From a bacterium (GTDB taxonomy: Bacteria; Orphanbacterota; Orphanbacteria; Orphanbacterales; Orphanbacteraceae), in NCBI GenBank assembly GCA_025782575.1, contig JALGYY010000041.1:1-64000 (forward strand): a DNA stretch of 64,000 nucleotides. Direction: 5' to 3'. How positions within the stretch are numbered: position 1 is the stretch's first letter; each line of letters starts with the position of its first letter. Below, in pieces: positions 1-64,000 of this stretch. A program made the translations under genes and the position numbers. Under the pieces are notes generated by a model. It saw only the letters and a list, made by a program, of their open reading frames with translations, did no database searches and was not told the origin of the DNA.

Positions 1-69
1 ACTGGGGCCGGACACGCCGTCATTCGGGACCCGGTCGGTGTCTACGTAGCGTTGCAGGCCAAGAAGTGA
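1..69 (+). CDS. Glyoxalase/VOC-like protein, C-terminal end only
   Basis: Frame 1 reads 22 residues to TGA at 67-69. The piece GHAVIRDP-x-G-x-YVAL-like (here HAVIRDPVGVYVAL) resembles the last strand of glyoxalase/bleomycin-resistance (VOC) proteins, where a D-P-x-G turn precedes the final beta strand. The gene starts upstream of the window. It is followed 9 bp later by an attC site, so it is a cassette gene. The family call rests on a short segment only. Confidence 0.5.
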   Translation, partial: TGAGHAVIRDPVGVYVALQAKK

Positions 70-78
70 TGCGCAGCG

Positions 79-185
79 GCCTAACAAGCCATTGCAGCAG
101 ACAAAGCTCCGCCGAGCATGGTGGTGGCACTTGTTACCACCATGCTCGGCGGCTACGCTTTGCAGCTGAATGGCAGGCGTTATCC
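79..185 (+). other. attC site 1
   Basis: Left core GCCTAAC at 79-85 and right core GTTATCC at 179-185 enclose a long imperfect hairpin. The arms include GCCATTGCAGC paired with GCTGAATGGC, and CCGCCGAGCATGGTGGT paired with ACCACCATGCTCGGCGG around a short loop. It closes the VOC-like cassette and opens the methyltransferase cassette. Confidence 0.9.
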
Positions 186-205
186 GGTCACGAAGGAGAA
201 GATCC

Positions 206-1021
206 ATGGTAGACCCAGTTGACCTTTACGACACGAGTTACTCCAGCTCGAACCCTGGGGACACGGTCCACGAGCGGGTGAGGCTCGAGACCTACGGCGA
301 AGATCTAGGCCAGACGAGCTGGATGACCGCCGACGAGTGCAAGGAGTTCATCGGGTGGCTGGGCGTCAATGACGGCGATCAAATGCTGGACGTCGCGAGC
401 GGTGCTGGGAAGGTGGCGCTCTTCATCGCCACTACATCCGGCGCCTCAGTCCTCGGTATCGATATCAACGAGAACGCGTTGGCGACTGCTCAAGAGTCGG
501 CGCGCGGTGCCGGTCGCGAACAGCAGGTCCGCTTTCAACGTGCCGACGCCAACGTCGAACTCCCCTTTCCCGAAGCGTCGTTCGACGCGATCATCTGCAT
601 CGATTCCGCCAGCCATTTTTGCGAGCGCCGGCGGTTGCTCGCCGACTGGCGGCGCGTGCTCAAACCGAAGGGGCGTCTGCTATACACCGATCCACTCGTG
701 GTTTCTGGGCAACTGACCTACGAGGAGATTGCGACTCGGAGCTCCCTCATCGGTTCCTTTGTGTTCACGGCGATCAACGCCAACGAACGGTTCATCGCCG
801 AAGCCGGGCTCAAGTTGCTCCATCATGAGGACCACACCGAGGCAATCGTCCAGGTGTCGCGTCGTTGGTTCGACGCCCGCGAGCGCTGGCGGGAGGAACT
901 CGTCGCGGTGGAAGGCGAGGCGACGTACGAGGGGCTGCAGCGCTTCCTCAAGGTAGCGAATCTTCTCCCGAGCGAAGGTAGGCTGACCCGTCATGCGTTC
1001 ATGGCTGAGCGGCCGGAGTGA
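206..1021 (+). CDS. Class I SAM-dependent methyltransferase (cassette)
   Basis: 271 residues. The SAM-binding motif I, LDVASGAG, is followed by an acidic strand end (GIDIN) and the post-motif ADAN-x-ELPFP-x-x-SFDAI typical of small-molecule methyltransferases of the Methyltransf_11/25 group. Start chosen at ATG 206 because GAAGGAGAA lies 6-14 bases upstream; an earlier in-frame ATG at 170 falls inside attC 1 and would translate the recombination site. The substrate cannot be read from sequence. As a cassette gene it has no clear promoter of its own and is probably read from upstream. Confidence 0.88.
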   Translation: MVDPVDLYDTSYSSSNPGDTVHERVRLETYGEDLGQTSWMTADECKEFIGWLGVNDGDQMLDVASGAGKVALFIATTSGASVLGIDINENALATAQESARGAGREQQVRFQRADANVELPFPEASFDAIICIDSASHFCERRRLLADWRRVLKPKGRLLYTDPLVVSGQLTYEEIATRSSLIGSFVFTAINANERFIAEAGLKLLHHEDHTEAIVQVSRRWFDARERWREELVAVEGEATYEGLQRFLKVANLLPSEGRLTRHAFMAERPE

Positions 1022-1231
1022 TTCGACAATTCGTATGCCGACACAGAACGAGCTTCGCACCTTCATGCTGGCTCGAAGGATCGCCTCGTTGGATTGCGGG
1101 GATTGGACCCAAGTCTCACGCCATCTCCCCAGCCTGTGGAGCGTGATCGTGGACGGTTCGCACTTGCTGCAACAATGCCGATCAGAAGATGCCGTCCGCG
1201 AGATCCTGGGGTTCAAGGTCGGTAGGAGGCC

Positions 1232-1292
1232 AGATAACATGCCGATGCAGACGGGCGGCCCTTCGGGCCGCCGCTGATGCCTGACGTTAGAC
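1232..1292 (+). other. attC site 2 (short form)
   Basis: Left core AGATAAC at 1232-1238 (one or two mismatches) and a perfect right core GTTAGAC at 1286-1292. The arms ATGC-x-GATGCAG-x-CGGGCGGCC and GGCCGCCCG-x-CTGATGCCTGAC fold around TTCG. At 61 bp it is the compact attC type. The roughly 210 bp between the methyltransferase stop and this site hold no convincing gene. Confidence 0.88.
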
Positions 1293-1349
1293 CTACCTGG
1301 AGGGTTCGGTAATCGGGAGATCGCCAGGGCCTGGGGAAAGGATCAGAAG

Positions 1350-1712
1350 ATGCATAAGCGAGTACTGTTCATTTCCCTAGCGTTAGTGGTCTTCGGATAC
1401 GGGAGCGGTTATGCGTTGGGATACACCGCGCTCGGCTATGTGTTGATGCATTTTGGAGGCTTAGGTTCGATAGGGCTTCTGGCTAGCGGCGTGGGGTACA
1501 TTGCACAAAAGAAAGGATATCGGTATTGGCCAGCGTTTATCCTAACTCTGTCCAGTTCCGTTCTTTTTGGCACGATTGGGGCATTTCTTGTGACGCCTGC
1601 TGCGGGCGAAAGCAGGCCGGCGGCCTGTGGCGGATCTGTTAGTCTCATCGTCGCGCTGGCGTTCATGGCCGTCTGGTCCATTAGGAAGCACAGAGGGGAA
1701 GTCACCTCATAG
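1350..1712 (+). CDS. Four-helix membrane protein, unknown function (cassette)
   Basis: 120 residues with four hydrophobic helices at roughly 5-25, 28-50, 60-82 and 92-112, and a short basic tail (RKHRGE). Glycine-rich stretches such as GYGSGYALGYTALGY suggest tight helix packing. An AAAGGATCAGAAG stretch precedes the ATG. No family recognised. It sits alone in its cassette between attC 2 and attC 3. Small membrane proteins are common integron cargo, and some have recently proved to be phage-defence genes, but nothing here shows that role. Confidence 0.75.
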   Translation: MHKRVLFISLALVVFGYGSGYALGYTALGYVLMHFGGLGSIGLLASGVGYIAQKKGYRYWPAFILTLSSSVLFGTIGAFLVTPAAGESRPAACGGSVSLIVALAFMAVWSIRKHRGEVTS

Positions 1713-1724
1713 TTGGAGCGTGAG

Positions 1725-1822
1725 GTCTAACAAGAGCTTGCACCAGACAAAGTCGCTTGTCACGCACCTGGCTTGCGCTAGGCCCGCGCCAATCGTCTTT
1801 GCTGGTGAAGCCAACGTTATGC
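1725..1822 (+). other. attC site 3
   Basis: Perfect left core GTCTAAC at 1725-1731 and right core GTTATGC at 1816-1822. The interior carries CTGGCTTGCGC and its partner GCGCTAGGCC, plus the flanking AAGAGCTTGCACC / GGTGAAGCC arms. The hairpin loop motif CCTGGCTTGCGCCAGG-like recurs in attC sites 7, 11 and 15, so these sites form one sequence family. Confidence 0.9.
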
Positions 1823-1841
1823 GGTAAAGTAGTGAAAACAC

Positions 1842-2017
1842 ATGGACTTAGAATATCAATATGTAACCAAAGAAAACTGGGGTGATTTTGAGGGTGGGTG
1901 CAGAAAGGAGACCGCGTGTATGCCTTTGCATTAAATATCGACATGCCACAAGCTGCCGATGCAACTAAACGAATCGATCTAGGTAAGGCTAGCCTTAAAG
2001 TACTTGGAGTTCTTTGA
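1842..2017 (+). pseudogene. Small frameshifted reading frame in a short cassette
   Basis: ATG 1842 opens a frame beginning MDLEYQYVTKENWGDF. It loses sense near 1890, while an overlapping frame (from GTG 1898, 39 residues to TGA 2015-2017) continues with protein-like sequence GDRVYAFALNIDMPQAADAT. Joining the two by one base gives a protein of about 58 residues, so a single indel may have broken the gene. Alternatively the second frame is a tiny intact gene. No family recognised. The cassette between attC 3 and attC 4 holds nothing else. Confidence 0.35.
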
Positions 2018-2033
2018 GGGATATGGAAAGCCA

Positions 2034-2109
2034 GCCTAACAACAGCTTCAACTCGGACTGGCTTCTTCGCTAGCGCTACAAAGCCAGCCGGTTAAGCTAA
2101 GCGTTAGTT
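2034..2109 (+). other. attC site 4
   Basis: Left core GCCTAAC at 2034-2040 and right core GTTAGTT at 2103-2109. CTAAC and AGCTT on the left pair with AAGCT and GTTAG on the right. The inner arm AACTCGGACTGGCTT pairs with AAGCCAGCCGGTT leaving one extrahelical base, a feature integrases use to choose the recombining strand. Confidence 0.9.
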
Positions 2110-2119
2110 GCAGGACAAT

Positions 2120-3058
2120 ATGAAAAAAACTCTACATGCAGTGACGGGTGCTTTCGGATACTCAGGGAAGTACATCTGTAAGCGCTTGCTCGATTTCGGT
2201 CATGAAGTCATCACTCTGACCAACTCGCCTGATCGAGCGAATGCCTTCGCTGGTCGGGTCAAGCCATACCCCTTCAACTTCAATAACGCGGAAGAACTGA
2301 TGCAATCGCTTCAGGGCGTGTCCGTGCTCTACAATACGTACTGGGTTCGGTTCAATCACAAACTATTCAAGCACGCTGACGCAGTAAGAAATACTGAGCG
2401 ACTGTTTGCGGCGGCCAAAGCGGCCAATGTCGAGCGAATCGTCCACGTTAGCATTACAAATCCGTCTGAGGATTCGTCGCTGGAGTTTTTTAGCGGCAAG
2501 GCGAGACTTGAACGAGCGCTGGCAGACTCGGGCATTTCGCGTGCGATTCTTCGCCCGGCTGTCTTGTTTGGCAAAGAGGACATACTGATCAACAACATCG
2601 CTTGGGCTTTGCGACGCCTTCCTGTGTTTGGTGTATTCGGAAGCGGGGAGTACCGTCTTCAACCAATCTATGTTGACGATATTGCTGCTCTTGCCGTAGA
2701 GCAAGGTGCCAAGCGAGACAATGTGACTATTGATGCCATCGGTCCGGAAACGTTCACGTACAGAGAGTTGGTCAGAACAATTGGCGAGACGATCGGCAAG
2801 AAACGACCTGTAATTTCAGTTCCACCGGCAGTCGGATATCTTGCCGGATGGATTCTCGGCAAGTGCGCTGGTGACGTCATGATTACCCGTGAAGAGATCA
2901 AGGGATTGATGGCCGACCTTCTTCATGTAGATTCGCCCCCCGCCGGGAGCACAAGTTTGACAGACTGGATTCGAGAGCACGCTGATTCACTCGGCAGGAA
3001 ATACACAAGCGAGCTTGCTCGCAGAAGAGACAGAACGGTAGAATATCAGAGCAACTAA
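2120..3058 (+). CDS. NmrA/NDUFA9-type NAD(P)-binding oxidoreductase-like protein (cassette)
   Basis: 312 residues with a Rossmann nucleotide-binding motif TGAFGYSG near the N terminus, then conserved blocks of atypical extended SDRs: YNTYWVRFNH, RIVHVSITNPS, GKARLERALADSGISRAILRPAVLFG, and YRLQPIYVDDIA. The catalytic Tyr of classical SDRs is not in the usual YxxxK context, so enzymatic activity is unproven; close relatives are described as NAD(P)H-binding or complex I NDUFA9-like proteins. ATG 2120 has AGGA at 2112-2115 upstream. The TAA stop overlaps the left core of the next attC. Confidence 0.85.
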   Translation: MKKTLHAVTGAFGYSGKYICKRLLDFGHEVITLTNSPDRANAFAGRVKPYPFNFNNAEELMQSLQGVSVLYNTYWVRFNHKLFKHADAVRNTERLFAAAKAANVERIVHVSITNPSEDSSLEFFSGKARLERALADSGISRAILRPAVLFGKEDILINNIAWALRRLPVFGVFGSGEYRLQPIYVDDIAALAVEQGAKRDNVTIDAIGPETFTYRELVRTIGETIGKKRPVISVPPAVGYLAGWILGKCAGDVMITREEIKGLMADLLHVDSPPAGSTSLTDWIREHADSLGRKYTSELARRRDRTVEYQSN

Positions 3059-3132
3059 CCATTCAATGGAGCGGACGCATAAACGCGCCGCTCATTTCAA
3101 CCGATGGCGCGGACGCTTCGCGCCGCGCCATC
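3053..3132 (+). other. attC site 5, degenerate (right core not found)
   Basis: Left core AACTAAC at 3053-3059 is followed by the arms ATTCAATGGAGCGG and CCGCTCATTTCA of a compact attC, but no GTTRRRY follows. Instead a second strong hairpin, GATGGCGCG paired with CGCGCCATC at 3103-3132, is joined directly. A close relative of that hairpin recurs at 3729-3751. This looks like two attC halves fused by deletion, which should make the site poor for recombination. Confidence 0.6.
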
Positions 3133-3164
3133 GTCGCTGCGGATTGCAAAGGAGACCCGTGCCC

Positions 3165-3602
3165 ATGAACACAGGCCCAATTGTTGCGGAACAGACTTTC
3201 AATGCTCAAATTGCGGTGGTTTGGAAGGCCATTACCGACAAGGATCAAATGTGTCAGTGGTTCTTCGAGCCGATTTCAGACTTCAAACCTGAAGTCGGCT
3301 TTGAAACACAGTTCAATGTACGTTGCGAGGGCCAAGACTATCTGCATCTGTGGAAAGTGACCGATGTAGTTCCAGAGACGCGAATCGCTTACGATTGGCG
3401 GTACGGTGGATATCCTGGGATTTCATCTGTCGTGTGGGAACTTTCGGAAACGCCCAACGGTACGAAACTGAAGCTGACTCACGCGGGACATGAGACGTTT
3501 CCTCAGGACAATCCAATCTTCAGCCGGGAAAGCGGCCAAGCAGGATGGGACTATTTTCTCCACGAAAGCCTGAAAGTCTATCTGGAGCGAGAATGCAAAT
3601 GA
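3165..3602 (+). CDS. SRPBCC / AHSA1-like protein (cassette)
   Basis: 145 residues. The order of features fits Bet v1-like SRPBCC proteins of the AHSA1 group: N-terminal strand with F-x-A-x-x-x-VW-x-AITD, the helix DQMCQWFF, a long sheet, the closing strand SVVWELSE-x-x-GT-x-L-x-LTHAG, and a C-terminal helix GWDYFLHESLKVYL. These proteins bind hydrophobic ligands or act as Hsp90-cochaperone-like domains; the ligand is unknown. ATG 3165 is chosen for AAGGAG at 3148-3153; the upstream frame runs through attC 5. Confidence 0.82.
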   Translation: MNTGPIVAEQTFNAQIAVVWKAITDKDQMCQWFFEPISDFKPEVGFETQFNVRCEGQDYLHLWKVTDVVPETRIAYDWRYGGYPGISSVVWELSETPNGTKLKLTHAGHETFPQDNPIFSRESGQAGWDYFLHESLKVYLERECK

Positions 3603-3672
3603 CTGGATGTTGGCATGGGCAGCGGGCCGAACCGAAGGTTCAAAGATCGTGCTCACACCTGGCACGAATGCA

Positions 3673-3731
3673 ATCTAACTAGCGCCTGAACCAGACAGGG
3701 TTTCGCCCTGCAGGTTAGGCTCAGCGTTGGC
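3673..3731 (+). other. attC site 6
   Basis: Left core ATCTAAC at 3673-3679. The hairpin arms GAACC-x-GACAGGG and CCCTGCAGGTT close over TTTCG. Two right-core candidates are present: GTTAGGC at 3714-3720, which is perfect but lies inside the stem, and GTTGGCG at 3725-3731, which is at the expected outer position. Confidence 0.8.
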
Positions 3732-3796
3732 GCGGACGCTTCGCGCAGCGCCGTTGGGCAGACAAAGGTCGTGGGCTACTTGGAAAAGAGGATCCA

Positions 3797-4462
3797 ATGA
3801 AGAATTTTGGAGCGGGCTTTTTTGTCATTGCGCTAATCCTTGCGGGATCGTTGGCGGCCGCGGCCGAAGATTCTTCGGGTATCCGGCATCTAATATACCT
3901 GCACGGATGGATCGTCCAGGATCAGCAGATTTCGCGGCCGCAGCACCCGCAATTCGGTTACTACGAACTTGAGAAAATTCTCGACATATTCCGCGAGCGG
4001 GGACTCGTCGTGAGTGGAGAGATTAGGCCCAAATCGGCGTCAGTAGATGAATCGGCCAATCATGTTGTCTTACAGGTTCGGGAACTCCTCGATTCGGGTG
4101 TGCCAGCCAATCACGTGACGGTGGTGGGCGCGTCCATGGGAGCGACGATTGCCCTTCTTGCGTCGGAGCGGTTGGGAAACGCCGACGTTCGCTTCGCGGT
4201 TCTCGGTGCCTGTCTATCGGCAAACGTCGACCGGCTTCTCGAACAAGAGGGCCGCGGGCCAAGCGGATACGTACTCGCAATTCGCGAAGCAAGTGACGGC
4301 CTAACCAATCCATGCCCGGCCTTGGAGGAGGACTTCAAGATGCCATCCTCGCTCCACGCCCGCGAAATTGTGCTCGACACCGGGCTTAGGCACGGGTTCC
4401 TCTACAAGCCTCTCCCGGAGTGGGTGAACCCAGTTTTGGAATGGGCGACCTTGGGAGAGTAA
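3797..4462 (+). CDS. Secreted alpha/beta-hydrolase (cassette)
   Basis: 221 residues. Residues 1-23 form a signal peptide (hydrophobic IALILAGSLAAAA). The oxyanion region is YLHGW near 34-38 and the nucleophile elbow is G-A-S-M-G with Ser113; a late His (GLRHGF) is the likely catalytic base. The set fits a small serine hydrolase exported to the periplasm. The substrate is unknown. AAGAGGATCC lies just upstream of ATG 3797. It is the only gene between attC 6 and attC 7. Confidence 0.8.
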   Translation: MKNFGAGFFVIALILAGSLAAAAEDSSGIRHLIYLHGWIVQDQQISRPQHPQFGYYELEKILDIFRERGLVVSGEIRPKSASVDESANHVVLQVRELLDSGVPANHVTVVGASMGATIALLASERLGNADVRFAVLGACLSANVDRLLEQEGRGPSGYVLAIREASDGLTNPCPALEEDFKMPSSLHAREIVLDTGLRHGFLYKPLPEWVNPVLEWATLGE

Positions 4463-4520
4463 GAATTGAGTCGGCGAGACTCCAGATGGCGTCCTTGGTG
4501 AGATCATGGATTTTGGGGCC

Positions 4521-4617
4521 GCCCAACAAGAGCTTCCAGCCGACAAAGCCGCTTGTCACGGCCCTGGCTGGCACCAGGCCCGCGCCAAACGTCTATGCAG
4601 CTGAAGCCGCCGATGGC
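4521..4617 (+). other. attC site 7, right core degenerate
   Basis: Left core GCCCAAC at 4521-4527 and interior arms AGAGCTTCCAGC / GCAGCTGAAGCC plus CCTGGCTGGCACCAGG. The interior is closely related to attC 3, but where that site has GTTATGC this one reads CGATGGC, so the right core has been lost or replaced. Confidence 0.75.
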
Positions 4618-4633
4618 ACTTGGACTGAGGAAG

Positions 4634-5029
4634 ATGATCAAGCTGTCCAGATCTAAGAAGAAGCTCAATCTTGAGCGGCTGAAGTATCTGTTCAACGAAG
4701 CCGGATGGGATGACAAGACTTGCGATGACGAAAGACTCAGAGACATGATTGAGAATTCGTAGCTAATCGTAACGGCTTGGGATGGCGACATCATGGTCGG
4801 CTTCGTGAGATCGACGACGGATCGAGCGTTTGACGGGCAGATTAACAACCTTGTGGTAGATTCAGACTACAGACAAAAAGGGATTGGTGAGCGGATCGTA
4901 AGGACTATCCTCCAAGAAGACCCCAAAGTGACCTATATCCTGCGGTCCGATCCAGGGAACGAAGGATTCTTCAGAAAATTGGGGTTTGAGCATGCGAACT
5001 CCGCTCTGATTCATAGGCGGAGAGAGTAG
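4634..5029 (+). pseudogene. GNAT acetyltransferase interrupted by an in-frame TAG (cassette)
   Basis: Reading from ATG 4634 (GAGG at 4627-4630), the frame gives a helix rich in K/L and then NEAGWDDKT, stops at TAG 4760-4762, and continues in the same frame with LIVTAWDGDIMVGFVRS, INNLVVDSDYRQKGIGERIV and GFFRKLGFEH. The Q/R-x-x-G-x-G/A acetyl-CoA loop (RQKGIG) and the C-terminal FFRKLGF are intact. The stop lies inside a conserved block, so one base change to TAG broke an otherwise complete gene of about 131 codons. A downstream fragment could start at ATG 4793. Amber suppression is a possible alternative, but TAG terminates several genes here, including this one. Confidence 0.8.
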
Positions 5030-5093
5030 ACGTGGAGCGCATGTGCGCCAATACCGATGGACGATGAGCGAAAGCAGGCAGAGTGCTAACAAA

Positions 5094-5143
5094 GAAATGC
5101 AGCGGCCGCGGGCAGACCGCGCCGCTGATTTCTAACGTTAGCC
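5094..5143 (+). other. attC site 8 (short form)
   Basis: Left core TGCTAAC at 5094-5100 and right core GTTAGCC at 5137-5143. Arms AGAAATGCAGCGGC and GCCGCTGATTTCT pair almost perfectly. At 50 bp it is the shortest site in the array. Confidence 0.85.
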
Positions 5144-5156
5144 ACACACCTCGTGC

Positions 5157-5192
5157 TTGACAAGAGGTAGAACCCAAGTTATACTATTGACA
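5157..5192 (+). promoter_or_regulatory. Sigma70-type promoter of the MazF-type TA cassette, apparently leaderless
   Basis: TTGACA at 5157-5162, a 17-bp spacer, and TATACT at 5180-5185. The expected transcription start, about 7 bases past the -10 box, coincides with the A of the antitoxin ATG at 5192. No Shine-Dalgarno sequence is possible in such a transcript. Confidence 0.75.
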
Positions 5193-5434
5193 TGAAGACG
5201 GCAATCTCGATACCCGACGATCTCTACCGAGCTGCGGAGCGTGCCGCGAAGCGGCTTGGTCTGAGCCGCAGCGAACTCTATCGGCGGGCCCTAGGCGTGT
5301 TCCTCGACCGGAATGCCGACAAGCTTGTCACCGAGGCGCTGGACGAGGTGTATGGAGAAGGCTCAGCGGCCGGAGCAATCGATCCAGTTCTGCGACGGAT
5401 GCAGAGTGCATCTCTTCCCACCGACGAGTGGTGA
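5192..5434 (+). CDS. Ribbon-helix-helix antitoxin of a type II TA cassette
   Basis: 80 residues. The N terminus MKTAISIPDDLYRAAERAA with LGLSRSELYRRAL is a classic ribbon-helix-helix (MetJ/CopG-like) DNA-binding domain; the acidic C-terminal half would wrap the toxin. The stop overlaps the toxin ATG in TGATG, so the two are translationally coupled. It probably represses its own promoter, which lies directly in front with its start site at the ATG. The pair makes loss of this cassette costly to the cell, which is the accepted role of TA modules in long integrons. Confidence 0.9.
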   Translation: MKTAISIPDDLYRAAERAAKRLGLSRSELYRRALGVFLDRNADKLVTEALDEVYGEGSAAGAIDPVLRRMQSASLPTDEW

Positions 5435-5778
5435 TGAAGCGCGGGGAAATCTGGTGGGCCGACTTGCCCGAGCCACGCGGGTCGGAACCCGGCTACCGGC
5501 GACCGGTTCTCGTGGTCCAAGCCGACACCTTCAACGCGAGTCGGATCGGGACCGTCATCGTTGCGGTGGTCTCCTCCAACGTTCGACTTGCGGACGCGCC
5601 CGGTAACGTCCGCCTGACGCGCCGACAGAGCAAACTGCCCCGCGAGTCAGTCGTGAATGTTTCGCAACTCCTAACCTTGGATCGGTCCTTCCTGGTGGAG
5701 CGTGCGGGGAAGCTCTCGGCCCCTACGATGGATTTGGTTGAGTCTGGACTCCGCCTCGTCCTATTCTTGGCCAAGTAA
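5434..5778 (+). CDS. mazF: MazF/PemK-type endoribonuclease toxin (cassette)
   Basis: 114 residues. MKRGEIWWADL, RRPVLVVQADTFN, TVIVAVVSSN and SVVNVSQLLTLDRSFL follow the conserved order of the MazF/PemK SH3-like toxin fold, which cleaves mRNA at short sequence motifs. Length is normal and the frame is intact. ATG 5434 shares its A with the antitoxin TGA, and an upstream GTG in the same frame is less likely. Ends 7 bp before attC 9, leaving no room for another gene in the cassette. Confidence 0.9.
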   Translation: MKRGEIWWADLPEPRGSEPGYRRPVLVVQADTFNASRIGTVIVAVVSSNVRLADAPGNVRLTRRQSKLPRESVVNVSQLLTLDRSFLVERAGKLSAPTMDLVESGLRLVLFLAK

Positions 5779-5785
5779 CCCCGGT

Positions 5786-5883
5786 GGCTAACATGCGCTT
5801 GCAGTGGCCAAGCTCGGCCGTCACGTCGCTGGCAGAGTCAGCGCCACGCCCACGGCCTTGCCGCTGAAGCGAGCACGCTATGG
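5786..5883 (+). other. attC site 9, right core altered
   Basis: Left core GGCTAAC at 5786-5792. Arms TGCGCTTGCAGTGGCCAAGC and its partner around CCTTGCCGCTGAAGCGAGCA. The right core reads GCTATGG at 5877-5883 instead of GTTATGG, a change in the second base of the invariant GTT. The site is closely related to attC 14. Confidence 0.78.
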
Positions 5884-5895
5884 GAGTAAAAAGAT

Positions 5896-6294
5896 ATGAA
5901 CATCGAATGTAGAACTCCTACGGTTGATGAATATTTAGAAATACGAGAAACAACAAACTGGTGGAATGTAAAGAGGACAGCTACAGAAAACGCCTTAAGA
6001 GCCTCATTGTTTTCAGCTGTTGCAGTTGAAAATGAGACCGTAATTGGGTTTGGACGCATCGTCGGAGATGGTGGATTGTATTTCTATATTCAAGACTTGA
6101 TTGTACGTCCAGATTACCAAAACAAAGGAGTTGGAAAATCTTTAATGTCAGAATTGATGACATTTATTAAAGATAATGCTGAGCCAGGAGCATTTGTTGG
6201 TTTAATGGCAGCTAAAGGAGTCGCAAAGTATTATGAGACATTCGGATTCAAAATACGTGATGCAACAGCTCCCGGAATGTTTCAAGTAATCTAA
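5896..6294 (+). CDS. GNAT family N-acetyltransferase, low-GC cassette
   Basis: 132 residues. The acetyl-CoA binding segment YIQDLIVRPDYQNKGVGKSLM carries the Q-x-x-G-x-G motif, and KYYETFGFKIR is the usual C-terminal block. The acceptor is not predictable. Base use is strikingly A/T-rich with AAA, AAT and TTA codons, unlike every neighbouring cassette, so it probably came from a low-GC donor. A GGGAGTAAAAAG stretch precedes ATG 5896. Confidence 0.9.
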   Translation: MNIECRTPTVDEYLEIRETTNWWNVKRTATENALRASLFSAVAVENETVIGFGRIVGDGGLYFYIQDLIVRPDYQNKGVGKSLMSELMTFIKDNAEPGAFVGLMAAKGVAKYYETFGFKIRDATAPGMFQVI

Positions 6295-6304
6295 AAATAA
6301 CAGT

Positions 6305-6365
6305 TCATAACAAAGGCATGCAGTTGACTGGCCTCGCGGCCAGCAACTGAGGTCTGTCGTTATGC
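6305..6365 (+). other. attC site 10 (short form)
   Basis: Left core TCATAAC at 6305-6311 and perfect right core GTTATGC at 6359-6365. Arms GCAGTTGACTGGCC and GGCCAGCAACTG close over a TCGC loop. Confidence 0.87.
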
Positions 6366-6752
6366 CGCAGAAGGAACGCTACACCTGTCGTTCTTGACCT
6401 TCGCCCCATGGATCGCTTTCATATATAGTGCATGACCGAGAAGGAACTCGATACCCTCCTTCTGACAAAGGTCGGCGATCCAGTACCAGGTGAAGATGCA
6501 CTCGACCCCGACGACGAGTTCGTTCCGGTAGGGGTCGATTGCCCGAAGAAAAGCGGCCGGCTCGGCGGGGATGTTCTTGTGGAGCAGGATCTCCCCCTCG
6601 TGGGACAGGATGCAGAGATACATCCATCGTGTGTGGAGATCGATTCCGCAGTAGAACTGGCGGCGCTCAGTGTAGAATCTCATCGGAGGCCTCCTTGGTT
6701 GGAGTCAGGTACTCAGAGCCTACACTTGTAGGCTCCGAGGGGGCCTCCATAA
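6366..6752 (-). mobile_element. IS110-family remnant between two attC sites
   Basis: The segment contains the first third of an IS110-type transposase on the minus strand and about 70 bp of the sequence upstream of it. That upstream part has AGGAGG before the start codon and a perfect 9-bp inverted repeat, GAGCCTACA/TGTAGGCTC, at 6716-6735. On one side it touches the right core of attC 10, on the other it replaces the left core of attC 11. Members of the IS1111/IS110 group are known to target attC sites, which fits this position. Confidence 0.75.
6384..6683 (-). pseudogene. IS110-family transposase, N-terminal fragment
   Basis: About 100 residues match the N-terminal RuvC-like DEDD domain of IS110 transposases: GIDLHTRWMYLCIL (first catalytic Asp), ECIFTWYWIADLC (catalytic Glu), and LGHALYMKAIHGAKVKNDR. 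The match ends right after KNDR near 6384, and the frame then runs a few foreign codons to a stop. Full-length members have over 300 residues, so the catalytic C-terminal Asp and the whole serine-containing domain are missing. Start ATG at 6683 has AGGAGG upstream. Confidence 0.85.
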
Positions 6753-6885
6753 GAATCAAGGCGTTGCAGTTGACGGATCTTCGGCGTCACGTCCCTGGCT
6801 GGGGTTATACTGGAGAAAGTCCTGTGGGCTTGGAGCGCGCCAGGGCCGCGCCACCTCGCCCGCAGCTGAACGCTGGCTGTTAGCT
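6753..6885 (+). other. attC site 11, left core replaced by the IS110 remnant
   Basis: Right core GTTAGCT at 6879-6885. Arms AAGGCGTTGCAGTTGACGG and CCCGCAGCTGAACGCTGGC, with CCTGGCT and GCGCCAGGGCC near the tip, mark a normal attC stem. The expected RYYYAAC before AAGGCG is absent; the sequence there belongs to the IS fragment. An extra GGGTTATACTGGAGAAAG lies in the loop. Confidence 0.75.
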
Positions 6886-6930
6886 AGTTGGGCAGCGAAA
6901 CACTCTTACTCATAGCAACACAGTGCTTAA

Positions 6931-9153
<2,223 letters not shown>

Positions 9154-9205
9154 TCGTAGTAAAAAAGTCTTCGAGAGCTTCTGACAGGGCGGCGAAAAAA
9201 CGGTC

Positions 9206-9267
9206 AGCTAACAACCGGTTCCAGCGGACGGCGCTTGGTGCGCCGCCGCTGAACCTTGGCGTTATGC
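9206..9267 (+). other. attC site 12 (short form)
   Basis: Left core AGCTAAC at 9206-9212 and perfect right core GTTATGC at 9261-9267. Arms ACCGGTTCCAGCGGACGGCG and CGCCGCCGCTGAACCTTGG fold over CTTGGTG. It closes the katG cassette, leaving about 50 bp after the katG stop. Confidence 0.88.
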
Positions 9268-9320
9268 GGCGATGAGAATCGCGGAGTTGTTCCATCCGTC
9301 CAACTGTTAGGAAAAAAGCC

Positions 9321-9722
9321 ATGGATGAATCCTCGACTTCAGCCGTGCTGACCGGAACGAAGCTAACGCGGTGGGCTGCCCGGATACTCAGCACGTTGAT
9401 TCTGGTTTTCTGGGGTTTTTTTATCGTCGCGCACCTCTTCGGTGATGAGGGGGACGCATCCCGACCGCTCAGCGCCAGTGACTACGCCGGCCTCATAGCG
9501 ATGGGGGCGTGGCTGGTTGGTCTCGCGGTAGCCTGGAAGTGGGAGTTCCGTGGGGGGTTGACGACGCTCTTCGCATTCGGAATCGCCGCTGCCGCCAATT
9601 CGAATGTGCTCTCGTTTCCGTTTGTGATTGTCCCGATCACGGCTGGGCTCTTCTTAGCAAGCTGGTGGATGCGCAGAGAGACCAGAGACCGCATAGCCGA
9701 GGGCGGCACCAACGTCTTTTGA
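9321..9722 (+). CDS. Four-helix membrane protein, unknown function (cassette)
   Basis: 133 residues with helices at roughly 17-40, 50-70, 77-95 and 98-116, the last followed by a basic WWMRRETRDR segment. The pattern resembles small uncharacterised bacterial membrane proteins of about 130 residues, but I cannot name the family with certainty. AGGAAAAAAGCC lies upstream of ATG 9321. Sole gene between attC 12 and attC 13. Confidence 0.75.
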   Translation: MDESSTSAVLTGTKLTRWAARILSTLILVFWGFFIVAHLFGDEGDASRPLSASDYAGLIAMGAWLVGLAVAWKWEFRGGLTTLFAFGIAAAANSNVLSFPFVIVPITAGLFLASWWMRRETRDRIAEGGTNVF

Positions 9723-9772
9723 CAGTCATGGTGCCTCCCCGACGATCTGGTGGAAGCGATCATAGTGGCGCC

Positions 9773-9832
9773 GCAGAACTTGCCGCTGCAGCCGACCGGC
9801 TTCGCCGGCGGCTGTGCGGCAAGACGTTATGC
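9773..9832 (+). other. attC site 13 (short form)
   Basis: Left core GCAGAAC at 9773-9779 (two mismatches) and perfect right core GTTATGC at 9826-9832. Arms CTTGCCGCTGCAGCCG and CGGCTGTGCGGCAAG close over a CCGG-CTTC-CCGG tip. Confidence 0.85.
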
Positions 9833-9857
9833 CGGAGATCGTGCCGGCAGGTGATGA

Positions 9858-10607
9858 ATGCGAAATCACACTGAAAAGATGACGGTACTTGTGGTTGGAG
9901 CAACTGGCGCAACGGGCCAGCTGCTCGTTAACCAGTTGCTGACGCGTGGGCAGCACGTCCGAGCGGTTGCGCGATCACCCGAAAAGCTCCCGATAGACTT
10001 GAGGAATCACGAGCACCTGTCCGTGACCGCTGCAAGCGTTCTGGACCTGAGCGACACCGAGATGGCCCATCAGGTCAGCGGGTGTGACGCGGTCGCCTCA
10101 TGCCTGGGTCACAACCTCAGCCTCAAAGGCATGTTCGGCCAGCCGCGCCGCCTTGTGACGGATGCAACGCGAAGGCTCTGTGGCGCCATTAAGTCAAATG
10201 GTGGGAAACACCCAACCAAGTTCGTACTCATGAACACGACGGCGAACAGCAATCGCGATCTCAGTGAGCGCATTTCTCTGAGGGACAGGAGCGTCCTCGC
10301 GGTTCTCCGGGCGGTCTTGCCTCCAGTGGGTGACAATGAAGACGCGGCGGACTATCTGCGCAGCGACATCGGCCAGAACGATAGCTCCGTCGAATGGGCT
10401 GTCGTTCGTCCCGACAATCTGATTAACGAGCCTGAGGTCACTGAGTATCAGGTGCATCCATCGCCGGTCCGAGGCATCATATTCGACGCTGGACGAACGA
10501 GTCGAATCAACGTTGCCCACTTCATGGCTACATTGATCGTTGACGACGGGACATGGAGTGAGTGGAAGGGGCAGATGCCGGTGCCCTACAACAAGGGTCC
10601 GTCGTGA
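9858..10607 (+). CDS. NmrA-like NAD(P)-binding protein (cassette)
   Basis: 249 residues with the Rossmann motif GATGATG early in the chain and ARSPEKLP after beta-2, where the Arg would favour NADP. KFVLMNTTANS and EWAVVRPDNLIN match the central and substrate-side blocks of atypical SDRs (SDR_a5/NmrA-like). It is clearly diverged from the NmrA-like gene at 2120-3058, so they arrived as separate cassettes. ATG 9858 has AGGTGA 3 bases upstream; ATG 9879 is a possible later start. The substrate is unknown. Confidence 0.87.
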   Translation: MRNHTEKMTVLVVGATGATGQLLVNQLLTRGQHVRAVARSPEKLPIDLRNHEHLSVTAASVLDLSDTEMAHQVSGCDAVASCLGHNLSLKGMFGQPRRLVTDATRRLCGAIKSNGGKHPTKFVLMNTTANSNRDLSERISLRDRSVLAVLRAVLPPVGDNEDAADYLRSDIGQNDSSVEWAVVRPDNLINEPEVTEYQVHPSPVRGIIFDAGRTSRINVAHFMATLIVDDGTWSEWKGQMPVPYNKGPS

Positions 10608-10681
10608 CCGGCTTTGTTCGTGAGTCGAAGCGACTGCTCGGCAGGGAATCCTTGGATCAATCGACAGCGGGTGGTAGCTCG

Positions 10682-10781
10682 GCATAACAATCGCTTGCAG
10701 TGGTCAAGCTCGCCCGTCGCGCCGCTGGCAGAGCCAGCGCCGCCCCAGCGGCCCTTGCCACTGAAGCGAAGGGCGTCATAT
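10682..10781 (+). other. attC site 14, right core altered
   Basis: Left core GCATAAC at 10682-10688; arms CGCTTGCAGTGGTCAAGC and TTGCCACTGAAGCGAAGG; inner GCGCCGCTGGCAGAGCCAGCGC tip. The right core reads GTCATAT at 10775-10781 where GTTATAT or similar would be expected. Strong similarity to attC 9. Confidence 0.78.
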
Positions 10782-10795
10782 GAACGAGATCAAAC

Positions 10796-11104
10796 TTAGG
10801 CGATAATACGGGATAGCTGCTTCTTCGTTACACCCAACGCAAGAAGTGCTTTAAGGAGAAGATCGAAAGTTACAGTGGGATCGCCAGCTTCCATCTTCGC
10901 GACGCGTGATTGGCTTGAGCCGACGAGCTTCGCCAGCTCGAATTGCGTTGCCCCGTGCTTAAGACGCGCCTCTCTGAGGCTCGCGCTGAGTGCCAGCTTG
11001 AGTTCAATGAATCGGGACTCCTCTGGCGTCAGTTCTAGGAAGTCGCTTGCACTTCCAATGCTCCAACCCTTGGCCTTGAGCTTTTTTTTCTTCTTACTTT
11101 CCAT
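10796..11104 (-). CDS. higA: HigA-type XRE-family antitoxin (cassette, reversed)
   Basis: 102 residues. After a lysine-rich N terminus, residues about 40-90 form an XRE helix-turn-helix: LREARLKHGATQFELAKLVGSSQSRVAKMEAG. Gene order toxin-antitoxin, 1 bp after the toxin stop, is that of higBA. It reads against the array direction, which is common for TA cassettes with their own promoter. It probably binds the palindrome in the upstream promoter. Intact, while its toxin partner is broken, so it may now act only as a repressor or solitary antitoxin. Confidence 0.88.
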   Translation of the reverse strand: MESKKKKKLKAKGWSIGSASDFLELTPEESRFIELKLALSASLREARLKHGATQFELAKLVGSSQSRVAKMEAGDPTVTFDLLLKALLALGVTKKQLSRIIA

Positions 11105-11105
11105 T

Positions 11106-11453
11106 CTAGTCTACGACTTTCGAATCGGCATCGTATTGCTTCGCGCGTCGCTTGCAAGTTTCGATAACCAACTTCGGGGTCTTTCCCGTCTTTTTCTTGA
11201 AGGTATCCAAAATCAGAATCGCGTCCGGATCGATTCGGTAGATAATCCTCCACGTGGATGCTTCGTCGTTGACTCTCAGCTAGTGGAATGCTGGGCCAAT
11301 CGAAGGCATCGGCCTCGAATGTGGCATTCCCAACGATACTCCAGCTTGCAGGCACCGAAGCAGATAGCCGGTTTCGATTCGAGCTGCACTGCTCAATGGC
11401 GGCGATTTAACTTCCCCCTTGAGCCAAACCAGCGGCTTATCCGTTGGTGTCAT
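11106..11453 (-). pseudogene. higB: HigB-type toxin inactivated by an amber codon
   Basis: From ATG 11453 the frame matches Gp49-like HigB ribonucleases: KPLVWLKGEVKSPPLS, LLRCLQAGVSLGMPHSRPMP, then FH, a stop TAG (complement of 11280-11282), and in the same frame LRVNDEASTWRIIYRID, LDTFKKKTGKTPKLVIE and CKRRAKQYD to a normal stop at 11106. Relatives have Glu at the stop position (C-H-E-L-R), so GAG to TAG is the simplest explanation. The truncated product lacks the catalytic half of the fold. Confidence 0.82.
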
Positions 11454-11459
11454 AAGATG

Positions 11460-11488
11460 ATTATATGTCATATCTGACATTGTGTCAA
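11460..11488 (-). promoter_or_regulatory. Consensus promoter with palindromic operator for higBA
   Basis: On the minus strand, TTGACA (11483-11488), a 17-bp spacer and TATAAT (11460-11465) are both perfect consensus boxes. The spacer contains the perfect palindrome TGTCAGATATGACA at 11466-11479, a likely HigA operator that would block polymerase. The predicted transcript start falls on the toxin ATG at 11453, so the mRNA appears leaderless. Confidence 0.8.
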
Positions 11489-11552
11489 GAGGGAAGAGGC
11501 AATTTCTCCTTTTTCAAGGGATTGGAGAGTTGGGTCGAATAGGCTATGAATC

Positions 11553-11665
11553 ATATAACATCAGCATGAATCAGCCGAAAGCTCTCTCGCGGCCCTGGCT
11601 TGCGCCAGGGCCGCGCCAACCGGCTCCGCCAGCCGCTTTCGCTGGTTATGCTGGAGGTGTTAGCT
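11553..11665 (+). other. attC site 15
   Basis: Left core ATATAAC at 11553-11559 and right core GTTAGCT at 11659-11665. AACATCAGCATGAATCAGC pairs with GCTGGTTATGCTGGAGGTGTT, and the tip is CGCGGCCCTGGCTTGCGCCAGGGCCGCG-like (arms 11589-11618). A second GTTATGC inside the right arm at 11645-11651 is part of the stem. Confidence 0.87.
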
Positions 11666-11679
11666 CGGCAAATTAGGGC

Positions 11680-11717
11680 TTGACTCGTCTGCACAGATGA
11701 TGCATATTCATGCATAT
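11680..11717 (+). promoter_or_regulatory. Probable promoter/operator of the vapBC cassette
   Basis: TTGACT at 11680-11685, 17 bp, and a weak -10 CATATT at 11703-11708. The start would fall at 11715-11716, on the ATG at 11716. The octamer ATGCATAT occurs twice, at 11700-11707 and 11710-11717, 10 bp apart on one DNA face, a plausible VapB binding site overlapping the start. Confidence 0.5.
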
Positions 11718-11913
11718 GAGAACTACACTAAACATCGAAGAAGACCTTCTCAAGCAAGCCGCTCGACTGACCGGACTGAAGGAAAAGACAGCTCTCGTTC
11801 GCCGAGGACTTGAAGCATTGATTGCTCTTGAGAGTGCACGTCGCCTGGCGGCTCTCGGTGGTAGCGAGAAGAAGCTCAAGCCTGCTTCTCGGCGCCGCAC
11901 GAAGGCAACATGA
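11716..11913 (+). CDS. vapB: VapB-type antitoxin (cassette)
   Basis: 65 residues. MRTTLNIEEDLLKQAARLTGLKEKTALVRRGLEALI is the ribbon-helix-helix of the VapB (DUF2191-like) group; the tail is basic rather than acidic. ATG 11716 gives the canonical start; ATG 11710 would add Met-His. The TGA overlaps the ATG of vapC (ATGA), so the pair is coupled. Confidence 0.88.
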   Translation: MRTTLNIEEDLLKQAARLTGLKEKTALVRRGLEALIALESARRLAALGGSEKKLKPASRRRTKAT

Positions 11914-12266
11914 TCTTGGTAGATACTTCTGTTTGGATCGACCACTTACGTAAGGGCGATCAAGGGCTTGCAAGGCTTCTGAACGAAGGTGTAGTCCTAT
12001 GCCATCCGTTCGTGATTGGCGAATTGGCTTGCGGCAACCTGAAGAATCGTACGGAGATTCTCTCTCTGTTGGCCGCGCTTCCCATCTCCTCAGTCGCCAG
12101 CCACCAAGAAGCAACGCACTTGGTCACTGATCGAAAGCTAGCGGGAAAGGGTATCGGCTGGATCGATGTCCACTTGCTGGCTTCAGCTCTCTTATCAAAT
12201 TGTACGCTGTGGACGAAGGACAATGCCCTTGGAGCAATTGCTCGGACTATCAAGGTATCAGCCTGA
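11910..12266 (+). CDS. vapC: VapC-type PIN-domain ribonuclease toxin (cassette)
   Basis: 118 residues. The four acidic residues of the PIN active site are visible: Asp5 (LVDTSVWIDHL), Glu38 (GELACG), Asp86 (IGWIDVHLLASA) and Asp104 (LWTKDNAL). They would bind Mg2+ for cleavage of tRNA or rRNA, as known for VapC toxins. Frame intact and of normal length. The 3' end is followed by an IS200-type right end instead of a clean attC. Confidence 0.92.
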   Translation: MILVDTSVWIDHLRKGDQGLARLLNEGVVLCHPFVIGELACGNLKNRTEILSLLAALPISSVASHQEATHLVTDRKLAGKGIGWIDVHLLASALLSNCTLWTKDNALGAIARTIKVSA

Positions 12267-12285
12267 GCAAGGATAATCTGAACCA

Positions 12286-12766
12286 CCCTCGCCTGAAGGC
12301 GAGGGGATCCACGGCCGACTGAAGTCGGCTAAAGACCTCACCGCCAGGCAGGCTAATCGCTGATCTTAAAGTCCGGGTCGTCCTGGGGTTCGACATCCTG
12401 CATCTCAATGTACTTGGCAATCACTTCATCGGTCACATTCCCGCTCGTCGCAACGAAGTAACCCCTCGCCCAGAAATATCGACCCCAGAACTTCTTCTGC
12501 AGCGTTCGAAAGTCCCGCAAAAGATGATGCGAGGTCTTCCCCTTGATCGCCTGCATGACTCGGCTCGGAGCCAAGATCGGAGGCACACCCAGCAGGAGAT
12601 GAACGTGATCCGGCCGAATATGCCCTTTCAGAATCTCAATGTCATGCGATCGGCAGATCTCCCGGATTAAATCTCTCAGTCGTACGGCTACTTCCCCGAG
12701 AAGATCCGATTTGCGGTATTTTGGTATGAAGACAAAGTGATAGTGCAGTAGATACACCGTGTGAGA
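12286..12766 (-). mobile_element. IS200-like insertion sequence, left end lost at an attC
   Basis: Carries a Y1 transposase gene on the minus strand and, beyond its 3' end, two subterminal hairpins typical of IS200/IS605 ends: CCCTCGCC/GGCGAGGG at 12286-12305 and GCCGAC/GTCGGC at 12314-12329. At the other end the element passes directly into the right half of an attC site near 12766, so its left end is missing. Confidence 0.75.
12353..12757 (-). CDS. tnpA: IS200-family Y1 transposase TnpA, N terminus clipped
   Basis: 134 residues from the GTG at 12757. The HUH metal motif is His51-Val52-His53 in RPDHVHLLLG and the nucleophile is Tyr116 in IAKYIEMQ. Single-strand 'peel and paste' transposition is the known mechanism. 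In the same frame three more residues upstream (S-H-T-V-Y) match the usual N terminus, but then a TGA and attC-like DNA follow, so the normal start codon and 10-15 residues are gone. Whether a GTG start gives active protein is unclear. Confidence 0.85.
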   Translation of the reverse strand: MYLLHYHFVFIPKYRKSDLLGEVAVRLRDLIREICRSHDIEILKGHIRPDHVHLLLGVPPILAPSRVMQAIKGKTSHHLLRDFRTLQKKFWGRYFWARGYFVATSGNVTDEVIAKYIEMQDVEPQDDPDFKISD

Positions 12767-12801
12767 GTCAGCGCCCGCAGCTCATCGCGAAGTCGTTATG
12801 C
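12760..12801 (+). other. attC site 16, right half only
   Basis: Right core GTTATGC at 12795-12801 preceded by TCAGCGCCCGCAGCTCATCGCG, a typical right arm. The left arm and left core are absent; the IS200 element occupies that side. Confidence 0.65.
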
Positions 12802-12918
12802 CTCCAACCTTAATAGAGATTATACTGAATGAAAGTTGTTTTCACACGGCAGGCGCCGTGCATGGTTCAGCCTTGTAGCCAACGTCAGATCCCAAAACTT
12901 GATCAGGAGAAATACAGA

Positions 12919-13833
12919 ATGAAAATGCTAAGAACAAAAGGTTTACTTGCAGTACTAGTAACTATTCTTGCTCCACCGATGATGAATGCCGCTGCAGCAG
13001 AAGAACATGTTTGGAAAGTTGCTGATGGTGTCTACAGATATGGAAATCCCAACTATGGTTACTTTTCGATGTTTGTGGTAACTGACGAAGGTGTGATTGC
13101 GATTGATCCAATGAATACTGAGCACTCTAAAGGCATGTTGAAAGCAATTGAAAACGTTACAAATAGACCTGTTCGCTATCTTCTGCACAGCCATAACCAC
13201 TGGGATCACTCCAAGGGAGGACAGGTATTTCGCGATCAAGGCGCCAAAATCATAGCGCATGAGGAAGCTGTTGAGTGGATGAAAGACAATCCACACCCTG
13301 AGCTAGTGCTTCCTGATGAAGCCTGGACTGGAGTGCGAAAAGATATTGTCCTAGGCGGCAAGGTAATTGAACTCCATTCTTTGGGAATGAATCATGGGTT
13401 GGGCATGACCGCGTTCCTACTGCCCAAGGAACACATTGCCTACATCGCTGACATTGTAACGCCAAATCGCATGCTCTTTTCTATTGCGGATTTCAACATC
13501 AAAGAGTGGATCCGAACACTTGCTGAACTTGAAAGAATGAACTTCCAAGAGGCTGTTTATTCTCACACACACGCAAAAGAGCCCATCGGTACAAAAAGGG
13601 ATGTAACTCAGACTCGTGAGCTTATAGAAGATTTGCAGGCGGCGATTATTGCTGAATTCAAAAAGGGAACCTCATTTTACGAAATGTCGAGTACTTTAAA
13701 GCTCCCCAAGTATGAGCACTGGGATTTTTATGATGAATGGTTACCCATTAATGTTTGGAAAATGATGTTTCATATGGAGATGGGCCCCTTCCCTTGGCGG
13801 CCCAACTATATGCATGATGGGATAAAGCAGTAG
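12919..13833 (+). CDS. Secreted metallo-beta-lactamase-fold hydrolase (cassette)
   Basis: 304 residues from ATG 12919, chosen for AGGAGAAATACAG upstream. Residues 1-27 form a signal peptide (LLAVLVTILAPP ... AAAA). The zinc motif H92-x-H94-x-D96-H97 lies in LLHSHNHWDHSKGG; later metal ligands fit HSLGMNHGLGM and YSHTHAKEP. The layout resembles the quinoprotein-relay-system and SoxH-like branch of MBL proteins rather than true beta-lactamases. Codon use is richer in A/T than in the neighbouring host genes. The substrate is unknown. Confidence 0.85.
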   Translation: MKMLRTKGLLAVLVTILAPPMMNAAAAEEHVWKVADGVYRYGNPNYGYFSMFVVTDEGVIAIDPMNTEHSKGMLKAIENVTNRPVRYLLHSHNHWDHSKGGQVFRDQGAKIIAHEEAVEWMKDNPHPELVLPDEAWTGVRKDIVLGGKVIELHSLGMNHGLGMTAFLLPKEHIAYIADIVTPNRMLFSIADFNIKEWIRTLAELERMNFQEAVYSHTHAKEPIGTKRDVTQTRELIEDLQAAIIAEFKKGTSFYEMSSTLKLPKYEHWDFYDEWLPINVWKMMFHMEMGPFPWRPNYMHDGIKQ

Positions 13834-13849
13834 AGTTCGTAGGCTTCCC

Positions 13850-13967
13850 CTTTCACGAGACACCCCAGAAGTAGAGCAATCTGGCACACTTGAGATGCAA
13901 GGAGGCTCAGATGAGACGATCCAAGTTCACGGAATCGCAGATCGTTGCGATCCTGAAAGAGGCCGAT
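13850..13967 (+). mobile_element. IS3-family left-end remnant with start of orfA
   Basis: TGAGATGCAAGGAGGCTCAG leads into ATG 13911, and the first 19 codons read RRSKFTESQIVAILKEAD, the highly conserved start of IS3-family OrfA. The match ends at about 13967, where attC sequence begins; the frame closes at TGA 13995-13997. It is only the tip of an element whose full length would exceed 1.2 kb. Confidence 0.8.
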
Positions 13968-14015
13968 GCAGCGGACGGCGCGTCTCACCGACGCTGATCT
14001 GCCGAACCGTTGTGT
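13962..14015 (+). other. attC site 17, left core replaced by the IS3 remnant
   Basis: GATGCAGCGGACGGCG and CGACGCTGATCTGCC form the arms of a short attC; the right core is GTTGTGT at 14009-14015. No RYYYAAC lies on the left because IS3 sequence joins directly. It is the last attC-like site recognised in the window. Confidence 0.65.
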
Positions 14016-14038
14016 ATAATACGCAGCAGAGGAATTAA

Positions 14039-14385
14039 TTGGCATCTGACTTCGACTTTGTCGAATTCGTAGCGGATCAAATGGGAAACGCCGGTGCAAT
14101 TGCTTACAGAAAAATATTTGGAGAATATGCGCTGTATAGTAATGGTAAGATAGTTGCGCTTGTATGTGATAACCAGTTATTCGTAATGTCGACAGAAGCA
14201 GGAAGATCGTTTATTGGCAATGTTGTCGAGGCACCGCCCTATCCAGGTGCCAAACCGTCTTTTCTTATTGCGGAGCAACTTGAAGACAAGGATCGGATCA
14301 GCAGCCTGATTAATATGACGGAAAAGGACTGCCTGAGCCCAAACCAAAGAAGAAGTCAAAACGGAAGAGTGGCAGTAACACGTGA
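14039..14385 (+). pseudogene. TfoX N-terminal-domain protein with a late frameshift
   Basis: From TTG 14039, the reading frame FVEFVADQMGNAGAIAYRKIFGEYALYSNGK-like matches the TfoX/Sxy N-terminal domain, with KIVALVCDNQLFV, EAPPYPGAKPSFLI and DRISSLI following. Near 14328 the sense frame shifts: the conserved tail LPEPKPKKKSKRK is read in another frame and ends at TGA 14383-14385. A one-base loss explains this. The unshifted frame runs on to 14500 as nonsense. Because the shift is at the very end, a functional domain may still be made. A near-perfect TATAAT lies at 14015-14020. The 183 bp after 14385 hold no gene or clear attC. Confidence 0.7.
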
Positions 14386-14568
14386 CAGTTCTTTCAAGTT
14401 CGTTCCGGCCCTGCGGGCCTCCATCGGACTTTGCTCCGCAACGCCTCACAACTTAGGCGTCAGGCGGCAACTGTCGCTTAGACGGCACGAACTCAATTGA
14501 CTGGCAAGTAGAACGAAGTCTCGCATTTACAAAGCGACAACCACACTTTCAACGGAGCCGATTAGATC

Positions 14569-14994
14569 ATGATTCCTATCGCAAAGAATGTGCTGGCAGT
14601 GATTTCCGGTGTTGTGATCGGCAGCATGGTCAATATGGGACTTATAAATATTGGCCCTCAAATTGTTTCTCTTCCCGATGGCGCTGACTTATCTACAATG
14701 GATGGTCTCCGGGACAGTATGAAGTTGTTTACGCCCATGAACTTCCTTTTTCCATTCCTGGGTCACGCGCTCGGAACGCTTAGTGGTGCGTTCGTCGCTG
14801 CTAAGGTCGCATCCAGCCATCAGGTGAAGTTTGCAATCGGCATCGGCGTGTTTTTTCTGATCGGTGGGGCAACGATGGTCAGTATGCTCGGTGGTCCCAT
14901 GTGGTTCAACGTGTCCGACCTTCTTCTGGCGTATATTCCAATGGGATACCTTGGAGGGATTCTTGCCTGCGGAAAGCGTCCGCAAACTGCATAG
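14569..14994 (+). CDS. Conserved small membrane protein, unknown function
   Basis: 141 residues with four transmembrane helices at roughly 5-27, 55-78, 85-105 and 112-132. The N-terminal AVISGVVIGSMVNMGLI and the segment TPMNFLFPFLGHALGTLSGAFVAAK recur in small proteins scattered across Bacteroidota and Proteobacteria that have no assigned function. Position right after the last attC suggests it arrived as a cassette whose own attC has eroded, but this is a guess. Confidence 0.75.
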   Translation: MIPIAKNVLAVISGVVIGSMVNMGLINIGPQIVSLPDGADLSTMDGLRDSMKLFTPMNFLFPFLGHALGTLSGAFVAAKVASSHQVKFAIGIGVFFLIGGATMVSMLGGPMWFNVSDLLLAYIPMGYLGGILACGKRPQTA

Positions 14995-15107
14995 CAGATC
15001 GTTGCACCGGAGTTGGCTCGCTGCCTGGCTTGTCAACGTTCACTCCGTTGGACCACCAACCCGGTGAACTTGGCAGACATCCCGGCTACGATACTATGAG
15101 GAAATCA

Positions 15108-15641
15108 ATGCAAACATGGATCGCACTCTTTCGCGGCATCAATGTTGGCGGACACAACATCCTGCCTATGGCGGAACTCAAGAGAGAGCTCGAATCACTG
15201 AAACTCAACAACATTCGCACCTACATCCAGAGTGGAAACGTCGTATTCGATTCAACAACCAAAGCAGTTCCATCACTCAGTGAGAAAATCACTCGGCGAA
15301 TCAAGGACCGAAAAGGATTCCGACCGCAACTCCTCATTCTCAGCGTCAGTCAACTGCGGCGTGCGATCGATTCGAATCCCTTCCCCCAGGCTGTATCTGA
15401 TCCGAAGACGCTCCATTTCATTTTTCTAGCCGAACGGGCCTCGAATCCCGACTTGAAGGCCCTTGACGACATGAAATCATCGACCGAAAGTTACAAACTG
15501 ACGGATCGTGTCTTCTATCTTCATGCGCCAGATGGAATTGGCCGTTCCAAGCTCGCGGCGAATGTAGAAAAGTGTCTCGGCATCGTGACGACTGGTCGAA
15601 ACTACAGAACTATCGATAAGCTTCTGGCTATGGCAACGTAG
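15108..15641 (+). CDS. DUF1697 family protein
   Basis: 177 residues. TWIALFRGINVGGHNILPM, IRTYIQSGNVVFDS and a late GRNYRTIDKLLAMA are the three conserved blocks of DUF1697, a ferredoxin-like-fold family of unknown biochemical role found widely in soil bacteria. GAGGA at 15098-15102 supports ATG 15108; ATG 15096 is an alternative four codons earlier. Intact and of normal length. Confidence 0.93.
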   Translation: MQTWIALFRGINVGGHNILPMAELKRELESLKLNNIRTYIQSGNVVFDSTTKAVPSLSEKITRRIKDRKGFRPQLLILSVSQLRRAIDSNPFPQAVSDPKTLHFIFLAERASNPDLKALDDMKSSTESYKLTDRVFYLHAPDGIGRSKLAANVEKCLGIVTTGRNYRTIDKLLAMAT

Positions 15642-15692
15642 ACGTAAGTGCAAGAGTTGCAGGATAGTCATCAGGTGCCGAAAGAGGTCCGA

Positions 15693-16235
15693 ATGCAAAT
15701 CGTTGAGCCCATCCACACTTCTACGTTGATCCTCCGGGAGTTCACAAATGAGGATGTACCCAAGGTGTACGGGATGAGTCTGGAGTCGGGCATCCGGGAC
15801 TGGATTCCGGATCAGGTATATCGGAACGAAGACCACGCGATGGAAATCCTCGAGTATCTTATGGCCCAATACAGGAGTCTGCACTCGCCGGCAAGCGAAC
15901 CGTGCGTTCTCGCCGTGTGCCTCAGGGACTCGGGCAGACTCATCGGCCATGTGGGATTGAGCCCCCTGCGGGGGTGTGCCGAGATCGGCTACGCCATAGA
16001 AGAGAGTGAGCAGCGACGCGGGTACGCAACTCAGGCTGTTTCGGCGATTACGCGCTGGGGGCACCAGACTTTCATGTTGCCCACAATCTTCGGCATTGTG
16101 GCCGGAGCCAATACCGGTTCGTGTCGCGTTTTGGAGAAGTCCGGCTTCGCACTGATAAAAGAGCAGTCAGGTTCCCTGCACGGTTGGCAGGGAGTTATTC
16201 GGACGTACGAATCATCCGCCAGCAATGAAGAATAA
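15693..16235 (+). CDS. RimJ/RimL-type GNAT acetyltransferase
   Basis: 180 residues. LILREFTNEDVPKVYGM is the N-terminal strand-helix of the Acetyltransf_3 group, EIGYAIEESEQRRGYATQAV carries the Q/R-x-x-G-x-A acetyl-CoA loop, and NTGSCRVLEKSGF is the usual N-x-x-S-x-x-V-L-E-K-x-G-F block. Relatives acetylate protein N termini or small amines; the acceptor here is unknown. ATG 15693 follows AAAGAGGTCCGA. Confidence 0.92.
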   Translation: MQIVEPIHTSTLILREFTNEDVPKVYGMSLESGIRDWIPDQVYRNEDHAMEILEYLMAQYRSLHSPASEPCVLAVCLRDSGRLIGHVGLSPLRGCAEIGYAIEESEQRRGYATQAVSAITRWGHQTFMLPTIFGIVAGANTGSCRVLEKSGFALIKEQSGSLHGWQGVIRTYESSASNEE

Positions 16236-16304
16236 TGCCAGTCTTCAGTCGGGTACAAGCAAGAGGCTTTATTGCTCATATAAAAACCTGGAGATAAATA
16301 CAAA

Positions 16305-17465
16305 ATGATCTACCGAATTCTCGCTCTGTTGCTGTTATTGAGTTTCTCAAATGCAAACGCAATTAAAGCAGTCACGGTTGGTCAAACCCATAGTATCCAC
16401 TCAACCGTTCTCGATGAAGGCCGGGAGTATCAGGTGTATCTGCCTGACAGCTATGACTGGGCTGAAGACCGACACTATCCGGTCCTTTATGTTCTCGACG
16501 GACAGAAGCATTTCGTGCATAGCGCTGCTTCCGTCGGATTTCTTGCTGCACAAGGCGAAATACCGGAAATGATCGTGGTTGCAATCACCAGTACTGCGCG
16601 ATTGAGAGACTATACGCAAACAGATTGGGCGGACCACTGGACTGGCGGCGGAGGTGCGAAGAACTTCAAGCTGTTCCTGTCGAGCGAGCTTCTCCCGACA
16701 ATTGACCGGACCTATCGTACAGATGGGTTTCGCATACTCGCTGGAAGCTCCCTGGGAGGCCAATTCGCCCTGTACTGCCTGAGCTCCGAACCTGGCCTGT
16801 TCCAGGCTCATTTCGCGTTCACTCCGTCGCTCCTCTGGGACAATAATCTCCCGCAACGCTCTCTGGAACAGTCCTTCGCAACCACCGAGAGCTTGCAAGG
16901 GTTTCTGTACGTCGCCCGTTCCGATGATACTGGTGGCTTTCTGGCCGACTACGAGAAACTTGTCCAGACCTTGATGACGAAATCCCCCAGAAAATTTCGT
17001 TGGCACAGCCGGCCTTTCCCGCAAGAAACTCACGGTAGCGTTCCATTGCTTGCACAGATCGATGCCCTGCGCAATCTGTACGCGGGATACAGGTTTCATG
17101 ATGATCTGCTCCCTCTAGGGTTCGAATTCGCGCAACAACACTTTAAGGATGTGTCGGAGACGGTGGGAACACCCCTCGCGATTCCAGAGCACGTAACCAA
17201 CAGCCTGGGGTATGCCGCGTTATCTGAGGGGAGGACAGAGGATGCAATTGAAATGTTCAAGCTGAACGTCGAGGCCTATCCGAACTCGGCCAATGCCTTT
17301 GACAGTTTGGCGGACGCCTATGCTGCAGCTGGTGATTGGGCGAACGCGTTAGAGTCGTCAAGCCGAGCGGTCGTGGTGGCCACGGAGCTCGACCATCCCA
17401 ATCTCTCCTACTTTCATGAGCAGGTTGAGAAGATGAAGACCGGACGTGAAACCCAAAAGCGTTGA
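16305..17465 (+). CDS. Secreted esterase (Fes/IroE-like fold) with TPR-like C terminus
   Basis: 386 residues. Signal peptide at 1-19. Residues 25-280 are an alpha/beta hydrolase of the putative-esterase (EstD/IroE) family: YQVYLPDSYDW, YPVLYVLDGQ, and the nucleophile elbow G-S-S-L-G with Ser149; a late His in ETHGSV is the likely base. Residues 300-370 carry tetratricopeptide-like helices (GYAALSEGRTEDAIEMFKLN, AFDSLADAYAAAGDW), a combination also known from relatives. The substrate, perhaps a siderophore or cell-wall ester, is unknown. The end overlaps the next gene by 20 bp. Confidence 0.88.
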   Translation: MIYRILALLLLLSFSNANAIKAVTVGQTHSIHSTVLDEGREYQVYLPDSYDWAEDRHYPVLYVLDGQKHFVHSAASVGFLAAQGEIPEMIVVAITSTARLRDYTQTDWADHWTGGGGAKNFKLFLSSELLPTIDRTYRTDGFRILAGSSLGGQFALYCLSSEPGLFQAHFAFTPSLLWDNNLPQRSLEQSFATTESLQGFLYVARSDDTGGFLADYEKLVQTLMTKSPRKFRWHSRPFPQETHGSVPLLAQIDALRNLYAGYRFHDDLLPLGFEFAQQHFKDVSETVGTPLAIPEHVTNSLGYAALSEGRTEDAIEMFKLNVEAYPNSANAFDSLADAYAAAGDWANALESSSRAVVVATELDHPNLSYFHEQVEKMKTGRETQKR

Positions 17466-18111
17466 ATCACGAGTATACGCGAACCGTCCGTGCTATCCGG
17501 AGTTGGCCGCCATCCTTCTCGCCGGATGCCTGCATGTTGTTACCGAGGTCGGCTTCTCCGAATCAGCTGCGCGAAGTTACAACTTCGTCGTCTCGGTGTT
17601 TTTCGCCGGCTATCTCGTCTGGCGAGGCAGATGCAGCGAGTGCGCGGTGCGGGCATGGGGAATGCGGCGGGATAATTTCTGGCCGGCGCTACGTTCTCAG
17701 TTGATCTTCGGTATTGTCGCGGCTGTGGCACTCATCGCATTCGGCGTGGCCACCGCCTCGCCCGTGCCACCGAAGTCGTTCTGGTTGACTGTCGGGCTAT
17801 ACCCGATCTGGGGGATTGCTCAGCAATTTGCGCTACAGAGCCTCATCGCACGAAATCTCGCGGGACTACTTTCTAGTCCGATCGCTATCGCCGGAGTAGC
17901 ATCGGCACTCTTTGCTTCTTCTCACTATCCTCGAATCGAGCTTGTTATTCTTACCGGCGTTGCCGGTGTCTTCCTGACACTGATCTACCGCCGAAATCCA
18001 AACCTATGGGCAGTTGGAATCGTTCACGGTATTCTTGGTTCTCTTGCCTTCTATTTCGTGCTCAAGGAGGATCCTGGCGCCGCGATTCTAGGATTCATAG
18101 TGGGCCAGTAG
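17446..18111 (+). CDS. CPBP-family membrane protein lacking the EExxxR catalytic motif
   Basis: 221 residues, seven or eight hydrophobic helices. The arrangement matches the CPBP (Abi/CAAX protease-like) family, with His160 in FASSHYP and His194 in GIVHGILG in the places of motifs 2 and 3. Motif 1, normally E-E-x-x-x-R, reads Gln126-Gln127-Phe-Ala-Leu-Gln131. The catalytic Glu is therefore absent, so peptidase activity is doubtful; the QQ form may mark a subfamily. GTG start at 17446 lies inside the esterase gene, suggesting coupling. Confidence 0.8.
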   Translation: MKPKSVESRVYANRPCYPELAAILLAGCLHVVTEVGFSESAARSYNFVVSVFFAGYLVWRGRCSECAVRAWGMRRDNFWPALRSQLIFGIVAAVALIAFGVATASPVPPKSFWLTVGLYPIWGIAQQFALQSLIARNLAGLLSSPIAIAGVASALFASSHYPRIELVILTGVAGVFLTLIYRRNPNLWAVGIVHGILGSLAFYFVLKEDPGAAILGFIVGQ

Positions 18112-18144
18112 TGATCAATGCCCATCTTCACTGAGGAGTCAGCT

Positions 18145-18387
18145 ATGCCTGAAGAATTCGATCTCGAAATGTCCCGCCTCTGCCGCTCAGTCGAAAGTGA
18201 CGGCATAACTGTGCAGGTCGATATCTATCGAACAGCCGAGTCGGAGTGGACGCTGGAAGTAGTGGATGAAGCGCGGAACTCCATTGTCTGGAACGACACA
18301 TTCGAAACCGACGATTTAGCCTACGAGGCGTTTAAAGAAGCGCCAATGCGGGAAGGCCTAGCTTCCATAGTATCGGCTGACGGGTGA
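18145..18387 (+). CDS. Small acidic protein of unknown function
   Basis: 80 residues, rich in Asp/Glu. The pattern GITVQVDIYRTAESEWTLEVVDEARNSIVW ... DDLAYEAFKEA is a beta-beta-beta-alpha layout seen in short uncharacterised bacterial proteins that sit beside toxin or regulator genes. GAGGAG upstream supports ATG 18145; ATG 18118 is nine codons earlier. No family name can be given with confidence. Confidence 0.7.
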   Translation: MPEEFDLEMSRLCRSVESDGITVQVDIYRTAESEWTLEVVDEARNSIVWNDTFETDDLAYEAFKEAPMREGLASIVSADG

Positions 18388-18442
18388 TTTTCACTGGTTC
18401 CGCGCTGAACAAAGCTGGAGGAATAAATTCGCATCTCCGTGA

Positions 18443-18466
18443 ACCATACGTAGTACCATACGTAGT
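18443..18466 (+). repeat. Tandem 12-bp direct repeat, probable AbrB-like operator
   Basis: ACCATACGTAGT occurs twice without a gap at 18443-18454 and 18455-18466. Each copy contains the palindrome TACGTA. The repeat ends 3 bases before the ATG of the AbrB-like gene, so a bound protein would cover the start region. Confidence 0.6.
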
Positions 18467-18469
18467 GTT

Positions 18470-18664
18470 ATGAGTAAGAAAAGAAGACACGGAAGCAAGA
18501 GTGAAGTGATCCGAAAGATCAACAGAACCGGTGGCTACTCCTATTACGTTACGATCCCGAAATCGCACATTGAGGAGCTGGGCTGGCGCAAACGCCAAAA
18601 GGTCGTCGTCACGCTGGAGGGGGACCAGATCGTGATCCGGGACTGGAACCCCGGCTCCACCTAG
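18470..18664 (+). CDS. SpoVT/AbrB (MazE-like) DNA-binding protein
   Basis: 64 residues. After a basic N terminus (KKRRHGSK), RKINRTGGYSYYVTIPKSHIEELGWRKRQKVVVTLEGDQIVIRD is one swapped-hairpin AbrB half: strand, TIPK turn, helix, V-x-V strand. Such proteins are antitoxins or transition regulators. No toxin partner is recognisable in the 230 bp downstream, which hold no convincing gene. No Shine-Dalgarno sequence precedes the ATG; the tandem repeat occupies that place. Confidence 0.85.
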   Translation: MSKKRRHGSKSEVIRKINRTGGYSYYVTIPKSHIEELGWRKRQKVVVTLEGDQIVIRDWNPGST

Positions 18665-18895
18665 GTTGTGCTCTTTCCTGAGGAAGGTGTGGAGGCGGCC
18701 GATCAGTCCATTACGGATTACTGCTCAAGCGGGGGTGTTGTCATCTCTAGAATTCTACTTTAGTCTTGAGACAGAGCTTGAAGCGCCTAGGGAGACTTGC
18801 TCTTCAATATCCTCGGCACAATCACCGGCCGTAAGCGCGTCGGCCGGCAGAGCAGTCCGGCAGATCGATGATGCTTAGGACGGAGGATATGTGTC

Positions 18896-19414
18896 ATGAT
18901 GAACTTAAGGCGAATGGGAAGCTCACTGCGACTGCTGCTGGCAACAGTATCTCTCGTTGCCATTGTGGCATGCAGTGACGAAGACCCAGTGGGGCCTCCG
19001 GGATCGGTAGTGTTAACCCCGGAAGGCCTCCTAGACGTGCCCACTCAGCTTACTATCGATGGATACACTTACAGCGTCTGGGCCTACCTCTGGCGCGACT
19101 TTCAGCCCATCACCCCACCCGGCGGGAAACCGCTCACCGCCATCGTTCGAATTGTGGAGGCCGATTCCCGCGCCATTCCCGATGGAGTAGTGATCGATTT
19201 CCTCTGGGTGGTGAACGGGGCAGAGACGTGGGCGACAGAACTCACGAACGAAGAGCGACCGTTCCAACCCGACCACATAGTAGAGAAAGTGGCGCGGAAT
19301 GGTCCCAAGTGGGGACCTGGAATAGAGGTGGATGTGGTTGTCAGCGTCAATATGGGGGGCGCCGAATGTCACCGGCTCCTTGCGATGAATCAGATGATCA
19401 GGCGAACCGATTAG
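18896..19414 (+). CDS. Putative lipoprotein of unknown function
   Basis: 172 residues. LLLATVSLVAIVACSDED is a lipoprotein signal with lipobox A-C at about residue 26; the following Asp/Glu-rich stretch is usual for exported lipoproteins. The rest is a beta-rich domain (VPTQLTIDGYTYSVWAYLW, AIPDGVVIDFLWVVNG) with no family recognised. GGAGG at 18882-18886 sets the start at ATG 18896. Confidence 0.75.
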   Translation: MMNLRRMGSSLRLLLATVSLVAIVACSDEDPVGPPGSVVLTPEGLLDVPTQLTIDGYTYSVWAYLWRDFQPITPPGGKPLTAIVRIVEADSRAIPDGVVIDFLWVVNGAETWATELTNEERPFQPDHIVEKVARNGPKWGPGIEVDVVVSVNMGGAECHRLLAMNQMIRRTD

Positions 19415-19623
19415 AGATGCCATCCCATTCGCAACCCGTCTGACGGATCTGCCCTCACACACGCCACATGGAGACAGGAGTTTCTGATAAGCGAAGATTC
19501 AAGAGAGCGAACAGACCGCAGCTCCATTGGAACCGGCAAACGTGTTCCCATAAGCTTTCTAATGGCAATCCCGGTATCCAGAAGGATTTGATAAAGCGAT
19601 TGAAACAAGCAAGGAGAGTTGTG

Positions 19624-20325
19624 GTGAGACTATTCAAGCCGTTGATTATGATCGTCTTCATTCTGATTCCCGTTGTTGCTTTTGCCGAAGGGACTATTCG
19701 TGAAGTAACGGTGACTGGTCGTGCTGAAATCCGTGTCACTCCTGACGAGGCAGTATTGAGTTTCGCTGTTGAGACCATGAACGAAGCACTCAACCTGGCG
19801 AAAACAGAGAACGACCGAATTGTAGAGGCGGCCCTTGATGCTGTTCACGAACTTGGCTTGAGTGGCGGCGACATAAAGACGGACTACATGAGAATCGAAC
19901 CGGTCTACAGCAACTTACGGTCGGCCGATCGAACTCTCCTAGGGTATCAGGTTACTAATTCAATTGTCGTCACCACAGACGATCTCGCCTCGGTCGAGGG
20001 GTTGCTTTCCTCTCTTCTCGAAGCGGGTGTAAATCGGGTAATCGGTGTGGAGTTCAGGACTACCGGTTTCAGGTTTCACCGCGACAGGGCGCTGCTTATG
20101 GCTCTGGACGCAGCCAGGGAAAAAGCGAGAGCCATGGCACGACACCTAGGCTCAAACATCGGGGAGCCACTTTCGATTTCAGATGGATCTCCCCGTTTTC
20201 TCCCCGCCTATTCGAATACAACCATAAGATCTTCATCAATGGGTGAGTCGCTATATGGCCCATTGGCACCGGGGGAAATCTCGATCCCCGCTGTCGTTAC
20301 AGTCAGATTCGAGTTGGTCGACTGA
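19624..20325 (+). CDS. SIMPL-domain (DUF541) periplasmic protein
   Basis: 233 residues. Signal peptide (PLIMIVFILIPVVAFA) followed by EVTVTGRAEIRVTPDEAVLSFAVET, the typical SIMPL start, then SGGDIKTDYMRIEP, LLGYQVTNSIVV and DAAREKARAMARHLGSNIGEPLSI. Family members such as YggE/BP26 form oligomeric periplasmic rings, and some reduce oxidative damage. AAGGAG at 19611-19616 favours GTG 19624. The 209 bp upstream are empty. Confidence 0.9.
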   Translation: MRLFKPLIMIVFILIPVVAFAEGTIREVTVTGRAEIRVTPDEAVLSFAVETMNEALNLAKTENDRIVEAALDAVHELGLSGGDIKTDYMRIEPVYSNLRSADRTLLGYQVTNSIVVTTDDLASVEGLLSSLLEAGVNRVIGVEFRTTGFRFHRDRALLMALDAAREKARAMARHLGSNIGEPLSISDGSPRFLPAYSNTTIRSSSMGESLYGPLAPGEISIPAVVTVRFELVD

Positions 20326-20353
20326 AAGAAGACAATTGATCGTGAAGAGATAG

Positions 20354-20482
20354 GACTCCCTGGAAGCGTACTTGAACACCTTAGGTGACCAGGGTTGGGA
20401 GATTGTGAATATCGATACTCTCGAACTCGAAGGCAGAAAGAGTTTCGTCGGCATCGCGAAGAGAGAGAAGGGCTCGAGCTAG
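20354..20482 (+). pseudogene. Fragment resembling the end of a DUF4177-like protein
   Basis: An open frame from 20354 (directly after a TAG) to TAG 20480-20482 reads L-N-T-L-G-D-Q-G-W-E-I-V-N and ends in A-K-R-E-K. The L-x-x-L-G-x-x-G-W-E-L-V and final K-R pattern is that of the C-terminal half of DUF4177-type proteins. No usual start precedes it, so it is probably a remnant. A TTG at 20372 could give a 36-residue peptide. Confidence 0.4.
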
Positions 20483-20493
20483 CAGGGCAGGAT

Positions 20494-20949
20494 ATGGGGC
20501 CGGAAAGAGGGCAAATGATGATGGTGGTGGCCGGGGTTCTGGCAGTTGCGTTTTGCGGATGCGACTCGGCTTCGGTGCGCCCCCCCGACGATCCAGTTCT
20601 CGAATCAACCTGGAAGCTTCGTTCATATGGCCCGGTAGGCCGGGAAACCACGGTCATCACCGGGACCGAAGTGACGGCGATCTTTGGGGGCGATGGCAGC
20701 GTCAGCGGTCGAGGGGGTTGCAATTCCTATTGGGCCGAGTATGAGGCGGGACGACTGAACCGACTGAGCGTCGGTGCCGTCCGACACACAAAGGTATTCT
20801 GCTCAGTACCGACCGGCGTTGTCCCTCAAGAGGATTTCTACTTCGAAGCCCTCGGAAACGCAGTCCGATTCGTTATCATCGGCAGAACACTGGTGATATT
20901 CCACGGGGAAGAGCCGGAGCAATTGGTATTTGACGTCGCCAATCAGTGA
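20494..20949 (+). CDS. META-domain (HslJ-like) lipoprotein
   Basis: 151 residues. VVAGVLAVAFCGCDS is a lipoprotein signal with a Cys near residue 23. The rest follows the META fold: STWKLRSYGP, TEVTAIFGGDGSVSGRGGCNSYWAEYE, a central T-x-x-x-C, PQEDFYFEALGNAVRFVI. HslJ of E. coli is an outer-membrane META protein linked to heat induction and novobiocin resistance. ATG 20494 is preferred for its charged N region; ATG 20515 is possible. Confidence 0.85.
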   Translation: MGPERGQMMMVVAGVLAVAFCGCDSASVRPPDDPVLESTWKLRSYGPVGRETTVITGTEVTAIFGGDGSVSGRGGCNSYWAEYEAGRLNRLSVGAVRHTKVFCSVPTGVVPQEDFYFEALGNAVRFVIIGRTLVIFHGEEPEQLVFDVANQ

Positions 20950-21012
20950 CTTAGATGCTGGTGGGTGACAGCCTGGCAGCGAGGGGTTTCCAAAACCTGT
21001 TCAATCGGAATA

Positions 21013-21213
21013 ATGCCGGTCACGAATGATCAGGAGGGCGTCGAATCCCGTCATCTCGCTGATCTGGTGAAGCGTGCTCTCTCTACTGAAGATCGCAAGC
21101 AACTCGGATCAGTCTCCTGGTATACGACCACGGTCAAGCTGGATATGGAAGTTCGTGGTGAGATCGAACGTCTGCCCGGTTCCAGGCCGAAGCGCATCCG
21201 TCGGTTACGTTGA
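21013..21213 (+). CDS. Small protein, DUF6958-like
   Basis: 66 residues from ATG 21013 (a GTG at 20965 would add 16). The C-terminal half SVSWYTTTVKLDMEVRGEIERL ... KRIRRLR resembles the W-x-x-K-T-V-x-L-D-L-E-A-K-G-x-I block of DUF6958-type proteins, a possible winged-helix-like fold. Recognition is tentative. It ends 10 bp before the converging mobA gene. Confidence 0.5.
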   Translation: MPVTNDQEGVESRHLADLVKRALSTEDRKQLGSVSWYTTTVKLDMEVRGEIERLPGSRPKRIRRLR

Positions 21214-21223
21214 CTGCAGACTT

Positions 21224-21802
21224 TCAGGAACCGATCATATCCCCGGGCCGGTTCAGATTCCGTAGCTCCCCCGCCCGCTCCCTGGGAAGTTCGACAATCA
21301 CGGGACTCAGCTTCTGAATCACCTTCTGAACGCCGGGACGATTGGCGTCAAGTGCCTCACGAACCACACCGAGAGCGTCGGCCGAAACACGCGCCGGCAT
21401 CGGCTCGATGAAATCGGCCCCCGGCCCCTGGAAGACGGAGACCAGGCCCGGTCTCGCGTTCGTCAAGAGACGGAGAAGTTCAGGAGTCACGTCGGGGAGA
21501 TCGCAAGGGATGATCAGGTATTCGCTGTCGAGGCCGCTGGCGAGCAATGATTCCCATCCGGCCAGGGGGCCCATCCCCGGGCGGAGGTCAGGCAGGGCGT
21601 CGAGATTGATCAGCTCAGGCGGGAGTTCCGGCGATTGGCCGAGAAGCACGATCCGCTTGCAGACGGACGAGAGCGCCTGAAAGACGCGGACGCCGAGCAC
21701 ATCGCCGCCGGGAAGGGGAAGTGTGATTTTGGGCCTTCCCATGCGGGCGCTTCGGCCACCAGCGAGAATAGCGCCTGTGTGAGGCCAGTGATCAGCCAGC
21801 AT
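21224..21802 (-). CDS. mobA: Molybdenum cofactor guanylyltransferase MobA
   Basis: 192 residues. The nucleotidyltransferase signature AILAGGRSARMGRPK binds GTP phosphates; IPCDLPDVTPELL carries the Mg-binding Asp; RPGMGPLAG is another MobA block. It adds GMP to molybdopterin to give the bis-MGD cofactor, or serves the related MocA step. Last gene of the Moco operon; its start overlaps the MOSC gene by 11 bp. Slightly shorter than average but complete. Confidence 0.92.
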   Translation of the reverse strand: MLADHWPHTGAILAGGRSARMGRPKITLPLPGGDVLGVRVFQALSSVCKRIVLLGQSPELPPELINLDALPDLRPGMGPLAGWESLLASGLDSEYLIIPCDLPDVTPELLRLLTNARPGLVSVFQGPGADFIEPMPARVSADALGVVREALDANRPGVQKVIQKLSPVIVELPRERAGELRNLNRPGDMIGS

Positions 21803-22271
21803 CGCCTCCGTTGGACAAGCTCTGATCGACGTCGATGGTCTCGCCGGGACGGACCATTCCGGGCTTCGTTACGCGGGCCATGAACCCGCAGCGGCCCACC
21901 ACATCGTGCTGAAGCTGGGGGTCGATCTTGTCGAGTACGAAGCAGGGCTTTCTGACATCGGTCAGCTCCACTTCGAGCCCTCCCGAGAAACGGAGTTTCG
22001 TCCCCGAAGTCATGTTCTGTACGTCCAGATTCCGTACGGTAAGATTCTCCCCCATCGTTCCGTGACCCAGCTTGTAACCTTCACTGCAAAGCTGATCGAT
22101 CAGCTCCACGTCCTGAATGCTCACTGCCCTTGTCGGTTTCCAATGTTTGTCATGATCCCGGCCATCCCCTTCGAGCCCCTTTTCGCTCACATGGGCGCCT
22201 TCAATCGGCACTTTCGGAACGCCCCCCGGTGAGATACAGACTGCGAGAACTTCCGGCTTCGATTCGTTCAT
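21792..22271 (-). CDS. MOSC-domain protein
   Basis: 159 residues. Conserved MOSC features: VCISPGGVPK, GLEGDGRDHDKH, AVSIQDVELI, GTMGENLTV, and the conserved Cys in RKPCFVLD expected to hold persulfide or contact Moco. MOSC proteins carry sulfur to, or act on, molybdenum cofactor. Location between moaC and mobA, with 4-bp and 11-bp overlaps, places it firmly in cofactor maturation. Some relatives are fused to MoaB/MogA; this one is stand-alone. Confidence 0.92.
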   Translation of the reverse strand: MNESKPEVLAVCISPGGVPKVPIEGAHVSEKGLEGDGRDHDKHWKPTRAVSIQDVELIDQLCSEGYKLGHGTMGENLTVRNLDVQNMTSGTKLRFSGGLEVELTDVRKPCFVLDKIDPQLQHDVVGRCGFMARVTKPGMVRPGETIDVDQSLSNGGDAG

Positions 22272-22759
22272 CTTTTCTCATTCTCCCTCTTCCATGTGCC
22301 GCTCTTCCCCCCTGTCTTCTCAAGCAGGCGAACGGATTCAATCACAATGCCCTTGCCGGCTGACTTGCACATATCATAGACGGTGAGGGAGGCGACGGAT
22401 ACGCCGGTCATCGCCTCCATTTCGACTCCCGTCCTGCCCGTGCAGCGAACGGTACATGACAGTCGCACCTCTTCCCCATCGAGTGATCCCCGGACGTCCA
22501 CATGATCGAGCAGAAGGGGATGACACATCGGCACGAGTTCGGCTGTCTTTTTAGCCGCCTGAATTCCGGCGAGCCGCGCGGTTTCGAGTACGTTCCCTTT
22601 GGCGACGCCCCCTGTTTCCCGGAGGAGTGCGGCCACCTTTTCGCCTACATGTACGACCGCTTCCGCCCGGGCCGTCCGCACAGTCTCGTCTTTCGCGGAG
22701 ACATCCACCATGCGGGCCCGCTTTTCCTCGTCCATGTGGGTGAGGCGATCGCCGCTCAC
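22268..22759 (-). CDS. moaC: Cyclic pyranopterin monophosphate synthase MoaC
   Basis: 163 residues. HMDEEKRARMVDVSAKDETVRTARAEA and LVPMCHPLLLDHVD are diagnostic, as are GRTGVEMEAMTGVSVASLTVYDMCKS. It converts the MoaA product to cyclic pyranopterin monophosphate. GTG 22759 gives the canonical N terminus and overlaps the moaA stop; ATG 22735 is internal. Overlap with the MOSC gene is 4 bp (ATGA). Confidence 0.96.
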   Translation of the reverse strand: MSGDRLTHMDEEKRARMVDVSAKDETVRTARAEAVVHVGEKVAALLRETGGVAKGNVLETARLAGIQAAKKTAELVPMCHPLLLDHVDVRGSLDGEEVRLSCTVRCTGRTGVEMEAMTGVSVASLTVYDMCKSAGKGIVIESVRLLEKTGGKSGTWKRENEKR

Positions 22760-22760
22760 A

Positions 22761-23771
22761 TCAGCCTCCCAGTCTGTGCATGTTAACGCCGGTCGCCATG
22801 GTGCTGAGCCAGGGTTTCTGTCCGATCGCTTCGACGACGCGGGCGAGCAGAAGGTCTTCCCATTTCGGGTCGCCGCTTCGGAGCACTTCCCGTAAATCCG
22901 GCCCCGAACTGTTCATCAGGCAGCCTCGCAGCTTGCCGGTGGCGCTCAGTCGAAGTCTCCTGCACGAGGAACAGAACGGATTGCTAACAGGAGCAATGAA
23001 GCCGATCGTGCCGCCAGGCCCGCTGCCGTTTTGTATTCCATATTGCCGGGCAGTCTCGCCGGGCACGAAGTCCATCGGAGTGACTGAGAATTCCTCTTCC
23101 AGAATGGCGATCGCATCAACGGTCGTAATATAGGTATTGTCATGATCGGCGGCAGCTTCACCGATCGCCATTAATTCAAGAAAGCGAATCTCCACACCTT
23201 TCTTCAGACTGTAGCGGACCAGGTCTCGAAGTTCGGTGTCGTTCATCCCCTTCATGAGAACAGCGTTCAACTTGATCGGGGTAAGGCCCGCCTCGATAGC
23301 GGCGTCGATGCCATCGAGCGTTTTCTGCAGTTCCCCGACTCTCATGTATCGCTTGAACTGATCCGGATCGAGCGTATCGAGACTGATGTTCACACGATTC
23401 AGGCCGGCCTCCGCGAGCGCATCTGCTTGAGGAGCGAGAAGCTGGGCGTTCGTGGTGAGGGCGAGATCGTCGATCTTGAGCGCCGCGAGCTCTCCGACGA
23501 GATCGACAAGGCCGGGCCGGAGGAGCGGCTCACCGCCGGTCAGCCTGATACGGGAGACGCCTGTCTTCTCCACCAGAAATCGGGCGACCTGGACGACCTC
23601 TTTATTGGTCAACAGCTCGCTGTTCGGATGAAAGTGATTGCCCGTGAACGGCATGCAATAGGAGCAACGGAGATCGCAGCGATCGGTCAGCGAAATCCGG
23701 AGCCGGTCGGCGATCCGGCCATGCACATCCGTCAGGGCGGACTGATCTGTAAATTGTTCAAGCATTGTCAT
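22761..23771 (-). CDS. moaA: GTP 3',8-cyclase MoaA (radical SAM)
   Basis: 336 residues. The radical-SAM cluster is Cys32, Cys36, Cys39 (TDRCDLRCSYCMPF); the second cluster ligands appear in NPFCSSCRRLRL and LRGCLMNS. The chain ends in Gly-Gly, required for activity in MoaA. GGEPLLRP and SLDTLDPDQF are further family marks. First committed step of Moco synthesis from GTP. Start ATG overlaps the moeA stop by 4 bp. Confidence 0.97.
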   Translation of the reverse strand: MTMLEQFTDQSALTDVHGRIADRLRISLTDRCDLRCSYCMPFTGNHFHPNSELLTNKEVVQVARFLVEKTGVSRIRLTGGEPLLRPGLVDLVGELAALKIDDLALTTNAQLLAPQADALAEAGLNRVNISLDTLDPDQFKRYMRVGELQKTLDGIDAAIEAGLTPIKLNAVLMKGMNDTELRDLVRYSLKKGVEIRFLELMAIGEAAADHDNTYITTVDAIAILEEEFSVTPMDFVPGETARQYGIQNGSGPGGTIGFIAPVSNPFCSSCRRLRLSATGKLRGCLMNSSGPDLREVLRSGDPKWEDLLLARVVEAIGQKPWLSTMATGVNMHRLGG

Positions 23772-25000
23772 GGACGCCTCCAGAGATGGAACCTGACAAG
23801 ATCGCCCGGTTCAATGCGCCGCGGCTCTTCGGGAAGGACAATCACGCCGTCCGCCGTCGTTGTGGAAACGAAATCACCCGAACCGTGATGATCGACGGGA
23901 GCGACGCGCGTCCGCCCCCCGTCCTGGACCAGCCGGCCGAGCACAAACTGTCTGAGGGAGATCTTCTTCTCAATCGTCGCAGCCGCTTCCAGTCTCAGAA
24001 TCAGGGGATCGAGGTCGCGCAGTCCGGCCATCTTGCGAAGCGCCCGAACGACGAGTTCCCTGAATGTGACCTGCACGGCCACCGGGTTTCCGGGGAGTCC
24101 GAACACCAGCGTTCGCCGGCCGCCATCGTCGGAACGGTCTCGGGCACCCAGCCAGAACGGCTTGCCCGGCCGAATCGCAACTTTATGAAACCGCTCTTCC
24201 ACGCCGGCAGCGCGAAGTACAGCCGGCACGAAATCTTTCTCTCCCATCGACACGCCGCCGGTCAGGATGAGAGCGTCTGCCATGTCGAGCGCGCTTCCCA
24301 CCGACTCTTCAAGCAGCTTTTCGTCGTCCGGAACGCGCCGGTGCATGACCATGTCGAGCCAGGGATGTTCAGCGATCATCGAAACCAGGCCGGGACCATT
24401 ACAATCTCGAATCTGGGACGGTAACGGCGTCTGATCGACTCCAACGAGTTCGTCCCCTGTCGAAAGAACGGCAACGCGAATCTTTCTGTAAACGTCTACC
24501 TGCTTTGCTCCGACTGAAATGGCGACGGCGAGCTCGGAAGGGCCGAGCGAGTGGCCGGCGGCGAGAAGCTCCTGGCCTTCTGCCGCGTCAGCTCCTCGGC
24601 GATGGATATGAATGTATGGGCTGACGTTTTCGTAGTCGAGTTCAACGGAATCGCCGTTCACCCGGCTTTTCTCCACCGGGACAACGGCATCAGCCCCGTC
24701 TGGAAGAGGGGCGCCGGTCATGATCCTGATCGCCATGCCGGACCTGACCGGCGTCGAAGATTCCATGCCGGCGAAAACGGTTTCGCCGCCTAAATCCAGT
24801 CGAGCGGCACCGGACCGAAAGTCCGATGCGAGAACGGCAAATCCGTCACGTTCGGATCGATTGAACGGCGGAAGGTCCCGGTCGGCGACAATCGGCGCAG
24901 CGAGAACACGGCCACGAGCCTGATCGATTGAGAGACACTCGACGCCCGTGGGGACGGCGCTGTCGATGACCACTTCCAGTGCTTGGTCGTATCGGAGCAT
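23768..25000 (-). CDS. moeA: Molybdopterin molybdenumtransferase MoeA
   Basis: 410 residues. DLPPFNRSERDGFAV, GMAIRIMTGAPLPDGADAVVPVE, VLSTGDELV, ILTGGVSMGEKDF and FGLPGNPVAV are the MoeA signatures; it inserts molybdate into adenylylated molybdopterin. ATG 25000 is chosen; a TTG at 25009 lies in the T-tract of the upstream terminator. There is no clear Shine-Dalgarno sequence, in line with control through the leader. First gene of the five-gene operon. Confidence 0.95.
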   Translation of the reverse strand: MLRYDQALEVVIDSAVPTGVECLSIDQARGRVLAAPIVADRDLPPFNRSERDGFAVLASDFRSGAARLDLGGETVFAGMESSTPVRSGMAIRIMTGAPLPDGADAVVPVEKSRVNGDSVELDYENVSPYIHIHRRGADAAEGQELLAAGHSLGPSELAVAISVGAKQVDVYRKIRVAVLSTGDELVGVDQTPLPSQIRDCNGPGLVSMIAEHPWLDMVMHRRVPDDEKLLEESVGSALDMADALILTGGVSMGEKDFVPAVLRAAGVEERFHKVAIRPGKPFWLGARDRSDDGGRRTLVFGLPGNPVAVQVTFRELVVRALRKMAGLRDLDPLILRLEAAATIEKKISLRQFVLGRLVQDGGRTRVAPVDHHGSGDFVSTTTADGVIVLPEEPRRIEPGDLVRFHLWRRP

Positions 25001-25006
25001 GAGACA

Positions 25007-25056
25007 CAAAAACGGCCGGGCAACCGGTCCGGAAAGGACGCGGCGTCTCGGCCGTT
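25007..25056 (-). terminator. Intrinsic terminator in the moeA leader
   Basis: On the minus strand AACGGCCG (25049-25056) pairs with CGGCCGTT (25011-25018), followed by TTTTT (25008-25012) and GTG, ending 6 bases before the moeA ATG. The loop has an inner GTCC/GGAC stem. It fits the expression platform of an attenuating riboswitch. Confidence 0.7.
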
Positions 25057-25060
25057 GAGT

Positions 25061-25190
25061 ACGCCAGGTGGGCCTGGGGCATAGTGGGGCCTACCCCGGG
25101 TCCGCTCCTTTCCAAACACGGGAGGCCAACCCGTTTCCCGGATGACCCTGTCGTCGAAGCCTCCGTAACCCGGGCTCAGGCCCTGGCGTT
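25061..25190 (-). promoter_or_regulatory. Probable molybdenum-cofactor (Moco) riboswitch
   Basis: The minus-strand leader folds with an outer helix ACGCCAGG (25182-25189) / CCTGGCGT (25061-25068), extended by GGCCTG/CAGGCC, and an inner helix CCCGGGT (25168-25174) / ACCCGGG (25095-25101). Unpaired or internal segments CGGGAAACGG, GGCCTCCCG and GGAAAGGAG resemble the conserved core of the Moco RNA motif. Position in front of moeA-moaA-moaC and of a terminator fits ligand-dependent attenuation. I recall the consensus from memory and could not run a covariance search. Confidence 0.68.
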
Positions 25191-25458
25191 AGGAGAAGTC
25201 GATCGGAGCGAATGTGATCCACCAGATCGAATTATTCGAATTCAGGGCGGATCACTATGGTTTCTCACAAGATACCGGCTGCCCGGGGTGAAGTCAAGAG
25301 TGGGGGTGGTGACAGGCGAGCGGAACGGTCCTGGTGAAGCGGTCGGCGGCCGCCTGACCGCCGCGAAGCCGGCCGCCCCCTACTTGACTTCACACCGGTT
25401 TTTATCGATCATGTTTGAAGGAATGCTACAGGCATTCCCAACACCAGGAAGGTATTCC
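25191..25458. other. Intergenic region between the Moco leader and a lipoprotein gene
   Basis: No gene seen. It should hold the promoter of the Moco operon (minus strand) and that of the lipoprotein pair (plus strand). A GC-rich near-palindrome, GCGGTC-GGCGGCCGCC-TGACCGC, lies at 25339-25361. No consensus promoter could be picked with confidence. Confidence 0.6.
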
Positions 25459-26604
25459 ATGCGGTTTCTCGTTCTCACCAGCGCCCTTCTCACTGTTTTC
25501 CTCTTCACTTCCTGCGGTGATGACGGCTCCCCCGTCGAAATCGGCGATCCTGTGATCGGTCCGGCAACACCCGAGGCGTTCATGGACAGCCTGGCAAGCG
25601 CTCTAGCCAGGAAAGACCTGGACGCCTACGCCGCTCTTCTGCATGAGGATTTCGTGTTTGAAGGACTCTCCTTCGGGGAACCCAAAACGCCCACTACCTG
25701 GGATCGGATAGAAGAGCTCGCGATTCTGAATAACATGTTTGAGGGGTACGAGTCTCTCGATGGCTTCATCGTTCAGACGATTGATCTGGATCTCGTGATC
25801 AGTTCCTTTGAAGAGACCGAATCGGGTGTCACCGGTGAAACCTGGTATTCGGTTGAAGCGGCTGTGGACCTCACCGTTTTCACCGCATCGGCGGGCGAAG
25901 ATGGTTTTACCAACTTTATCGTCCGCGGCGATCAGGACTTTGTCCTCCGTCCGAACGGCACGGGTGGATTGTCGGCCGGGAAACAGATCGACCGCGGACC
26001 TTTTGCGGCGAAAGGCGCCGCGCCTTCAACAGAAGAATCGTCATGGACAGCGGTCAAAATGCTCTTCCGCTGGTCTGTAGTTGATGTAGACGCCTACTTC
26101 AGCGCCTTTGTAACAAGCTACACCCAGAAAGACAGCGCGGCGTATGCCTCCCTCCTTGCTGACTCGTATGTGTTCGAACTGCTCGACTCCGACCCGGACG
26201 ACGCCAACCCGGCGGAGTTCTGGGATCTTGAAGAAGAACTCTCGATCGCCGGCCATATGTTCTCCAGCTGGGAAACCTCGCAAGGGGCCGCCGTTCAGAC
26301 AATCAGCCTGGCCATTAATCCCAAAACCATCAAGCGCACCTCCGACCTGTTTGGCATCGAGATGGGTGAAGTCACTTTGAATGTGGAAACCAGAGTTGAG
26401 CTGACTGTGTTCGTAATTGATCAGGGGGTAGATGGGTTTACCAATTATATCGTCTTTTCGGACCAAGATTGGACTCTTCATGCGGCGCCGGGCAGCGATC
26501 TGGCAGCTACATACCAGGTGGATCTCGAGCCGATCGGGAGCTCTGTCGTGCCGCGCGGCACTGAGGAAACGAGCTGGGGCGATGTAAAGAACCTCTTTCG
26601 ATGA
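25459..26604 (+). CDS. Lipoprotein with two NTF2-like repeats
   Basis: 381 residues. Lipoprotein signal LLTVFLFTSCGDD with Cys at about 20. Two homologous units of about 180 residues follow: the first has ALARKDLDAYAALLHEDFVFEG, the second SYTQKDSAAYASLLADSYVFEL; both end with a TVF-x-x-x-x-G-x-DGFTN-Y/F-IV segment and a TEE-x-SW-x-x-VK-x-LFRW block. The D-x-x-AY-x-x-LL-x-x-x-Y-x-F core is that of SnoaL/NTF2-like domains. Role unknown, likely outer-membrane anchored. ATGA overlap with the next, paralogous gene. Confidence 0.82.
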   Translation: MRFLVLTSALLTVFLFTSCGDDGSPVEIGDPVIGPATPEAFMDSLASALARKDLDAYAALLHEDFVFEGLSFGEPKTPTTWDRIEELAILNNMFEGYESLDGFIVQTIDLDLVISSFEETESGVTGETWYSVEAAVDLTVFTASAGEDGFTNFIVRGDQDFVLRPNGTGGLSAGKQIDRGPFAAKGAAPSTEESSWTAVKMLFRWSVVDVDAYFSAFVTSYTQKDSAAYASLLADSYVFELLDSDPDDANPAEFWDLEEELSIAGHMFSSWETSQGAAVQTISLAINPKTIKRTSDLFGIEMGEVTLNVETRVELTVFVIDQGVDGFTNYIVFSDQDWTLHAAPGSDLAATYQVDLEPIGSSVVPRGTEETSWGDVKNLFR

Positions 26605-27806
26605 AATTCTTGGCAGTTACCCCACTGGCAAACAAGTTCATGGACCGGCTCCCTGTTCGACTGACCTGTTTCGGCTTGCTGGCGATCAGTCTCTTTCTGT
26701 TCCCCTCCTGCGGCGATGACAGTTCCCCGGTCGATATCGGCGATTCTGTCTTTATTCCGCCGGATACTCCCGAAGAATTCATCGAGCGACTGGTGTCCGC
26801 CTATAACCGGAGAGACCTGGATAGCTACGCCGCTCTTCTGCACGAGGATTTCGTATTCGAAGGCTTCGATCCGGATTCGCCGAAAGCACCGATGAACTGG
26901 AATCGAAACCGGGAACTTGCGATAGCGAGAAACATGTTCGAAGGGAGCGAGACTCTCGATGGACGAACCGTCCAGTCAATCAACCTGGACCTGAATGTCA
27001 AGTTTCTGGAAGAAATCGAATCCGACGATCCGGACGAGACCTGGTACTCAGTCTTGTTGGCTGTGGATCTGAAGGTATTTGCACTGAATCAGGGTGAAGA
27101 TGGTTTCACCAACTACATCGTGTTTAGCGATGCGGAATTTATTCTCCGCCAGAACAGCGAGGGTAACGTCTCGGCCGGCAGGCAGATCGATCATGGTTCG
27201 ATCGATGGCAAGAGAAACGACAGCGGTGCCACAGAGGAATTTACCTGGACTGCGGTCAAGTCAGTCTTTCGATGGTCGAAGGCTGATGTAAACGCCTACT
27301 TCGGCACATTCGCATCGAGCTACTCCCAAAGAGACAGCGTGTCCTATTCCTCCCTCCTGGCAGATTCCTACACTTTCGAGTTGCTCGATGAAGACCCGGA
27401 CGACACAGAGCCACCCCAATTCTGGGATCTTGCAGAGGAGCTCGTGATCACCGGCCGCATGTTTTCCGGTTGGGAAAACCCAGCGGGCGCCACGGTTCAG
27501 ACAATCAGACTGACCATCGATCCCCGGTCCATCGATCTCCTCTCAGACCCGGATGAAGCGGGCCCTGGCGAGATCACGCTGAGAGTTCTGGCAAGAATCA
27601 ATATGGATGTGTCCGTAATTGATCAGGGGGGAAACGGGTTTACCCGTTATATTGTCTTTTCAGACCAGGACTGGACTCTCCATGCGGCGCCGGGCGGCGA
27701 TCTCGCTGCTACAAACCAGACCGATCGGGAGCCGATCGCAAAATCAACCATGCCGGGTGCCACTGAGGAATCGAGCTGGGGTGCTGTAAAAGGGCTATTT
27801 CGCTAA
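26601..27806 (+). CDS. Lipoprotein with two NTF2-like repeats, paralogue of the gene before
   Basis: 401 residues. Same design as the upstream gene: lipobox in FLFPSCGDD, repeat 1 with NRRDLDSYAALLHEDFVFEG, repeat 2 with SQRDSVSYSSLLADSYTFEL, and endings TEE-x-TW / TEESSWGAVKGLFR. The start overlaps the upstream stop (ATGA at 26601-26604); ATG 26640 is a possible later start. Tandem duplication of the whole gene after an internal duplication is the simplest history. The best matching units are repeat 1 with repeat 1 and repeat 2 with repeat 2. Confidence 0.82.
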   Translation: MKFLAVTPLANKFMDRLPVRLTCFGLLAISLFLFPSCGDDSSPVDIGDSVFIPPDTPEEFIERLVSAYNRRDLDSYAALLHEDFVFEGFDPDSPKAPMNWNRNRELAIARNMFEGSETLDGRTVQSINLDLNVKFLEEIESDDPDETWYSVLLAVDLKVFALNQGEDGFTNYIVFSDAEFILRQNSEGNVSAGRQIDHGSIDGKRNDSGATEEFTWTAVKSVFRWSKADVNAYFGTFASSYSQRDSVSYSSLLADSYTFELLDEDPDDTEPPQFWDLAEELVITGRMFSGWENPAGATVQTIRLTIDPRSIDLLSDPDEAGPGEITLRVLARINMDVSVIDQGGNGFTRYIVFSDQDWTLHAAPGGDLAATNQTDREPIAKSTMPGATEESSWGAVKGLFR

Positions 27807-27822
27807 GAAGTCCGCCCCCTAT

Positions 27823-28038
27823 CTAAACCAGCTCCTTGTGGGAACCATCGCAGGCCGGTGAATTGCCGGTGCGCTTACACGTGCAGAATGCGATCCGCTT
27901 CGCTTGACGACATCGGCAACCCGAAATATGATTAGTTAGGAACAGTTCTTCCAGCCGCCCGTATTGCCTCCCCCGGCGATGCGATTCGATTAGCCGGTCA
28001 CCCCCACGGGAACAGAACAAAACATGACGCCAATCCAT
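27823..28038 (-). CDS. CDGSH iron-sulfur-motif protein, start unresolved
   Basis: The last 30 codons read C-x-C then FCTCKRTGNSPACDGSHKEL, an exact CDGSH signature (C-x-C-x2-T-x3-P-x-C-D-G-S-H) that binds a 2Fe-2S cluster. From ATG 28038 the frame would give 71 residues and overlap the start of the divergent ATPase gene by 15 bp; a TTG at 28020 is also possible. The part upstream of residue 38 does not look conserved, so the true start or an upstream break is open. Confidence 0.45.
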   Translation of the reverse strand: MDWRHVLFCSRGGDRLIESHRRGRQYGRLEELFLTNHISGCRCRQAKRIAFCTCKRTGNSPACDGSHKELV

Positions 28039-29493
28039 CGGTCGATTCGCACACTGGGAGCGTTGAAGGAAACGGACTATCGCCCACGAAGCGTTCGCGA
28101 CGAAGTGCGGGACAATATTATCCGAGCACTGAAATCGAAGGAACAACTGTTTCCGGGCATTATCGGCTATGAAGAGACCGTAATCCCGAATATGGTCAAT
28201 GCCCTTCTCTCGCGGCACGACATTCTGCTGCTCGGGCTTCGGGGTCAGGCCAAAACACGAATTCTTCGCTCCCTCAGACAATTTATCGATGAGTGGACAC
28301 CTGTGATCGAGGGATCGAGCCTGAACGAGGATCCCCTGGCCCCCCATTCCAAGGGGGCGATCGACCTGATTGCTGAGGCAGGTGACGAAACTCCCGTCGC
28401 CTGGCTTCATCGGGATGAGCGCTATCAGGAGAAACTCGCCACACCGGATGTGAGCATGGCCGACCTGATCGGTGACATTGATCCCATTCGTGCCTCCCGG
28501 GAGCGCCTCGACCTCTCGGATGAGCGCGTCATTCATTACGGCATCATTCCACGCACGAATCGCGGCCTCTTCTGCCTGAACGAACTGCCCGATCTTCAGC
28601 CGCGCATTCAGGTCGGTATGTTGAACATCCTGGAAGAGCGGGACATTCAAATCCGCGGCTTCCCCCTTCGACTCCATCTCGACATCATCATGCTCTTTAC
28701 CGCCAATCCGGAAGATTATACGAACCGGGGGAATATCATTACGCCTCTTAAGGATCGGATCGAGAGCCAGGTAATCACCCATTACCCCGATTCGATCGAT
28801 CAGGCGATGGCGATTACGACCCAGGAAGCCCATCTCGATCGGAGTATCGACGTACAGGTGCCGCAGTTTTTTCGTGAGGTGATCGAGGAGATCGCCATCC
28901 AGGCGCGGAAGAGTGAGCACGTGGATCAGTCGTCGGGAGTGAGCGCGAGACTTCCGATCAGTGCGCTCGAGATTCTGGCAAGCAATGTGGAGAGGCGTGT
29001 GATTCTGAACGCCGACACGAGCCCCGTTCCCCGTTTATGCGATTTATTCGCCGTCCTTCCCGCTGTCACAGGCAAATTGGAACTCGTCTATGAAGGGGAG
29101 CAGGAAGGCCCGAGCATCGTGGCGGGCCGGCTGATCGGAAAGGCGATCAAGAGCGTGTTCCAGCGCCACTTTCCACCGGTACATGACAGCAGAAAAGAAC
29201 AGAGGGAGAGCGAGCCGCTTTACGCGACCATCGCCGGCTGGTTCAACGGGGGTGGTTCAATCGAGATCACGGATCACCGTTCGGGCGCCGAAGAAGAGGC
29301 CGCCCTTACTCAGATCGACGGATTGAAAGAGCTCGTCGAAAAACATCTGGTTCTGGGGTCGCCCGATGAAATGCCCGCGGCGATGGAGCTCGTTCTAGAG
29401 GGACTTCATCAGCACTCGATTCTTTCCCGTGAAGGGATGTACGGCGCCATCAGGTACGGCGATATGCTCTCACGCATGATGCGGGACATTTAA
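28024..29493 (+). CDS. ChlI/MoxR-type AAA+ ATPase
   Basis: 489 residues. Walker A is GLRGQAKT at 71-78; the Walker B region is RGLFCLNELPDL, with the N-E form of magnesium-chelatase-like ATPases; FTANPEDYTNRGNIITPLKDRI carries sensor 1 and an Arg finger. The length and the SARLPISALEILASN segment match stand-alone ChlI-like proteins. With the VWA gene 5 bp downstream it forms a MoxR-VWA-like pair, a class that assembles or remodels metal-containing or membrane complexes. Substrate unknown. Confidence 0.93.
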   Translation: MTPIHRSIRTLGALKETDYRPRSVRDEVRDNIIRALKSKEQLFPGIIGYEETVIPNMVNALLSRHDILLLGLRGQAKTRILRSLRQFIDEWTPVIEGSSLNEDPLAPHSKGAIDLIAEAGDETPVAWLHRDERYQEKLATPDVSMADLIGDIDPIRASRERLDLSDERVIHYGIIPRTNRGLFCLNELPDLQPRIQVGMLNILEERDIQIRGFPLRLHLDIIMLFTANPEDYTNRGNIITPLKDRIESQVITHYPDSIDQAMAITTQEAHLDRSIDVQVPQFFREVIEEIAIQARKSEHVDQSSGVSARLPISALEILASNVERRVILNADTSPVPRLCDLFAVLPAVTGKLELVYEGEQEGPSIVAGRLIGKAIKSVFQRHFPPVHDSRKEQRESEPLYATIAGWFNGGGSIEITDHRSGAEEEAALTQIDGLKELVEKHLVLGSPDEMPAAMELVLEGLHQHSILSREGMYGAIRYGDMLSRMMRDI

Positions 29494-29498
29494 TTTTC

Positions 29499-30599
29499 AT
29501 GCTTGGTTTCCGCTACGGTAAATTCGATCCGGAACTTCTCCGCAAACTGGCCGGTTCAGAAGAGCTGCTCGATCTTTTTAACTTTCTGCTGATCAAAACG
29601 AATGGCGATCCCGAAACCGCCATGGATATTCTGCGCAATCTGCAGGACCGCGGATTTCTCCCCGCCGATCTGAATCTCGATCAATTCTTCGATGATCTCA
29701 GGCGAAAGGAAGTCGTCCAGAGAGATGCGCGGGGCCGCCACGTCCTGACCGACAAGGGTGTGCAAGGCATGCGGAAATCGTCGCTCGAGCGGATCTTTCG
29801 CAGTCTCCAGGGAGGAGGTCCGGCAGGCGGACATCGAACGCCCCATAGTGGCGGTTCGGCCAACGAACCTCTCCCCGAACGGAGAGAGTTCCGATTCGGC
29901 GACGACGTTCACTCGATCGATTTCAGCAAGAGCCTGTGGAATGCTGTCAAGAGGCTCGGTTCAACCGACCAGGCGATGAGCGAAGAGGATCTCGTAGTCT
30001 ATGATTCCGAGGTGAGCACATCGTGCGCGACCGTGCTCCTTCTCGATGTCTCTCACAGCATGATTCTCTACGGCGAGGATCGCTTCACACCGGCCAAACA
30101 AGTAGCCCTCGCGCTCACCGAGCTGATATTGACTCGATACAAAAAGGATACCCTCGATGTAGTTCTCTTCGGCGACGAGGCGGTACCCGTGCCGGTCAAA
30201 AAGCTCCCGTTCGTTTCAGTCGGTCCGTTTCATACGAACACAAAAGGGGGCCTCGCCCTTGCGCGTCGAATTCTGGAGCGGAGAAAGAACCCCAACAAGC
30301 AGATCTTCATGGTGACCGACGGCAAGCCGACTGTAATCGATGTTCCCGGCGAGGGAATCTACAGAAATACATGGGGCTTCGACGAAAGAATCATCAACCG
30401 CACCCTGGATGAAGCCGTGGTCTGCCGGCGAAAGGGAATCGTCATCACGACGTTCATGGTCACCCAGGATCCGTATCTCGAGGAATTCGTCAAACATCTC
30501 ACCGAGCTGAACCACGGCCGCGCCTATTTCAGCTCGCCCGACGACCTCGGCGGATTTCTGTTCGTTGATTTTATTCGGAATCGAAAACGAAAAAGGTAG
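29499..30599 (+). CDS. VWA-domain protein paired with the ChlI-like ATPase
   Basis: 366 residues. The metal-ion-dependent adhesion site is D183-V-S185-H-S187 (LLLDVSHSM), with later MIDAS residues in HTNTKGGLALARRIL (Thr) and MVTDGKP (Asp). The N-terminal 130 residues are helical with a Gly-rich linker (QGGGPAGGHRTPHSGG). No signal peptide, so cytoplasmic. Likely adaptor that presents a client to the ATPase encoded directly upstream. Confidence 0.93.
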   Translation: MLGFRYGKFDPELLRKLAGSEELLDLFNFLLIKTNGDPETAMDILRNLQDRGFLPADLNLDQFFDDLRRKEVVQRDARGRHVLTDKGVQGMRKSSLERIFRSLQGGGPAGGHRTPHSGGSANEPLPERREFRFGDDVHSIDFSKSLWNAVKRLGSTDQAMSEEDLVVYDSEVSTSCATVLLLDVSHSMILYGEDRFTPAKQVALALTELILTRYKKDTLDVVLFGDEAVPVPVKKLPFVSVGPFHTNTKGGLALARRILERRKNPNKQIFMVTDGKPTVIDVPGEGIYRNTWGFDERIINRTLDEAVVCRRKGIVITTFMVTQDPYLEEFVKHLTELNHGRAYFSSPDDLGGFLFVDFIRNRKRKR

Positions 30600-30608
30600 T
30601 CCGGGTGA

Positions 30609-31679
30609 CTACTTCCAGTACGCCTGGATGACTTCGCGCATGGCGGGCGTCGACATGATAAAGTTCCGGCCGCCCTGTGATCCGGGAAACCACTTCCAGA
30701 GAAACGCACCGGCCAGAAGATCTTTTCGTTCGAGCGCGCGAAGAGCGGCATCTAAACAGCGGACCTGGATCTCTTCGGCGCCGTCACCACCCACCCTGTA
30801 ATCCCACGGCTGAACGGCAGCCGTAGCCGAGCGATTGTAACCGAGTTCTGTGAGAAGAACCTTCTTCCCGATCGAGTCGACGAACGTGGATACATCTTCT
30901 GCGATTCTGTCCCACGCGATGTCCAGTTCCTTGCGATTCGGCATGCCGAGTGAGTCGGCCACCGGGAAATAGGCCTGAATCCCGACGACATCGAGTGCAT
31001 CCCAGAACGGAACGTCACGGAACTCACTCCAATTGGCGGCATACGTTATCGGCACGTCGGAATCATCACGAATGCGGGCAATGATCTGTCGCCATTCGTC
31101 TTCGAACCGGACCGTGCGATCGAGTTCCGTTCCGACCGCGAATCCGTCGGCCCCCTCGCACGCCCGGACCACATAGAGAATCCACTCTTCATAGGATTCG
31201 AAAAAGCGCGCCCACTCTTCCTCGGTGGTAAATGCAATTTCGCCTCGCCAGTGGAACGGACTTCCCCAGTACGCAAGATGGGGTTTGATGAAAATCTTGA
31301 GTCCCAGGCGATGGGCTTCACGTATCGGACGGCTGAGCCATTCCGGTCGGGGATCTTCCCGCCAGAATCGATCGGACACCCTGCCGTTCCCCATGATCTG
31401 TGCGTAAGGGTGGATCGTGATCCAGTTGACTCCCATATCTGCGAGCTCCGCCATGGTAGCGACCATCTCATCGGTACCCCACTCCCACCCCCATGTTGCG
31501 CACGAAATTGTCATGCCCCTTACTTCGGAGTGGTCATCGGCCCACGCCCGCGGGCATGTGAAGATGATCGCTCCCATGATACAGGCAAAAATCAGTCCCG
31601 TTTTCGATCGATTCACAATCGGATCCTGAGTGAGATGATAGAAAGATGAGAGTCGAATCTCATTGTACAGGGAGGACAC
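30609..31679 (-). CDS. Secreted glycoside hydrolase (GH113-like TIM barrel)
   Basis: 356 residues. A hydrophobic export segment (TGLIFACIMGAIIF) precedes AWADDH. The barrel has MGVNWITIHPYAQI, GLKIFIKPHLAYWG, then acid/base Glu185 in AVGTELDR and nucleophile Glu279 in VLLTELGY, the spacing of clan GH-A retaining enzymes. GAFLWKWFPGSQGG closes the fold. GH113 members are beta-mannanases, but family assignment here is by eye. Last gene of the glycan operon, 41 bp after the AP-superfamily gene, so it may trim the exported polymer. The start may be an internal Met. Confidence 0.85.
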   Translation of the reverse strand: MSSLYNEIRLSSFYHLTQDPIVNRSKTGLIFACIMGAIIFTCPRAWADDHSEVRGMTISCATWGWEWGTDEMVATMAELADMGVNWITIHPYAQIMGNGRVSDRFWREDPRPEWLSRPIREAHRLGLKIFIKPHLAYWGSPFHWRGEIAFTTEEEWARFFESYEEWILYVVRACEGADGFAVGTELDRTVRFEDEWRQIIARIRDDSDVPITYAANWSEFRDVPFWDALDVVGIQAYFPVADSLGMPNRKELDIAWDRIAEDVSTFVDSIGKKVLLTELGYNRSATAAVQPWDYRVGGDGAEEIQVRCLDAALRALERKDLLAGAFLWKWFPGSQGGRNFIMSTPAMREVIQAYWK

Positions 31680-31720
31680 GCCACTGGGTGTAAAAGAGTT
31701 CCCCGGGGACCGTGCGTGAG

Positions 31721-33118
31721 CTACATGTAGCCGAGCGCCTTCAGCCTGCGGATCACATCGACATCAAGATCCTCCGCCACCCCGTGAGCCATCCTGGGCA
31801 GCGCCCTCCACCAGTGATCGAGCAGGTTCTCCAGCTCGAGCACACGATCCGGCTGGAGTGAAGAGAGATCGGTCAACTCACCCGGATCTGAGTCGAGATC
31901 ATAGAGATGCCGCTCTATCTGATGAGTCCGGCAGGCAAACAGATCGTCCAGCTGATTGTAATCGCTCCGCGAATCCCCATCCTCCGCCCTGCGAAATCGA
32001 TAGGACCGAATCAGCTTGTGCCTTCCCCTGGTAACGGCCTGCCTGTATCGGCGCTTATGCTTCACTTCGGAGAAGATGGCTCTCTCGCCCGCCTCCGGCA
32101 CTCCCAGTATGCTTGACCCCTGCCAGTAGTCGGGGGGGCGGATTTCGAGAAGGTCAAGGATTGTCGGGGCAAGATCGACATGCGCGATACGTACTGTCCC
32201 GGATCGGGGAATCTCGTCCACCCTATCTGAGAGCATACCTGGCAGGCGAACGGAGAGGGGCACGCGAATCAATTCCTCGTAGAGTCCCTGACCATGCCCG
32301 ATGGATCCGTGATCCAGAAGTTCTTCGCCGTGGTCGGATGTGAGGATGACCACCGAATCCTCCTGTCTGCTCGGCTCTCCCAGCCAGTGAAACAGACGGC
32401 CGAGAGCGGTATCAACACGCTCAACGGACGCACGGTAAGCTTGCCGGAGAAATCGGGTCTCCTCGTCAGTCGGGAAGATGTCACCCATTTTCAGCGAACT
32501 CTTGAACTCCTTCCAATCTTCCCCGCGAAACTGGTGAAACGGAAATCGGCCGACTCGGTGGGGCGCGAGATATTCTCTCACTCGTGAATCGTACGGATAG
32601 TGTGGTTCGAGAACGTGCATGTAGACGAACCAGGGTTCGGAACCGGCGAGCCGATCATCGGCGCAGAGGCTGTCTACCAGATCATCGACGTTCCCACCGC
32701 AGGAAGTGAACTCATCAAAGCCTCTACTGAAATCGGGAATCGAGTCGAACTGTGCGTTGTGTGTAAGACCCAGGGTCAGATAACCGTGATTCCTCAGCAT
32801 CTCGGGAAGAGAATTGACGCGTGGCGGGAAACCTGGGGATTTTCTCTTTCCTCCAGACTTCGCCGTTTCGAAGATGCCATGTTCGGTCGGATAAAGAGAC
32901 AGGAGGATCGAAGGGACTGCCGGCTTCGTCCATGAGGAAGTGGAGGTAGCGGTAGTCCACAGATGGGAGTTCTCCCTCCAGCCATCCAGACAGGGTGTGT
33001 CGGGACGACCGATCTCTTCCCAGATCGATCCGGCCCGCTCCGGTTCCAGACAGTCCGCGCGAAGCGAATCGATGCAGATCATAAGGACATTCGGCTTCTT
33101 CCCTGGTATGCGACTCAT
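31721..33118 (-). CDS. Sulfatase-fold (alkaline phosphatase superfamily) enzyme with Thr nucleophile
   Basis: 465 residues. Metal ligands: Asp in LMICIDSLRAD, the D-H pair in ILTSDHGEELLDHG, and SIGHGQGLYEE. Where formylglycine sulfatases have C/S-x-P-S-R, this protein has Thr64 in SSWTKPAVPS, so formylglycine cannot form; Thr is the nucleophile in phosphoglycerol transferases such as LtaS. It may be a phosphotransferase or phosphodiesterase acting on a glycan. No signal peptide is visible. Overlapping operon context with glycan genes supports that role. Ends RRLKALGYM, as in many bacterial sulfatase-like proteins. Confidence 0.88.
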   Translation of the reverse strand: MSRIPGKKPNVLMICIDSLRADCLEPERAGSIWEEIGRPDTPCLDGWRENSHLWTTATSTSSWTKPAVPSILLSLYPTEHGIFETAKSGGKRKSPGFPPRVNSLPEMLRNHGYLTLGLTHNAQFDSIPDFSRGFDEFTSCGGNVDDLVDSLCADDRLAGSEPWFVYMHVLEPHYPYDSRVREYLAPHRVGRFPFHQFRGEDWKEFKSSLKMGDIFPTDEETRFLRQAYRASVERVDTALGRLFHWLGEPSRQEDSVVILTSDHGEELLDHGSIGHGQGLYEELIRVPLSVRLPGMLSDRVDEIPRSGTVRIAHVDLAPTILDLLEIRPPDYWQGSSILGVPEAGERAIFSEVKHKRRYRQAVTRGRHKLIRSYRFRRAEDGDSRSDYNQLDDLFACRTHQIERHLYDLDSDPGELTDLSSLQPDRVLELENLLDHWWRALPRMAHGVAEDLDVDVIRRLKALGYM

Positions 33119-33133
33119 CGAAATCCCGTGCTC

Positions 33134-34864
33134 CTATCGTATGTTGATGACCTTGAGAGAGGCCCTCTCGTGTTCGGTTTCCAGGACGGCAAAATAGACT
33201 CCGGGAGATACTCGCTCCCCCGAATTGTTACGGCCCGACCAGACTACGGACGTCTCGCCCGCCGCGATCGGACCACTGCGAAGTGTAGCGACGAGCCTGC
33301 CTGCATAATCGTATACGTGAAGATCGGCGGCCGGGCGAGAATGGGGTATGGACAGCCGGATCGTGGCGTCGATCGAGAACGGATTAGGTGCGACCCTCAT
33401 AAAAAACGCCGTGGGAGTTTCGGGCACTTCCGCCTTTTCCAGGACAAGGGTGGTTGGAAAGTCGTCCGGAATATTCAGCGTCGGCCAATGGATCTCCCGG
33501 AGACCGGCCCCCTCCGGAGGAACCACGGTTATGGAATACTCTCCCGGCTCGACGAGAAATCGGATCGCTCCGGAAGCATCGCTTACAACCTCCCACACCG
33601 CGTCGCTTTCGAGGGAGGTTCCTGTCACGCGAACCCCTTCGATCGCCACGCCGCCCGAATCAGACACAAGACTGGAAACGAAAACCCTCGTGTCAGGGAC
33701 TGCAGGAAATCGTAGAACCAATTCGGAGGTATCGGCAATCGTCAGTGAATCGAACAGGATGCTTTCTCCGCCCTGATCGGGGGATGGCTGGACCTGAATG
33801 TCGTAGATGCCCTGCTCTACCTGTATGAGAAATCGCCCTTCGGCATCCGTTACGCCGATCGGGTCAGCCGGAACCGGCAGTTTCGTCCCTGAAATAAAGA
33901 GGTCGATGTCGGCGGATGAAAGTGGGGTGCCGTCAGGGCTAAGAACGATTCCGGCGACGGGAATTCCGTCAGCAAGATTGATCTCGAGCAGGGATTGATC
34001 CCCATCCACCTGAAGATCGTAAAGGGCGCCGGGTGCCCAGCCAAGCTCCGAAGGGGCGGTGGCAAGAACGTGGTATCTCCCACGGGGAAGGCGAATTCCG
34101 AACGCTCCCCCCCATATGGTGTTGTCATCCGGCGTCGGAAACCGGCTGTTTGTTATTGCATCAACCACATCGATATCGGCGAGGAAAATCCCTCGTCCCG
34201 CACCATCCAGGACCGTACCGGTGATCAGGAATCCGAATGGTAGGTCAGCGTTGACTTCCGTGTGATCCGTGATGTCGACCGACGCCACGATCTGCGGTGC
34301 TACTTCGAGTTCGATCGGCGGATTGAATTCCACATCATATACGCCGGGAATCACACTGAAATCGAACCGGCCGTCGGCCTGTGAATCGTCACTGACGGTC
34401 GTCGCTTTTCGTCGCGTGGCGCGATTGAACAGATCGATATCAACTCCTTGCAGAGGGGAACCGTCCGGTCCCCGAACGAGACCGGTAACTCGTACGCCGT
34501 TCGGAAGAGTGACGTCCAGGGTTATGGGACCGGCGAGAACCACGTCTCGCTCCAGGGTGGGGGCGAGATCCCGCCGGCCCGCCGGCGGCTCGAATCGAAC
34601 ATGATAGATTGCAGGCTTCACGATCATGCTGAAATAACCGAATCCATCGGTATTGTCGCTCTGATTCTGCCGGTCGGCGGGAAAGGGATCGGTCTTGGTT
34701 CCCGATTCCGCGTCGAAGAAATCGAGATCGGCGCCGGCAATCCCGGATCCGGATCGGTCGGTCAGCCGCCCTTCGAAAAGCACCTGCGCAGCTGCGTTCC
34801 CTGTCGAGCAGAGCGCCCCCATGACGATCAGGGCAACGGTAAGTTGGATGAACCGGCTCTGCAT
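33134..34864 (-). CDS. Secreted five-repeat protein with FlgD-like C-terminal module
   Basis: 576 residues. Signal peptide at 1-27. Five consecutive units of about 80-90 residues follow the pattern G-x-V-x-D/G-x2-G-x3-x-x-x-D-x-D-x-x-D ... D/G-G-x-F-x-x-x-V-x-x-G-x-Y-x-V-x-x-x-PP, a carboxypeptidase-regulatory-like beta sandwich with an extra acidic D-x-D stretch. The last 90 residues (MRVAPNPFS ... VYDYAGRLVATL ... GVYFAVL) are a FlgD/T9SS-type module for surface delivery. Only 2 bp from the paralogue upstream. Function unknown; likely a cell-surface or matrix protein. Confidence 0.85.
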   Translation of the reverse strand: MQSRFIQLTVALIVMGALCSTGNAAAQVLFEGRLTDRSGSGIAGADLDFFDAESGTKTDPFPADRQNQSDNTDGFGYFSMIVKPAIYHVRFEPPAGRRDLAPTLERDVVLAGPITLDVTLPNGVRVTGLVRGPDGSPLQGVDIDLFNRATRRKATTVSDDSQADGRFDFSVIPGVYDVEFNPPIELEVAPQIVASVDITDHTEVNADLPFGFLITGTVLDGAGRGIFLADIDVVDAITNSRFPTPDDNTIWGGAFGIRLPRGRYHVLATAPSELGWAPGALYDLQVDGDQSLLEINLADGIPVAGIVLSPDGTPLSSADIDLFISGTKLPVPADPIGVTDAEGRFLIQVEQGIYDIQVQPSPDQGGESILFDSLTIADTSELVLRFPAVPDTRVFVSSLVSDSGGVAIEGVRVTGTSLESDAVWEVVSDASGAIRFLVEPGEYSITVVPPEGAGLREIHWPTLNIPDDFPTTLVLEKAEVPETPTAFFMRVAPNPFSIDATIRLSIPHSRPAADLHVYDYAGRLVATLRSGPIAAGETSVVWSGRNNSGERVSPGVYFAVLETEHERASLKVINIR

Positions 34865-34866
34865 CT

Positions 34867-36582
34867 CTATCTCACAAGTACCATCTTGCGGGATTCTGAT
34901 TGCTTGCCCGCATCCAGGCGATAGAGATAGACCCCTGATGGAACGGGCCTGCCGCTATCATCCCGTCCGTCCCACGTCAGTTCGTGAGTTCCCCCCTCCA
35001 GAGGCCCGGCATGCAACGTGCGAATCTGCTGACCGTTCGCACCGTAGAGGCGGACGGAGACCGGGGCATAACCGTCATGTGAGAGGATAAAGCGGATCCG
35101 TGTAGTCGGATTGAATGGATTGGGCTGATTGGAGAGTAGACTGAGACGAGACGGGACTGCTCCACTTCCGACCCCCACTGAGGGATCGGCTGAGAGGAAG
35201 AAGTCCACTTGTGTATCGCCGGCGAGCGGGCTCACCATTACAGTGTCGGGAAGTAGCCCGCTCCCGGCAGGGGGGTTCGCGATAACGAGATAGGCACCAC
35301 CTGGGACGCGCAGTTCATAGGCACCACCTCCATCGGTGTCGTCGCCCGGAGTGGGATAAACAAAACCGCCCACCTGTTCCACAATATCGATATCACTTCC
35401 TGGAATCGGATTCACACCCGTATCCCAGACATGTCCAAAAATCCTGAATCCGGGCAGAAGTGTGATCGTCCCTAGATTCATCGGGCCGGCCACTATCTGA
35501 TCGTGCAGTACGGTCGAAGCAAGAGGCATCCCGACCGGCGGGTTGACATAGATATCCATCGTCTCCGCCGGTGCGATCATTTGAAAGGCGCCTCCGACAA
35601 CCGTCTTGTCTTTATCAGTCGGTATTTTGAATCCCACGCTGATATCGATCATATCCAGATCCGCGCCAACCAGGGGAGTAAGGGTCTGATCGACCACCGT
35701 TCCGCTAAGCACAAAACCGGGGGGGAGAACGATACTGCTGACAAGAGAATCCGCTGAAAGGATGAAGTCGTTAAGGGCCACATGAGCCAGGCCGCTCCCG
35801 ATCGGGGGATTGAAGACGATGTCGTAGATACCGGCTGCCACAGAAGGACCGAAGTCGCCGTTGGAATCTGAATTGTCTCTAGGTGTGTACAGCGTCAAAC
35901 CGGTCGCCTGATCTTCGAAATCAAGATCGACGTTCGGAACCGGTGTGGAAGACAGGTCTCTCACAGTCCCCGACAGGAAGAAACCAGGGGCGAGTTGTGT
36001 CGTATCGAGAGACATCGGTCCTGTAATGACGATGTTCTTCAGCTCCGCGCCGGCGTACGGCTGGCCCAGGGGGGGTGTAAACCGGATATCATAGGTTGCG
36101 GCCGGCACAAGTATGTTGAATGCGCCGAACAGATCCGTGTTGTCGTCATTCGTATTGATGATGTCGCCGGTCGCGATATCGACAAAGTTGAGATCTACGT
36201 TGAACAGGGGTGCATTCCCTTGGTCGGTCACCCAGCCGGTAATCCCATGACCGACAGGCAGGGTGATATCAAATAGCGTATCGGAAAATATATCTACGCG
36301 GATTTCAACATCGAGAAAGGGACTCCCTGTCGGTGCATTATAGGTGATGTCGTACTCAGACGCCGGTACGTCGACACTGTAGAACCCGTTGGCGTCCGTA
36401 TTGTCTCCCGGAGTAAAGATGATCTGCCCGAGATTGCGGTCAAAGAAATCAAGATCGACGTTGAAAACACCAAATCCCGATTCGTCGACGACCTGTCCCG
36501 AAACGATATGGGCGAATGCGCTCCCGCAGGCACCAAAACAGATAACCACCCCAACCAGAACAACGATTACCGACCGTCTCAT
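34867..36582 (-). CDS. Secreted five-repeat protein with FlgD-like C-terminal module, paralogue
   Basis: 571 residues. Signal peptide at 1-24 (VVLVGVVICFGACGSAFA). Five units of about 88 residues, clearer than in the downstream paralogue: each has G-x-V-x-D, N/G-V-D-L-D/N-F-x-D, P-x-D-N-T/S-D-x-x-G-x-F, Y-D-I-x-F/Y-x-P-P and G-x-x-L/I-P. The acidic VDLDF and DDNTD elements could bind calcium. The C-terminal module runs from NQPNPFNPTTRI to MVLVR. 18 bp after the barrel gene. Confidence 0.86.
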   Translation of the reverse strand: MRRSVIVVLVGVVICFGACGSAFAHIVSGQVVDESGFGVFNVDLDFFDRNLGQIIFTPGDNTDANGFYSVDVPASEYDITYNAPTGSPFLDVEIRVDIFSDTLFDITLPVGHGITGWVTDQGNAPLFNVDLNFVDIATGDIINTNDDNTDLFGAFNILVPAATYDIRFTPPLGQPYAGAELKNIVITGPMSLDTTQLAPGFFLSGTVRDLSSTPVPNVDLDFEDQATGLTLYTPRDNSDSNGDFGPSVAAGIYDIVFNPPIGSGLAHVALNDFILSADSLVSSIVLPPGFVLSGTVVDQTLTPLVGADLDMIDISVGFKIPTDKDKTVVGGAFQMIAPAETMDIYVNPPVGMPLASTVLHDQIVAGPMNLGTITLLPGFRIFGHVWDTGVNPIPGSDIDIVEQVGGFVYPTPGDDTDGGGAYELRVPGGAYLVIANPPAGSGLLPDTVMVSPLAGDTQVDFFLSADPSVGVGSGAVPSRLSLLSNQPNPFNPTTRIRFILSHDGYAPVSVRLYGANGQQIRTLHAGPLEGGTHELTWDGRDDSGRPVPSGVYLYRLDAGKQSESRKMVLVR

Positions 36583-36600
36583 ACTTCGCCCTCCACCTTT

Positions 36601-38337
36601 CTAGAAATTATATTCAACCTGTAGCTTGTGACTTCTCGCTGTCTCAGCGATCTCCGGAAACGCCGCCCCCGGGTCGAAGACCGAGAAGCTGTATTCCACG
36701 TCGACCCGCGGTATCTCTTCGAACGCCAGAATCAGATCCCACTCACGACCCAGTTCATCTCTCTTGCCCAGAGGCTTCGCTTCCAGATTCGATCTGATCA
36801 GAGAGCGATCGGGCTCGACCTGTCGGTAGTCATGGAAGATCAGATCGATGGAGGACTTCCGGCTGGGCCGGAAACCGACACCCATTGTGGCAATCTTGAG
36901 ATTGCTCAACTCTGGTTCGAAAAGCTCACCGTAATATTTGAAGCTCGCCACGCCGCCGAATTTATCGTTGTTATCCTGCAACCCTGTCTGGCGGTAACGG
37001 TCCTTCTCTTCCGATCCCCCTGATCCGTACGCCCATCCGGCCGTAAGTGATAGCCGATGCTTTCGTGTCACTCTCAGGCGTAGTCCTGCGTCCACCCCGT
37101 AGGCTGAACGCCGGATGCCATCCAGCTTTCCACGCAGCAGAGACAAGTCAGCCCAGTGGTGCAGCGGGCCACCGAGTTTCCCTTCCGATCGGAATCCGTA
37201 CCAGACCGCCCGATTTCCGGCATCACCATCTCGGGTCCTTCGAATGGCATAAGATCCGATGTCCCACTTTTCCCTGACAGGAACGCGGGCCGCCACAATC
37301 GCGTTTCGCCAGTCTTTTAGCCGCTTCGAATCCGTGTTCCATCGGATGGTGTAGGATATCTCCGTCTGAATCGAACCGATCAACGAGTGAAACCGGACCC
37401 CGTCCAGATTTTCATCGTAGATCCACTCTCGCGATTCATCGAAATCCTGGCGACCTACCTGGAGAGCGACATTCCTCATCGAAGTCGGCTGCCAGACGAA
37501 GTAAAGTTGCTTCAGGGAGTATTCGGACGTATTGGATTCATCGCTTTCTTCATCCAGATGAATCCGTTTCGATATGTGTCCTACCTTGAGGAACCCGTCG
37601 AGACCAGGCAAGACCCTGGCATCGACTTCCATTTCAGCGATCCACTTCGACTGAATCAGATCGCCCGGCCTGTCGCCGTTCAAGTTGTAGTTCATCTCGG
37701 GTTCGAGGTCCGACTGCAAGCCTCCTCCGATCACGAATCGACCGTCACGGGAGCGCCACGATCCGGGACGCGCACCGTCATCATCGATATTTCTCGGGAG
37801 AAAGAGGCGTCGGCTTACCTTTGCACCGCCCGGGCCTCGAACGACAGGATCCCCATCGAGGCGAATCGAGAGACCGTTCACGACCATGGTCTTCTTTTTG
37901 CGTGAGAAGTACTTCACCGAGCCTTCTATCTCGATATTCTCAGTCGTCCCCGGCAGGGACCGGATTCTATCAGCTTCGAGCACAGCTCCCCCTTCGATGT
38001 GCCCATCCACCTCAATCCAGGCCCCCCGCCGGAGTTCCGTTTCTGTCTCGCAGTTCTTTCCTACGCGGACAGGAATCCCGAGAAGAGTGAATTCCGTTCC
38101 CCCCGGTTCAACAGATTCCAGTACGGCCGCTATTTCAAATTCAGTGGGGTCTCCCCCATTTCGGATATAAATCTTCTTCGCCTTCAGTCCCCGGTGATCG
38201 AGCTTTTCTCCGTGAACCTCGACGATCATGCCGTTTTCGATGGCGAACCAATCCTGCCACCTTTCGGCAAGAGAACGTTCGGACGTGCCCATGACGGCCA
38301 TAAGTGCGACGAACAATGCAGTGGCACGCAGGGTCAT
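36601..38337 (-). CDS. Outer-membrane beta-barrel, alginate-export (AlgE)-like
   Basis: 578 residues from ATG 38337. Signal peptide, then a DUF5666-like OB domain at about 40-160 (VEVHGEKLDHRGLKAKKIYI, IEVDGHIEGGAVLEADRI), then about 18 amphipathic strands ending in aromatic residues. RNVALQVGRQDF and ISYTIRWNTDSKRLKDWRN resemble AlgE-family barrels; the final residue is Phe (LQVEYNF), the BAM signal. It would be the outer-membrane exit or an associated pore for the polymer made by the upstream genes. 4-bp overlap with the kinase-fold gene before it. Confidence 0.78.
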   Translation of the reverse strand: MTLRATALFVALMAVMGTSERSLAERWQDWFAIENGMIVEVHGEKLDHRGLKAKKIYIRNGGDPTEFEIAAVLESVEPGGTEFTLLGIPVRVGKNCETETELRRGAWIEVDGHIEGGAVLEADRIRSLPGTTENIEIEGSVKYFSRKKKTMVVNGLSIRLDGDPVVRGPGGAKVSRRLFLPRNIDDDGARPGSWRSRDGRFVIGGGLQSDLEPEMNYNLNGDRPGDLIQSKWIAEMEVDARVLPGLDGFLKVGHISKRIHLDEESDESNTSEYSLKQLYFVWQPTSMRNVALQVGRQDFDESREWIYDENLDGVRFHSLIGSIQTEISYTIRWNTDSKRLKDWRNAIVAARVPVREKWDIGSYAIRRTRDGDAGNRAVWYGFRSEGKLGGPLHHWADLSLLRGKLDGIRRSAYGVDAGLRLRVTRKHRLSLTAGWAYGSGGSEEKDRYRQTGLQDNNDKFGGVASFKYYGELFEPELSNLKIATMGVGFRPSRKSSIDLIFHDYRQVEPDRSLIRSNLEAKPLGKRDELGREWDLILAFEEIPRVDVEYSFSVFDPGAAFPEIAETARSHKLQVEYNF

Positions 38338-39587
38338 CGGGACGCCCCCCATGCGAGTCTGACCCTCGTCGCCCCAAGTAGTTGTTCAGGAAGAGCGCTC
38401 CAGCGAGGTCGTAAGGAGTAGACACCGGCCAATCGGATCAGAGACAGATTCTCGAACAGGCCGATCTCCTCGCTGCTCGGGCAACTCCCTCCACTCTCGT
38501 ACCCCCTCAGGAATCGGGCTCGTTCTCGCTCGGCACAGCTTTCCCTGATTCGCCCTTGAAGGGCACGGAGACGGAGATGGGCCAGGAAGTTGCCGACGTC
38601 CAGCGCGGCCGGCGCGTTGGTCAGCATATCCCAATCGAGAATCGAAAGTCCTTGAGGGCTCACAATAATCTGTTTGTCATAGAAATCCCGGTGAGCTAGA
38701 ACGGGATCACCCTCCGGAATTCCTCCCGCTTCTTTCTCGACGATCAGAAGCGCTTCTTCGATCCTTTGACCGATAGACGAATCGTAACGATCGAGACGGC
38801 CCGCCAGATTTCGAATAAGGACGAACTCATCCGATCGGGAATGGGTCACCGCGTCTATGGGTGCACACCTGTGGAGAGAAGCAAGTGCGAGGCCGGCTGG
38901 GAACGAATCCGAGGCACTCGACGAAACAAGTCGCTCCAGATAAGACCGCCCCGGAACGTGACAGAGATGGATTGATCCTCGTTTACTGTCGCTCCTGAGT
39001 ATCTTCGGCAGCCCGGTCCGGCTCCCTCCCCACACTCTCTCGAGATGAGTCAAATTCCGGTGAAGCCTCTCTACTCTCTTTCCCTTATAGACCTTGACAA
39101 TCTGCAGATTCGGCTCCTGATCCCCATCCGACGCGGACTCGACCTGAAGGGTAAGCCTCTTTCCCGGGCGATGGCCGAGCACCTTCCAGTCCCGAAGGCC
39201 TTCAATGTCTCCAAGTACGTTCGGCACATCCGAGGAACTTACCTCGATCCCCAAATCCGGATCTTCCGGGGAGAGATGAATCGGATTCCCTGTCAACAGA
39301 TCCCGCGCCCAGGCTCTTCCGGACCGGCTTCGCCCCGTGAGATCCCCCGGAACAAGAAACAGGGGAACCTGTCGAATTGTCTCCGTTGATCGGCATTCAT
39401 ACCGACAGTCGAATACCAGTGTGGCAATTCCGTTCCCCCCGAGGAGCAGGCGATTTAATTCCACTATCCGAATCCGGTAACGACCGGCGAAGATGTAATT
39501 AAGATGTTCCTCCAGATGGGCGGTCACGATACGGCTGGTATGCCATCTTTCCAAGAGCGGGAGCCGTTCGTTCGAATCGGAGTTCAT
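38334..39587 (-). CDS. APH-like phosphotransferase (second of two)
   Basis: 417 residues. The catalytic loop is H-R-D-x-x-x-x-Q in LAHRDFYDKQIIV and the metal loop D-W-D in SILDWDML, both of the aminoglycoside-phosphotransferase/choline-kinase fold. An N-terminal domain of about 160 residues has no clear match. Likely phosphorylates a sugar or small alcohol in the glycan pathway; antibiotic resistance is not implied. ATGA overlaps on both sides. Distant paralogue of the gene upstream. Confidence 0.85.
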   Translation of the reverse strand: MNSDSNERLPLLERWHTSRIVTAHLEEHLNYIFAGRYRIRIVELNRLLLGGNGIATLVFDCRYECRSTETIRQVPLFLVPGDLTGRSRSGRAWARDLLTGNPIHLSPEDPDLGIEVSSSDVPNVLGDIEGLRDWKVLGHRPGKRLTLQVESASDGDQEPNLQIVKVYKGKRVERLHRNLTHLERVWGGSRTGLPKILRSDSKRGSIHLCHVPGRSYLERLVSSSASDSFPAGLALASLHRCAPIDAVTHSRSDEFVLIRNLAGRLDRYDSSIGQRIEEALLIVEKEAGGIPEGDPVLAHRDFYDKQIIVSPQGLSILDWDMLTNAPAALDVGNFLAHLRLRALQGRIRESCAERERARFLRGYESGGSCPSSEEIGLFENLSLIRLAGVYSLRPRWSALPEQLLGATRVRLAWGASR

Positions 39588-40906
39588 ACCGCCCCTTTCT
39601 CTTTCGTTGACTCCAGCAGTCCGGATGTGCAGTTCAGAATATTCTCCACATCATTTCGCCAGCCGGTACGCAGATTGCGAAACGGCACGAGAGAGAGATA
39701 GAAGAGATGAAGGGCGACAAAGAATGCCAGTTGAGACTCTGACTTCCCGGCGATCGGATAGGATTCCAGAAAAGCGGAACGAAGAGACCGCGCCATCTCT
39801 GCCGAGAGTCTCCCGTCCAGTTCGATCATGTGGATGTGGGCAAGGAAGTTCCCGGCGTCCGCAAGTGGAGGGCCGACGCGCGATTCATCCCAATCGATCA
39901 TCACTATGTCGTCCTCGCTCCGGATAAACTGGTGGTAGTGGCAATCACCGTGAATGATCGTCGGGGGCATCGGCCCCATGGCGGCACTCTGCTTGTCCAA
40001 CATCCTCACGATCTCATCAGGAGCACCATTCAGACTCTCACCGACGCTGATCAGATCCTTCGCGAGGAACTTCGCATGGAGGATGTAGTCGGAAACCGTC
40101 TTTTCCTCACAGTTCGGGACCGGCAGAGCCTGCAAATCCTTCAACGCGAGCGCCACCTGTCCGGCAGCGGTTGTTCCGCCCGGCCCGAGGAGATCCTCAT
40201 AGAGGTCCCGGCCGTTTACGAATTCCTGAAAGAGAATTCGATTCTCACTGTCATACCCGAGTGGCTTGGGGATGCGGAACGAAGCGTTTCCTGTATAGGA
40301 TGCGATGTGCCGCATCATGCTGTACGTGCGCGCACCATCTACCCCTGCATAAGCCTGGGCGACCAGCTTGAATTCGCCGGGTTCGCCGTTCCTTGCATCT
40401 CGCGTGCAGAGGCGGGCGCTGACAATGCAGCGGCGCTCCGGTTTGTATCGGAGAATTTCCAGAGAGCTTTTCTTGGCCCGTATTCGAATCGTCGAGGGAG
40501 AATAGGATTCAACGGATTCATGAATTCGATGCTTGAGATGATTGACACTGACAAGAAAAGGAAGACCTCTTACCGATCGATCAAGGGGGAAATTGAAGTA
40601 GACCGCTCTGGCGCCATCAAACAGGTGGGCCCATCCTCCCTCTTTGGCCCGTCCCGAATACTTCCTGAAACACTCCTCCGGATCCCCGGACTCAAAAATC
40701 TTGATATAGCCTCTGTGAAACTTCCCTTCGACACCTGAGATATCCAGGCCGAACAGACAACTCGTGCCCGGCTTGTACCTGACGTATGAAACCTCGATCG
40801 ACGGCGAATCACCCAGATCTTCTCCATGCTCGCGAAACACGTTGACGAGCTCGTCGATGAATGCCTGGCCTGTAAGGCGCCTCTTGGCGTCAAGCGGAAA
40901 CATCAT
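39584..40906 (-). CDS. APH-like phosphotransferase (first of two)
   Basis: 440 residues from ATG 40906. Catalytic loop IIHGDCHYHQFI (H-G-D-x-H-x-x-x) and metal loop MIDWDESRVGPPLADAGNFLAHIH are complete; GYDSENRILFQEFVNGRDLYEDL is the hinge region. The N-terminal 150 residues (IEVSYVRYKPGTSCLFGLDI) are extra relative to classical APH enzymes. Start overlaps the ABC transporter end by 17 bp. Two adjacent, diverged copies suggest two different small substrates or one heteromeric kinase. Confidence 0.86.
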   Translation of the reverse strand: MMFPLDAKRRLTGQAFIDELVNVFREHGEDLGDSPSIEVSYVRYKPGTSCLFGLDISGVEGKFHRGYIKIFESGDPEECFRKYSGRAKEGGWAHLFDGARAVYFNFPLDRSVRGLPFLVSVNHLKHRIHESVESYSPSTIRIRAKKSSLEILRYKPERRCIVSARLCTRDARNGEPGEFKLVAQAYAGVDGARTYSMMRHIASYTGNASFRIPKPLGYDSENRILFQEFVNGRDLYEDLLGPGGTTAAGQVALALKDLQALPVPNCEEKTVSDYILHAKFLAKDLISVGESLNGAPDEIVRMLDKQSAAMGPMPPTIIHGDCHYHQFIRSEDDIVMIDWDESRVGPPLADAGNFLAHIHMIELDGRLSAEMARSLRSAFLESYPIAGKSESQLAFFVALHLFYLSLVPFRNLRTGWRNDVENILNCTSGLLESTKEKGAV

Positions 40907-42728
40907 GTGACATTCCCCCTTCTTCCATGGCGTACATCTCACGAAACCGGTCACAACGATCGAGCAACTCGTCTCGTGTTCCGCTATCGATTACCCTGCC
41001 ATCCTCGATTACGAGAATTCGATCGGCGAAGTCGATTCCGCTCAGCCTGTGTACGATCATGAGCGCGGTGCGGTCGCGGACAAGGTCGCGGGCGGCATCC
41101 CAGAACGCATCGCGCGCGAGGGGATCAAGATAGGTATCCGGCTCATCAAGAATTACGATCGGGCTCGCCCTCAGGAACGCCCGGGCGAGAGCGATTCTCT
41201 GCCTTTCCCCACCGGACAGGCCGACACCATTCTCTTCGAGAACCGTTCGATACTCGTCGGGCAGCCGGAGAATGCGGTCGTGTATTCCGGCCCGCCTTGC
41301 CGCCCTCTCCAGTTCCGCCTGGTCGAACTGGTCCCGACCGTATGCGATGTTGTCCTGAACACTGATTCCCAGAATCAACGTCTCCTGCAAAACAAACGCA
41401 ATCTGGTCGCGCAGGTGAGCGAGCTCGATGCGGGCGAGGGGAATCCCGTCCAACGTGATCCGGCCTTGAGATGGTTCATAGAGGCGGGGGATAAGGCGGG
41501 CCATCGTCGTCTTGCCTGACCCGGAGTGGCCGACCAGAGCTACTGTTTCTCCGGCTCGGATTTCAAGGTCAATACCGTGGAGTACTTCCGTTCCGGCGTC
41601 GTACTGAAAATGAACTGACTCAAAGCGGATCTGCCCTTTGATTTCGGGCTGAATCGATCCAGGTTCATGAAGATTTTCTCCCTCGAGTTCGAAGATCTCG
41701 GCAATTCTCTCCGCAGCGACAATTCCCTTTGCCAATCGCGATGAAAGTCTCGAGAATCGCTGGATCGGTTTGTAGAGCATGACAAGATAGGAGATCGCCA
41801 GAACAAGATCGCCGATCGAGATCCGACCCTCCAATGCCCGGCGGGATCCGATCCATAGAACGAGACAGGTACCGATCGCTGTCAGGATCTCGATACGCCT
41901 CTCAAGAGCAGCCTGAAGCTTCGTCGCTCGAAGACCCTGCCGAAAGCTCCTGCGCTGATCGGCGAGAAAACGATCATCCTCGAACTCCTCCGCCCGCTGA
42001 ACCTTGACGAGTCGCACGGATGCGACTGATTCCGCCGCTGTTGCAGCAAGCTTTCCCTCTCGCTGGCGTTGCTTCCGTACGGCGAGACGGATCCGCCCTG
42101 CGAACTGGAGCGTCGTGAACGAGAGAAACGGAACGACCGCGACGGCGGCAAGCGCCAGAGGCACGTCGATCTGAAACATGAGAATTGCAATTGCCGCCAC
42201 GACCAGAATCTGCGAAAGGAGCGCCAGTCCCGAAGGAACCAGGAGGTTTCGAAGGAGGTTCATGTCGGCGGTGAGCCGGAGAAGGAAATCCCCTGTCTTG
42301 GCGTGATCATGATGGGACATCGTGAGCCTATGGATGTGCCTGTAAAGATCCTTACGCACTCGAAATGCCAGTAGTTGTCCTCCTCGCGCCGCGAAGTACC
42401 GCTGAACAAAAGTGGCGATACCACCCAATACGGCGATCAGAAGTATGGCGGCGGACGCGAACAGGAGAATCTCGTCGGCGGTCCGATTTCTGAGAGACGG
42501 AATCAAGTCAATGAAGGATGCGCTTGTGTCGCCCACCAGGACGTCAACCACTACCTTGATCGGCCATGGCCTGAGAACATGCAGAGCAGCCTGTGCAATC
42601 ATACCGAGCCCGGCCACAAGCAGAGTCGGCCAGATCTTCTGGAGGAACGGTCGAAAATGAACAAGCACACCGATAACGGAGTAGAGTCGCAGATTCCTGT
42701 GAATCGTTTTTCTTCGAATCCCGATCAT
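40890..42728 (-). CDS. ABC transporter, fused permease-ATPase (exporter type)
   Basis: 612 residues. N-terminal six-helix exporter domain (residues about 30-340), then ATPase: Walker A GHSGSGKT at 400-407, Q-loop in FVLQETLIL, signature LSGGERQR at 504-511, Walker B PIVILDEP at 523-530, and H-loop in IVHRLSG. The layout is MsbA-like half-transporter; it would work as a homodimer. Context between glycosyltransferases and kinase-fold genes points to export of a lipid-linked or free glycan intermediate. Start overlaps the upstream glycosyltransferase (ATGA). Confidence 0.95.
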   Translation of the reverse strand: MIGIRRKTIHRNLRLYSVIGVLVHFRPFLQKIWPTLLVAGLGMIAQAALHVLRPWPIKVVVDVLVGDTSASFIDLIPSLRNRTADEILLFASAAILLIAVLGGIATFVQRYFAARGGQLLAFRVRKDLYRHIHRLTMSHHDHAKTGDFLLRLTADMNLLRNLLVPSGLALLSQILVVAAIAILMFQIDVPLALAAVAVVPFLSFTTLQFAGRIRLAVRKQRQREGKLAATAAESVASVRLVKVQRAEEFEDDRFLADQRRSFRQGLRATKLQAALERRIEILTAIGTCLVLWIGSRRALEGRISIGDLVLAISYLVMLYKPIQRFSRLSSRLAKGIVAAERIAEIFELEGENLHEPGSIQPEIKGQIRFESVHFQYDAGTEVLHGIDLEIRAGETVALVGHSGSGKTTMARLIPRLYEPSQGRITLDGIPLARIELAHLRDQIAFVLQETLILGISVQDNIAYGRDQFDQAELERAARRAGIHDRILRLPDEYRTVLEENGVGLSGGERQRIALARAFLRASPIVILDEPDTYLDPLARDAFWDAARDLVRDRTALMIVHRLSGIDFADRILVIEDGRVIDSGTRDELLDRCDRFREMYAMEEGGMSHDVSA

Positions 42729-44008
42729 GCCCCTCCCTCCGAAATGAAAGAGGTACTCCGAACGCTTGTGTCACTGGCAATTTCTCGAATCAAACCGAGC
42801 ACCCTTCCCGCCACACTTTCCCAGGATCGCCCGGCTACGACCCTCCTGGCCCTCTGACCAAGATCGGATCGAAGCTCCGGTGAATCTCGAAGCTTCTCGA
42901 CTCCTGAGACGATCTCATCTACGTTTCCGGGCTCTGTCAGCCAGGCTGACTCTCGATGCTTGAAAAGCTCACTGATTTGCCCGATCGAGCTGGCGATGAT
43001 TGCCTTCCCCATTGCGGCGTATTCGATCACCTTCATAGGCGAGAAATAGAAACCGTCCGACGCGGGGTAAGGAGCAACGGCAACATCGAGAAGAGAGAGG
43101 TATTCAGGCACGCGGCCGTGTTCGACCGGACCGGTCAGACAGAAGGAATCCCCGGGCATCGAATCACGGAGCTTTTTACGGATCGGTTTGAGGAGTGGTC
43201 CGCCGCCGACAATCAGCAATCTGTATGTAGGGTTCTTCCTGTGGAGTTGCTGAAACGCTTTCAGAAGGTCGCCTACCCCGTGCCAGGGCTTCAGACTGCC
43301 AACGAAACCGATCCAGAATTCCCCGTTTTTCCTGCAGGGAGTTTCGCCGGTTCCATCCATCCCGCCTGATGATCTGAATCCCTCGCCAAAACCATTGGGC
43401 AGGACCTCGATCCGCCCTGAGTCCACGCCGAGTTCACACACATAATCGCGAAGTTCGCTTGAAACGACGACCAGCTTCGAAGCGGCCCGAAAGACGTTTC
43501 GTTCGATGAATCTCGCCGTCGATTCGAGAGCGAGCGAACGGTGCTGTTTCTGCTCCTGTACGAGAGGTGCGTTCACCTCAACGACGTAGGGGATGGAGTA
43601 CTGCTCCGCGAACATCGCGCCGGCCACACTCCAGAGTGAGTACCTCTCATATATCGCTTCAACGAATCCTGATCGGTGGAGCCGGCCGAGCGTACTCGCA
43701 GCTTCATCGTTCACCGCAAGCAGAGAGATTTCGCGCCTCTCGGTCTTTCCCTCCGAACTTCCAACAGACCGTTTCTCTACCTGGCGCCCGATCTCATGGA
43801 TTCTGACTACTTCCCCGCCGTCCGGCTCTCCGCCGGCTATTACGACACCTGGTCCGGGTGGCCGCCCTTTTTCCAGACGATAGGTGAGTACATTGACTGC
43901 GTCGGCGTTCCGGGAAAAAGCGGAAACCATCTCGCGAACGTGAACGCTCGCTCCCTTGGCTCCGAAGTAGGGGATGCCGGGATCGGCGCTAAGATAGACG
44001 AGGCGCAT
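42725..44008 (-). CDS. Glycosyltransferase family 4 (first)
   Basis: 427 residues from ATG 44008. GT-B fold: N-terminal LSADPGIPYFGAKGASVHVREMV with the Gly-rich loop, C-terminal FVGSLKPWHGVGDLLKAF, LLIVGGGP and the E-x7-E-like motif in FYFSPMKVIEYAAMGKAII. PYVVEVNAPLVQEQ is typical for GT4 enzymes acting on lipid-linked acceptors. Retaining transferase of nucleotide-sugar; sugar unknown. 20-bp overlap with the upstream GT4. Confidence 0.92.
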   Translation of the reverse strand: MRLVYLSADPGIPYFGAKGASVHVREMVSAFSRNADAVNVLTYRLEKGRPPGPGVVIAGGEPDGGEVVRIHEIGRQVEKRSVGSSEGKTERREISLLAVNDEAASTLGRLHRSGFVEAIYERYSLWSVAGAMFAEQYSIPYVVEVNAPLVQEQKQHRSLALESTARFIERNVFRAASKLVVVSSELRDYVCELGVDSGRIEVLPNGFGEGFRSSGGMDGTGETPCRKNGEFWIGFVGSLKPWHGVGDLLKAFQQLHRKNPTYRLLIVGGGPLLKPIRKKLRDSMPGDSFCLTGPVEHGRVPEYLSLLDVAVAPYPASDGFYFSPMKVIEYAAMGKAIIASSIGQISELFKHRESAWLTEPGNVDEIVSGVEKLRDSPELRSDLGQRARRVVAGRSWESVAGRVLGLIREIASDTSVRSTSFISEGGA

Positions 44009-45284
44009 AACCGATCCCCGAAGTAGCACCTGATTGGATGGCTGTCGGCGCGACATCCTTTTTAGATGACTCAGCCGATGATTGAAAAAGTCGGGATATG
44101 GGAGAGAGGTTCTTTCTGATATCGAACCGGGATTCAGCTCTTGCCCGGCCCGTCAGCGCCAACTCCTGACGTCGCCCCGGGTTGGCAGCGAGCGCCTCCA
44201 GGCAAACCGCAAGGGCAACCGCGTCGTCGATCGGCACCAGCTCTCCGGCGTCCTCTCCCAGAATCTCGGCTATCCCGGTTACATCGGTGGAAACCGCCGG
44301 AAGTCCTGTGGCAAGTGCCTCGAGGAGAACGGTAGGCAGGGCATCCCTGTTTCCATCCGGCGCGATCCGAGCAGGCAGCACGAATATGTCCGCTTCGTCC
44401 ATCGCCATTCGAACCTCCCGATCGGTCTGGGGTCCGAGCAGATGAACACAATCCCGAATACCATGCTCGTCCACGAGGCTATCGAGCGAGTCTCTTTCCA
44501 CACCTCCACCGATGATGCGACACTCGATATCGACTCCCCGGCTGTTGAGGACGGCACACGCATCGACCAATGTGTCGAATCCTTTCTTCGCAACTAACCG
44601 CCCCACACCGAGGAGCTTCAGAGGACCAATCCCATTTCGCTCCCGGAACGATTGGACCACCAGGTCCAGCCCGTTGTAGATACGATGAATCGTTGTGCGA
44701 GACGGATAGGATTCCAGAAGATAGTTTCGATTGGCATCGCATACGGTTACGACAAACGCTGCATCATCTATCTTGGTCTGGAGCGCGTTCCGATCGACCG
44801 AATCGTGGTAGATATCCTTCGCGTGGGCAGTAAAACTGAAGGGGATCGAAGTCAGGCGAGAGGCGATTCGAGCAACGGTTGAGGGTACTGTAGCGAAGTG
44901 AGCGTGCAGGTGATCGATTCCTCTATTCCGCGCCTCTTTTGCCAGGAACAGCCCGTTCCCGAATTCCCGGAGAGCGGCATGGTTCCCGCTTTCCAACGCG
45001 GACCAGAGCAGCTCGCCCAACTCTCTCCTGCCGGATCGGAAGGCCGGCGCATGAGCGAGCAACAGATCCGTGCAGGCCGCAGGAGAGGCGGCAGGGAGAT
45101 GCACCACATGAGCGGCTACCTGAGCGAGCTTTCTATGAAATCGCCCTTCATTCGGCAGGCGCAGCGAAAATATCGTAACCTGCGCGCCCACGCGCTCCAT
45201 CTCCAGGATCTCGTTGACGATGAACGTCTCTGACAGCTTGGGATACATTTTCACCACATATCCGATGTGAATACCGGTCATCAT
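43989..45284 (-). CDS. Glycosyltransferase family 4 (second), colanic-acid WcaL-like
   Basis: 431 residues. KMYPKLSETFIVNEILEMERVGAQVTIFSL is characteristic of WcaL/EpsD-like exopolysaccharide GT4 enzymes, followed by HLHAHFATVPSTVARIAS and FSFTAHAKDIYHD. The C-terminal half has LLGVGRLVAKKGFDTLVDAC, CRIIGGG and the E-x7-E motif in DALPTVLLEALATGLPAVST. Overlaps the upstream gene by 4 bp. Its likeness to capsule enzymes is the main support for calling the operon a surface-glycan operon. Confidence 0.93.
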   Translation of the reverse strand: MMTGIHIGYVVKMYPKLSETFIVNEILEMERVGAQVTIFSLRLPNEGRFHRKLAQVAAHVVHLPAASPAACTDLLLAHAPAFRSGRRELGELLWSALESGNHAALREFGNGLFLAKEARNRGIDHLHAHFATVPSTVARIASRLTSIPFSFTAHAKDIYHDSVDRNALQTKIDDAAFVVTVCDANRNYLLESYPSRTTIHRIYNGLDLVVQSFRERNGIGPLKLLGVGRLVAKKGFDTLVDACAVLNSRGVDIECRIIGGGVERDSLDSLVDEHGIRDCVHLLGPQTDREVRMAMDEADIFVLPARIAPDGNRDALPTVLLEALATGLPAVSTDVTGIAEILGEDAGELVPIDDAVALAVCLEALAANPGRRQELALTGRARAESRFDIRKNLSPISRLFQSSAESSKKDVAPTAIQSGATSGIGYAPRLS

Positions 45285-46462
45285 CCGGCTGCCTGCATCT
45301 GTGTCAGATCTCTCTCAAAAATATCAGCCGCTCGGTCCAGCCCCCCGAAATCGAGACAGCCGTTGGTATTGCTGTTAGGCGCTGCCAGAAGTCGATCAAT
45401 CGTTTCCGCCAGAATCTCCGGTGAGAGTTCATCCGGATGGATCATCTCGGCAATCCCGAGCGCTTTCATGTTCCGAGCGCGGATGAGTTGTTCCTGACGA
45501 GGTTGCACGCGAGGCACCAGTATGACTTTCTTCCTCTGCGCCAGAATTTCACACACCGAGTTATATCCGGCCATTGAGACGACCACATCGGCGGACCGGA
45601 AGAACTCTTCTACCCGATTGGTGAAATCAACCGCGAACACATTTGTTCGGGGGGGCGACATGCGGGCGTGAAGGCGAGCTCTGTCTGCCTGGGGCATGTC
45701 TGGCCCGGTCAGCACGACGCTCGCGAACGCCTCTCGGACGTGCCCCAGGCTCCTTACAAAGTTTTCCAGGAGAAAGTAGCCGTCCTCTCCCCCGCCCGCG
45801 GTAGCAACGACGAGAGGACGACTATCCGACGGCTCGGTCATCGACATCTTTCCGCCGGGTACATCGCGTCTTATGTATCCGCAGAAACTGACCTTGGCCG
45901 CCACGTCGCTCGGAAAACGGTACTCTCGAATCGGATCGCAGATTTCCTTCATTCCCCACACCAGAATGCGGTCGTAGTAATCGCGGAGAACGTCGTACAG
46001 CCCTTTCGACCTCCAACTCCGAACGACCACATCCGGTTCGTCGAGTATGTCCCGTAGACTGAGCACCACACGGGCTCTCTTTTTCCGACGGGCATTGGCG
46101 ATCAGAGAGGGCATCAACTCACCCATCACTCCGGCCGGGTGTTTGTCTGCGACAAAAATGTCCGGCGCGTAATTCTGAAAAGTTTCCAGGATGATTCTCG
46201 AACGAAGCTGGAAGAGCTCTCCCCCACCCATCTGCAGGTTTCGAGCTTCGTATGAGGAGTTGGCCGTCTTCCGAAGAGAGGGGAGTTTGATGAAGTCCAC
46301 GTTTCTAGGAAGTCTAAAAGACTGGATTACAGGGGTTCCTGTCAAAATCAATGCTGTCGAATCGGCAATCGAAGCGATTCTCTCCGCGATCGCGATCGTG
46401 CGCCGGATATGACCGAGCCCGAGCGCGTCATGGGAGTAAAAAAGGATGCGCTTCTTCGTCAC
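45281..46462 (-). CDS. MurG/GT28-like glycosyltransferase
   Basis: 393 residues. RILFYSHDALGLGHIRRTIAIAERI at the N terminus and VVVSMAGYNSVCEILAQRKKVILVPR at the C terminus match the UDP-GlcNAc-transferase-like (MurG/GT28) C-domain, with the Gly-rich ATAGGGEDG between. Related proteins lie in polysaccharide clusters of actinobacteria and deltaproteobacteria. GTG 46462 is preferred because AGGAAACTCGAA precedes it; ATG 46504 would add 14 residues. First gene of the minus-strand operon. Confidence 0.88.
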   Translation of the reverse strand: MTKKRILFYSHDALGLGHIRRTIAIAERIASIADSTALILTGTPVIQSFRLPRNVDFIKLPSLRKTANSSYEARNLQMGGGELFQLRSRIILETFQNYAPDIFVADKHPAGVMGELMPSLIANARRKKRARVVLSLRDILDEPDVVVRSWRSKGLYDVLRDYYDRILVWGMKEICDPIREYRFPSDVAAKVSFCGYIRRDVPGGKMSMTEPSDSRPLVVATAGGGEDGYFLLENFVRSLGHVREAFASVVLTGPDMPQADRARLHARMSPPRTNVFAVDFTNRVEEFFRSADVVVSMAGYNSVCEILAQRKKVILVPRVQPRQEQLIRARNMKALGIAEMIHPDELSPEILAETIDRLLAAPNSNTNGCLDFGGLDRAADIFERDLTQMQAAG

Positions 46463-46623
46463 TTCGAGTTTCCTTCCTGTTGTGATTGCGGGGTGTCCGC
46501 TCATTGGCGTAGTACGGGATCGAGAGGGGTTTCGTACAGAACAGATGACTTTTCGTCAGTCGAGACTCATAGCCCTTGGTAACAGGAGGAGATCTGGCGT
46601 CACTCACACGATTGGGAGGAGAA

Positions 46624-47184
46624 ATGAGAAGAAGGATAGTCGTCGTATTGCTGCTTGCCGGTGTCATGCCGGCTCTCGCCGGCAGTGCCGCCCGCTCCAT
46701 TGTTCAAATCGAGAAGATCGGCGACATCTATCACGTGGATTGCGAAATCAGGATCGAGGCAGGCAAGGATCTGGTTTGGGAAGTGATCACGGATTACGAC
46801 AATCTGAAGGTCTTCATCCCGGACATGTTAAGCAGCGACTCCCTCGGGGTGGATAGCGACGGACGTATTCTGGTAAATCAGGTCGGTCTGGGTGGATTCC
46901 TCTTTTTCAGCCGCAAGATCCGCATTCTTTTGGTCGTTCGAGAATCTCCCATGCGGAACATCTCCTTCCGGCAGAAGGAGGGGGATTTTGGCGTGTACGA
47001 AGGGAATTGGGTTCTGGAGAGCGACGGAGAGATATCGATTTTGAAATATACGTTGCGGGCAAAACCCGATTTCTTCGTTCCCGGTTTTCTCTTCCGCGGG
47101 AAGCTGCAAACGAAGACAGCAGAGGCCCTGGAGGCAATAGCGCTCGAAGTTTACAGGCGACGGGTTGACCACAAGGAAAATTAA
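46624..47184 (+). CDS. Secreted SRPBCC (START-like) protein
   Basis: 186 residues. Signal peptide VVVLLLAGVMPALA. The domain opens with YHVDCEIRIEAGKDLVWEVITDYDNLKVFIPDM, the standard polyketide-cyclase/SRPBCC opening, and ends with a long helix (LQTKTAEALEAIALEVYRR). Binds a hydrophobic ligand, probably in the periplasm. GGAGGAGAA before ATG 46624 sets the start. Divergent from the glycan operon, sharing the 160-bp region between, so joint control is possible. Confidence 0.85.
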   Translation: MRRRIVVVLLLAGVMPALAGSAARSIVQIEKIGDIYHVDCEIRIEAGKDLVWEVITDYDNLKVFIPDMLSSDSLGVDSDGRILVNQVGLGGFLFFSRKIRILLVVRESPMRNISFRQKEGDFGVYEGNWVLESDGEISILKYTLRAKPDFFVPGFLFRGKLQTKTAEALEAIALEVYRRRVDHKEN

Positions 47185-47188
47185 AATG

Positions 47189-47668
47189 CTATTGACTGAA
47201 TCTTACCGCCACCCAGTCGCCGACAGAGTGTGTGATCACGATAACAAGAGCGGCAACCAGTAGATGCTCCGCTATCACAGCGATCCGACTCTTTTTCTGC
47301 CTTGAAGCGAGACGATAGCTCAGCGCGGTGAGAACGATCGCTCCCCATCCGATGCTCACCCATATGGCCATGGTCAGCGTAAACAAAAGCACGGGAATGA
47401 GGAATGTCATGGCCATCAGGAATTTGGTCAGAACCGTCACGATCGTGGCAGTCCAGATCTGTCCCTCTGTGTGAATACCTTCTCCCTCCTCGGAAATGTG
47501 TATACCAAGACCATCGGAGAGCGCGTCAGCAATCGCGATCGTCACAATTGCGCCGATCACTACCAGCCTGGACTCCGTGCCGGCGTGAAGGCCGACCATG
47601 AGCCCCAGTGTGGTGATCACTCCGGAGGTCGTCCCGAATGTAAGACCTGTGGCGATTGATTCTCTCAT
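47189..47668 (-). CDS. VIT1/CCC1-like membrane protein
   Basis: 159 residues, five hydrophobic helices. GLTFGTTSGVITTLGLMVGLHAGT and AIADALSDGLGIHISEEGEG recall helix 1-2 of the VIT1/CCC1 iron/manganese transporter family, including the S-D-A-L-x-x-x-x-x-x-x-E-E pattern. It is shorter than typical members and may be a divergent branch. It converges with the SRPBCC gene (4 bp apart). The 299 bp upstream, to 47967, hold no gene. Confidence 0.75.
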   Translation of the reverse strand: MRESIATGLTFGTTSGVITTLGLMVGLHAGTESRLVVIGAIVTIAIADALSDGLGIHISEEGEGIHTEGQIWTATIVTVLTKFLMAMTFLIPVLLFTLTMAIWVSIGWGAIVLTALSYRLASRQKKSRIAVIAEHLLVAALVIVITHSVGDWVAVRFSQ

Positions 47669-47967
47669 AACACGTACAGACTAAGGTGTTTCAGAGGCCG
47701 CCGCCAGTTGAACCATTCCTTGTATCATCTGCAGCACTCGGCCTTACTACTCTGCAAGGAATGGAGCCTTCTTTCCTCAGGGGCAGGGCGGTCGGGAGGG
47801 TTGCCGACAGGACTCGGGAACGGTATCTGCTGCTGCAGCCGATTTCCTCGGTTCTTTACTCACCCGGCTCCCGCCCCGTCTACTCAAATCAATTTCCAGG
47901 CAAGACAAGAAAATGCGATGAGCTCTCTGCTCACCGCCCAAGTCTACTTCTAATAAATTCCGGTATG

Positions 47968-49635
47968 TTACTTCACTCTGAGAATGGAGCCGGTCGACAC
48001 CTGCCCACCCTGTCGACCACGCACCAGATAACGCCCTGCGGCAACAGAATTCCCGCTGTGATCAAGACCGTCCCAATGGGCGACCCGTCTGCCTGCTCCG
48101 CCAGCATCGATCAGTTTCAATTCGCGGACAAGCCGTCCCCGGATATCGAAGACAGCAAGGGAAAGGGCGGAAGCAGCTCTGTTCCCATCCAACTCGAACA
48201 GGATCGAGGTATTCCCGCGAAATGGATTCGGGGCTGCGAAAATCCGGCTACCCCGGACAGGTATCAGGCCGGTTTCAACGCCGGTGGCCAACTCGTTCTG
48301 CATGTTGAGGACGGCCTGATAAACACTGAGACGCCCGTCACCGAGACCGCTGTCGTAGGGCTCATTCGCCGGGATCTGATCGATAGGCGACGCCGATCCG
48401 TAGATCATACTTCTCGCATTCTCCAGGCTATCCTGCGGAGCCATTTCACGAAGAAGGGCGAGCGCTCCGGAAACAAACGGCACGGCAAATGAGGTGCCGC
48501 TTCCCTGTGCGTACAGACCACCAGGATAGCTACTGTAAATGCCGTCCCCCGGGGAGACGAGGTTGATCTCGTCGTTGTAGTTACTGAACGCCGCCTTCAC
48601 ATCGGTCGAATCGACGGCTCCGACTGAAATCACCTTGTTGAAGCTGGCAGGATAAACGATAGAAGTATCGGTATTGCTGTTTCCTGCCGCACCGACAAGC
48701 ATGGCGCCGGCATCCCATGCGCTCTTCCCTGCGAGCTCCAACGGCTTGGCCTGGGCTGAGAGGCCGACGCTCAAGTTGATGATATCGGCCCCCTGGCTTA
48801 CGGCATACTCGATCCCCTTGATGAGATTCGCCAGAGTGCCGAATCCATCATCGTCGAGTACCCGGATCGGGAGTATCACCGCGCCCGGCGCTGTAGCCGC
48901 CACGATTCCAGCGACCATCGTTCCATGACCGAACCCTTCATCGATCAGTCCGTCGAGATCCTCATCGATTCCGTTCGAAGTCTCTGTCGGATCGGCGTCG
49001 TTCTGGACAAAATCATATCCGGCCGGCGACAGTTTTCCCGCAAACAGCGGATGTGCAGGATCGATTCCCGTGTCGAGAATGGCGATGGTCATCCCTTGAC
49101 CCGTACTGATTGTGTGCGCCTGGGGCAAACCGATCCTGTCAAATGCGCCCTGATCGACGTACTCGGTAAAACTGGAGCCGATTGCCACGACGATAATGGC
49201 ACTCTCCGCCTCAGGTGATTCCAGAATGTAATTGGGGTCCGAACCGGCGATGTCAAGATCGAGGTCAAGATCGGCGTCGCAATCGAGGACAGTGACACCT
49301 GCGGCAGGCCGCAACAGATAGGACTCAGGACCGATCTGCTCGATCGTTATAGTTCCCCACGTTGCATTGATCGAATCGATCGACGCACCTGGCTGAAGTT
49401 GGACGAGTACTTGATCAGGAACGAAAGCATCGGCTGCGAAAACCGACGTCCACATGAAGGCGGAACAGATCAGACTGAGGCCCAACTGACTAAATCTGCG
49501 GCACTTAGGCCACGATCGGGCGAACAAAGCTCCGGGTCTCCTCACTGCTGCTGCCAGATGATTCCCGCAAATGGGGCTATTGCGGTTGAAAAGCATCATA
49601 CCATTGAGATATAATTGTGTCAATCGATTGAGCAT
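47968..49635 (-). CDS. Secreted subtilisin-like serine protease with FlgD-like module
   Basis: 555 residues. After a long N-terminal extension and signal segment (LGLSLICSAFMWTSVFAADA, about 51-70) come a short propeptide, the catalytic triad Asp188 (AILDTGID), His237 (GHGTMVAG), Ser382 (GTSFAVP), and oxyanion Asn319 (AAGNS). NGIDEDLDGLIDEG is an acidic, calcium-type insert. The last 90 residues (FAAPNPFRGNTSILFEL ... GRLVREL ... GRYLVRG) are the same kind of C-terminal module as in the five-repeat proteins. Cell-surface or secreted protease. An internal Met near residue 61 is too late for a signal. Confidence 0.93.
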   Translation of the reverse strand: MLNRLTQLYLNGMMLFNRNSPICGNHLAAAVRRPGALFARSWPKCRRFSQLGLSLICSAFMWTSVFAADAFVPDQVLVQLQPGASIDSINATWGTITIEQIGPESYLLRPAAGVTVLDCDADLDLDLDIAGSDPNYILESPEAESAIIVVAIGSSFTEYVDQGAFDRIGLPQAHTISTGQGMTIAILDTGIDPAHPLFAGKLSPAGYDFVQNDADPTETSNGIDEDLDGLIDEGFGHGTMVAGIVAATAPGAVILPIRVLDDDGFGTLANLIKGIEYAVSQGADIINLSVGLSAQAKPLELAGKSAWDAGAMLVGAAGNSNTDTSIVYPASFNKVISVGAVDSTDVKAAFSNYNDEINLVSPGDGIYSSYPGGLYAQGSGTSFAVPFVSGALALLREMAPQDSLENARSMIYGSASPIDQIPANEPYDSGLGDGRLSVYQAVLNMQNELATGVETGLIPVRGSRIFAAPNPFRGNTSILFELDGNRAASALSLAVFDIRGRLVRELKLIDAGGAGRRVAHWDGLDHSGNSVAAGRYLVRGRQGGQVSTGSILRVK

Positions 49636-49765
49636 CGGTCTACCTCCCCCTGATTGCCTCTGTAATTAAGTAGTACGAAACGCCTATTCATTTCGTACTT
49701 CATATTTGCCCCCCTCTTGGACGGGGGCCGCTGAACCCGCCAACCATCTTTTTGGAGGTCTCGCA
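49636..49765. promoter_or_regulatory. Divergent regulatory region with two inverted repeats
   Basis: A perfect 9-bp inverted repeat AGTACGAAA/TTTCGTACT lies at 49672-49699 with a 10-bp loop, and GCCCCC/GGGGGC at 49708-49728. They sit between the subtilase (minus) and the surface protein (plus). The first could be an operator serving both genes or a bidirectional terminator-like hairpin; the second lies in the 5' leader of the plus-strand gene. Confidence 0.5.
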
Positions 49766-50668
49766 ATGCCCCGGTTACTACTAACGCTTCCAGTACTCGC
49801 TATTCTGTTTCTCGCAGTTTCCACCGCCCTCCTCGCAAACTCCTTCGGACCGATCAACGGCGTGACCGGCGCGCCGGGCGAATTGAACTGCAGTCTCTCG
49901 GGCTGCCATTCAGCTCATCCCGCAAACACGGGAATCGGGAGCGTTACCGTCAACGCCCCCGGCTCCTACGTGCCGGGCGATACTCTTGAAATTCAGGTCG
50001 AAGTCGAGCACAGCGGCCAGATCCGATGGGGCTTCGAGTCGACGGTACTCGATGGGGCGAATCTACCATCGGGCAGCATTCTGATTACCGACACACTGCG
50101 GACGCAGTCTTCGCTCGACACCGTGGTAACCGGTCGGGAGTATGCCAAGCACACCTCGATCGGAACTGACAGCGGTACAGTCAACTCCTCCCCTGGGTGG
50201 AGTTTTTCCTGGATCGCCCCCTCGGCAGGCGGGGGCCTTGTCACTGTCTATGTCGCCGGCAACGCCGCCAATGGTAACGGGGTCAATGACACACTCGACG
50301 CCGGAACCGCCGATTGGATTTATACGACATCAACAACGATCGATGAGGCATTTGTTTCCGTAGCGCAGTCGGACGTTCCGATCCCGGCAAGCGAAGGCTT
50401 CGCCCTTCAGGCACGCCCTAATCCGTTCAACCCGGTGACGAGAATCACTTATCATCTGAATGCTCCAGGTGAAGTGAACGTGTCGATCCATGACCTGAGT
50501 GGACGGCTCGTGCAAAATCTCACGAGCGCCTACCAGACGAGTGGAGATCATGAAGTCATTTGGAACGGTTCCGGGAGGCAAGGAACCATCGCCGCCTCCG
50601 GCTCATACCTCGTATCGATCAAGGCTGCAGGTGAGTCAGAATCAAGAACCATTCGTCTCGTTCGATGA
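49766..50668 (+). CDS. Choice-of-anchor-V/reelin-like surface protein with FlgD-like module
   Basis: 300 residues from ATG 49766 (TTTGGAGG upstream). Signal peptide LLTLPVLAILFLAVSTALLA. NGVTGAPGELNCSLSGCHSAHP is the start of the reelin-like/choice-of-anchor V domain; relatives usually have C-x-x-C-H there, while this protein has Cys-x4-Cys-His. A beta-sandwich domain follows, then a C-terminal module (LQARPNPFNPVTRITYHL ... GRLVQNL ... GSYLVSI). A cell-surface protein; haem binding is uncertain. Confidence 0.82.
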   Translation: MPRLLLTLPVLAILFLAVSTALLANSFGPINGVTGAPGELNCSLSGCHSAHPANTGIGSVTVNAPGSYVPGDTLEIQVEVEHSGQIRWGFESTVLDGANLPSGSILITDTLRTQSSLDTVVTGREYAKHTSIGTDSGTVNSSPGWSFSWIAPSAGGGLVTVYVAGNAANGNGVNDTLDAGTADWIYTTSTTIDEAFVSVAQSDVPIPASEGFALQARPNPFNPVTRITYHLNAPGEVNVSIHDLSGRLVQNLTSAYQTSGDHEVIWNGSGRQGTIAASGSYLVSIKAAGESESRTIRLVR

Positions 50669-50672
50669 TGGG

Positions 50673-53546
50673 TCAGGGATTCCCGGTCTTTCGGCGTTTT
50701 AGAAAGCGGAGCGGTTTCGGACTTCCCATGACCTGGAAGGGCGCCCAGAAATAGGGGTGGGGGTGCTTTTTCCGAATCTCTTTTGCCGCGATTCCGGCAG
50801 CTTCCGGTTTTGTACGGCCATCTCGAAGTGAGCCGTAGAATTGACTCATCCAGTCAGCAGTCACTTCATCCCTCACCCGCCAGAGACTGACGACGAGAGA
50901 TGTCGCCCCCGCCAGCATGAATCCGCGTGCCAGACCGATCAGTTCATCTCCCTTTCTGACGAAACTGCTACCGGTCCTGCACGCACTCAGTGTCACGAGT
51001 TCGGAATTGAGCCGGGCGTCGGACAACTGATAGAGATGGAGATCCTCCGCACCAAGAGCAAGAGACGAGAACGAGGGGTTATCGGCCCGGAAACGGCCAT
51101 GAGTCGCCAGATGAATGAGAGGCGATTCGCTACAGGTATCGATGAAGTCCCGGACTGTCGTGCTGGTCATCGAAATTACATCGTTCCCGACAATACCCGC
51201 GACCGCCTCTGTTTCCCGCTTGACCGACGCGAGCCCGCCCCCCTCCAGGCCGAGCAGGAATGGTTTGCCCCGATTTCCACGAATCCTTCGATTTCTACAG
51301 AGCCGATCAATGGTCGCGCTCGGTGCATAGCGAATTCTGTATCGCTCACCGACCGGTAAACGGCCGTCGTCGAGAGCATGAAATGGGAGGGCATGCAGGA
51401 ATCGATGGGGGACCACCAGAACGGATCGGGTCTTGATTTCATTGTCGATCGGCCGCCAAAGGTGATCATAGAGCGCCCTTGTAATTCGAAGCGCGGATTC
51501 GGTGAGATAGTCGATCCTTCTTTCGAGAAACCGATCAGGCAGGGCGAAGTGATCGATCTGTGCCGCGAACTGCCTGAGCAGATTTTCGATTGTCTCGGAT
51601 GAAGCATCCAGAGTGACGAGACGCTTCGTGTCCCTGGTGACAAGGAGAGCATAGATTTTCGTGCCGACAATCACGTACTCGACGAGAGTTTCCGCTCGGG
51701 GAAGTGCCGCCCGCATCACGTCGAATGAATCCGGATCAATGGTTTTCAGCCCGGCACCGGATCGTTCGGCCACCACCCTCCTCTCCTCGATGATTTTCCG
51801 TTCACAAGATCGGATCCCCTTCTTGATACGGGCCAACCTCGATCGGTCAGCCCCCTCCTGCCGAAGCGATTCCTCCTGGAACCGGTTTCGAAACCAGCTG
51901 AGCCGGGTTTCCTGGCGGGAAAGACGTGAATTGCTGTATGAATTCGAACCGGTCGCCAGCAATTGATCAAGAAGCGAACGTGAACGTCCACGCTCAGCGA
52001 TTTCGAAGACCCGCCGCACCCGCGGGGATCTTCCCGACTGCAGGACCAACTGGAGAAGTTCATCATAGAGACCGGCTTGTGTGCCGGAAAATGAAACTCG
52101 CAGCTCATCGCTCCCCAGCTCCATCCTCATACGCTCGGCGATCTTAGCTGCCGACTCAAATGCGGCCACTCCACGTCTGCCCGCTCCCGTGTCGGCGTAG
52201 GCGCGCCCCATAAGCAACCGCCCCTGAAATCGAAGCCAGGGATCCCCGATCTGCCTTTCCAGTTTCATTGCGTTTCTCAGTTCCGATAAGGCACGCTCCG
52301 GACGGCCCGCTCTCAACTCGATTGAGGCATGAATCTGAAGGCGCAGCATTTCGATGGAAGTCACGGTCGAACCGCGCAGTAGTTTACTTGCATGCTGAAA
52401 GGAGAGCCTGGCAGCCTGGATCCTCCCTCGACGTCCCTCGTGTTCGGCAGTTCGAAGGGATGCGAGCCCGGCGCGTATGGGCAGGTCTTCTCCCTCAAAC
52501 AGACGGCGGGCCCTTCGAAATCGGGTCAGTGCTTCTGCGTTCCTACCCAGTTCGCTGAGCGCTCGACCCGCAATCACGAGAGACAAGCCTCCGTCATAAC
52601 GAAGCCTGTTCTCGAGGAACACCTGGGCCGCGCTGTCTGCAATCGTCGCCGCCTCCTCGGCCAGATGCAACCGGAGATAAACATCCGATCGATTGAGATC
52701 GCATTTAGCGACCTGAACGGGATCGGGGATTTTCTCAAATGTATCCCGCGCCTCCCCCAGATATCGAAGGGCTTCGTGATGACGAGAGGAGAGAACATGA
52801 AGGTGGCCGATATTGTGGGTGATCTGCGCCTCCAGCGCGAGATAACCGAGATCGTGCGCCGCCGACTTGGCCTCGCCGTAGGTGACGAGGGCTTCTTCGA
52901 ACTGGTCCATATAGGTCAGCACCGCCGCACGATTCTGATCGAGTCCGACTACGGCGGCATCCGACACTCCTTCCATCAGAAAGAGCTCGCGCGCGAGGTT
53001 GTACTCTTTGAGTGCATGTCGATAGTCATCGCGGGCGACATGGAGATTGCCCCGGTTCATGTGGTATTTGGCCAGATAGGTGCGGTCATCGGCACGAGTC
53101 AGGATCGGCCGGATCAACCGGGCATCACCGAGGGCCTCATCTCCCCGTCCCAGTAGAGCGAGCAGGCTCATGCGACCCACCATGGTGCGTGCCATCTCTT
53201 CTTTTTCGCCTGCCTCCCGATAGGCCGCGATCGACTGATCGTAGAATCGTAATGCTCGGTGGAGCTTGCCGGAAAAGAAGTGTGCCTCTGCCTGGGCTCT
53301 TCGAGCGATTGCCCGCGCATGAGCCCCTTTGAGCAGCCGCGCTACCTGCCACGCGACAGCAGCCAGCGACAGAGCGTTTGCGGGAGAGGAGCGCACCAAT
53401 TGCGCCACTTCGAGCTGGAGGTTTGATAGGTGCTCGATCCGCAGCCGGGATCGGAGTAAACGCAATACTCCGGCACTATGTTCTGAGCCCGCAAGGGCGA
53501 ACAATCGGGCCGTCACCGTATCGTGTCGTTTGTCTCCGAATCCCAC
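50673..53546 (-). CDS. TPR-CHAT caspase-like protease
   Basis: 957 residues. Residues about 50-500 are tetratricopeptide helices (for example HFFSGKLHRALRFYDQSIAAYREAG, YHMNRGNLHVARDDYRHALKEY). Residues about 640-940 are a CHAT domain: SVLVVPHRFLHALPFHAL, catalytic His816 in IHLATHGRF, catalytic Cys856 in LVTLSACRTGS, then ARGFMLAGATSLVVSLWRV. Both dyad residues are present, so cleavage after an unknown residue is expected. No signal peptide, hence cytoplasmic. It starts 11 bp after the anti-sigma candidate and is the last gene of the sigma operon. Confidence 0.94.
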   Translation of the reverse strand: MGFGDKRHDTVTARLFALAGSEHSAGVLRLLRSRLRIEHLSNLQLEVAQLVRSSPANALSLAAVAWQVARLLKGAHARAIARRAQAEAHFFSGKLHRALRFYDQSIAAYREAGEKEEMARTMVGRMSLLALLGRGDEALGDARLIRPILTRADDRTYLAKYHMNRGNLHVARDDYRHALKEYNLARELFLMEGVSDAAVVGLDQNRAAVLTYMDQFEEALVTYGEAKSAAHDLGYLALEAQITHNIGHLHVLSSRHHEALRYLGEARDTFEKIPDPVQVAKCDLNRSDVYLRLHLAEEAATIADSAAQVFLENRLRYDGGLSLVIAGRALSELGRNAEALTRFRRARRLFEGEDLPIRAGLASLRTAEHEGRRGRIQAARLSFQHASKLLRGSTVTSIEMLRLQIHASIELRAGRPERALSELRNAMKLERQIGDPWLRFQGRLLMGRAYADTGAGRRGVAAFESAAKIAERMRMELGSDELRVSFSGTQAGLYDELLQLVLQSGRSPRVRRVFEIAERGRSRSLLDQLLATGSNSYSNSRLSRQETRLSWFRNRFQEESLRQEGADRSRLARIKKGIRSCERKIIEERRVVAERSGAGLKTIDPDSFDVMRAALPRAETLVEYVIVGTKIYALLVTRDTKRLVTLDASSETIENLLRQFAAQIDHFALPDRFLERRIDYLTESALRITRALYDHLWRPIDNEIKTRSVLVVPHRFLHALPFHALDDGRLPVGERYRIRYAPSATIDRLCRNRRIRGNRGKPFLLGLEGGGLASVKRETEAVAGIVGNDVISMTSTTVRDFIDTCSESPLIHLATHGRFRADNPSFSSLALGAEDLHLYQLSDARLNSELVTLSACRTGSSFVRKGDELIGLARGFMLAGATSLVVSLWRVRDEVTADWMSQFYGSLRDGRTKPEAAGIAAKEIRKKHPHPYFWAPFQVMGSPKPLRFLKRRKTGNP

Positions 53547-53557
53547 GGGATCTTCAA

Positions 53558-54157
53558 TCAGGAAAAGTGAATCTCAATGCCCTCGACAGCTACTTCGTTG
53601 CCGGACAAATGCACTGCAAGCGAATATACACCCTCGGAGATACTCGTGAAGTGGAAGCCGCCAAGATCATCCGTCTTGCCGGACCGGCTCTTCCCTCCAC
53701 CGGACAGGATTACCGGAATGCCCTCCAGTTCATCGGTAAGCTGGTCGGATAGAATAATCTGGCCGGCGAGTTCGGCAGTGGATGATGAATCCTTCGTGAT
53801 CGTGAGCAGGATCTCAATTTCTCCTGCACGAAACACAAGCCGGCGTTCGTCAAGTGCGGCCTCTCTTTCTGAAGCGACGAGCTGACGTTGATCCTCGGAG
53901 TCGAACACAATTTCCGCCAGGAGCCTCTCCACCTGGTCCTTACCGATCATCTTCAAAACCATGGCTTCCGCTCTCGCCCTCAATGCATCGGGCGATTTTC
54001 TGAGACGATTCCCTTCGAGTCCCGCCAACAGATCACGGATCATCGCGGCTTTCTCCTCACACATCGTACATCCCTTCCGAAAATGATCCGGAACTGTGTC
54101 ACCGGCGGACTCGCAATGCTCGATCAGTTCTTCCCATGTCAGGTGCTTCTCGCTCAT
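53558..54157 (-). CDS. Zinc-finger-like anti-sigma factor candidate
   Basis: 199 residues. The N terminus HLTWEELIEHCESAG ... DHFRKGCTMCEEK has the H-x3-C-x2-C spacing of ZAS zinc-finger anti-sigma domains. A helical linker follows, and residues about 105-199 form a beta domain ending in a carboxypeptidase-regulatory-like unit (KSRSGKTDDLGGFHFTSISEGVYSLAVHLSG). No transmembrane segment is visible, so it would be soluble. Position between the ECF sigma gene and the TPR-CHAT gene makes it the likely sigma inhibitor and possibly a substrate of the protease. The function is inferred. Confidence 0.72.
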   Translation of the reverse strand: MSEKHLTWEELIEHCESAGDTVPDHFRKGCTMCEEKAAMIRDLLAGLEGNRLRKSPDALRARAEAMVLKMIGKDQVERLLAEIVFDSEDQRQLVASEREAALDERRLVFRAGEIEILLTITKDSSSTAELAGQIILSDQLTDELEGIPVILSGGGKSRSGKTDDLGGFHFTSISEGVYSLAVHLSGNEVAVEGIEIHFS

Positions 54158-54235
54158 CCCTTCCCTCTCTCCAAGCAGTCTGTCGGAGGAATTTCCCTCA
54201 GCTGCTCCATCGAGTAGTAGCTCGAGATGGTCAAC

Positions 54236-54739
54236 CTAATACATGTCATTCCGGTCAATCCGCTCGACAATCCGCCTGAGCTTCTCCAGGCATCGTGCCT
54301 TGGTGGGGCCGATGCTTCCCATGGCCAGCCCGAATTCCTCGGAGAGCTCTTTATAGGAAGGCTTTTCGGCTTGCATATACAGGCTCTCCAGAAGCGAGCG
54401 GCAGGGCTCACCCAGGTCATCCAGACCGGTCGCTACCAGCCTCCTCTTGTCGAGCTCTTCGTCCCACACTCGCGCCTCTTCATGGTTGACAAGATCCGGG
54501 TGTGCGGCGATCTCTGCTGGTTCAAAAGGTCTTTCGGTAGCTACCTTTCGAATGGCCGCTTTTGTCTGCCGGTAGGCGATGGAGAGTAGCCAGGATTTGA
54601 AACGGGCGCGATCGCGAAGCTGGGAGAGCTGATTCACTACTGCCGCCCAGATGGTTTGAAACACATCTTCAACGGTATGTTCATCAAGTCCCAGGTTACG
54701 AGGAACCGAGTACACCAGATTCCCGTACTCTTCGATCAT
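54236..54739 (-). CDS. ECF-type sigma factor
   Basis: 167 residues from ATG 54739. Region 2: LGLDEHTVEDVFQTIWAAVVNQLSQLRDRARFKSWLLSIAYRQTK; region 4: LESLYMQAEKPSYKELSEEFGLAMGSIGPTKARCLEKLRR, a helix-turn-helix. In the same frame the homology extends about 18 codons further upstream (ISACLRNEPRAWHV...), yet no ATG, GTG or TTG occurs there before a TGA near 54868. A rare start such as CTG at 54787 or 54784, or loss of the first helix, must be considered. Its targets are unknown. Confidence 0.88.
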   Translation of the reverse strand: MIEEYGNLVYSVPRNLGLDEHTVEDVFQTIWAAVVNQLSQLRDRARFKSWLLSIAYRQTKAAIRKVATERPFEPAEIAAHPDLVNHEEARVWDEELDKRRLVATGLDDLGEPCRSLLESLYMQAEKPSYKELSEEFGLAMGSIGPTKARCLEKLRRIVERIDRNDMY

Positions 54740-54907
54740 GACATGCCAGGCGCGCGGCTCATTTCTCAGGCAAGCGCTGATCAGCAGTTCGATCGACTTG
54801 AATTCGCTTTCGGTCCTGATCGGGGGCCTCCGATTGGTTGATTCGGCAAGATGCTCAGTTCTGACCCGTCAAATTGTACCACGCTGATCGACGAGATCGA
54901 TCCAGGT

Positions 54908-56827
54908 TCAGTTCCCGCCGAGATAGCCGAGGGCGCGGAGCCGTTCACGCGCTCCTCCCGGAAGATCGGCATTGTCGGGCGTCTCTCCTCCGACGCCGTC
55001 CATTCGCTCATCCAGTTGATGTGCCAGAAGATCGATCAACTCGAAATGGTCGGGGCGGGCAATCAGATTCCGGCTTTCACCCGGATCGGATGAGAGGTCG
55101 AACAGTTCCATCGTGCCGTCTCGATTGCTTCGGATCAGCTTCATCCTACCGACCTGAATCGATGTCTGCCCACCGGCTACCGGCGTGAACCCGATGTGGG
55201 GCTCCCCGCCAGCAGTCTCCTTATGACGCGAAAATATGGGATCGGCGAAGGGGGGATTCAGGATTGCCGCGATCCCCGCATCGCCGATCGCGCGCAGCCT
55301 GTAGCCCCCCCCCTGGTTCGCCGCTACTGAGTGGTCCGGTTCCCGGGGGTCCCTGACAATCAGAGGCACACGCAGCTGCTCATCATGAAGCCGGGATGTA
55401 TGTGTCATCACATCGTGGTCGCCCAAACCCTCACCGTGATCGGATATGAGAACCACGCGTGTCCGTCCGGTGAGATGGAGTCGGTCGAGAGCGCCCATCA
55501 GCTCGCCGACCGAGCGATCCGTGTAACTGACTTCAGCCGCGTAGGAGGCGCGGTAGATGCGAAGATCGCCTGCGCTCTCCAGCCTCGCGTAGCGAGGGAT
55601 TTCGACACCGGTAATCGGACGGGCCTCTTCGCCGAATTGCCGGGTTTCATACATGCTCGGATATGGTGGCGGCGCTTCATAGGGAGCGTGGGGATCATAG
55701 AAGTGTACCCAGAGAAAGAACGGGGCATCGCCGTTCCGTGTGAGCCAGGCCAATGCACTTGCCGTTACCGCTTCCGCATTTCTCTCCGACACCTGGTGTG
55801 TGGGAACTCGAAGCCGGAATCGTGATGTAATGGCTCCGAGGGAACCGTATTCCAGAACACGGCCTGCAATCGTCCGAAGGGATAAGCATTCAAAGTCGTC
55901 ATCGTAGTGGTCAAAGCCCCGATCGAGCCCGAAGTAGGAGTCCAGCGGAAATGCTGCTACGAAAGCTGCTGTGCCATATCCGGCCGAGCGAAAACCTTCC
56001 TGCAAAAGGGGGAGTTCATCCCGGGGTACGAGTTGGCCGTTATCGGTCAGACCATGGTCGAGGGGATGGACTCCGCTGAGAAGCGTCGTGTGACTCGGCA
56101 GGGTGATCGGAATGGAGCTTCGCACTTCATCAAATTGAACGCCCTCCCGTGCGAGGCGATCGATGTGAGGTGTTCGAACGACCGGGTTCCCGTAGCAACC
56201 GAGAAAATCGGGTCTCAATGTATCGATTGTAATCAGGAGAAGGTTGATTGGGAGTCTGTCTGATTGAATCGAGCTCCCCCTCGCTGCAGAAAACCGATCG
56301 CGATCGGACAGTGTCCCAAAAAATGAAAGGAGCAGAATGCCGGCGACCAGCATGATTGCCCCAGTCCCCCAGCTTCGGTTTCGATCCATCAGCCTGGAGA
56401 GAAGACGGCCTGACAGCGTTGAGACGAGAAGAATCGCCAGGATTCCCGCGGCCAGAACTCCGATGCCTGCAGGCGACTTGAGGGAGACACCCGGTCTTGT
56501 GAGGTAGGCCAGCACCGGAAGACCGATGGAGAGGAAGATTGGGACGGACCAATCGGTGGGAAAAGCTCGGCGGTCAGGCGTCTCGTCATCTTCTTTCTCC
56601 CCCCCTCTCCGAGGGACGATCAGGGAGGCGAGTGAAGAAATGATAGCTACTATGACTGCGTGAAAAAGCACGGAGAAAAGGAGCATTGCCCAGGATTCGG
56701 CCCCATCATCGAAGTGGAACGGCGCCAGAAGAGTGCTCCCCCTCGCCTCCCAGATCCCCAGAAGAGCGCCCATGAGGGCTCCTCCCCACGCGGCACATCT
56801 CATTGCATCGATTCTCGATCGGCTCAT
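54908..56827 (-). CDS. Membrane-anchored sulfatase-fold enzyme with Thr nucleophile
   Basis: 639 residues. About four transmembrane helices in residues 10-170, then an alkaline-phosphatase-superfamily domain: LLITIDTLRPDFLGCYG (metal Asp), SIPITLPSHTTLLSG, HFYDPHAPYEAP, VVLISDHGEGLGDH. Thr242 occupies the position of the formylglycine Cys (C-x-P-S-R reads T-L-P-S-H), as in phosphoethanolamine or phosphoglycerol transferases; the membrane domain fits such a lipid-linked transferase too. It ends 168 bp before the ECF start, on the same strand, so it may be co-transcribed with the sigma locus. Confidence 0.88.
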   Translation of the reverse strand: MSRSRIDAMRCAAWGGALMGALLGIWEARGSTLLAPFHFDDGAESWAMLLFSVLFHAVIVAIISSLASLIVPRRGGEKEDDETPDRRAFPTDWSVPIFLSIGLPVLAYLTRPGVSLKSPAGIGVLAAGILAILLVSTLSGRLLSRLMDRNRSWGTGAIMLVAGILLLSFFGTLSDRDRFSAARGSSIQSDRLPINLLLITIDTLRPDFLGCYGNPVVRTPHIDRLAREGVQFDEVRSSIPITLPSHTTLLSGVHPLDHGLTDNGQLVPRDELPLLQEGFRSAGYGTAAFVAAFPLDSYFGLDRGFDHYDDDFECLSLRTIAGRVLEYGSLGAITSRFRLRVPTHQVSERNAEAVTASALAWLTRNGDAPFFLWVHFYDPHAPYEAPPPYPSMYETRQFGEEARPITGVEIPRYARLESAGDLRIYRASYAAEVSYTDRSVGELMGALDRLHLTGRTRVVLISDHGEGLGDHDVMTHTSRLHDEQLRVPLIVRDPREPDHSVAANQGGGYRLRAIGDAGIAAILNPPFADPIFSRHKETAGGEPHIGFTPVAGGQTSIQVGRMKLIRSNRDGTMELFDLSSDPGESRNLIARPDHFELIDLLAHQLDERMDGVGGETPDNADLPGGARERLRALGYLGGN

Positions 56828-56860
56828 AACAGTAGATTATCAAAAAAACGAGCCGGGGGA

Positions 56861-56920
56861 TTGCGCCGGGATGGATAATCGACTATACTTGCATTATAGT
56901 GCAATTGTGCATAGGTGCAA
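56861..56920 (+). promoter_or_regulatory. Promoter and ArsR-type operator of the arsenic module
   Basis: A weak -35 TTGCGC at 56861-56866, 17 bp, and TATACT at 56884-56889. Just downstream lie TTGCATTATAGTGCAA at 56889-56904, with perfect TTGCA/TGCAA arms, and a related TTGTGCATAGGTGCAA at 56905-56920. Tandem imperfect palindromes overlapping the start site are what an ArsR-type repressor would bind. Confidence 0.6.
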
Positions 56921-56934
56921 ACCAGGAAATCAGC

Positions 56935-57264
56935 ATGGAAACACTTCGAAATTTCCGGTTCTTCAAGGCGCTGAGCGATCCCACAAGGGGCGCCCTTCTG
57001 GCCCGCCTTCTGGAGACGGGTTGTTCGTGCACAGTGAGCGAAATCGCTGAATGCTGTTCAGTCGATCTCTCCGTCGTTTCCCGCCATCTCGCCACTTTGC
57101 GGCAAGCGGGAATCGTCGAGGCGAAGAGAGACGGCCGCGAAGTGAGGTACTCGGTCTGCTATCCGGAAGTGGTGCGCACACTTCGTGAGCTGGCGGACCA
57201 TATTGAAGAATGCTGTCCGGATGAGACCTCGTGTTGCTATGAGATACCGAATCCGGAAATGTGA
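56935..57264 (+). CDS. arsR: ArsR-family metalloregulator
   Basis: 109 residues. Winged helix: FFKALSDPTRGALLARLLE, CTVSEIAECCSVDLSVVSRHLATLRQAGIV, DGREVRYSVCY. Cysteines cluster at CSCT and AECCS in the DNA-binding helices and again in HIEECCPDETSCCYE at the C terminus, so arsenite or another soft metal could be held at more than one site. ATG 56935 follows AGGAAATCAGC. It should repress itself and arsM 28 bp downstream until metal binds. Confidence 0.92.
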   Translation: METLRNFRFFKALSDPTRGALLARLLETGCSCTVSEIAECCSVDLSVVSRHLATLRQAGIVEAKRDGREVRYSVCYPEVVRTLRELADHIEECCPDETSCCYEIPNPEM

Positions 57265-57292
57265 TTAATTGACTTAAATAAGGAATTGAATC

Positions 57293-58141
57293 ATGAATCG
57301 TTCAGAGGAAGTAAGAGATCGTGTCGCCGAAAGCTACAAAAAGGCCGTGCAGGATAGTCCTGGAAAGAGCTCGTCTTGCGGATGCGGCGATCCGGAAGCG
57401 AAGGGAATAGCCGCCTCGCTCGCCGGATATTCCAAAGAAGAGCTGAATTCCATCCCCCGTGATGCAGCCGTCAATTCGTTCGGTTGCGGCAATCCGGTGG
57501 CATTCGGCGAAATCAGTGAAGGCGAAGTTGTCCTCGACCTGGGGTCGGGCGCGGGAATCGATCTTCTTCTGGCCGCGCAGAAAGTGGGCGCTTCCGGCCG
57601 GGTAATCGGAATCGACATGACCGACGCCATGATCGAAAAGGCGGAAGCGAACATTCGGGAAGCGGGCGTCACTAACATCGAGGTCCGCAAGGGGATCATC
57701 GAGGATCTTCCCGTCGAATCGAGCTCGGTCGACTGGGTGATTTCCAATTGTGTGATCAATCTGTCACCGGAGAAATCGAAAGTGTTCGCCGAGATCGCCC
57801 GTGTTTTGAAGCCGTGTGGCAGAATGGTCGTTTCGGATATCGTTCTGGACAGCCCCCCCCAATGGGTACTCGACGTGCAAGGACTTTATGAATCGTGTTT
57901 GAGCGGCGCCATCTCCGAAAAGGATTACGCAGCAGGCTTGAGAGAAGCGGGTCTCGACGACGTCGATGTGAGAGGCCGACTTGACTACGACGGTGCTTCG
58001 TTGACCGATCTGTTCGGGTCAGCCACGACCGGCGAGAGTTGCTGCGGCACTTCGATTTCCCAGGATATCTCCAAATACGATCTCACCGAGCTGGAAGGCA
58101 AAGTAGCCACCGTTCGGTTCTTCGCCAGAAAGCCGGCGTAA
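57293..58141 (+). CDS. arsM: Arsenite S-adenosylmethionine methyltransferase ArsM
   Basis: 282 residues. SAM motif DLGSGAG at 82-88. The three cysteines that bind As(III) in characterised ArsM are matched by Cys65 (SFGCGNP), Cys153 (SNCVINL) and Cys202 (YESCLSGA); additional Cys pairs lie at SSCGCG near residue 29-31 and SCCG late in the chain. It methylates arsenite to volatile or less retained species. Pairing with the ArsR gene supports an arsenic rather than another substrate. TAAGGAATTGAATC precedes the ATG. Confidence 0.96.
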   Translation: MNRSEEVRDRVAESYKKAVQDSPGKSSSCGCGDPEAKGIAASLAGYSKEELNSIPRDAAVNSFGCGNPVAFGEISEGEVVLDLGSGAGIDLLLAAQKVGASGRVIGIDMTDAMIEKAEANIREAGVTNIEVRKGIIEDLPVESSSVDWVISNCVINLSPEKSKVFAEIARVLKPCGRMVVSDIVLDSPPQWVLDVQGLYESCLSGAISEKDYAAGLREAGLDDVDVRGRLDYDGASLTDLFGSATTGESCCGTSISQDISKYDLTELEGKVATVRFFARKPA

Positions 58142-58213
58142 CGTCGCATGGAACAGAGTGTGGGGGAGGGCCTCCCCTCCCCCGCGCGGCGCGTGCCGAA
58201 TCTTAAGCGGCGT

Positions 58214-58396
58214 TCAGCGATCATCGAGTGGATCACCCTTCTTGCGACTTCCACGAGTTCGCTCCCTCACCGCCTGCTGGAGCAGGAATTCGATCTGACC
58301 GTTCACACTTCGAAAATCGGCAGCCGCCCACTTCTCCAGCTCTTTCCATAGTTCCGGATTGATCCGGAGCAAGAACGCTTTCCGCTTAGCCTGCAC
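58214..58396 (-). CDS. Small Arc-like ribbon-helix-helix protein beside SPFH gene
   Basis: 60 residues. [40 protein letters not shown] is an Arc-like ribbon-helix-helix domain with a basic tail ([10 protein letters not shown]). Its ATG shares the last base with the preceding SPFH gene (58396), so the two are translated together. The same pairing of a band-7 protein and a tiny RHH protein is known in many actinobacteria and other phyla, without a known role. Confidence 0.87.
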
Positions 58397-59271
58397 TACT
58401 GGTAGAGGGTTCCGGCGTTTACAACCGGTGACACCTGCGATTCACCACAAAGGACGACAAGCAGGTTGCTTACCATGGACGCCTTCCGTTCTTCGTCGAG
58501 CTCGATCACGCCCCCCTTGGCAAGCTTCTCGAGTGCGAGATGCACCATGCCGACCGCGCCGTCTACGATCTGCGTCCGCGCCGCTACGATAGCCGACGCC
58601 TGCTGGCGCCGGAGCATCGCTTCCGCGATCTCCGGAGCGTAGGCAAGATGACTGATTCGAGCTTCAATCACCTCGATTCCCGCACGATCAAACCGTTCGG
58701 ACAGCTCCTTCTCGAGCATTTCGTTCACTTGACTGGCGCCGGCCCGGAGAGAGATTGCGTCCTCCTCGGAATCAAAAGTGTCATAGGCGTAGCTCCCGGC
58801 CAAGTGCCGTACCGCCGCTTCGCTTTGTACCACTACGTACTCGTCGTAGTCATCGACATCGAAACTGGCTCTTGCCGTGTCCGATACCTGCCAGACAACA
58901 ACCGCGGCGATCTCGATCGGATTGCCCATGTTGTCGTTTACCTTGAGCTTCTGACCGTTCAGGTTTCTGGCCCGGAGGGAGATGCACTTCTTCACCAGAA
59001 AGGGATTGGCCCAGCAGAAGCCGTTAGTCTTTACCGTGCCTTTGTATTTGCCGAAGAGGATCAGAACCCTGGCCTGATTCGGATTGACCACAAAGAATCC
59101 GATCGAGATGAAAATAGAAATGAGCAACAGGATAATGCCGCCGACAATCGGCAGGGCGGCCTTCAGGCCGACGCCGACAATGAAGATCAGCACAGCCGCA
59201 ATATAGAGGATGATGTTGGTGAACAGAACCGCATACCCGGACCACGCGCCGCGTGTTTCTTCCTGAATCAT
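58396..59271 (-). CDS. SPFH/band-7 domain membrane protein
   Basis: 291 residues. Two hydrophobic helices at about 12-35 and 40-62, then the SPFH core: [74 protein letters not shown] and [37 protein letters not shown] proteins form large rings in membrane microdomains. A conserved tail [22 protein letters not shown] follows, as in the family paired with RHH proteins. AGGAAATG-like sequence precedes the start. Confidence 0.94.
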
Positions 59272-59498
59272 TTCCTGCCTCCTTTGTGCTATTGAAACGA
59301 TATCATATTAATACTACGAAAGCAAGAACAGAATGTTACGGAAATTTCAAGCTGTTGAATTCAAATAGAATAGCGCTTCCAGCACCACCACCCCGACCGG
59401 TTCATGCTTGATGAGTGCCGCAATATGGGATAAGTTTTCTGTACGTGCTCCGGCAAGATTTGATTCTCGCGACATGAGCGTCAGCAAGGAGCGAATCC

Positions 59499-61718
59499 AT
59501 GCCGAAGCTCGCCCTGCCGCTGCTCTTAAGCTTTCTGATCTTGCTCGCCTCGTTCAGCAAAAAATCTACCGAACCCGATCCTGAACCTGTCGATGATTAC
59601 ACCCTTCAAGCGTCGATTACGATCGGCTCCGATGGAGGGACATTGGAAGCAGACGACTTCTCGCTCACCGTCCCGGAGGGTGCCTTCGACTCAGAAGTCG
59701 ATCTGAAACTGTACGCTTCATCCGATGACAGCCCATTCGGTGACAACGGCGTGTCCAAAGTGTTTCGACTGGAAGGGCTTCCGGGGGAGTTTTCCCAGCC
59801 ACTGGCAGTAAGTGTGAAATACGATGGAACGCTCTCCGATTCCAGCTTCCTGGCCGTGGGTGAAGAAGCGATGGTGGCCGGTTCGGATGAACTGGTCACC
59901 TCTTACCGGATGATCCGCGCTGCAGACTCGGACGGGTTTCTCCATTCCGAGCTCTCCGCCGGGGAAGAGGGCAAAGGGCCTTCGAAAGCGGGGAGCAATT
60001 CCCCCGATGCCGCGAGTGACAAGGGTATCAGGATCATCGCGGCGAGCAAGTATTTGACATATTTCGGCAGCAATCCGGTCAGAAACTACACGGTCTATGT
60101 TCCCTGGGGGGCGGCGCTCAACATCGCCGATATCATCGATTACATCGACGAGGCATACCGGATCATCGAAGCGTGGGGTGGCGGTTTCGGTATGACCATC
60201 TCCTATATCCCGGAGATAGTGGTGCGTAAGTTTGAGACCACAGATTATTGCAGGTTCGTTTATCAGAACAGGACCCAATACGAGTGCCTGGAGATAAACG
60301 CGAAAGAAACGTACATTTCGGACCTCGAAAAACTGAAGATAATGATCGGTAAAGAAGTGCTTCGCACGGTCCTCTTCAGCTATGACCCCAACTATCCTGT
60401 CATGGTCGGCCCGAATCAGCAGGATCACTACTGGCTGAACGAAGCAATGGTCTCGTGGTGTGAGGAGAAATTCGTAACGGCGGACCTGAGAGATCACTAT
60501 GTGCCCGTCGATTATCCGGGCAATGAGATGGCCCCTTTCAACGGAATGCAAACCGGCATGACATCCGGTACGGGGGACGCCATCACCAAGGCCAGAAACC
60601 ATGGACATGGCATGGCAGCTTTTATCAAGTATATCGCTTCGAGCGGTGCTGGGGGCGAAAGCTCTTTTGCCCTGATCTATCGGGAGATCAAAAAGAACAC
60701 GCATCCTGTAGAGGCAATCAGAAATGGAACGGTAGCATTCAGCCGTCAGTGGTCCTCTTTTCTCAGCGATTTTCTTGGGGGGGACGTGTACGACGTGAAC
60801 ATCAGCACTTTCCTGGGGGGTAACAACCTGGCGGGTGAATTTGACACAGGGACAAGTATCACGGAAACATTTTCAGGGAACTATCCGGATATTTCGGCAA
60901 AATACTACAAAGTCAGCCTGAGCGACACAACCGTATTGGACAACGCAAAACTGGTGTTCCGAGCCACAAGTCCCACTCTGAACAATCACGATGATCTGGA
61001 TATCTATGCGTACGGATATTCGAAGATGGGGGGCGATGCGTGGGGGGTAGGCCATTCGCTCTCCGCTGATTCTCTTGTTTTTACAAAAGTAAAAGAGTAC
61101 TCCCGGCTAGGTCGGGATCTACTGGTAATGGTCGTGAACAAGAGCGCCCACCCGCCGACATACGACACGCAGTCGACAATTGATCTGGATATCACTCTTT
61201 CGGAGTACCTGGTCGTGGAGAGGCCGCCGTACAATCGGTGCAAGGTATGGTTCGATCTGGATCAGGCATTCTATACTCGCATTGAATCCTCCCCGCCCGA
61301 CACCACTATCACATCGCGCGGCTTTTGGCCCAATTGGGAAACCGTGATCGGCTCCTTCAAGAGCGAAACGACCTGGAGCGCGACCTGGGATACGGTTGAT
61401 CGCTATGATCGGCCCTATTCCGGTTCCATGCAGATCGACTTCAGCTCCGACCACACGAAAGTGAATCACTTCTACGTGCAGGCGACTCGTCAACCGGAAT
61501 TCTCGATGCTACAGACGACCACAATCGAGGGAGTCGATCTCTCTCTACAGAACTCCGATTCCTGGTGGGTCAGATATGAGACCAAAGGAACTGCCGCCTG
61601 CACGCAGATAACCACCTTGACCGATCACAGGGACTGGGGTTACGCGGCCGAAGTTCTAGACAGTGTCAGGTGCGATACGGGCAGCTATGTCTCCATCTAC
61701 TTGACAGAGGAGGAGTAG
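59499..61718 (+). CDS. Large exported protein with lost lipobox cysteine, unknown function
   Basis: 739 residues. The N terminus LLLSFLILLASFSKKSTEPDPEP looks like a lipoprotein signal, but Phe stands where Cys is expected (L-A-S-C-S). Residues about 35-110 form a ZU5-like/IPT beta domain (SITIGSDGGTLEADDFSLTVPEGAF). A central region (YWLNEAMVSWCEEKF, HGHGMAAFIKYIASS) recalls the basic scaffold of gluzincin-like peptidases but lacks a convincing H-E-x-x-H. The C-terminal half is beta-rich. AGGAGCGAATCC supports ATG 59499. Its role is unknown. Confidence 0.75.
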   Translation: MPKLALPLLLSFLILLASFSKKSTEPDPEPVDDYTLQASITIGSDGGTLEADDFSLTVPEGAFDSEVDLKLYASSDDSPFGDNGVSKVFRLEGLPGEFSQPLAVSVKYDGTLSDSSFLAVGEEAMVAGSDELVTSYRMIRAADSDGFLHSELSAGEEGKGPSKAGSNSPDAASDKGIRIIAASKYLTYFGSNPVRNYTVYVPWGAALNIADIIDYIDEAYRIIEAWGGGFGMTISYIPEIVVRKFETTDYCRFVYQNRTQYECLEINAKETYISDLEKLKIMIGKEVLRTVLFSYDPNYPVMVGPNQQDHYWLNEAMVSWCEEKFVTADLRDHYVPVDYPGNEMAPFNGMQTGMTSGTGDAITKARNHGHGMAAFIKYIASSGAGGESSFALIYREIKKNTHPVEAIRNGTVAFSRQWSSFLSDFLGGDVYDVNISTFLGGNNLAGEFDTGTSITETFSGNYPDISAKYYKVSLSDTTVLDNAKLVFRATSPTLNNHDDLDIYAYGYSKMGGDAWGVGHSLSADSLVFTKVKEYSRLGRDLLVMVVNKSAHPPTYDTQSTIDLDITLSEYLVVERPPYNRCKVWFDLDQAFYTRIESSPPDTTITSRGFWPNWETVIGSFKSETTWSATWDTVDRYDRPYSGSMQIDFSSDHTKVNHFYVQATRQPEFSMLQTTTIEGVDLSLQNSDSWWVRYETKGTAACTQITTLTDHRDWGYAAEVLDSVRCDTGSYVSIYLTEEE

Positions 61719-61782
61719 CCCGCTCTGTTCCCCCGGCGGACGAACGCGCGCGGTCCTGATGATTGCGGAAGCAGAGGCGCGC

Positions 61783-62442
61783 TTACGTCGTTTGTCTGTC
61801 GATCAGAACGGCCCGTACAGGAGCAGCATCCCCCCCTTCAATACGGAGGGGAAGGGCTACAAGCTCGTAAACACCGTCCGGCGCCGACCGGAGATCAAGA
61901 TTCTCCAGCCAGACAACTCCCCCATCCAGAAGAACATTATGGGCAGGAAGGTCCTTCGAGTCGACAAGGTCGACGCTGGGAGTATCGATGCCGACGAGAA
62001 CGGCGCCGCCTTCTGCGAGGAGTTTCGCCGCCGCCTCGCCGATCGCGGTATAGGGCTCTGGGAATTTCTCGGGGTCGGGATCACTTCCTGTCCGAAGAAG
62101 CAGGCGGGGCGGATCGGCAAGATCGATATGGCGAAGGGAATTCAGGTCGACCATGTTTTTATCAGTGGTGCCGACCGTAACAACACGGGCCGGCCCGATA
62201 TATTGTTCGAGCGGGAGATGATCGGCGCCCGCCGCTCCCTCTCTTACATGCCGCGGAGCATCCGCGTGCGTCCCGACATGGGGGCTCAGTCGCACCACGC
62301 TCAGATCGACTGGATCACCATGGGCGATTGCAAGAGTCCACTCCATACTGAGCCGCTCATCACCCGGCCAGGGGGCGGTCCTTGGGGAAAGCAGCCTCGA
62401 AATATCAATAATACGGCGGCCGCCTTTCACTTCACCATTCAA
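61783..62442 (-). CDS. kynB: Cyclase-family kynurenine formamidase KynB
   Basis: 219 residues. IIDISRLLSPRTAPWPGD is the family start, and SPHVGTHADAPRHV carries the metal motif H55-x-G-T-H59-x-D61-x-P-x-H65. It hydrolyses N-formylkynurenine to kynurenine in tryptophan degradation; other cyclase-family amidohydrolases share the motif, but the adjoining kynureninase gene makes the call firm. Start overlaps the kynU stop by 4 bp. Confidence 0.9.
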   Translation of the reverse strand: MNGEVKGGRRIIDISRLLSPRTAPWPGDERLSMEWTLAIAHGDPVDLSVVRLSPHVGTHADAPRHVREGAAGADHLPLEQYIGPARVVTVGTTDKNMVDLNSLRHIDLADPPRLLLRTGSDPDPEKFPEPYTAIGEAAAKLLAEGGAVLVGIDTPSVDLVDSKDLPAHNVLLDGGVVWLENLDLRSAPDGVYELVALPLRIEGGDAAPVRAVLIDRQTT

Positions 62443-63602
62443 CTATTCGACTCCGCGAGAAGAGCTGCAATTGCATCGAGCGCCCGGTCGACTTCATCTT
62501 CCGTATTGTAAAAGTGCGGGCCCATCCGGATCCCCGCACCCGGGCGGCAATCGACCATGATTTCCAGATCATCCAGACTTCCGGCCATCGAATCCGCAGC
62601 CGGAAGGTCAATGCTTACAGTTCCCCCCCGGCTCTCATCGCTCCGGGGAGTGTTCACCTTCCATCCTTCCCGATCAGAGCGATCGATGATCCTCCCGGTC
62701 AGCCGCAAACTCTTCTCGCGAATCGCCTCCACCCCCGCTCTTGTAACGATTTCCAGCCCCGCTTCCGCGGCTCTCATGGCCGGCACGGATGGCGTTCCCG
62801 AAAGAAACCGCCAGCCTCCGTTCGCCCGATCCACAGGCGGGATCTTGAACTCGAACGGAGCGGCATGGGACATCCAACCGGTCAGCCGGGGGGTCAGCCG
62901 CCCGGACAGATCCGGCCTGACGTAGAGATAGGCGTTCCCCGGGCCCCCGCAAAGCCACTTCAGACAGCCACCGACTGCAGCATCCACTCCAAGCTCCGTC
63001 AGGTCGATCGGCACCGTCCCGGCCGACTGATAGATGTCGATCAGAACATGGGCACCAACATGGTGAGCCTTCTCGACAACCGCAGCCACATTCTGAATGA
63101 AACTGCTCCGAAAGAGGACGTGCGAGATATTCACAACCTGAGTCGACTCGTCGATTCTCTCGATCAGACGATCGGTGTCGATGGAAATGCCGTCTACGCC
63201 GGGCACGACAGTAAGCCTGGCACCCTGATCGCGCATGCCGTCCAGGATATGGAGTACGGAAGGGAAGTGGAGTTCAGTCGTTACAATGCCGTTTCGCGGA
63301 CCGGCCCAATCGAAAGAGGAAAGGAAAACGGCAGTTGCCAACGTAACGTTCGGCTGCATACTGATGGAGTCGGGAGGCGCTCCGATCAGAGAACCGATCG
63401 AGTCGCCGATCGAAATCGGAAGTCCCCACCAGTCGTTCCATGCAGCGACCCCCTCATCCATCCACTCCCTCGAATACTGCTCGAGACCTCCTACAGCTCC
63501 CCGCGGCATGGCGCCGAGGGAGTGACTGACAAGATAGGTCTTCCGCTCCAGAATGGGGAATTGAGCGCGGTACTCGAGGAGTCTTCCGTTTCGATCACTC
63601 AT
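62439..63602 (-). CDS. kynU: Kynureninase-like PLP enzyme
   Basis: 387 residues from ATG 63602. Aminotransferase class V fold: YLVSHSLGAMPRGA at the start, VLIDIYQSAGTVPIDLTELGVDAAVGGCLKWLCGGPGNAYLYV with the PLP Lys in C-L-K-W, and GWMSHAAPFEF, a kynureninase hallmark. It cleaves kynurenine to anthranilate and alanine. Coupled to kynB; tryptophan dioxygenase is not in view. Start overlaps the next upstream gene by 8 bp. Confidence 0.9.
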   Translation of the reverse strand: MSDRNGRLLEYRAQFPILERKTYLVSHSLGAMPRGAVGGLEQYSREWMDEGVAAWNDWWGLPISIGDSIGSLIGAPPDSISMQPNVTLATAVFLSSFDWAGPRNGIVTTELHFPSVLHILDGMRDQGARLTVVPGVDGISIDTDRLIERIDESTQVVNISHVLFRSSFIQNVAAVVEKAHHVGAHVLIDIYQSAGTVPIDLTELGVDAAVGGCLKWLCGGPGNAYLYVRPDLSGRLTPRLTGWMSHAAPFEFKIPPVDRANGGWRFLSGTPSVPAMRAAEAGLEIVTRAGVEAIREKSLRLTGRIIDRSDREGWKVNTPRSDESRGGTVSIDLPAADSMAGSLDDLEIMVDCRPGAGIRMGPHFYNTEDEVDRALDAIAALLAESNS

Positions 63603-64000
63603 GATCCGCACGCTCCTTGATCAACTCGAGATAGATATCCACCATCGCCCGCGTATCCTGCCTGCAGTACTCACGAAGATCGACGGCGATCTGCCGGCGC
63701 CTCTCCTCGGATGTTCCCGGCGAGCGGAGTTCGTGGTACGCGACTACAGCCTCCATGCCATCCGAAATCGCCAGGTGATGATAGCTGAGTTCGGGCGAAA
63801 AGACGGGGAGCACATTCTTGATCGAAAACGATCCCCGAAACCCGGGATGGTAGTAGTGCTTGACCACGATTCTAAGCAGGTCGACCAGCCGGCCTGCGAT
63901 CGCGCGGAGCTCATGGGCGAGATCGGGCAGCACCTGGCCCAATCGATTCAGCACACGCCGTTCATAATCCGAATACACGATGATGGAGCCCTCATTCCCG
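63595..64000 (-). CDS. DUF2779-like protein, C-terminal part only
   Basis: The reading frame is open to the window edge and lacks its 5' end. VYSDYERRVLNRLGQVLP, LVDLLRIVVKHYYHPGFRGSFSIKNVLPVFSPELSYHHLAISDGMEA and LREYCRQDTRAMVDIYLEL match the RNase H-like/DEDD exonuclease-type C-terminal half of DUF2779 proteins, with the Y-C-x-x-D-T motif complete. Its link to the kynurenine genes may be only positional. Confidence 0.85.
   Translation of the reverse strand, partial: GNEGSIIVYSDYERRVLNRLGQVLPDLAHELRAIAGRLVDLLRIVVKHYYHPGFRGSFSIKNVLPVFSPELSYHHLAISDGMEAVVAYHELRSPGTSEERRRQIAVDLREYCRQDTRAMVDIYLELIKERADHE

Follow-up and report, generated by a model that had tools for sequence, protein, structure and literature searches.

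Related systems

Carboxypeptidase-regulatory domains are frequent in surface proteins, where they are usually given no specific function. In the 64,000-nucleotide stretch of bacterial DNA analysed here (the window), two neighbouring genes encode rod proteins A and B, whose units, as judged from sequence, are an acidic variant of this domain. With the Pfam family CarboxypepD_reg (PF13620) and carboxypeptidase D the rods share the fold and a G-x-V-x-D-x-x-G ... T-D-x-x-G frame. They differ from other members in carrying Asp at unit positions 20, 22 and 37, where control units have mainly other residues, and in forming head-to-tail tandems of four to seven units.

Gram-positive shaft pilins (SpaA, BcpA), prominent among the top Foldseek matches, are likewise tandems, of CnaB-type domains, whereas the rods carry a type IX secretion-type tail. 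Kinship with pilins from Foldseek superposition of the whole unit pair was rejected: among the 50 matches listed, the query-normalised TM was at most 0.41 and the rmsd over two domains mostly exceeded 10 Å. X-module-dockerin pairs of cellulosomal scaffoldins (chains 4u3s and 4wi0) also match the rod unit; rods from the phylum of genome G015 end in a dockerin-like tail, but the window rods do not. The alginate exporter AlgE is the closest known counterpart of the barrel encoded beside the rods, which matches Alginate_exp. In contrast to AlgE, this barrel has an N-terminal DUF5666 domain and is flanked by an ABC exporter and glycosyltransferases with no recognised synthase. Finally, the B region of Staphylococcus aureus SdrD consists, according to PMC13174682, of five tandem calcium-binding CnaB-type sandwich domains with short linkers, forming a rod as proposed here, and its calcium sites lie in the A-B loop and on the D-A-G-F0 face.

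Two paralogous repeat proteins

Rod protein A (34867..36582, minus strand, 571 aa) has a signal-like N-terminus, five acidic CarboxypepD_reg units, a disordered linker and a type IX secretion-type tail. Its units, all on the minus strand, are A1 (36253..36513), A2 (35986..36252), A3 (35719..35985), A4 (35452..35718) and A5 (35188..35451), followed by the linker and a C-terminal tail of FlgD_ig / Por_Secre_tail type (34870..35187). Rod protein B (33134..34864, minus strand, 576 aa) has a signal-like N-terminus, five units and a tail of the same secretion type. On the same strand are B1 (34499..34786), with an insertion shared by the B proteins of loci L031, L034 and L035, B2 (34235..34498), B3 (33968..34234), B4 (33701..33967), in which position 37 is non-acidic, B5 (33434..33688), without the acidic residues, and the C-terminal tail (33137..33433). 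Units are 85-96 residues long, typically about 88.

The two proteins align over their full length with 27% identity (BLASTP, E 1e-45). An HMM built from the ten window units recovered five units in both homologues that another genome (L031) carries, each with an i-E of 3.5e-12 or lower, and the repeat is therefore not due to chance. The sequence-only reading, which had proposed two paralogous secreted proteins of five alignable beta-sandwich units in these two reading frames, is thus borne out by BLASTP and the unit HMM as to paralogy and repeats, and is supported as to secretion and fold. It had overlooked the non-repeat C-terminal tail of about 100 residues. The motifs that it named fared less evenly. 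'VDLDF' persists in degenerate form in 9 of the 10 units but is gone from B5, and 'DDNTD' in 8 of 10, being absent from B4 and B5. 'PPxG', thought to end the unit, actually lies at about unit positions 60-63, ahead of the last two strands.

Fold of the units

On sequence and model grounds, the units are carboxypeptidase-regulatory domains with a predicted transthyretin-like fold. CarboxypepD_reg matches B with 101.5 bits and A with 77 bits (cut-off 32.3), four stretches passing in each protein. Among structures, human carboxypeptidase D supplies the best match to the predicted unit, with its transthyretin-like domain (5aq0_A; Z 12.6, 78 residues aligned at an rmsd of 1.4, 26% identity). The suggestion that the repeat departs from the common carboxypeptidase-regulatory domain thus found no support. 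A novel fold, or a repeat unrelated to these domains, was rejected on the Pfam and structural matches.

The proposed rod shape is likely, judging from an AlphaFold2 model of two units (pLDDT 97.0, pTM 0.87) in which the final strand of the first unit lies four residues before the initial strand of the second. The full-length model, made from four sequences only, was weaker (pLDDT 82.1, pTM 0.60; the other four models 53.9-64.2) and was relied on solely for the disordered linker.

A conserved, probable glycan-export locus

The rods lie in a run of genes in the order GT28-GT4-GT4-ABC-two APH kinases-Alginate_exp barrel-rod A-rod B-sulfatase-GH113, which are probably transcribed together as an operon of 11 genes (46504 to 30609, minus strand). 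Upstream of the rods, and conserved beside them in other genomes, are a GT28-type glycosyltransferase (45281..46504), two GT4-type glycosyltransferases (a, 43989..45284; b, 42725..44056), an ABC exporter with ABC_membrane and ABC_tran domains (40890..42728), two APH-family kinases (1, 39584..40954; 2, 38334..39587) and a probable outer-membrane barrel with DUF5666, Alginate_exp and a C-terminal Phe (36601..38352), all on the minus strand. The barrel scored 95.8 bits against Alginate_exp (PF13372; cut-off 25.2). Downstream, also on the minus strand, are a sulfatase-family hydrolase (31721..33118), found in G001 and G387 as well, and a GH113-family glycoside hydrolase with a signal-like N-terminus (30609..31679), found in G001 too. 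Among the operon genes no polymerase, Wzx/Wzy or synthase could be recognised, so that a polysaccharide product is suggested by the glycosyltransferases, the exporter and the barrel. The sole hint that the product is anionic is a UDP-sugar dehydrogenase (UDPG_MGDP_dh), which adjoins one locus only, that of G015.

The locus could instead serve protein glycosylation, the ABC exporter flipping a lipid-linked oligosaccharide that is then placed on the rods as glycan acceptors. The rods are indeed secreted proteins adjoining glycosyltransferases and an ABC exporter, and this pairing with an ABC_membrane/ABC_tran exporter resembles PglK-type glycosylation loci. We consider this explanation very unlikely: no oligosaccharyltransferase was recognised among the operon genes, the Alginate_exp barrel would be left without a role, and genome G030 retains the glycosyltransferases, ABC exporter, kinases and barrel without rods.

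Among 224 genomes of four phyla, 23 encode rods. The barrel gene is near them in 21 of the 23, the remaining two loci stopping at a contig edge, and the order GT-GT-ABC-APH-APH-barrel-rod is kept wherever the contig extends far enough. In the phylum of G178 the system is rare, with rods in 3 of 80 genomes. A unit-pair profile matched 24 of 386 genomes at E 1e-8 or lower; the five best of these matches reach at least 130 bits and all have the barrel, and the other 19 do not exceed 86.7 bits. Weak additional barrel matches occurred in G362 (74.3 bits), in whose surroundings window proteins match by the ABC query alone, and in G317 (61.5 bits). A scan of contigs with protein A returned two loci. 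Literature searches did not find the locus, which does not by itself show that it is unpublished.

Secretion and C-terminal tails

The tails of A and B are type IX secretion-like, and both proteins are predicted to be cargo with a type A tail. The sorting-domain model TIGR04183 (cut-off 23) gave 28.2 bits for A and 23.6 for B; Pfam Por_Secre_tail matched B below its cut-off (14.5 bits against 27) and was not listed for A. Query A matches 151 places in its own genome, among the matches listed nearly all via the tail. In a plasmid collection two records matched, both Rhodothermus and both by the tail only. An SprA gene (TIGR04189) is present in the same genome (525.4 bits summed, cut-off 200), and SprA exceeded the cut-off in all 4 rod genomes among the ten tested besides it. 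G030, which has the same cluster without rods, gave no SprA match; G002 and G064 have SprA and no strong rods. A search for GldM found no match, and its controls were likewise unmatched, so that this search says nothing.

In the phylum of G015 a different arrangement was seen: one rod per genome has a dockerin-like C-terminal domain (15 of 15), which rods A and B of the window lack. With a profile of the 15 tails dockerins rank first (2y3n_B at 2.3e-7). Dockerin_1 reached E 0.05 or lower in 7 of the 15 tails; when six whole proteins were compared with it, one scored above the cut-off.

Acidic positions and cation binding

Positions 20, 22 and 37 often hold Asp or Glu in rods and rarely do so in controls, and the three gain or lose it jointly. 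All three positions are acidic in 134 of 235 rod units (24 loci, protein threshold 1e-15) and in 0 of 54 control units, a small set (65 units, 54 unique) of matches outside the locus to the same profile, which rewards acidic residues, with position 22 gapped in 26 of the 54 counted. A further set held 88 units from 10 loci. Alignment A2 contained 36 of 37 units, the truncated third B unit of L035 being omitted; L035 and L106 appear to be one contig and L034 appears to equal G343:C519, and each was counted once.

Among 190 acidic-column pairs, defined by an analyst-chosen acidic-fraction window of 0.15-0.9 in 139 representatives below 50% identity, the top three co-varying pairs were 22-37 (p 2.4e-9), 20-37 (6.5e-9) and 20-22 (2.6e-6), p values on which the non-independence of related units, even at 40-50% identity, has a bearing. 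Positions 25 and 59 are weaker partners. By DSSP numbering, the acidic positions sit on the second strand and the loop preceding the third. The co-variation may also reflect subtype descent, as units drifting to the generic type drop all three positions jointly.

A cation site at 20/22/37 is plausible. The calcium sites suggested by the sequence-only reading are putative, with indirect support from three positions that are acidic and co-vary. A match to a described calcium-binding repeat, which that reading had named as its refutation, was seen in part: B passes the cut-off of SdrD_B (PF17210; 41.9 bits against 29.7), but this family was not listed for A. SdrD A2-A3-B1-B2 (10ps) matches the unit at Z 9.2. 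The SdrD calcium site as such was tentatively rejected, from the Pfam result and from the site placement given in PMC13174682, relative to which the acidic positions of the rods fall on other elements, by DSSP numbering only.

Could the acidic cluster be a carbohydrate-binding site rather than a metal site, so that the rods would bind the exported glycan as lectin domains in tandem? The positions behave as one co-varying patch, and the structural matches include 4iyk, a putative carbohydrate-binding protein (Z 9.2). Three carboxylates in close proximity usually require a cation, however, and the sole conserved aromatic column listed, 54, is present in control units too; we regard this explanation as highly improbable.

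An alternative is that the rods are ordinary spacers or adhesins, with acidic residues serving solubility or charge and with the link to the locus reflecting co-inheritance of surface genes. The pI values of A and B are low (4.13 and 4.37), as is frequent among secreted proteins, carboxypeptidase-regulatory domains are widespread, and acidic columns 10, 40, 55 and 79 share no co-variation with 37. Against this stand the fully acidic triad, which is specific to rods of the locus, and the proximity of the barrel in four phyla, and we judge the explanation rather unlikely.

Proposed function

Our preferred reading, to which we give a probability of roughly 55%, is that A and B are type IX cargo that form rigid surface rods of a glycan-making and glycan-exporting operon, capturing the glycan and binding cations. 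The GT28 and the two GT4 enzymes would assemble the glycan, with the APH-family kinases phosphorylating an intermediate. The ABC exporter would carry it over the inner membrane and the Alginate_exp barrel would let it through the outer membrane, and the sulfatase-family enzyme and GH113 may trim it. Put outside by SprA-type secretion, the rods would hold or organise the glycan. A divalent cation, probably Ca2+, is the most likely ligand of the acidic cluster in each unit (20, 22 and 37, more weakly 25 and 59), and this ion may stiffen the unit or bridge it to an anionic glycan.

More tentatively, and as a possibility that we hold to be somewhat doubtful, the locus may be a glycan-display system of at least four phyla, in which the operon exports an anionic glycan and paired rods, whose domains would each have about one cation site, capture it in a calcium-dependent matrix. 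One rod would be anchored by type IX secretion, and the second would be anchored in the same way (window lineage) or docked through its dockerin to another component (the phylum of G015).

In four phyla, gene order links this acidic subtype with a single probable glycan-export locus and so provides a testable function for it, cation-dependent glycan capture. The subtype also marks a recurring locus in little-studied phyla, where type IX secretion would be combined in one system with an alginate-type barrel and, in a single phylum, with dockerins.

Domain architecture and fold of the rod proteins

The two paralogous rod proteins are encoded side by side on the minus strand as ORFs of 571 (protein A, 34867-36582) and 576 amino acids (protein B, 33134-34864), and share 27% identity along their length (E 1e-45). 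Each sequence begins with a hydrophobic signal-like stretch, continues with five units 85-96 residues long and finishes with a tail of roughly 100 residues. Both are acidic (pI 4.13 for A, 4.37 for B). An HMM built from the ten window units only found five units in protein A of three homologous loci (L031, L034 and L035) and in protein B of L031; the B genes of L034 and L035 run past the contig ends.

The sequence-only reading had set these repeats apart from the common carboxypeptidase-regulatory domain. This separation was not upheld: Pfam CarboxypepD_reg scores 101.5 bits in B and 77 bits in A (cut-off 32.3), with four passing stretches in each, and the top of 999 re-aligned PDB chains was the transthyretin-like domain of human carboxypeptidase D (Z 12.6; 78 residues superposed with rmsd 1.4). 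The units are therefore members of the very family from which they had been separated, CarboxypepD_reg. The SdrD_B profile matches B, not A. Foldseek matches include many tandem CnaB shaft pilins as well as SdrD, and X-module-dockerin chains of cellulosomal scaffoldins match the rod unit.

In a two-unit model computed from 29 aligned unit pairs (pLDDT 97.0, pTM 0.87), four residues separate the strands of adjacent units. This closeness and the confident relative placement of the two units support the prediction of a stiff rod. Confidence is lower for the full-length model, which shows a disordered linker before the tail.

Conserved acidic positions

Acidic residues were counted at columns of the unit alignment in 235 units (42 ORFs, 24 rod loci) and in 54 control units, matched elsewhere than at the locus by the same profile, which rewards acidic residues. 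Position 20 is acidic in 187/234 rod units but only 5/48 control units, position 22 in 161/218 versus 1/26, and position 37 in 167/234 versus 3/42. All three are acidic together in 134 of the 235 rod units and in none of the 54 controls. Positions 40 and 10 are frequently acidic in both sets alike.

Among 139 representatives with <50% identity, positions 20, 22 and 37 are lost jointly: of 190 acidic-column pairs, 22-37, 20-37 and 20-22 rank highest, with 22-59 and 25-37 next. None of columns 10, 40, 55 and 79 is positively associated with 37, and for column 10 the association is weakly negative (p 0.014). The 20/22/37 association persists at a 40% identity cut-off (70 representatives, p 1.6e-5 to 5.2e-4). 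The DSSP string assigns positions 20-25 to the second strand and position 37 to an irregular segment ahead of the third long strand. Our reading is that these three residues make a putative cation site.

In working mode, the rods nearest to A and B appear to be SdrD-type B-repeat rods, which are described as five-domain, Ca-binding and rigid (PMC13174682). By DSSP numbering the acidic positions of A and B map elsewhere, and the secretion route differs.

Secretion and C-terminal tails

The tails of A and B score 28.2 and 23.6 bits against the type IX sorting model TIGR04183 (cut-off 23), and the genome encodes a SprA frame of 2037 residues (525.4 bits). Query A matches 151 places in this genome; among the matches listed, nearly all do so only through the C-terminal tail, indicating a very large type IX secretome. 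Near the operon, an S8 protease (47968-49635, minus strand) and a 320-residue protein (49706-50668, plus strand) both end in the same FlgD_ig-type tail, which makes them likely type IX cargo as well.

One phylum shows a second tail type. By eye, each of the 15 rod genomes in the phylum of genome G015 has one rod with a dockerin-like end (L069:8295-10580, L126:7647-9968 and 13 more loci), adjoined in 11 of the 15 by a type IX-tailed rod. In the other three phyla, all rods with the end present carry type IX-type tails (by eye). Run against PDB chains, a profile built from the 15 dockerin-like tails gives dockerins as its first matches (2y3n_B, 2.3e-7); Dockerin_1 is found at E <= 0.05 in seven of the 15 tails and exceeds its cut-off in one of the six whole proteins of this kind that were tested. 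The scaffoldin X-module-dockerin chains match this tail as well as the unit.

Gene neighbourhood and distribution

The genes from 46504 to 30609 all lie on one strand and overlap or are closely spaced; A and B are the eighth and ninth of them. The order is GT28, GT4, GT4, ABC exporter, two APH-family kinases, a DUF5666-Alginate_exp barrel (a probable outer-membrane protein), A, B, a sulfatase-family gene and GH113. The window also encodes a 957-aa TPR-CHAT protein (50673-53546, minus strand), close to a sigma-factor gene (54236-54739).

In the window's phylum, a search with protein A (E <= 1e-3) detected rods in 2/7 genomes. A unit-pair profile at 1e-20 detected them in 3/5, 3/80 and 15/132 genomes of the phyla of G343, G178 and G015, respectively, which gives 23 of 224 genomes altogether, all distinct. 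The barrel gene is near the rods in 21 of the 23. In G178 it lies about 2.4 kb away on the opposite strand with two regulatory genes between, and in G521 and G522 it is split over two adjacent frames; in G506 and G536 the contig stops upstream of the rod. Wherever the contig extends far enough, the ABC exporter and the APH genes are found ahead of the barrel, arranged as in the window. Five genomes in a set of 386 have a best rod match of at least 130 bits (the window's own genome G000, G001, G015, G178, G343), and all five are among the eight with barrel matches. The sulfatase is present at the locus in three genomes (G000, G001, G387) and GH113 in just two of them (G000, G001); being seen in so few genomes, both look like local additions.

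Several loci show further variation. Both the first rod and the barrel of G521 are spread over two adjacent frames (L122:8650-10622, L122:10626-12479), so either these genes are broken or the assembly contains errors. An extra DUF5666-type gene or frame lies between the second APH gene and the barrel in L069 (Pfam DUF5666) and in L119 and L130-L132 (barrel profile matches only). In two phyla the locus is accompanied by genes for a histidine kinase and a sigma-54 response regulator (L074:6375-9209, L070:10735-13124), and the GT28 frame of G178 includes a response-regulator domain.

Genome G030 has the run GT28-GT4-GT4-ABC-APH-APH-barrel (L084:9941-19272) with no rods nearby. Of ten genomes searched for SprA, it exceeds the cut-off in four rod-bearing ones (G001, G343, G015, G178) and in G002 and G064, which have no strong rods; G317 has a match below the cut-off, and G030, G362 and G054 gave none. 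Rods therefore accompany the combination of SprA and the locus, and the core genes can occur where SprA is not detected; as G030 is a single genome, this natural control is only suggestive.

Possible function of the locus

Literature searches on such a locus found no description, which does not prove it unpublished. The genes are most economically read as a surface-glycan locus that includes display rods of its own. A UDP-glucose/GDP-mannose dehydrogenase gene immediately upstream of GT28, seen once (G015), would fit a uronic acid in the glycan. We infer that the rods would bind Ca and capture the glycan.

Follow-up and report, generated by a model that had tools for sequence, protein, structure and literature searches.

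Gene arrangement of the locus

The minus strand of the window, i.e. the complete stretch of 64,000 nucleotides of bacterial DNA analysed here, contains an ECF sigma factor gene (54236–54820), a gene for a soluble candidate anti-sigma factor of 199 amino acids (53558–54157) and a gene for a TPR-CHAT caspase-like protease of 957 amino acids (50673–53546). The intergenic gaps amount to 78 nt between the sigma factor and inhibitor genes and to 11 nt between the inhibitor and CHAT genes. An earlier note on this DNA had placed the three genes in this order, and its positions are correct for all of them, but it missed a fourth one, an S8 subtilase gene (47968–49635, minus strand), which is the usual fourth member of the operon. 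The locus is conserved and wider than the earlier note said.

The sigma factor gene matches Sigma70_r2 (Pfam, E=9.8e-11) and TIGR02937 (E=1.1e-17). As judged from these matches, its product is an ECF sigma factor; it is composed only of the sigma2 and sigma4 regions and matches AlgU/SigH, SigW and sigmaE over both of them. The ATG listed as its start (54739) is internal, as the frame runs on upstream through region 2, and no ATG, GTG or TTG was found in the frame upstream of this region. The best start appears to be an ATC at 54820, six bases upstream of which a GGAGG sequence (54827–54831, minus strand) presumably acts as a Shine-Dalgarno-like site. A standard start codon thus appears to be missing from the gene, due either to a genuine ATC start, which could hold sigma factor levels low, or to a base error. 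No common promoter motif emerged when the regions 5′ of 80 sigma genes were searched.

The protease consists of TPRs followed by a CHAT domain (PF12770, E=1.9e-50, residues 688–942). Its catalytic dyad was rightly numbered and described as complete in the earlier note: His816 (codon at 51099–51101, minus strand) and Cys856 (50979–50981, minus strand) are invariant in 64 of 64 operon CHATs, and the dyad is also kept in 13 of 13 other CHATs from the same family of genomes. The window's own genome contains seven other CHAT loci, none of which has the three-gene order, and a sigma gene is found near two of them. At one locus of this genome (C17:208000–222000), an ECF-type sigma gene (11605–12189 of the locus), a Ser/Thr kinase gene with a DUF4384 domain (9924–11615) and a TPR-CHAT gene (6745–9927) are tightly packed; at another one (C17:98000–112000), a sigma-like gene (9374–10078) lies near a TPR-CHAT gene (5762–8923) without a middle gene.

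The S8 subtilase (Peptidase_S8, E=4.5e-46) carries an N-terminal hydrophobic segment, a FlgD-like C-terminal tail and a conserved triad (D188/H237/S382), and shares the N-terminal region common to operon S8 proteins. One plus-strand gene separates it from the CHAT gene. When a profile of 15 operon S8 proteins was run against the whole genome, the window S8 was ranked top with 328.7 bits, followed by a protein with 149 bits, and the block is therefore most readily interpreted as a set of four genes interrupted by one inserted gene.

Conservation and distribution

A search of 386 genomes with two sigma factors, that of the window and a copy from the same family, revealed strong matches (E≤1e-22) in about 14 genomes, whose surroundings mostly consist of the sigma gene, a gene for about 200 amino acids and a TPR-CHAT gene. 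Weaker sigma relatives (E of 1e-13 to 1e-18) have no CHAT gene beside them, which indicates that the link to CHAT is specific to one ECF subgroup. An alignment of seven sigma factors scanned over 85,000 named species yielded at least 584 relatives, and the best 80 of them were examined for their gene context. Among these 80, the middle gene is present in 57 and the complete sigma-middle-CHAT order in 51 of the 62 loci with more than 4.5 kb downstream; among the CHAT loci, 47 extend more than 5.6 kb downstream, and the S8 subtilase gene is present in 35 of these. The order is conserved far beyond chance. The three-gene linkage on which the earlier note had built its proposal holds across six named phyla, as assigned from record titles: Chloroflexota, Acidobacteriota, Planctomycetota, Actinomycetota (Rubrobacter), Pseudomonadota (Rubrivivax and others) and Armatimonadota. 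A search begun from Csx29-like CHATs added four more sigma-CHAT operons, in three of which a middle gene can be recognised, and a genome-contig scan with the CHAT protein alone as query gave no match.

Another genus of the same family contains a syntenic sulfatase-sigma-middle-CHAT arrangement with identities of 48, 30 and 40% for the sigma factor, middle protein and CHAT protease, respectively. The sulfatase gene is located immediately 5′ of the sigma gene in both genera (54908–56827 in the window and 4419–5825 in locus L061). Beyond it, an ArsR-type regulator gene and a gene for a methyltransferase resembling arsenite methyltransferase (56899–58141 of the window) form an ordinary arsenic cassette.

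Variants of the arrangement were also seen. One genome (G200) contains two tandem sets of sigma, anti-sigma and CHAT genes (L104, 3742–14918), one CHAT being split over two reading frames, and in another one (G260; L251, 2370–7359) a further ECF-like gene comes after the sigma, middle and CHAT genes and overlaps with the end of the CHAT gene. At three loci (L130, L154 and L155) the middle protein with its conserved arginine loop is encoded with no CHAT gene within the sequence examined; in L154 and L155 an S8 gene lies upstream of the sigma gene instead.

The middle protein

The earlier note had proposed the middle gene as that of a sigma inhibitor, and an anti-sigma type is borne out by profile comparisons. 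A profile of 74 members of the middle family matches RsiW (1.3e-5), ChrR (2e-4), RslA (3e-4) and DdvA (6.6e-4) over the first ca. 78 residues and transthyretin-like domains at its C-terminal end, and the NCBIfam model "anti-sigma factor" matches 34 of the 74 members (best 1.1e-10). The AlphaFold2 model of the window protein (pLDDT 87) displays four helices followed by a beta-sandwich. On the basis of profiles and model, we assign a class I anti-sigma domain to the three to four N-terminal helices of the family; in the window protein this domain spans approximately residues 1–78 and is followed by a transthyretin/CarboxypepD_reg-like beta-sandwich at approximately residues 104–196, for which Pfam reports a weak CarboxypepD_reg match (9.7e-4). 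A fold search with the model returned beta-sandwiches only and no anti-sigma structures. No transmembrane segment was found in the window protein. The zinc-finger-like character attributed to it in the earlier note is partly retained: an H-x4-C-x2-C motif is present, but Pfam calls no zinc finger in this protein, and the motif, occurring in at most 17 of 63 family members, is not their common denominator. In the nearest syntenic relative the zinc ligands are absent.

Conservation within the family peaks at Arg98 and Gly132 (98% each), followed by Phe168 (97%) and Pro56 (94%). Arg98 is located in a loop predicted with low confidence (pLDDT 63 for residues 91–100) that connects a short helix to the first long strand, i.e. 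at the junction of the anti-sigma domain and the beta-sandwich. It terminates the linker-loop motif FDS...R98 (residues 85–98; 53864–53905, minus strand). Its context is usually Gly-hydrophobic-Arg-Ser/Gly and Ser-Glu-Arg-Glu in the window protein. The single member without Arg98 (L163) has no CHAT gene nearby. Judged by its conservation and its predicted position, we infer the Arg98 loop to be a candidate protease cleavage or recognition site.

As the sigma and middle genes of the window share one reading frame, their read-through translation could be folded by AlphaFold2 as a single chain with Gln in place of the stop codon; the alignment comprised rows of 17 other loci treated likewise as well as unpaired rows. 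The pLDDT of the last anti-sigma helix, about 70 for the protein alone, rises to 92–95 in the presence of the sigma factor. However, the pTM of this model is 0.55, and the arrangement of sigma2 and sigma4 deviates from that in solved complexes with an rmsd of about 16 Å. Due to this score and the failed superposition of the sigma domain pair, the modelled contact between the sigma factor and the middle protein is a hint only.

Five loci (L126, L142, L144, L165 and L167) contain close sigma relatives which are accompanied by an anti-sigma factor of the zinc-finger-TM-FecR type and no CHAT protease. These systems share with the window locus the sigma subgroup and the type of N-terminal anti-sigma domain. 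In contrast, they are membrane-bound and equipped with a FecR sensor, whereas the window type is soluble and associated with CHAT. The sensor half therefore appears to have been swapped while the sigma factor and the anti-sigma domain stayed. CHAT was found only with the soluble form (51 loci with and 4 without, compared to 0 with and 2 without for the membrane form; Fisher p=0.009, at very small numbers). At L192, a close sigma relative has a FecR protein in place of the soluble anti-sigma factor.

Proposed function and alternatives

At the sequence level, the ECF sigma factor, the soluble protein with an anti-sigma domain, the TPR-CHAT protease, whose dyad is intact, and, in most cases, a secreted S8 subtilase constitute one conserved gene block. 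We consider it rather probable that this block encodes a cytoplasmic stress-response switch in which the activated CHAT protease would cut the anti-sigma factor and thereby free the sigma factor. In the resting state, the anti-sigma domain would hold the sigma factor. A signal sensed via the TPR array would activate CHAT, which would then cleave the anti-sigma protein; the most plausible site is the loop containing the near-invariant Arg98. The cut fragment might be released or degraded further, and the sigma factor would transcribe its targets, perhaps including its own operon and the secreted protease encoded therein. This proposal is based on the gene order (51/62), the frequent S8 gene (35/47), the full synteny, the anti-sigma profile matches, the invariant dyad, the conservation of Arg98, the exchange of the sensor half in sigma relatives lacking CHAT and the pLDDT rise of the last anti-sigma helix; moreover, protease-anti-sigma-ECF circuits working on the same principle have been described for CRISPR-linked systems (PMC10028731, PMC11417357). 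Weighed against it are the pTM of the read-through model and the poor superposition of its sigma domains, the outcome of the fold search, the restriction of the zinc motif to at most 17 of 63 members, the Ser-Glu-Arg of the window protein compared to the usual Gly-x-Arg, the lack of a shared promoter motif and the three loci L130, L154 and L155, where the middle protein has no adjacent CHAT. Much firmer than the cleavage mechanism are the assignment of the middle gene to the anti-sigma type and the operon linkage. A more far-reaching version is possible but tentative, namely that the locus represents a widespread CRISPR-free pathway in which a stress-sensing TPR-CHAT caspase would cut a soluble anti-sigma factor at a nearly invariant arginine, thereby freeing an ECF sigma factor with a secreted S8 protease among its output; the protease-gated sigma logic of CRISPR-linked systems would then be a general design of bacterial signalling.

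ECF sigma factors commonly transcribe their own operons. CHAT might accordingly be the output rather than the trigger, the sigma factor being freed by another signal acting on the anti-sigma factor and CHAT and S8 serving as effectors, e.g. as executioner or protein-quality proteases. The S8 subtilase in the block indeed looks like an output, and the co-occurrence of CHAT with the beta-sandwich half would also fit a CHAT protease held by the middle protein. However, the sensor half of the anti-sigma factor is of the TM-FecR type where CHAT is lacking, which ties CHAT to anti-sigma regulation, and an invariant arginine in a flexible loop fits a substrate; we therefore regard this alternative as unlikely. 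A scenario without cleavage, in which the middle protein inhibits both partners or serves as an adaptor, binding the sigma factor with its N-terminal half and restraining CHAT with its beta-sandwich, is in line with the two-domain build and with the pairing of the beta-sandwich form with CHAT, but appears improbable since it leaves unexplained why a loop residue, Arg98, is conserved above nearly all others. A redox or zinc switch like RsrA/ChrR with an incidental CHAT, as suggested by the H-x4-C-x2-C motif of the window protein and by ZAS-type relatives, is very improbable in view of the scarcity of the ligands, their absence in the nearest syntenic relative and the nearly constant retention of CHAT.

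If the proposed cleavage of the anti-sigma factor by CHAT is correct, a caspase-like protease with a predicted physiological substrate and cut site would be known for hundreds of species from no fewer than six named phyla. The pathway would be testable because Rubrivivax rivuli, Rubrivivax pictus and Rubrobacter taiwanensis, for which named strain records exist, are among its carriers.

Relationship to known systems

In the type III-E craspase, the TPR-CHAT protease Csx29 acts together with the sigma-binding inhibitor Csx30 and the ECF sigma factor CASP-sigma, whose release by cleavage has been proposed (PMC10028731). The window locus likewise combines a TPR-CHAT protease, a sigma inhibitor (its role being predicted here) and an ECF sigma factor, but it differs from craspase by having no cas genes among its neighbours, an inhibitor not detectably related, a CHAT in another branch and an additional S8 subtilase. 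In agreement with the earlier note, which had reported the absence of CRISPR-Cas genes, a whole-genome search for Cas1 was negative, and none of the neighbouring genes examined is a cas gene. The window CHAT reaches 61.4 bits on the Csx29 model NF041237, below the 300-bit cut-off, and is not a Csx29 orthologue.

The suggestion of the earlier note that the locus might be the chromosomal forerunner of the type III-E circuit was not supported by closer comparison. In its favour, operon CHATs score 53–65 bits on the Csx29 model and are the best match in most of their genomes (61.4 compared to 26.3 bits here), while five other TPR-CHATs of the genome family miss E≤1e-4. However, CHATs elsewhere outscore them with 84.7 bits, and a FastTree tree of the CHAT domain (a single method applied to a short alignment of 144 columns) places Csx29 outside the operon clade, in a group with non-operon CHATs (support 0.89 and 0.82). 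Moreover, the III-E sigma model matches another ECF gene of the same genome better than the window sigma gene, and none of the 74 middle-family members matches an NCBIfam Csx-protein model, so that such an ancestry is highly unlikely. Together with the absence of Cas1, these data suggest that the circuit plausibly works like craspase, with neither ancestry of nor membership in type III-E being established. A pair in another genome (G275:C277) was rejected as craspase-like: its "sigma" is an ORF of 445 amino acids directly followed by CHAT, with no middle gene.

The same protease-anti-sigma-ECF logic as proposed here is realised in the CalpL-CalpT-CalpS system of CRISPR type III, in which a cA4-activated Lon-type protease with a SAVED domain cuts an anti-sigma factor holding an ECF sigma factor (PMC11417357). 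CalpL is CRISPR-linked, whereas the window protease belongs to the TPR-CHAT type. In the literature searched, we found no description of a CHAT protease cleaving such an anti-sigma factor outside CRISPR.

The gene linkage itself is partly known. According to the account in PMC8999054, which cites Casas-Pastor 2021 and Huang 2015, genes next to those of ECF54 sigma factors encode CHAT, subtilase and carboxypeptidase(-regulatory) domains, and these three conserved neighbours correspond to those of the window sigma gene. The same account describes ECF54, whose model sigma factor is actinobacterial, as lacking an anti-sigma factor. In contrast, the carboxypeptidase-regulatory-like protein of the window locus has a predicted anti-sigma domain; compared by description, an anti-sigma factor may have been overlooked in ECF54. 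ECF270 and ECF271, found in Acidobacteria and Chloroflexi, are described in PMC8999054 with soluble ZAS-type anti-sigma factors of unknown mechanism and thus resemble the window locus, again by description, in pairing a soluble anti-sigma type with an ECF sigma factor; CHAT or subtilase are not mentioned in that description, whereas the window locus has both. The window locus joins the descriptions of ECF54 and ECF270/271. If the proposed switch is correct, the context reported for ECF54, with CHAT, subtilase and no anti-sigma factor, would become a testable pathway, and the craspase-style logic of a protease freeing a sigma factor would be found in a normal chromosomal system that uses no RNA guide.
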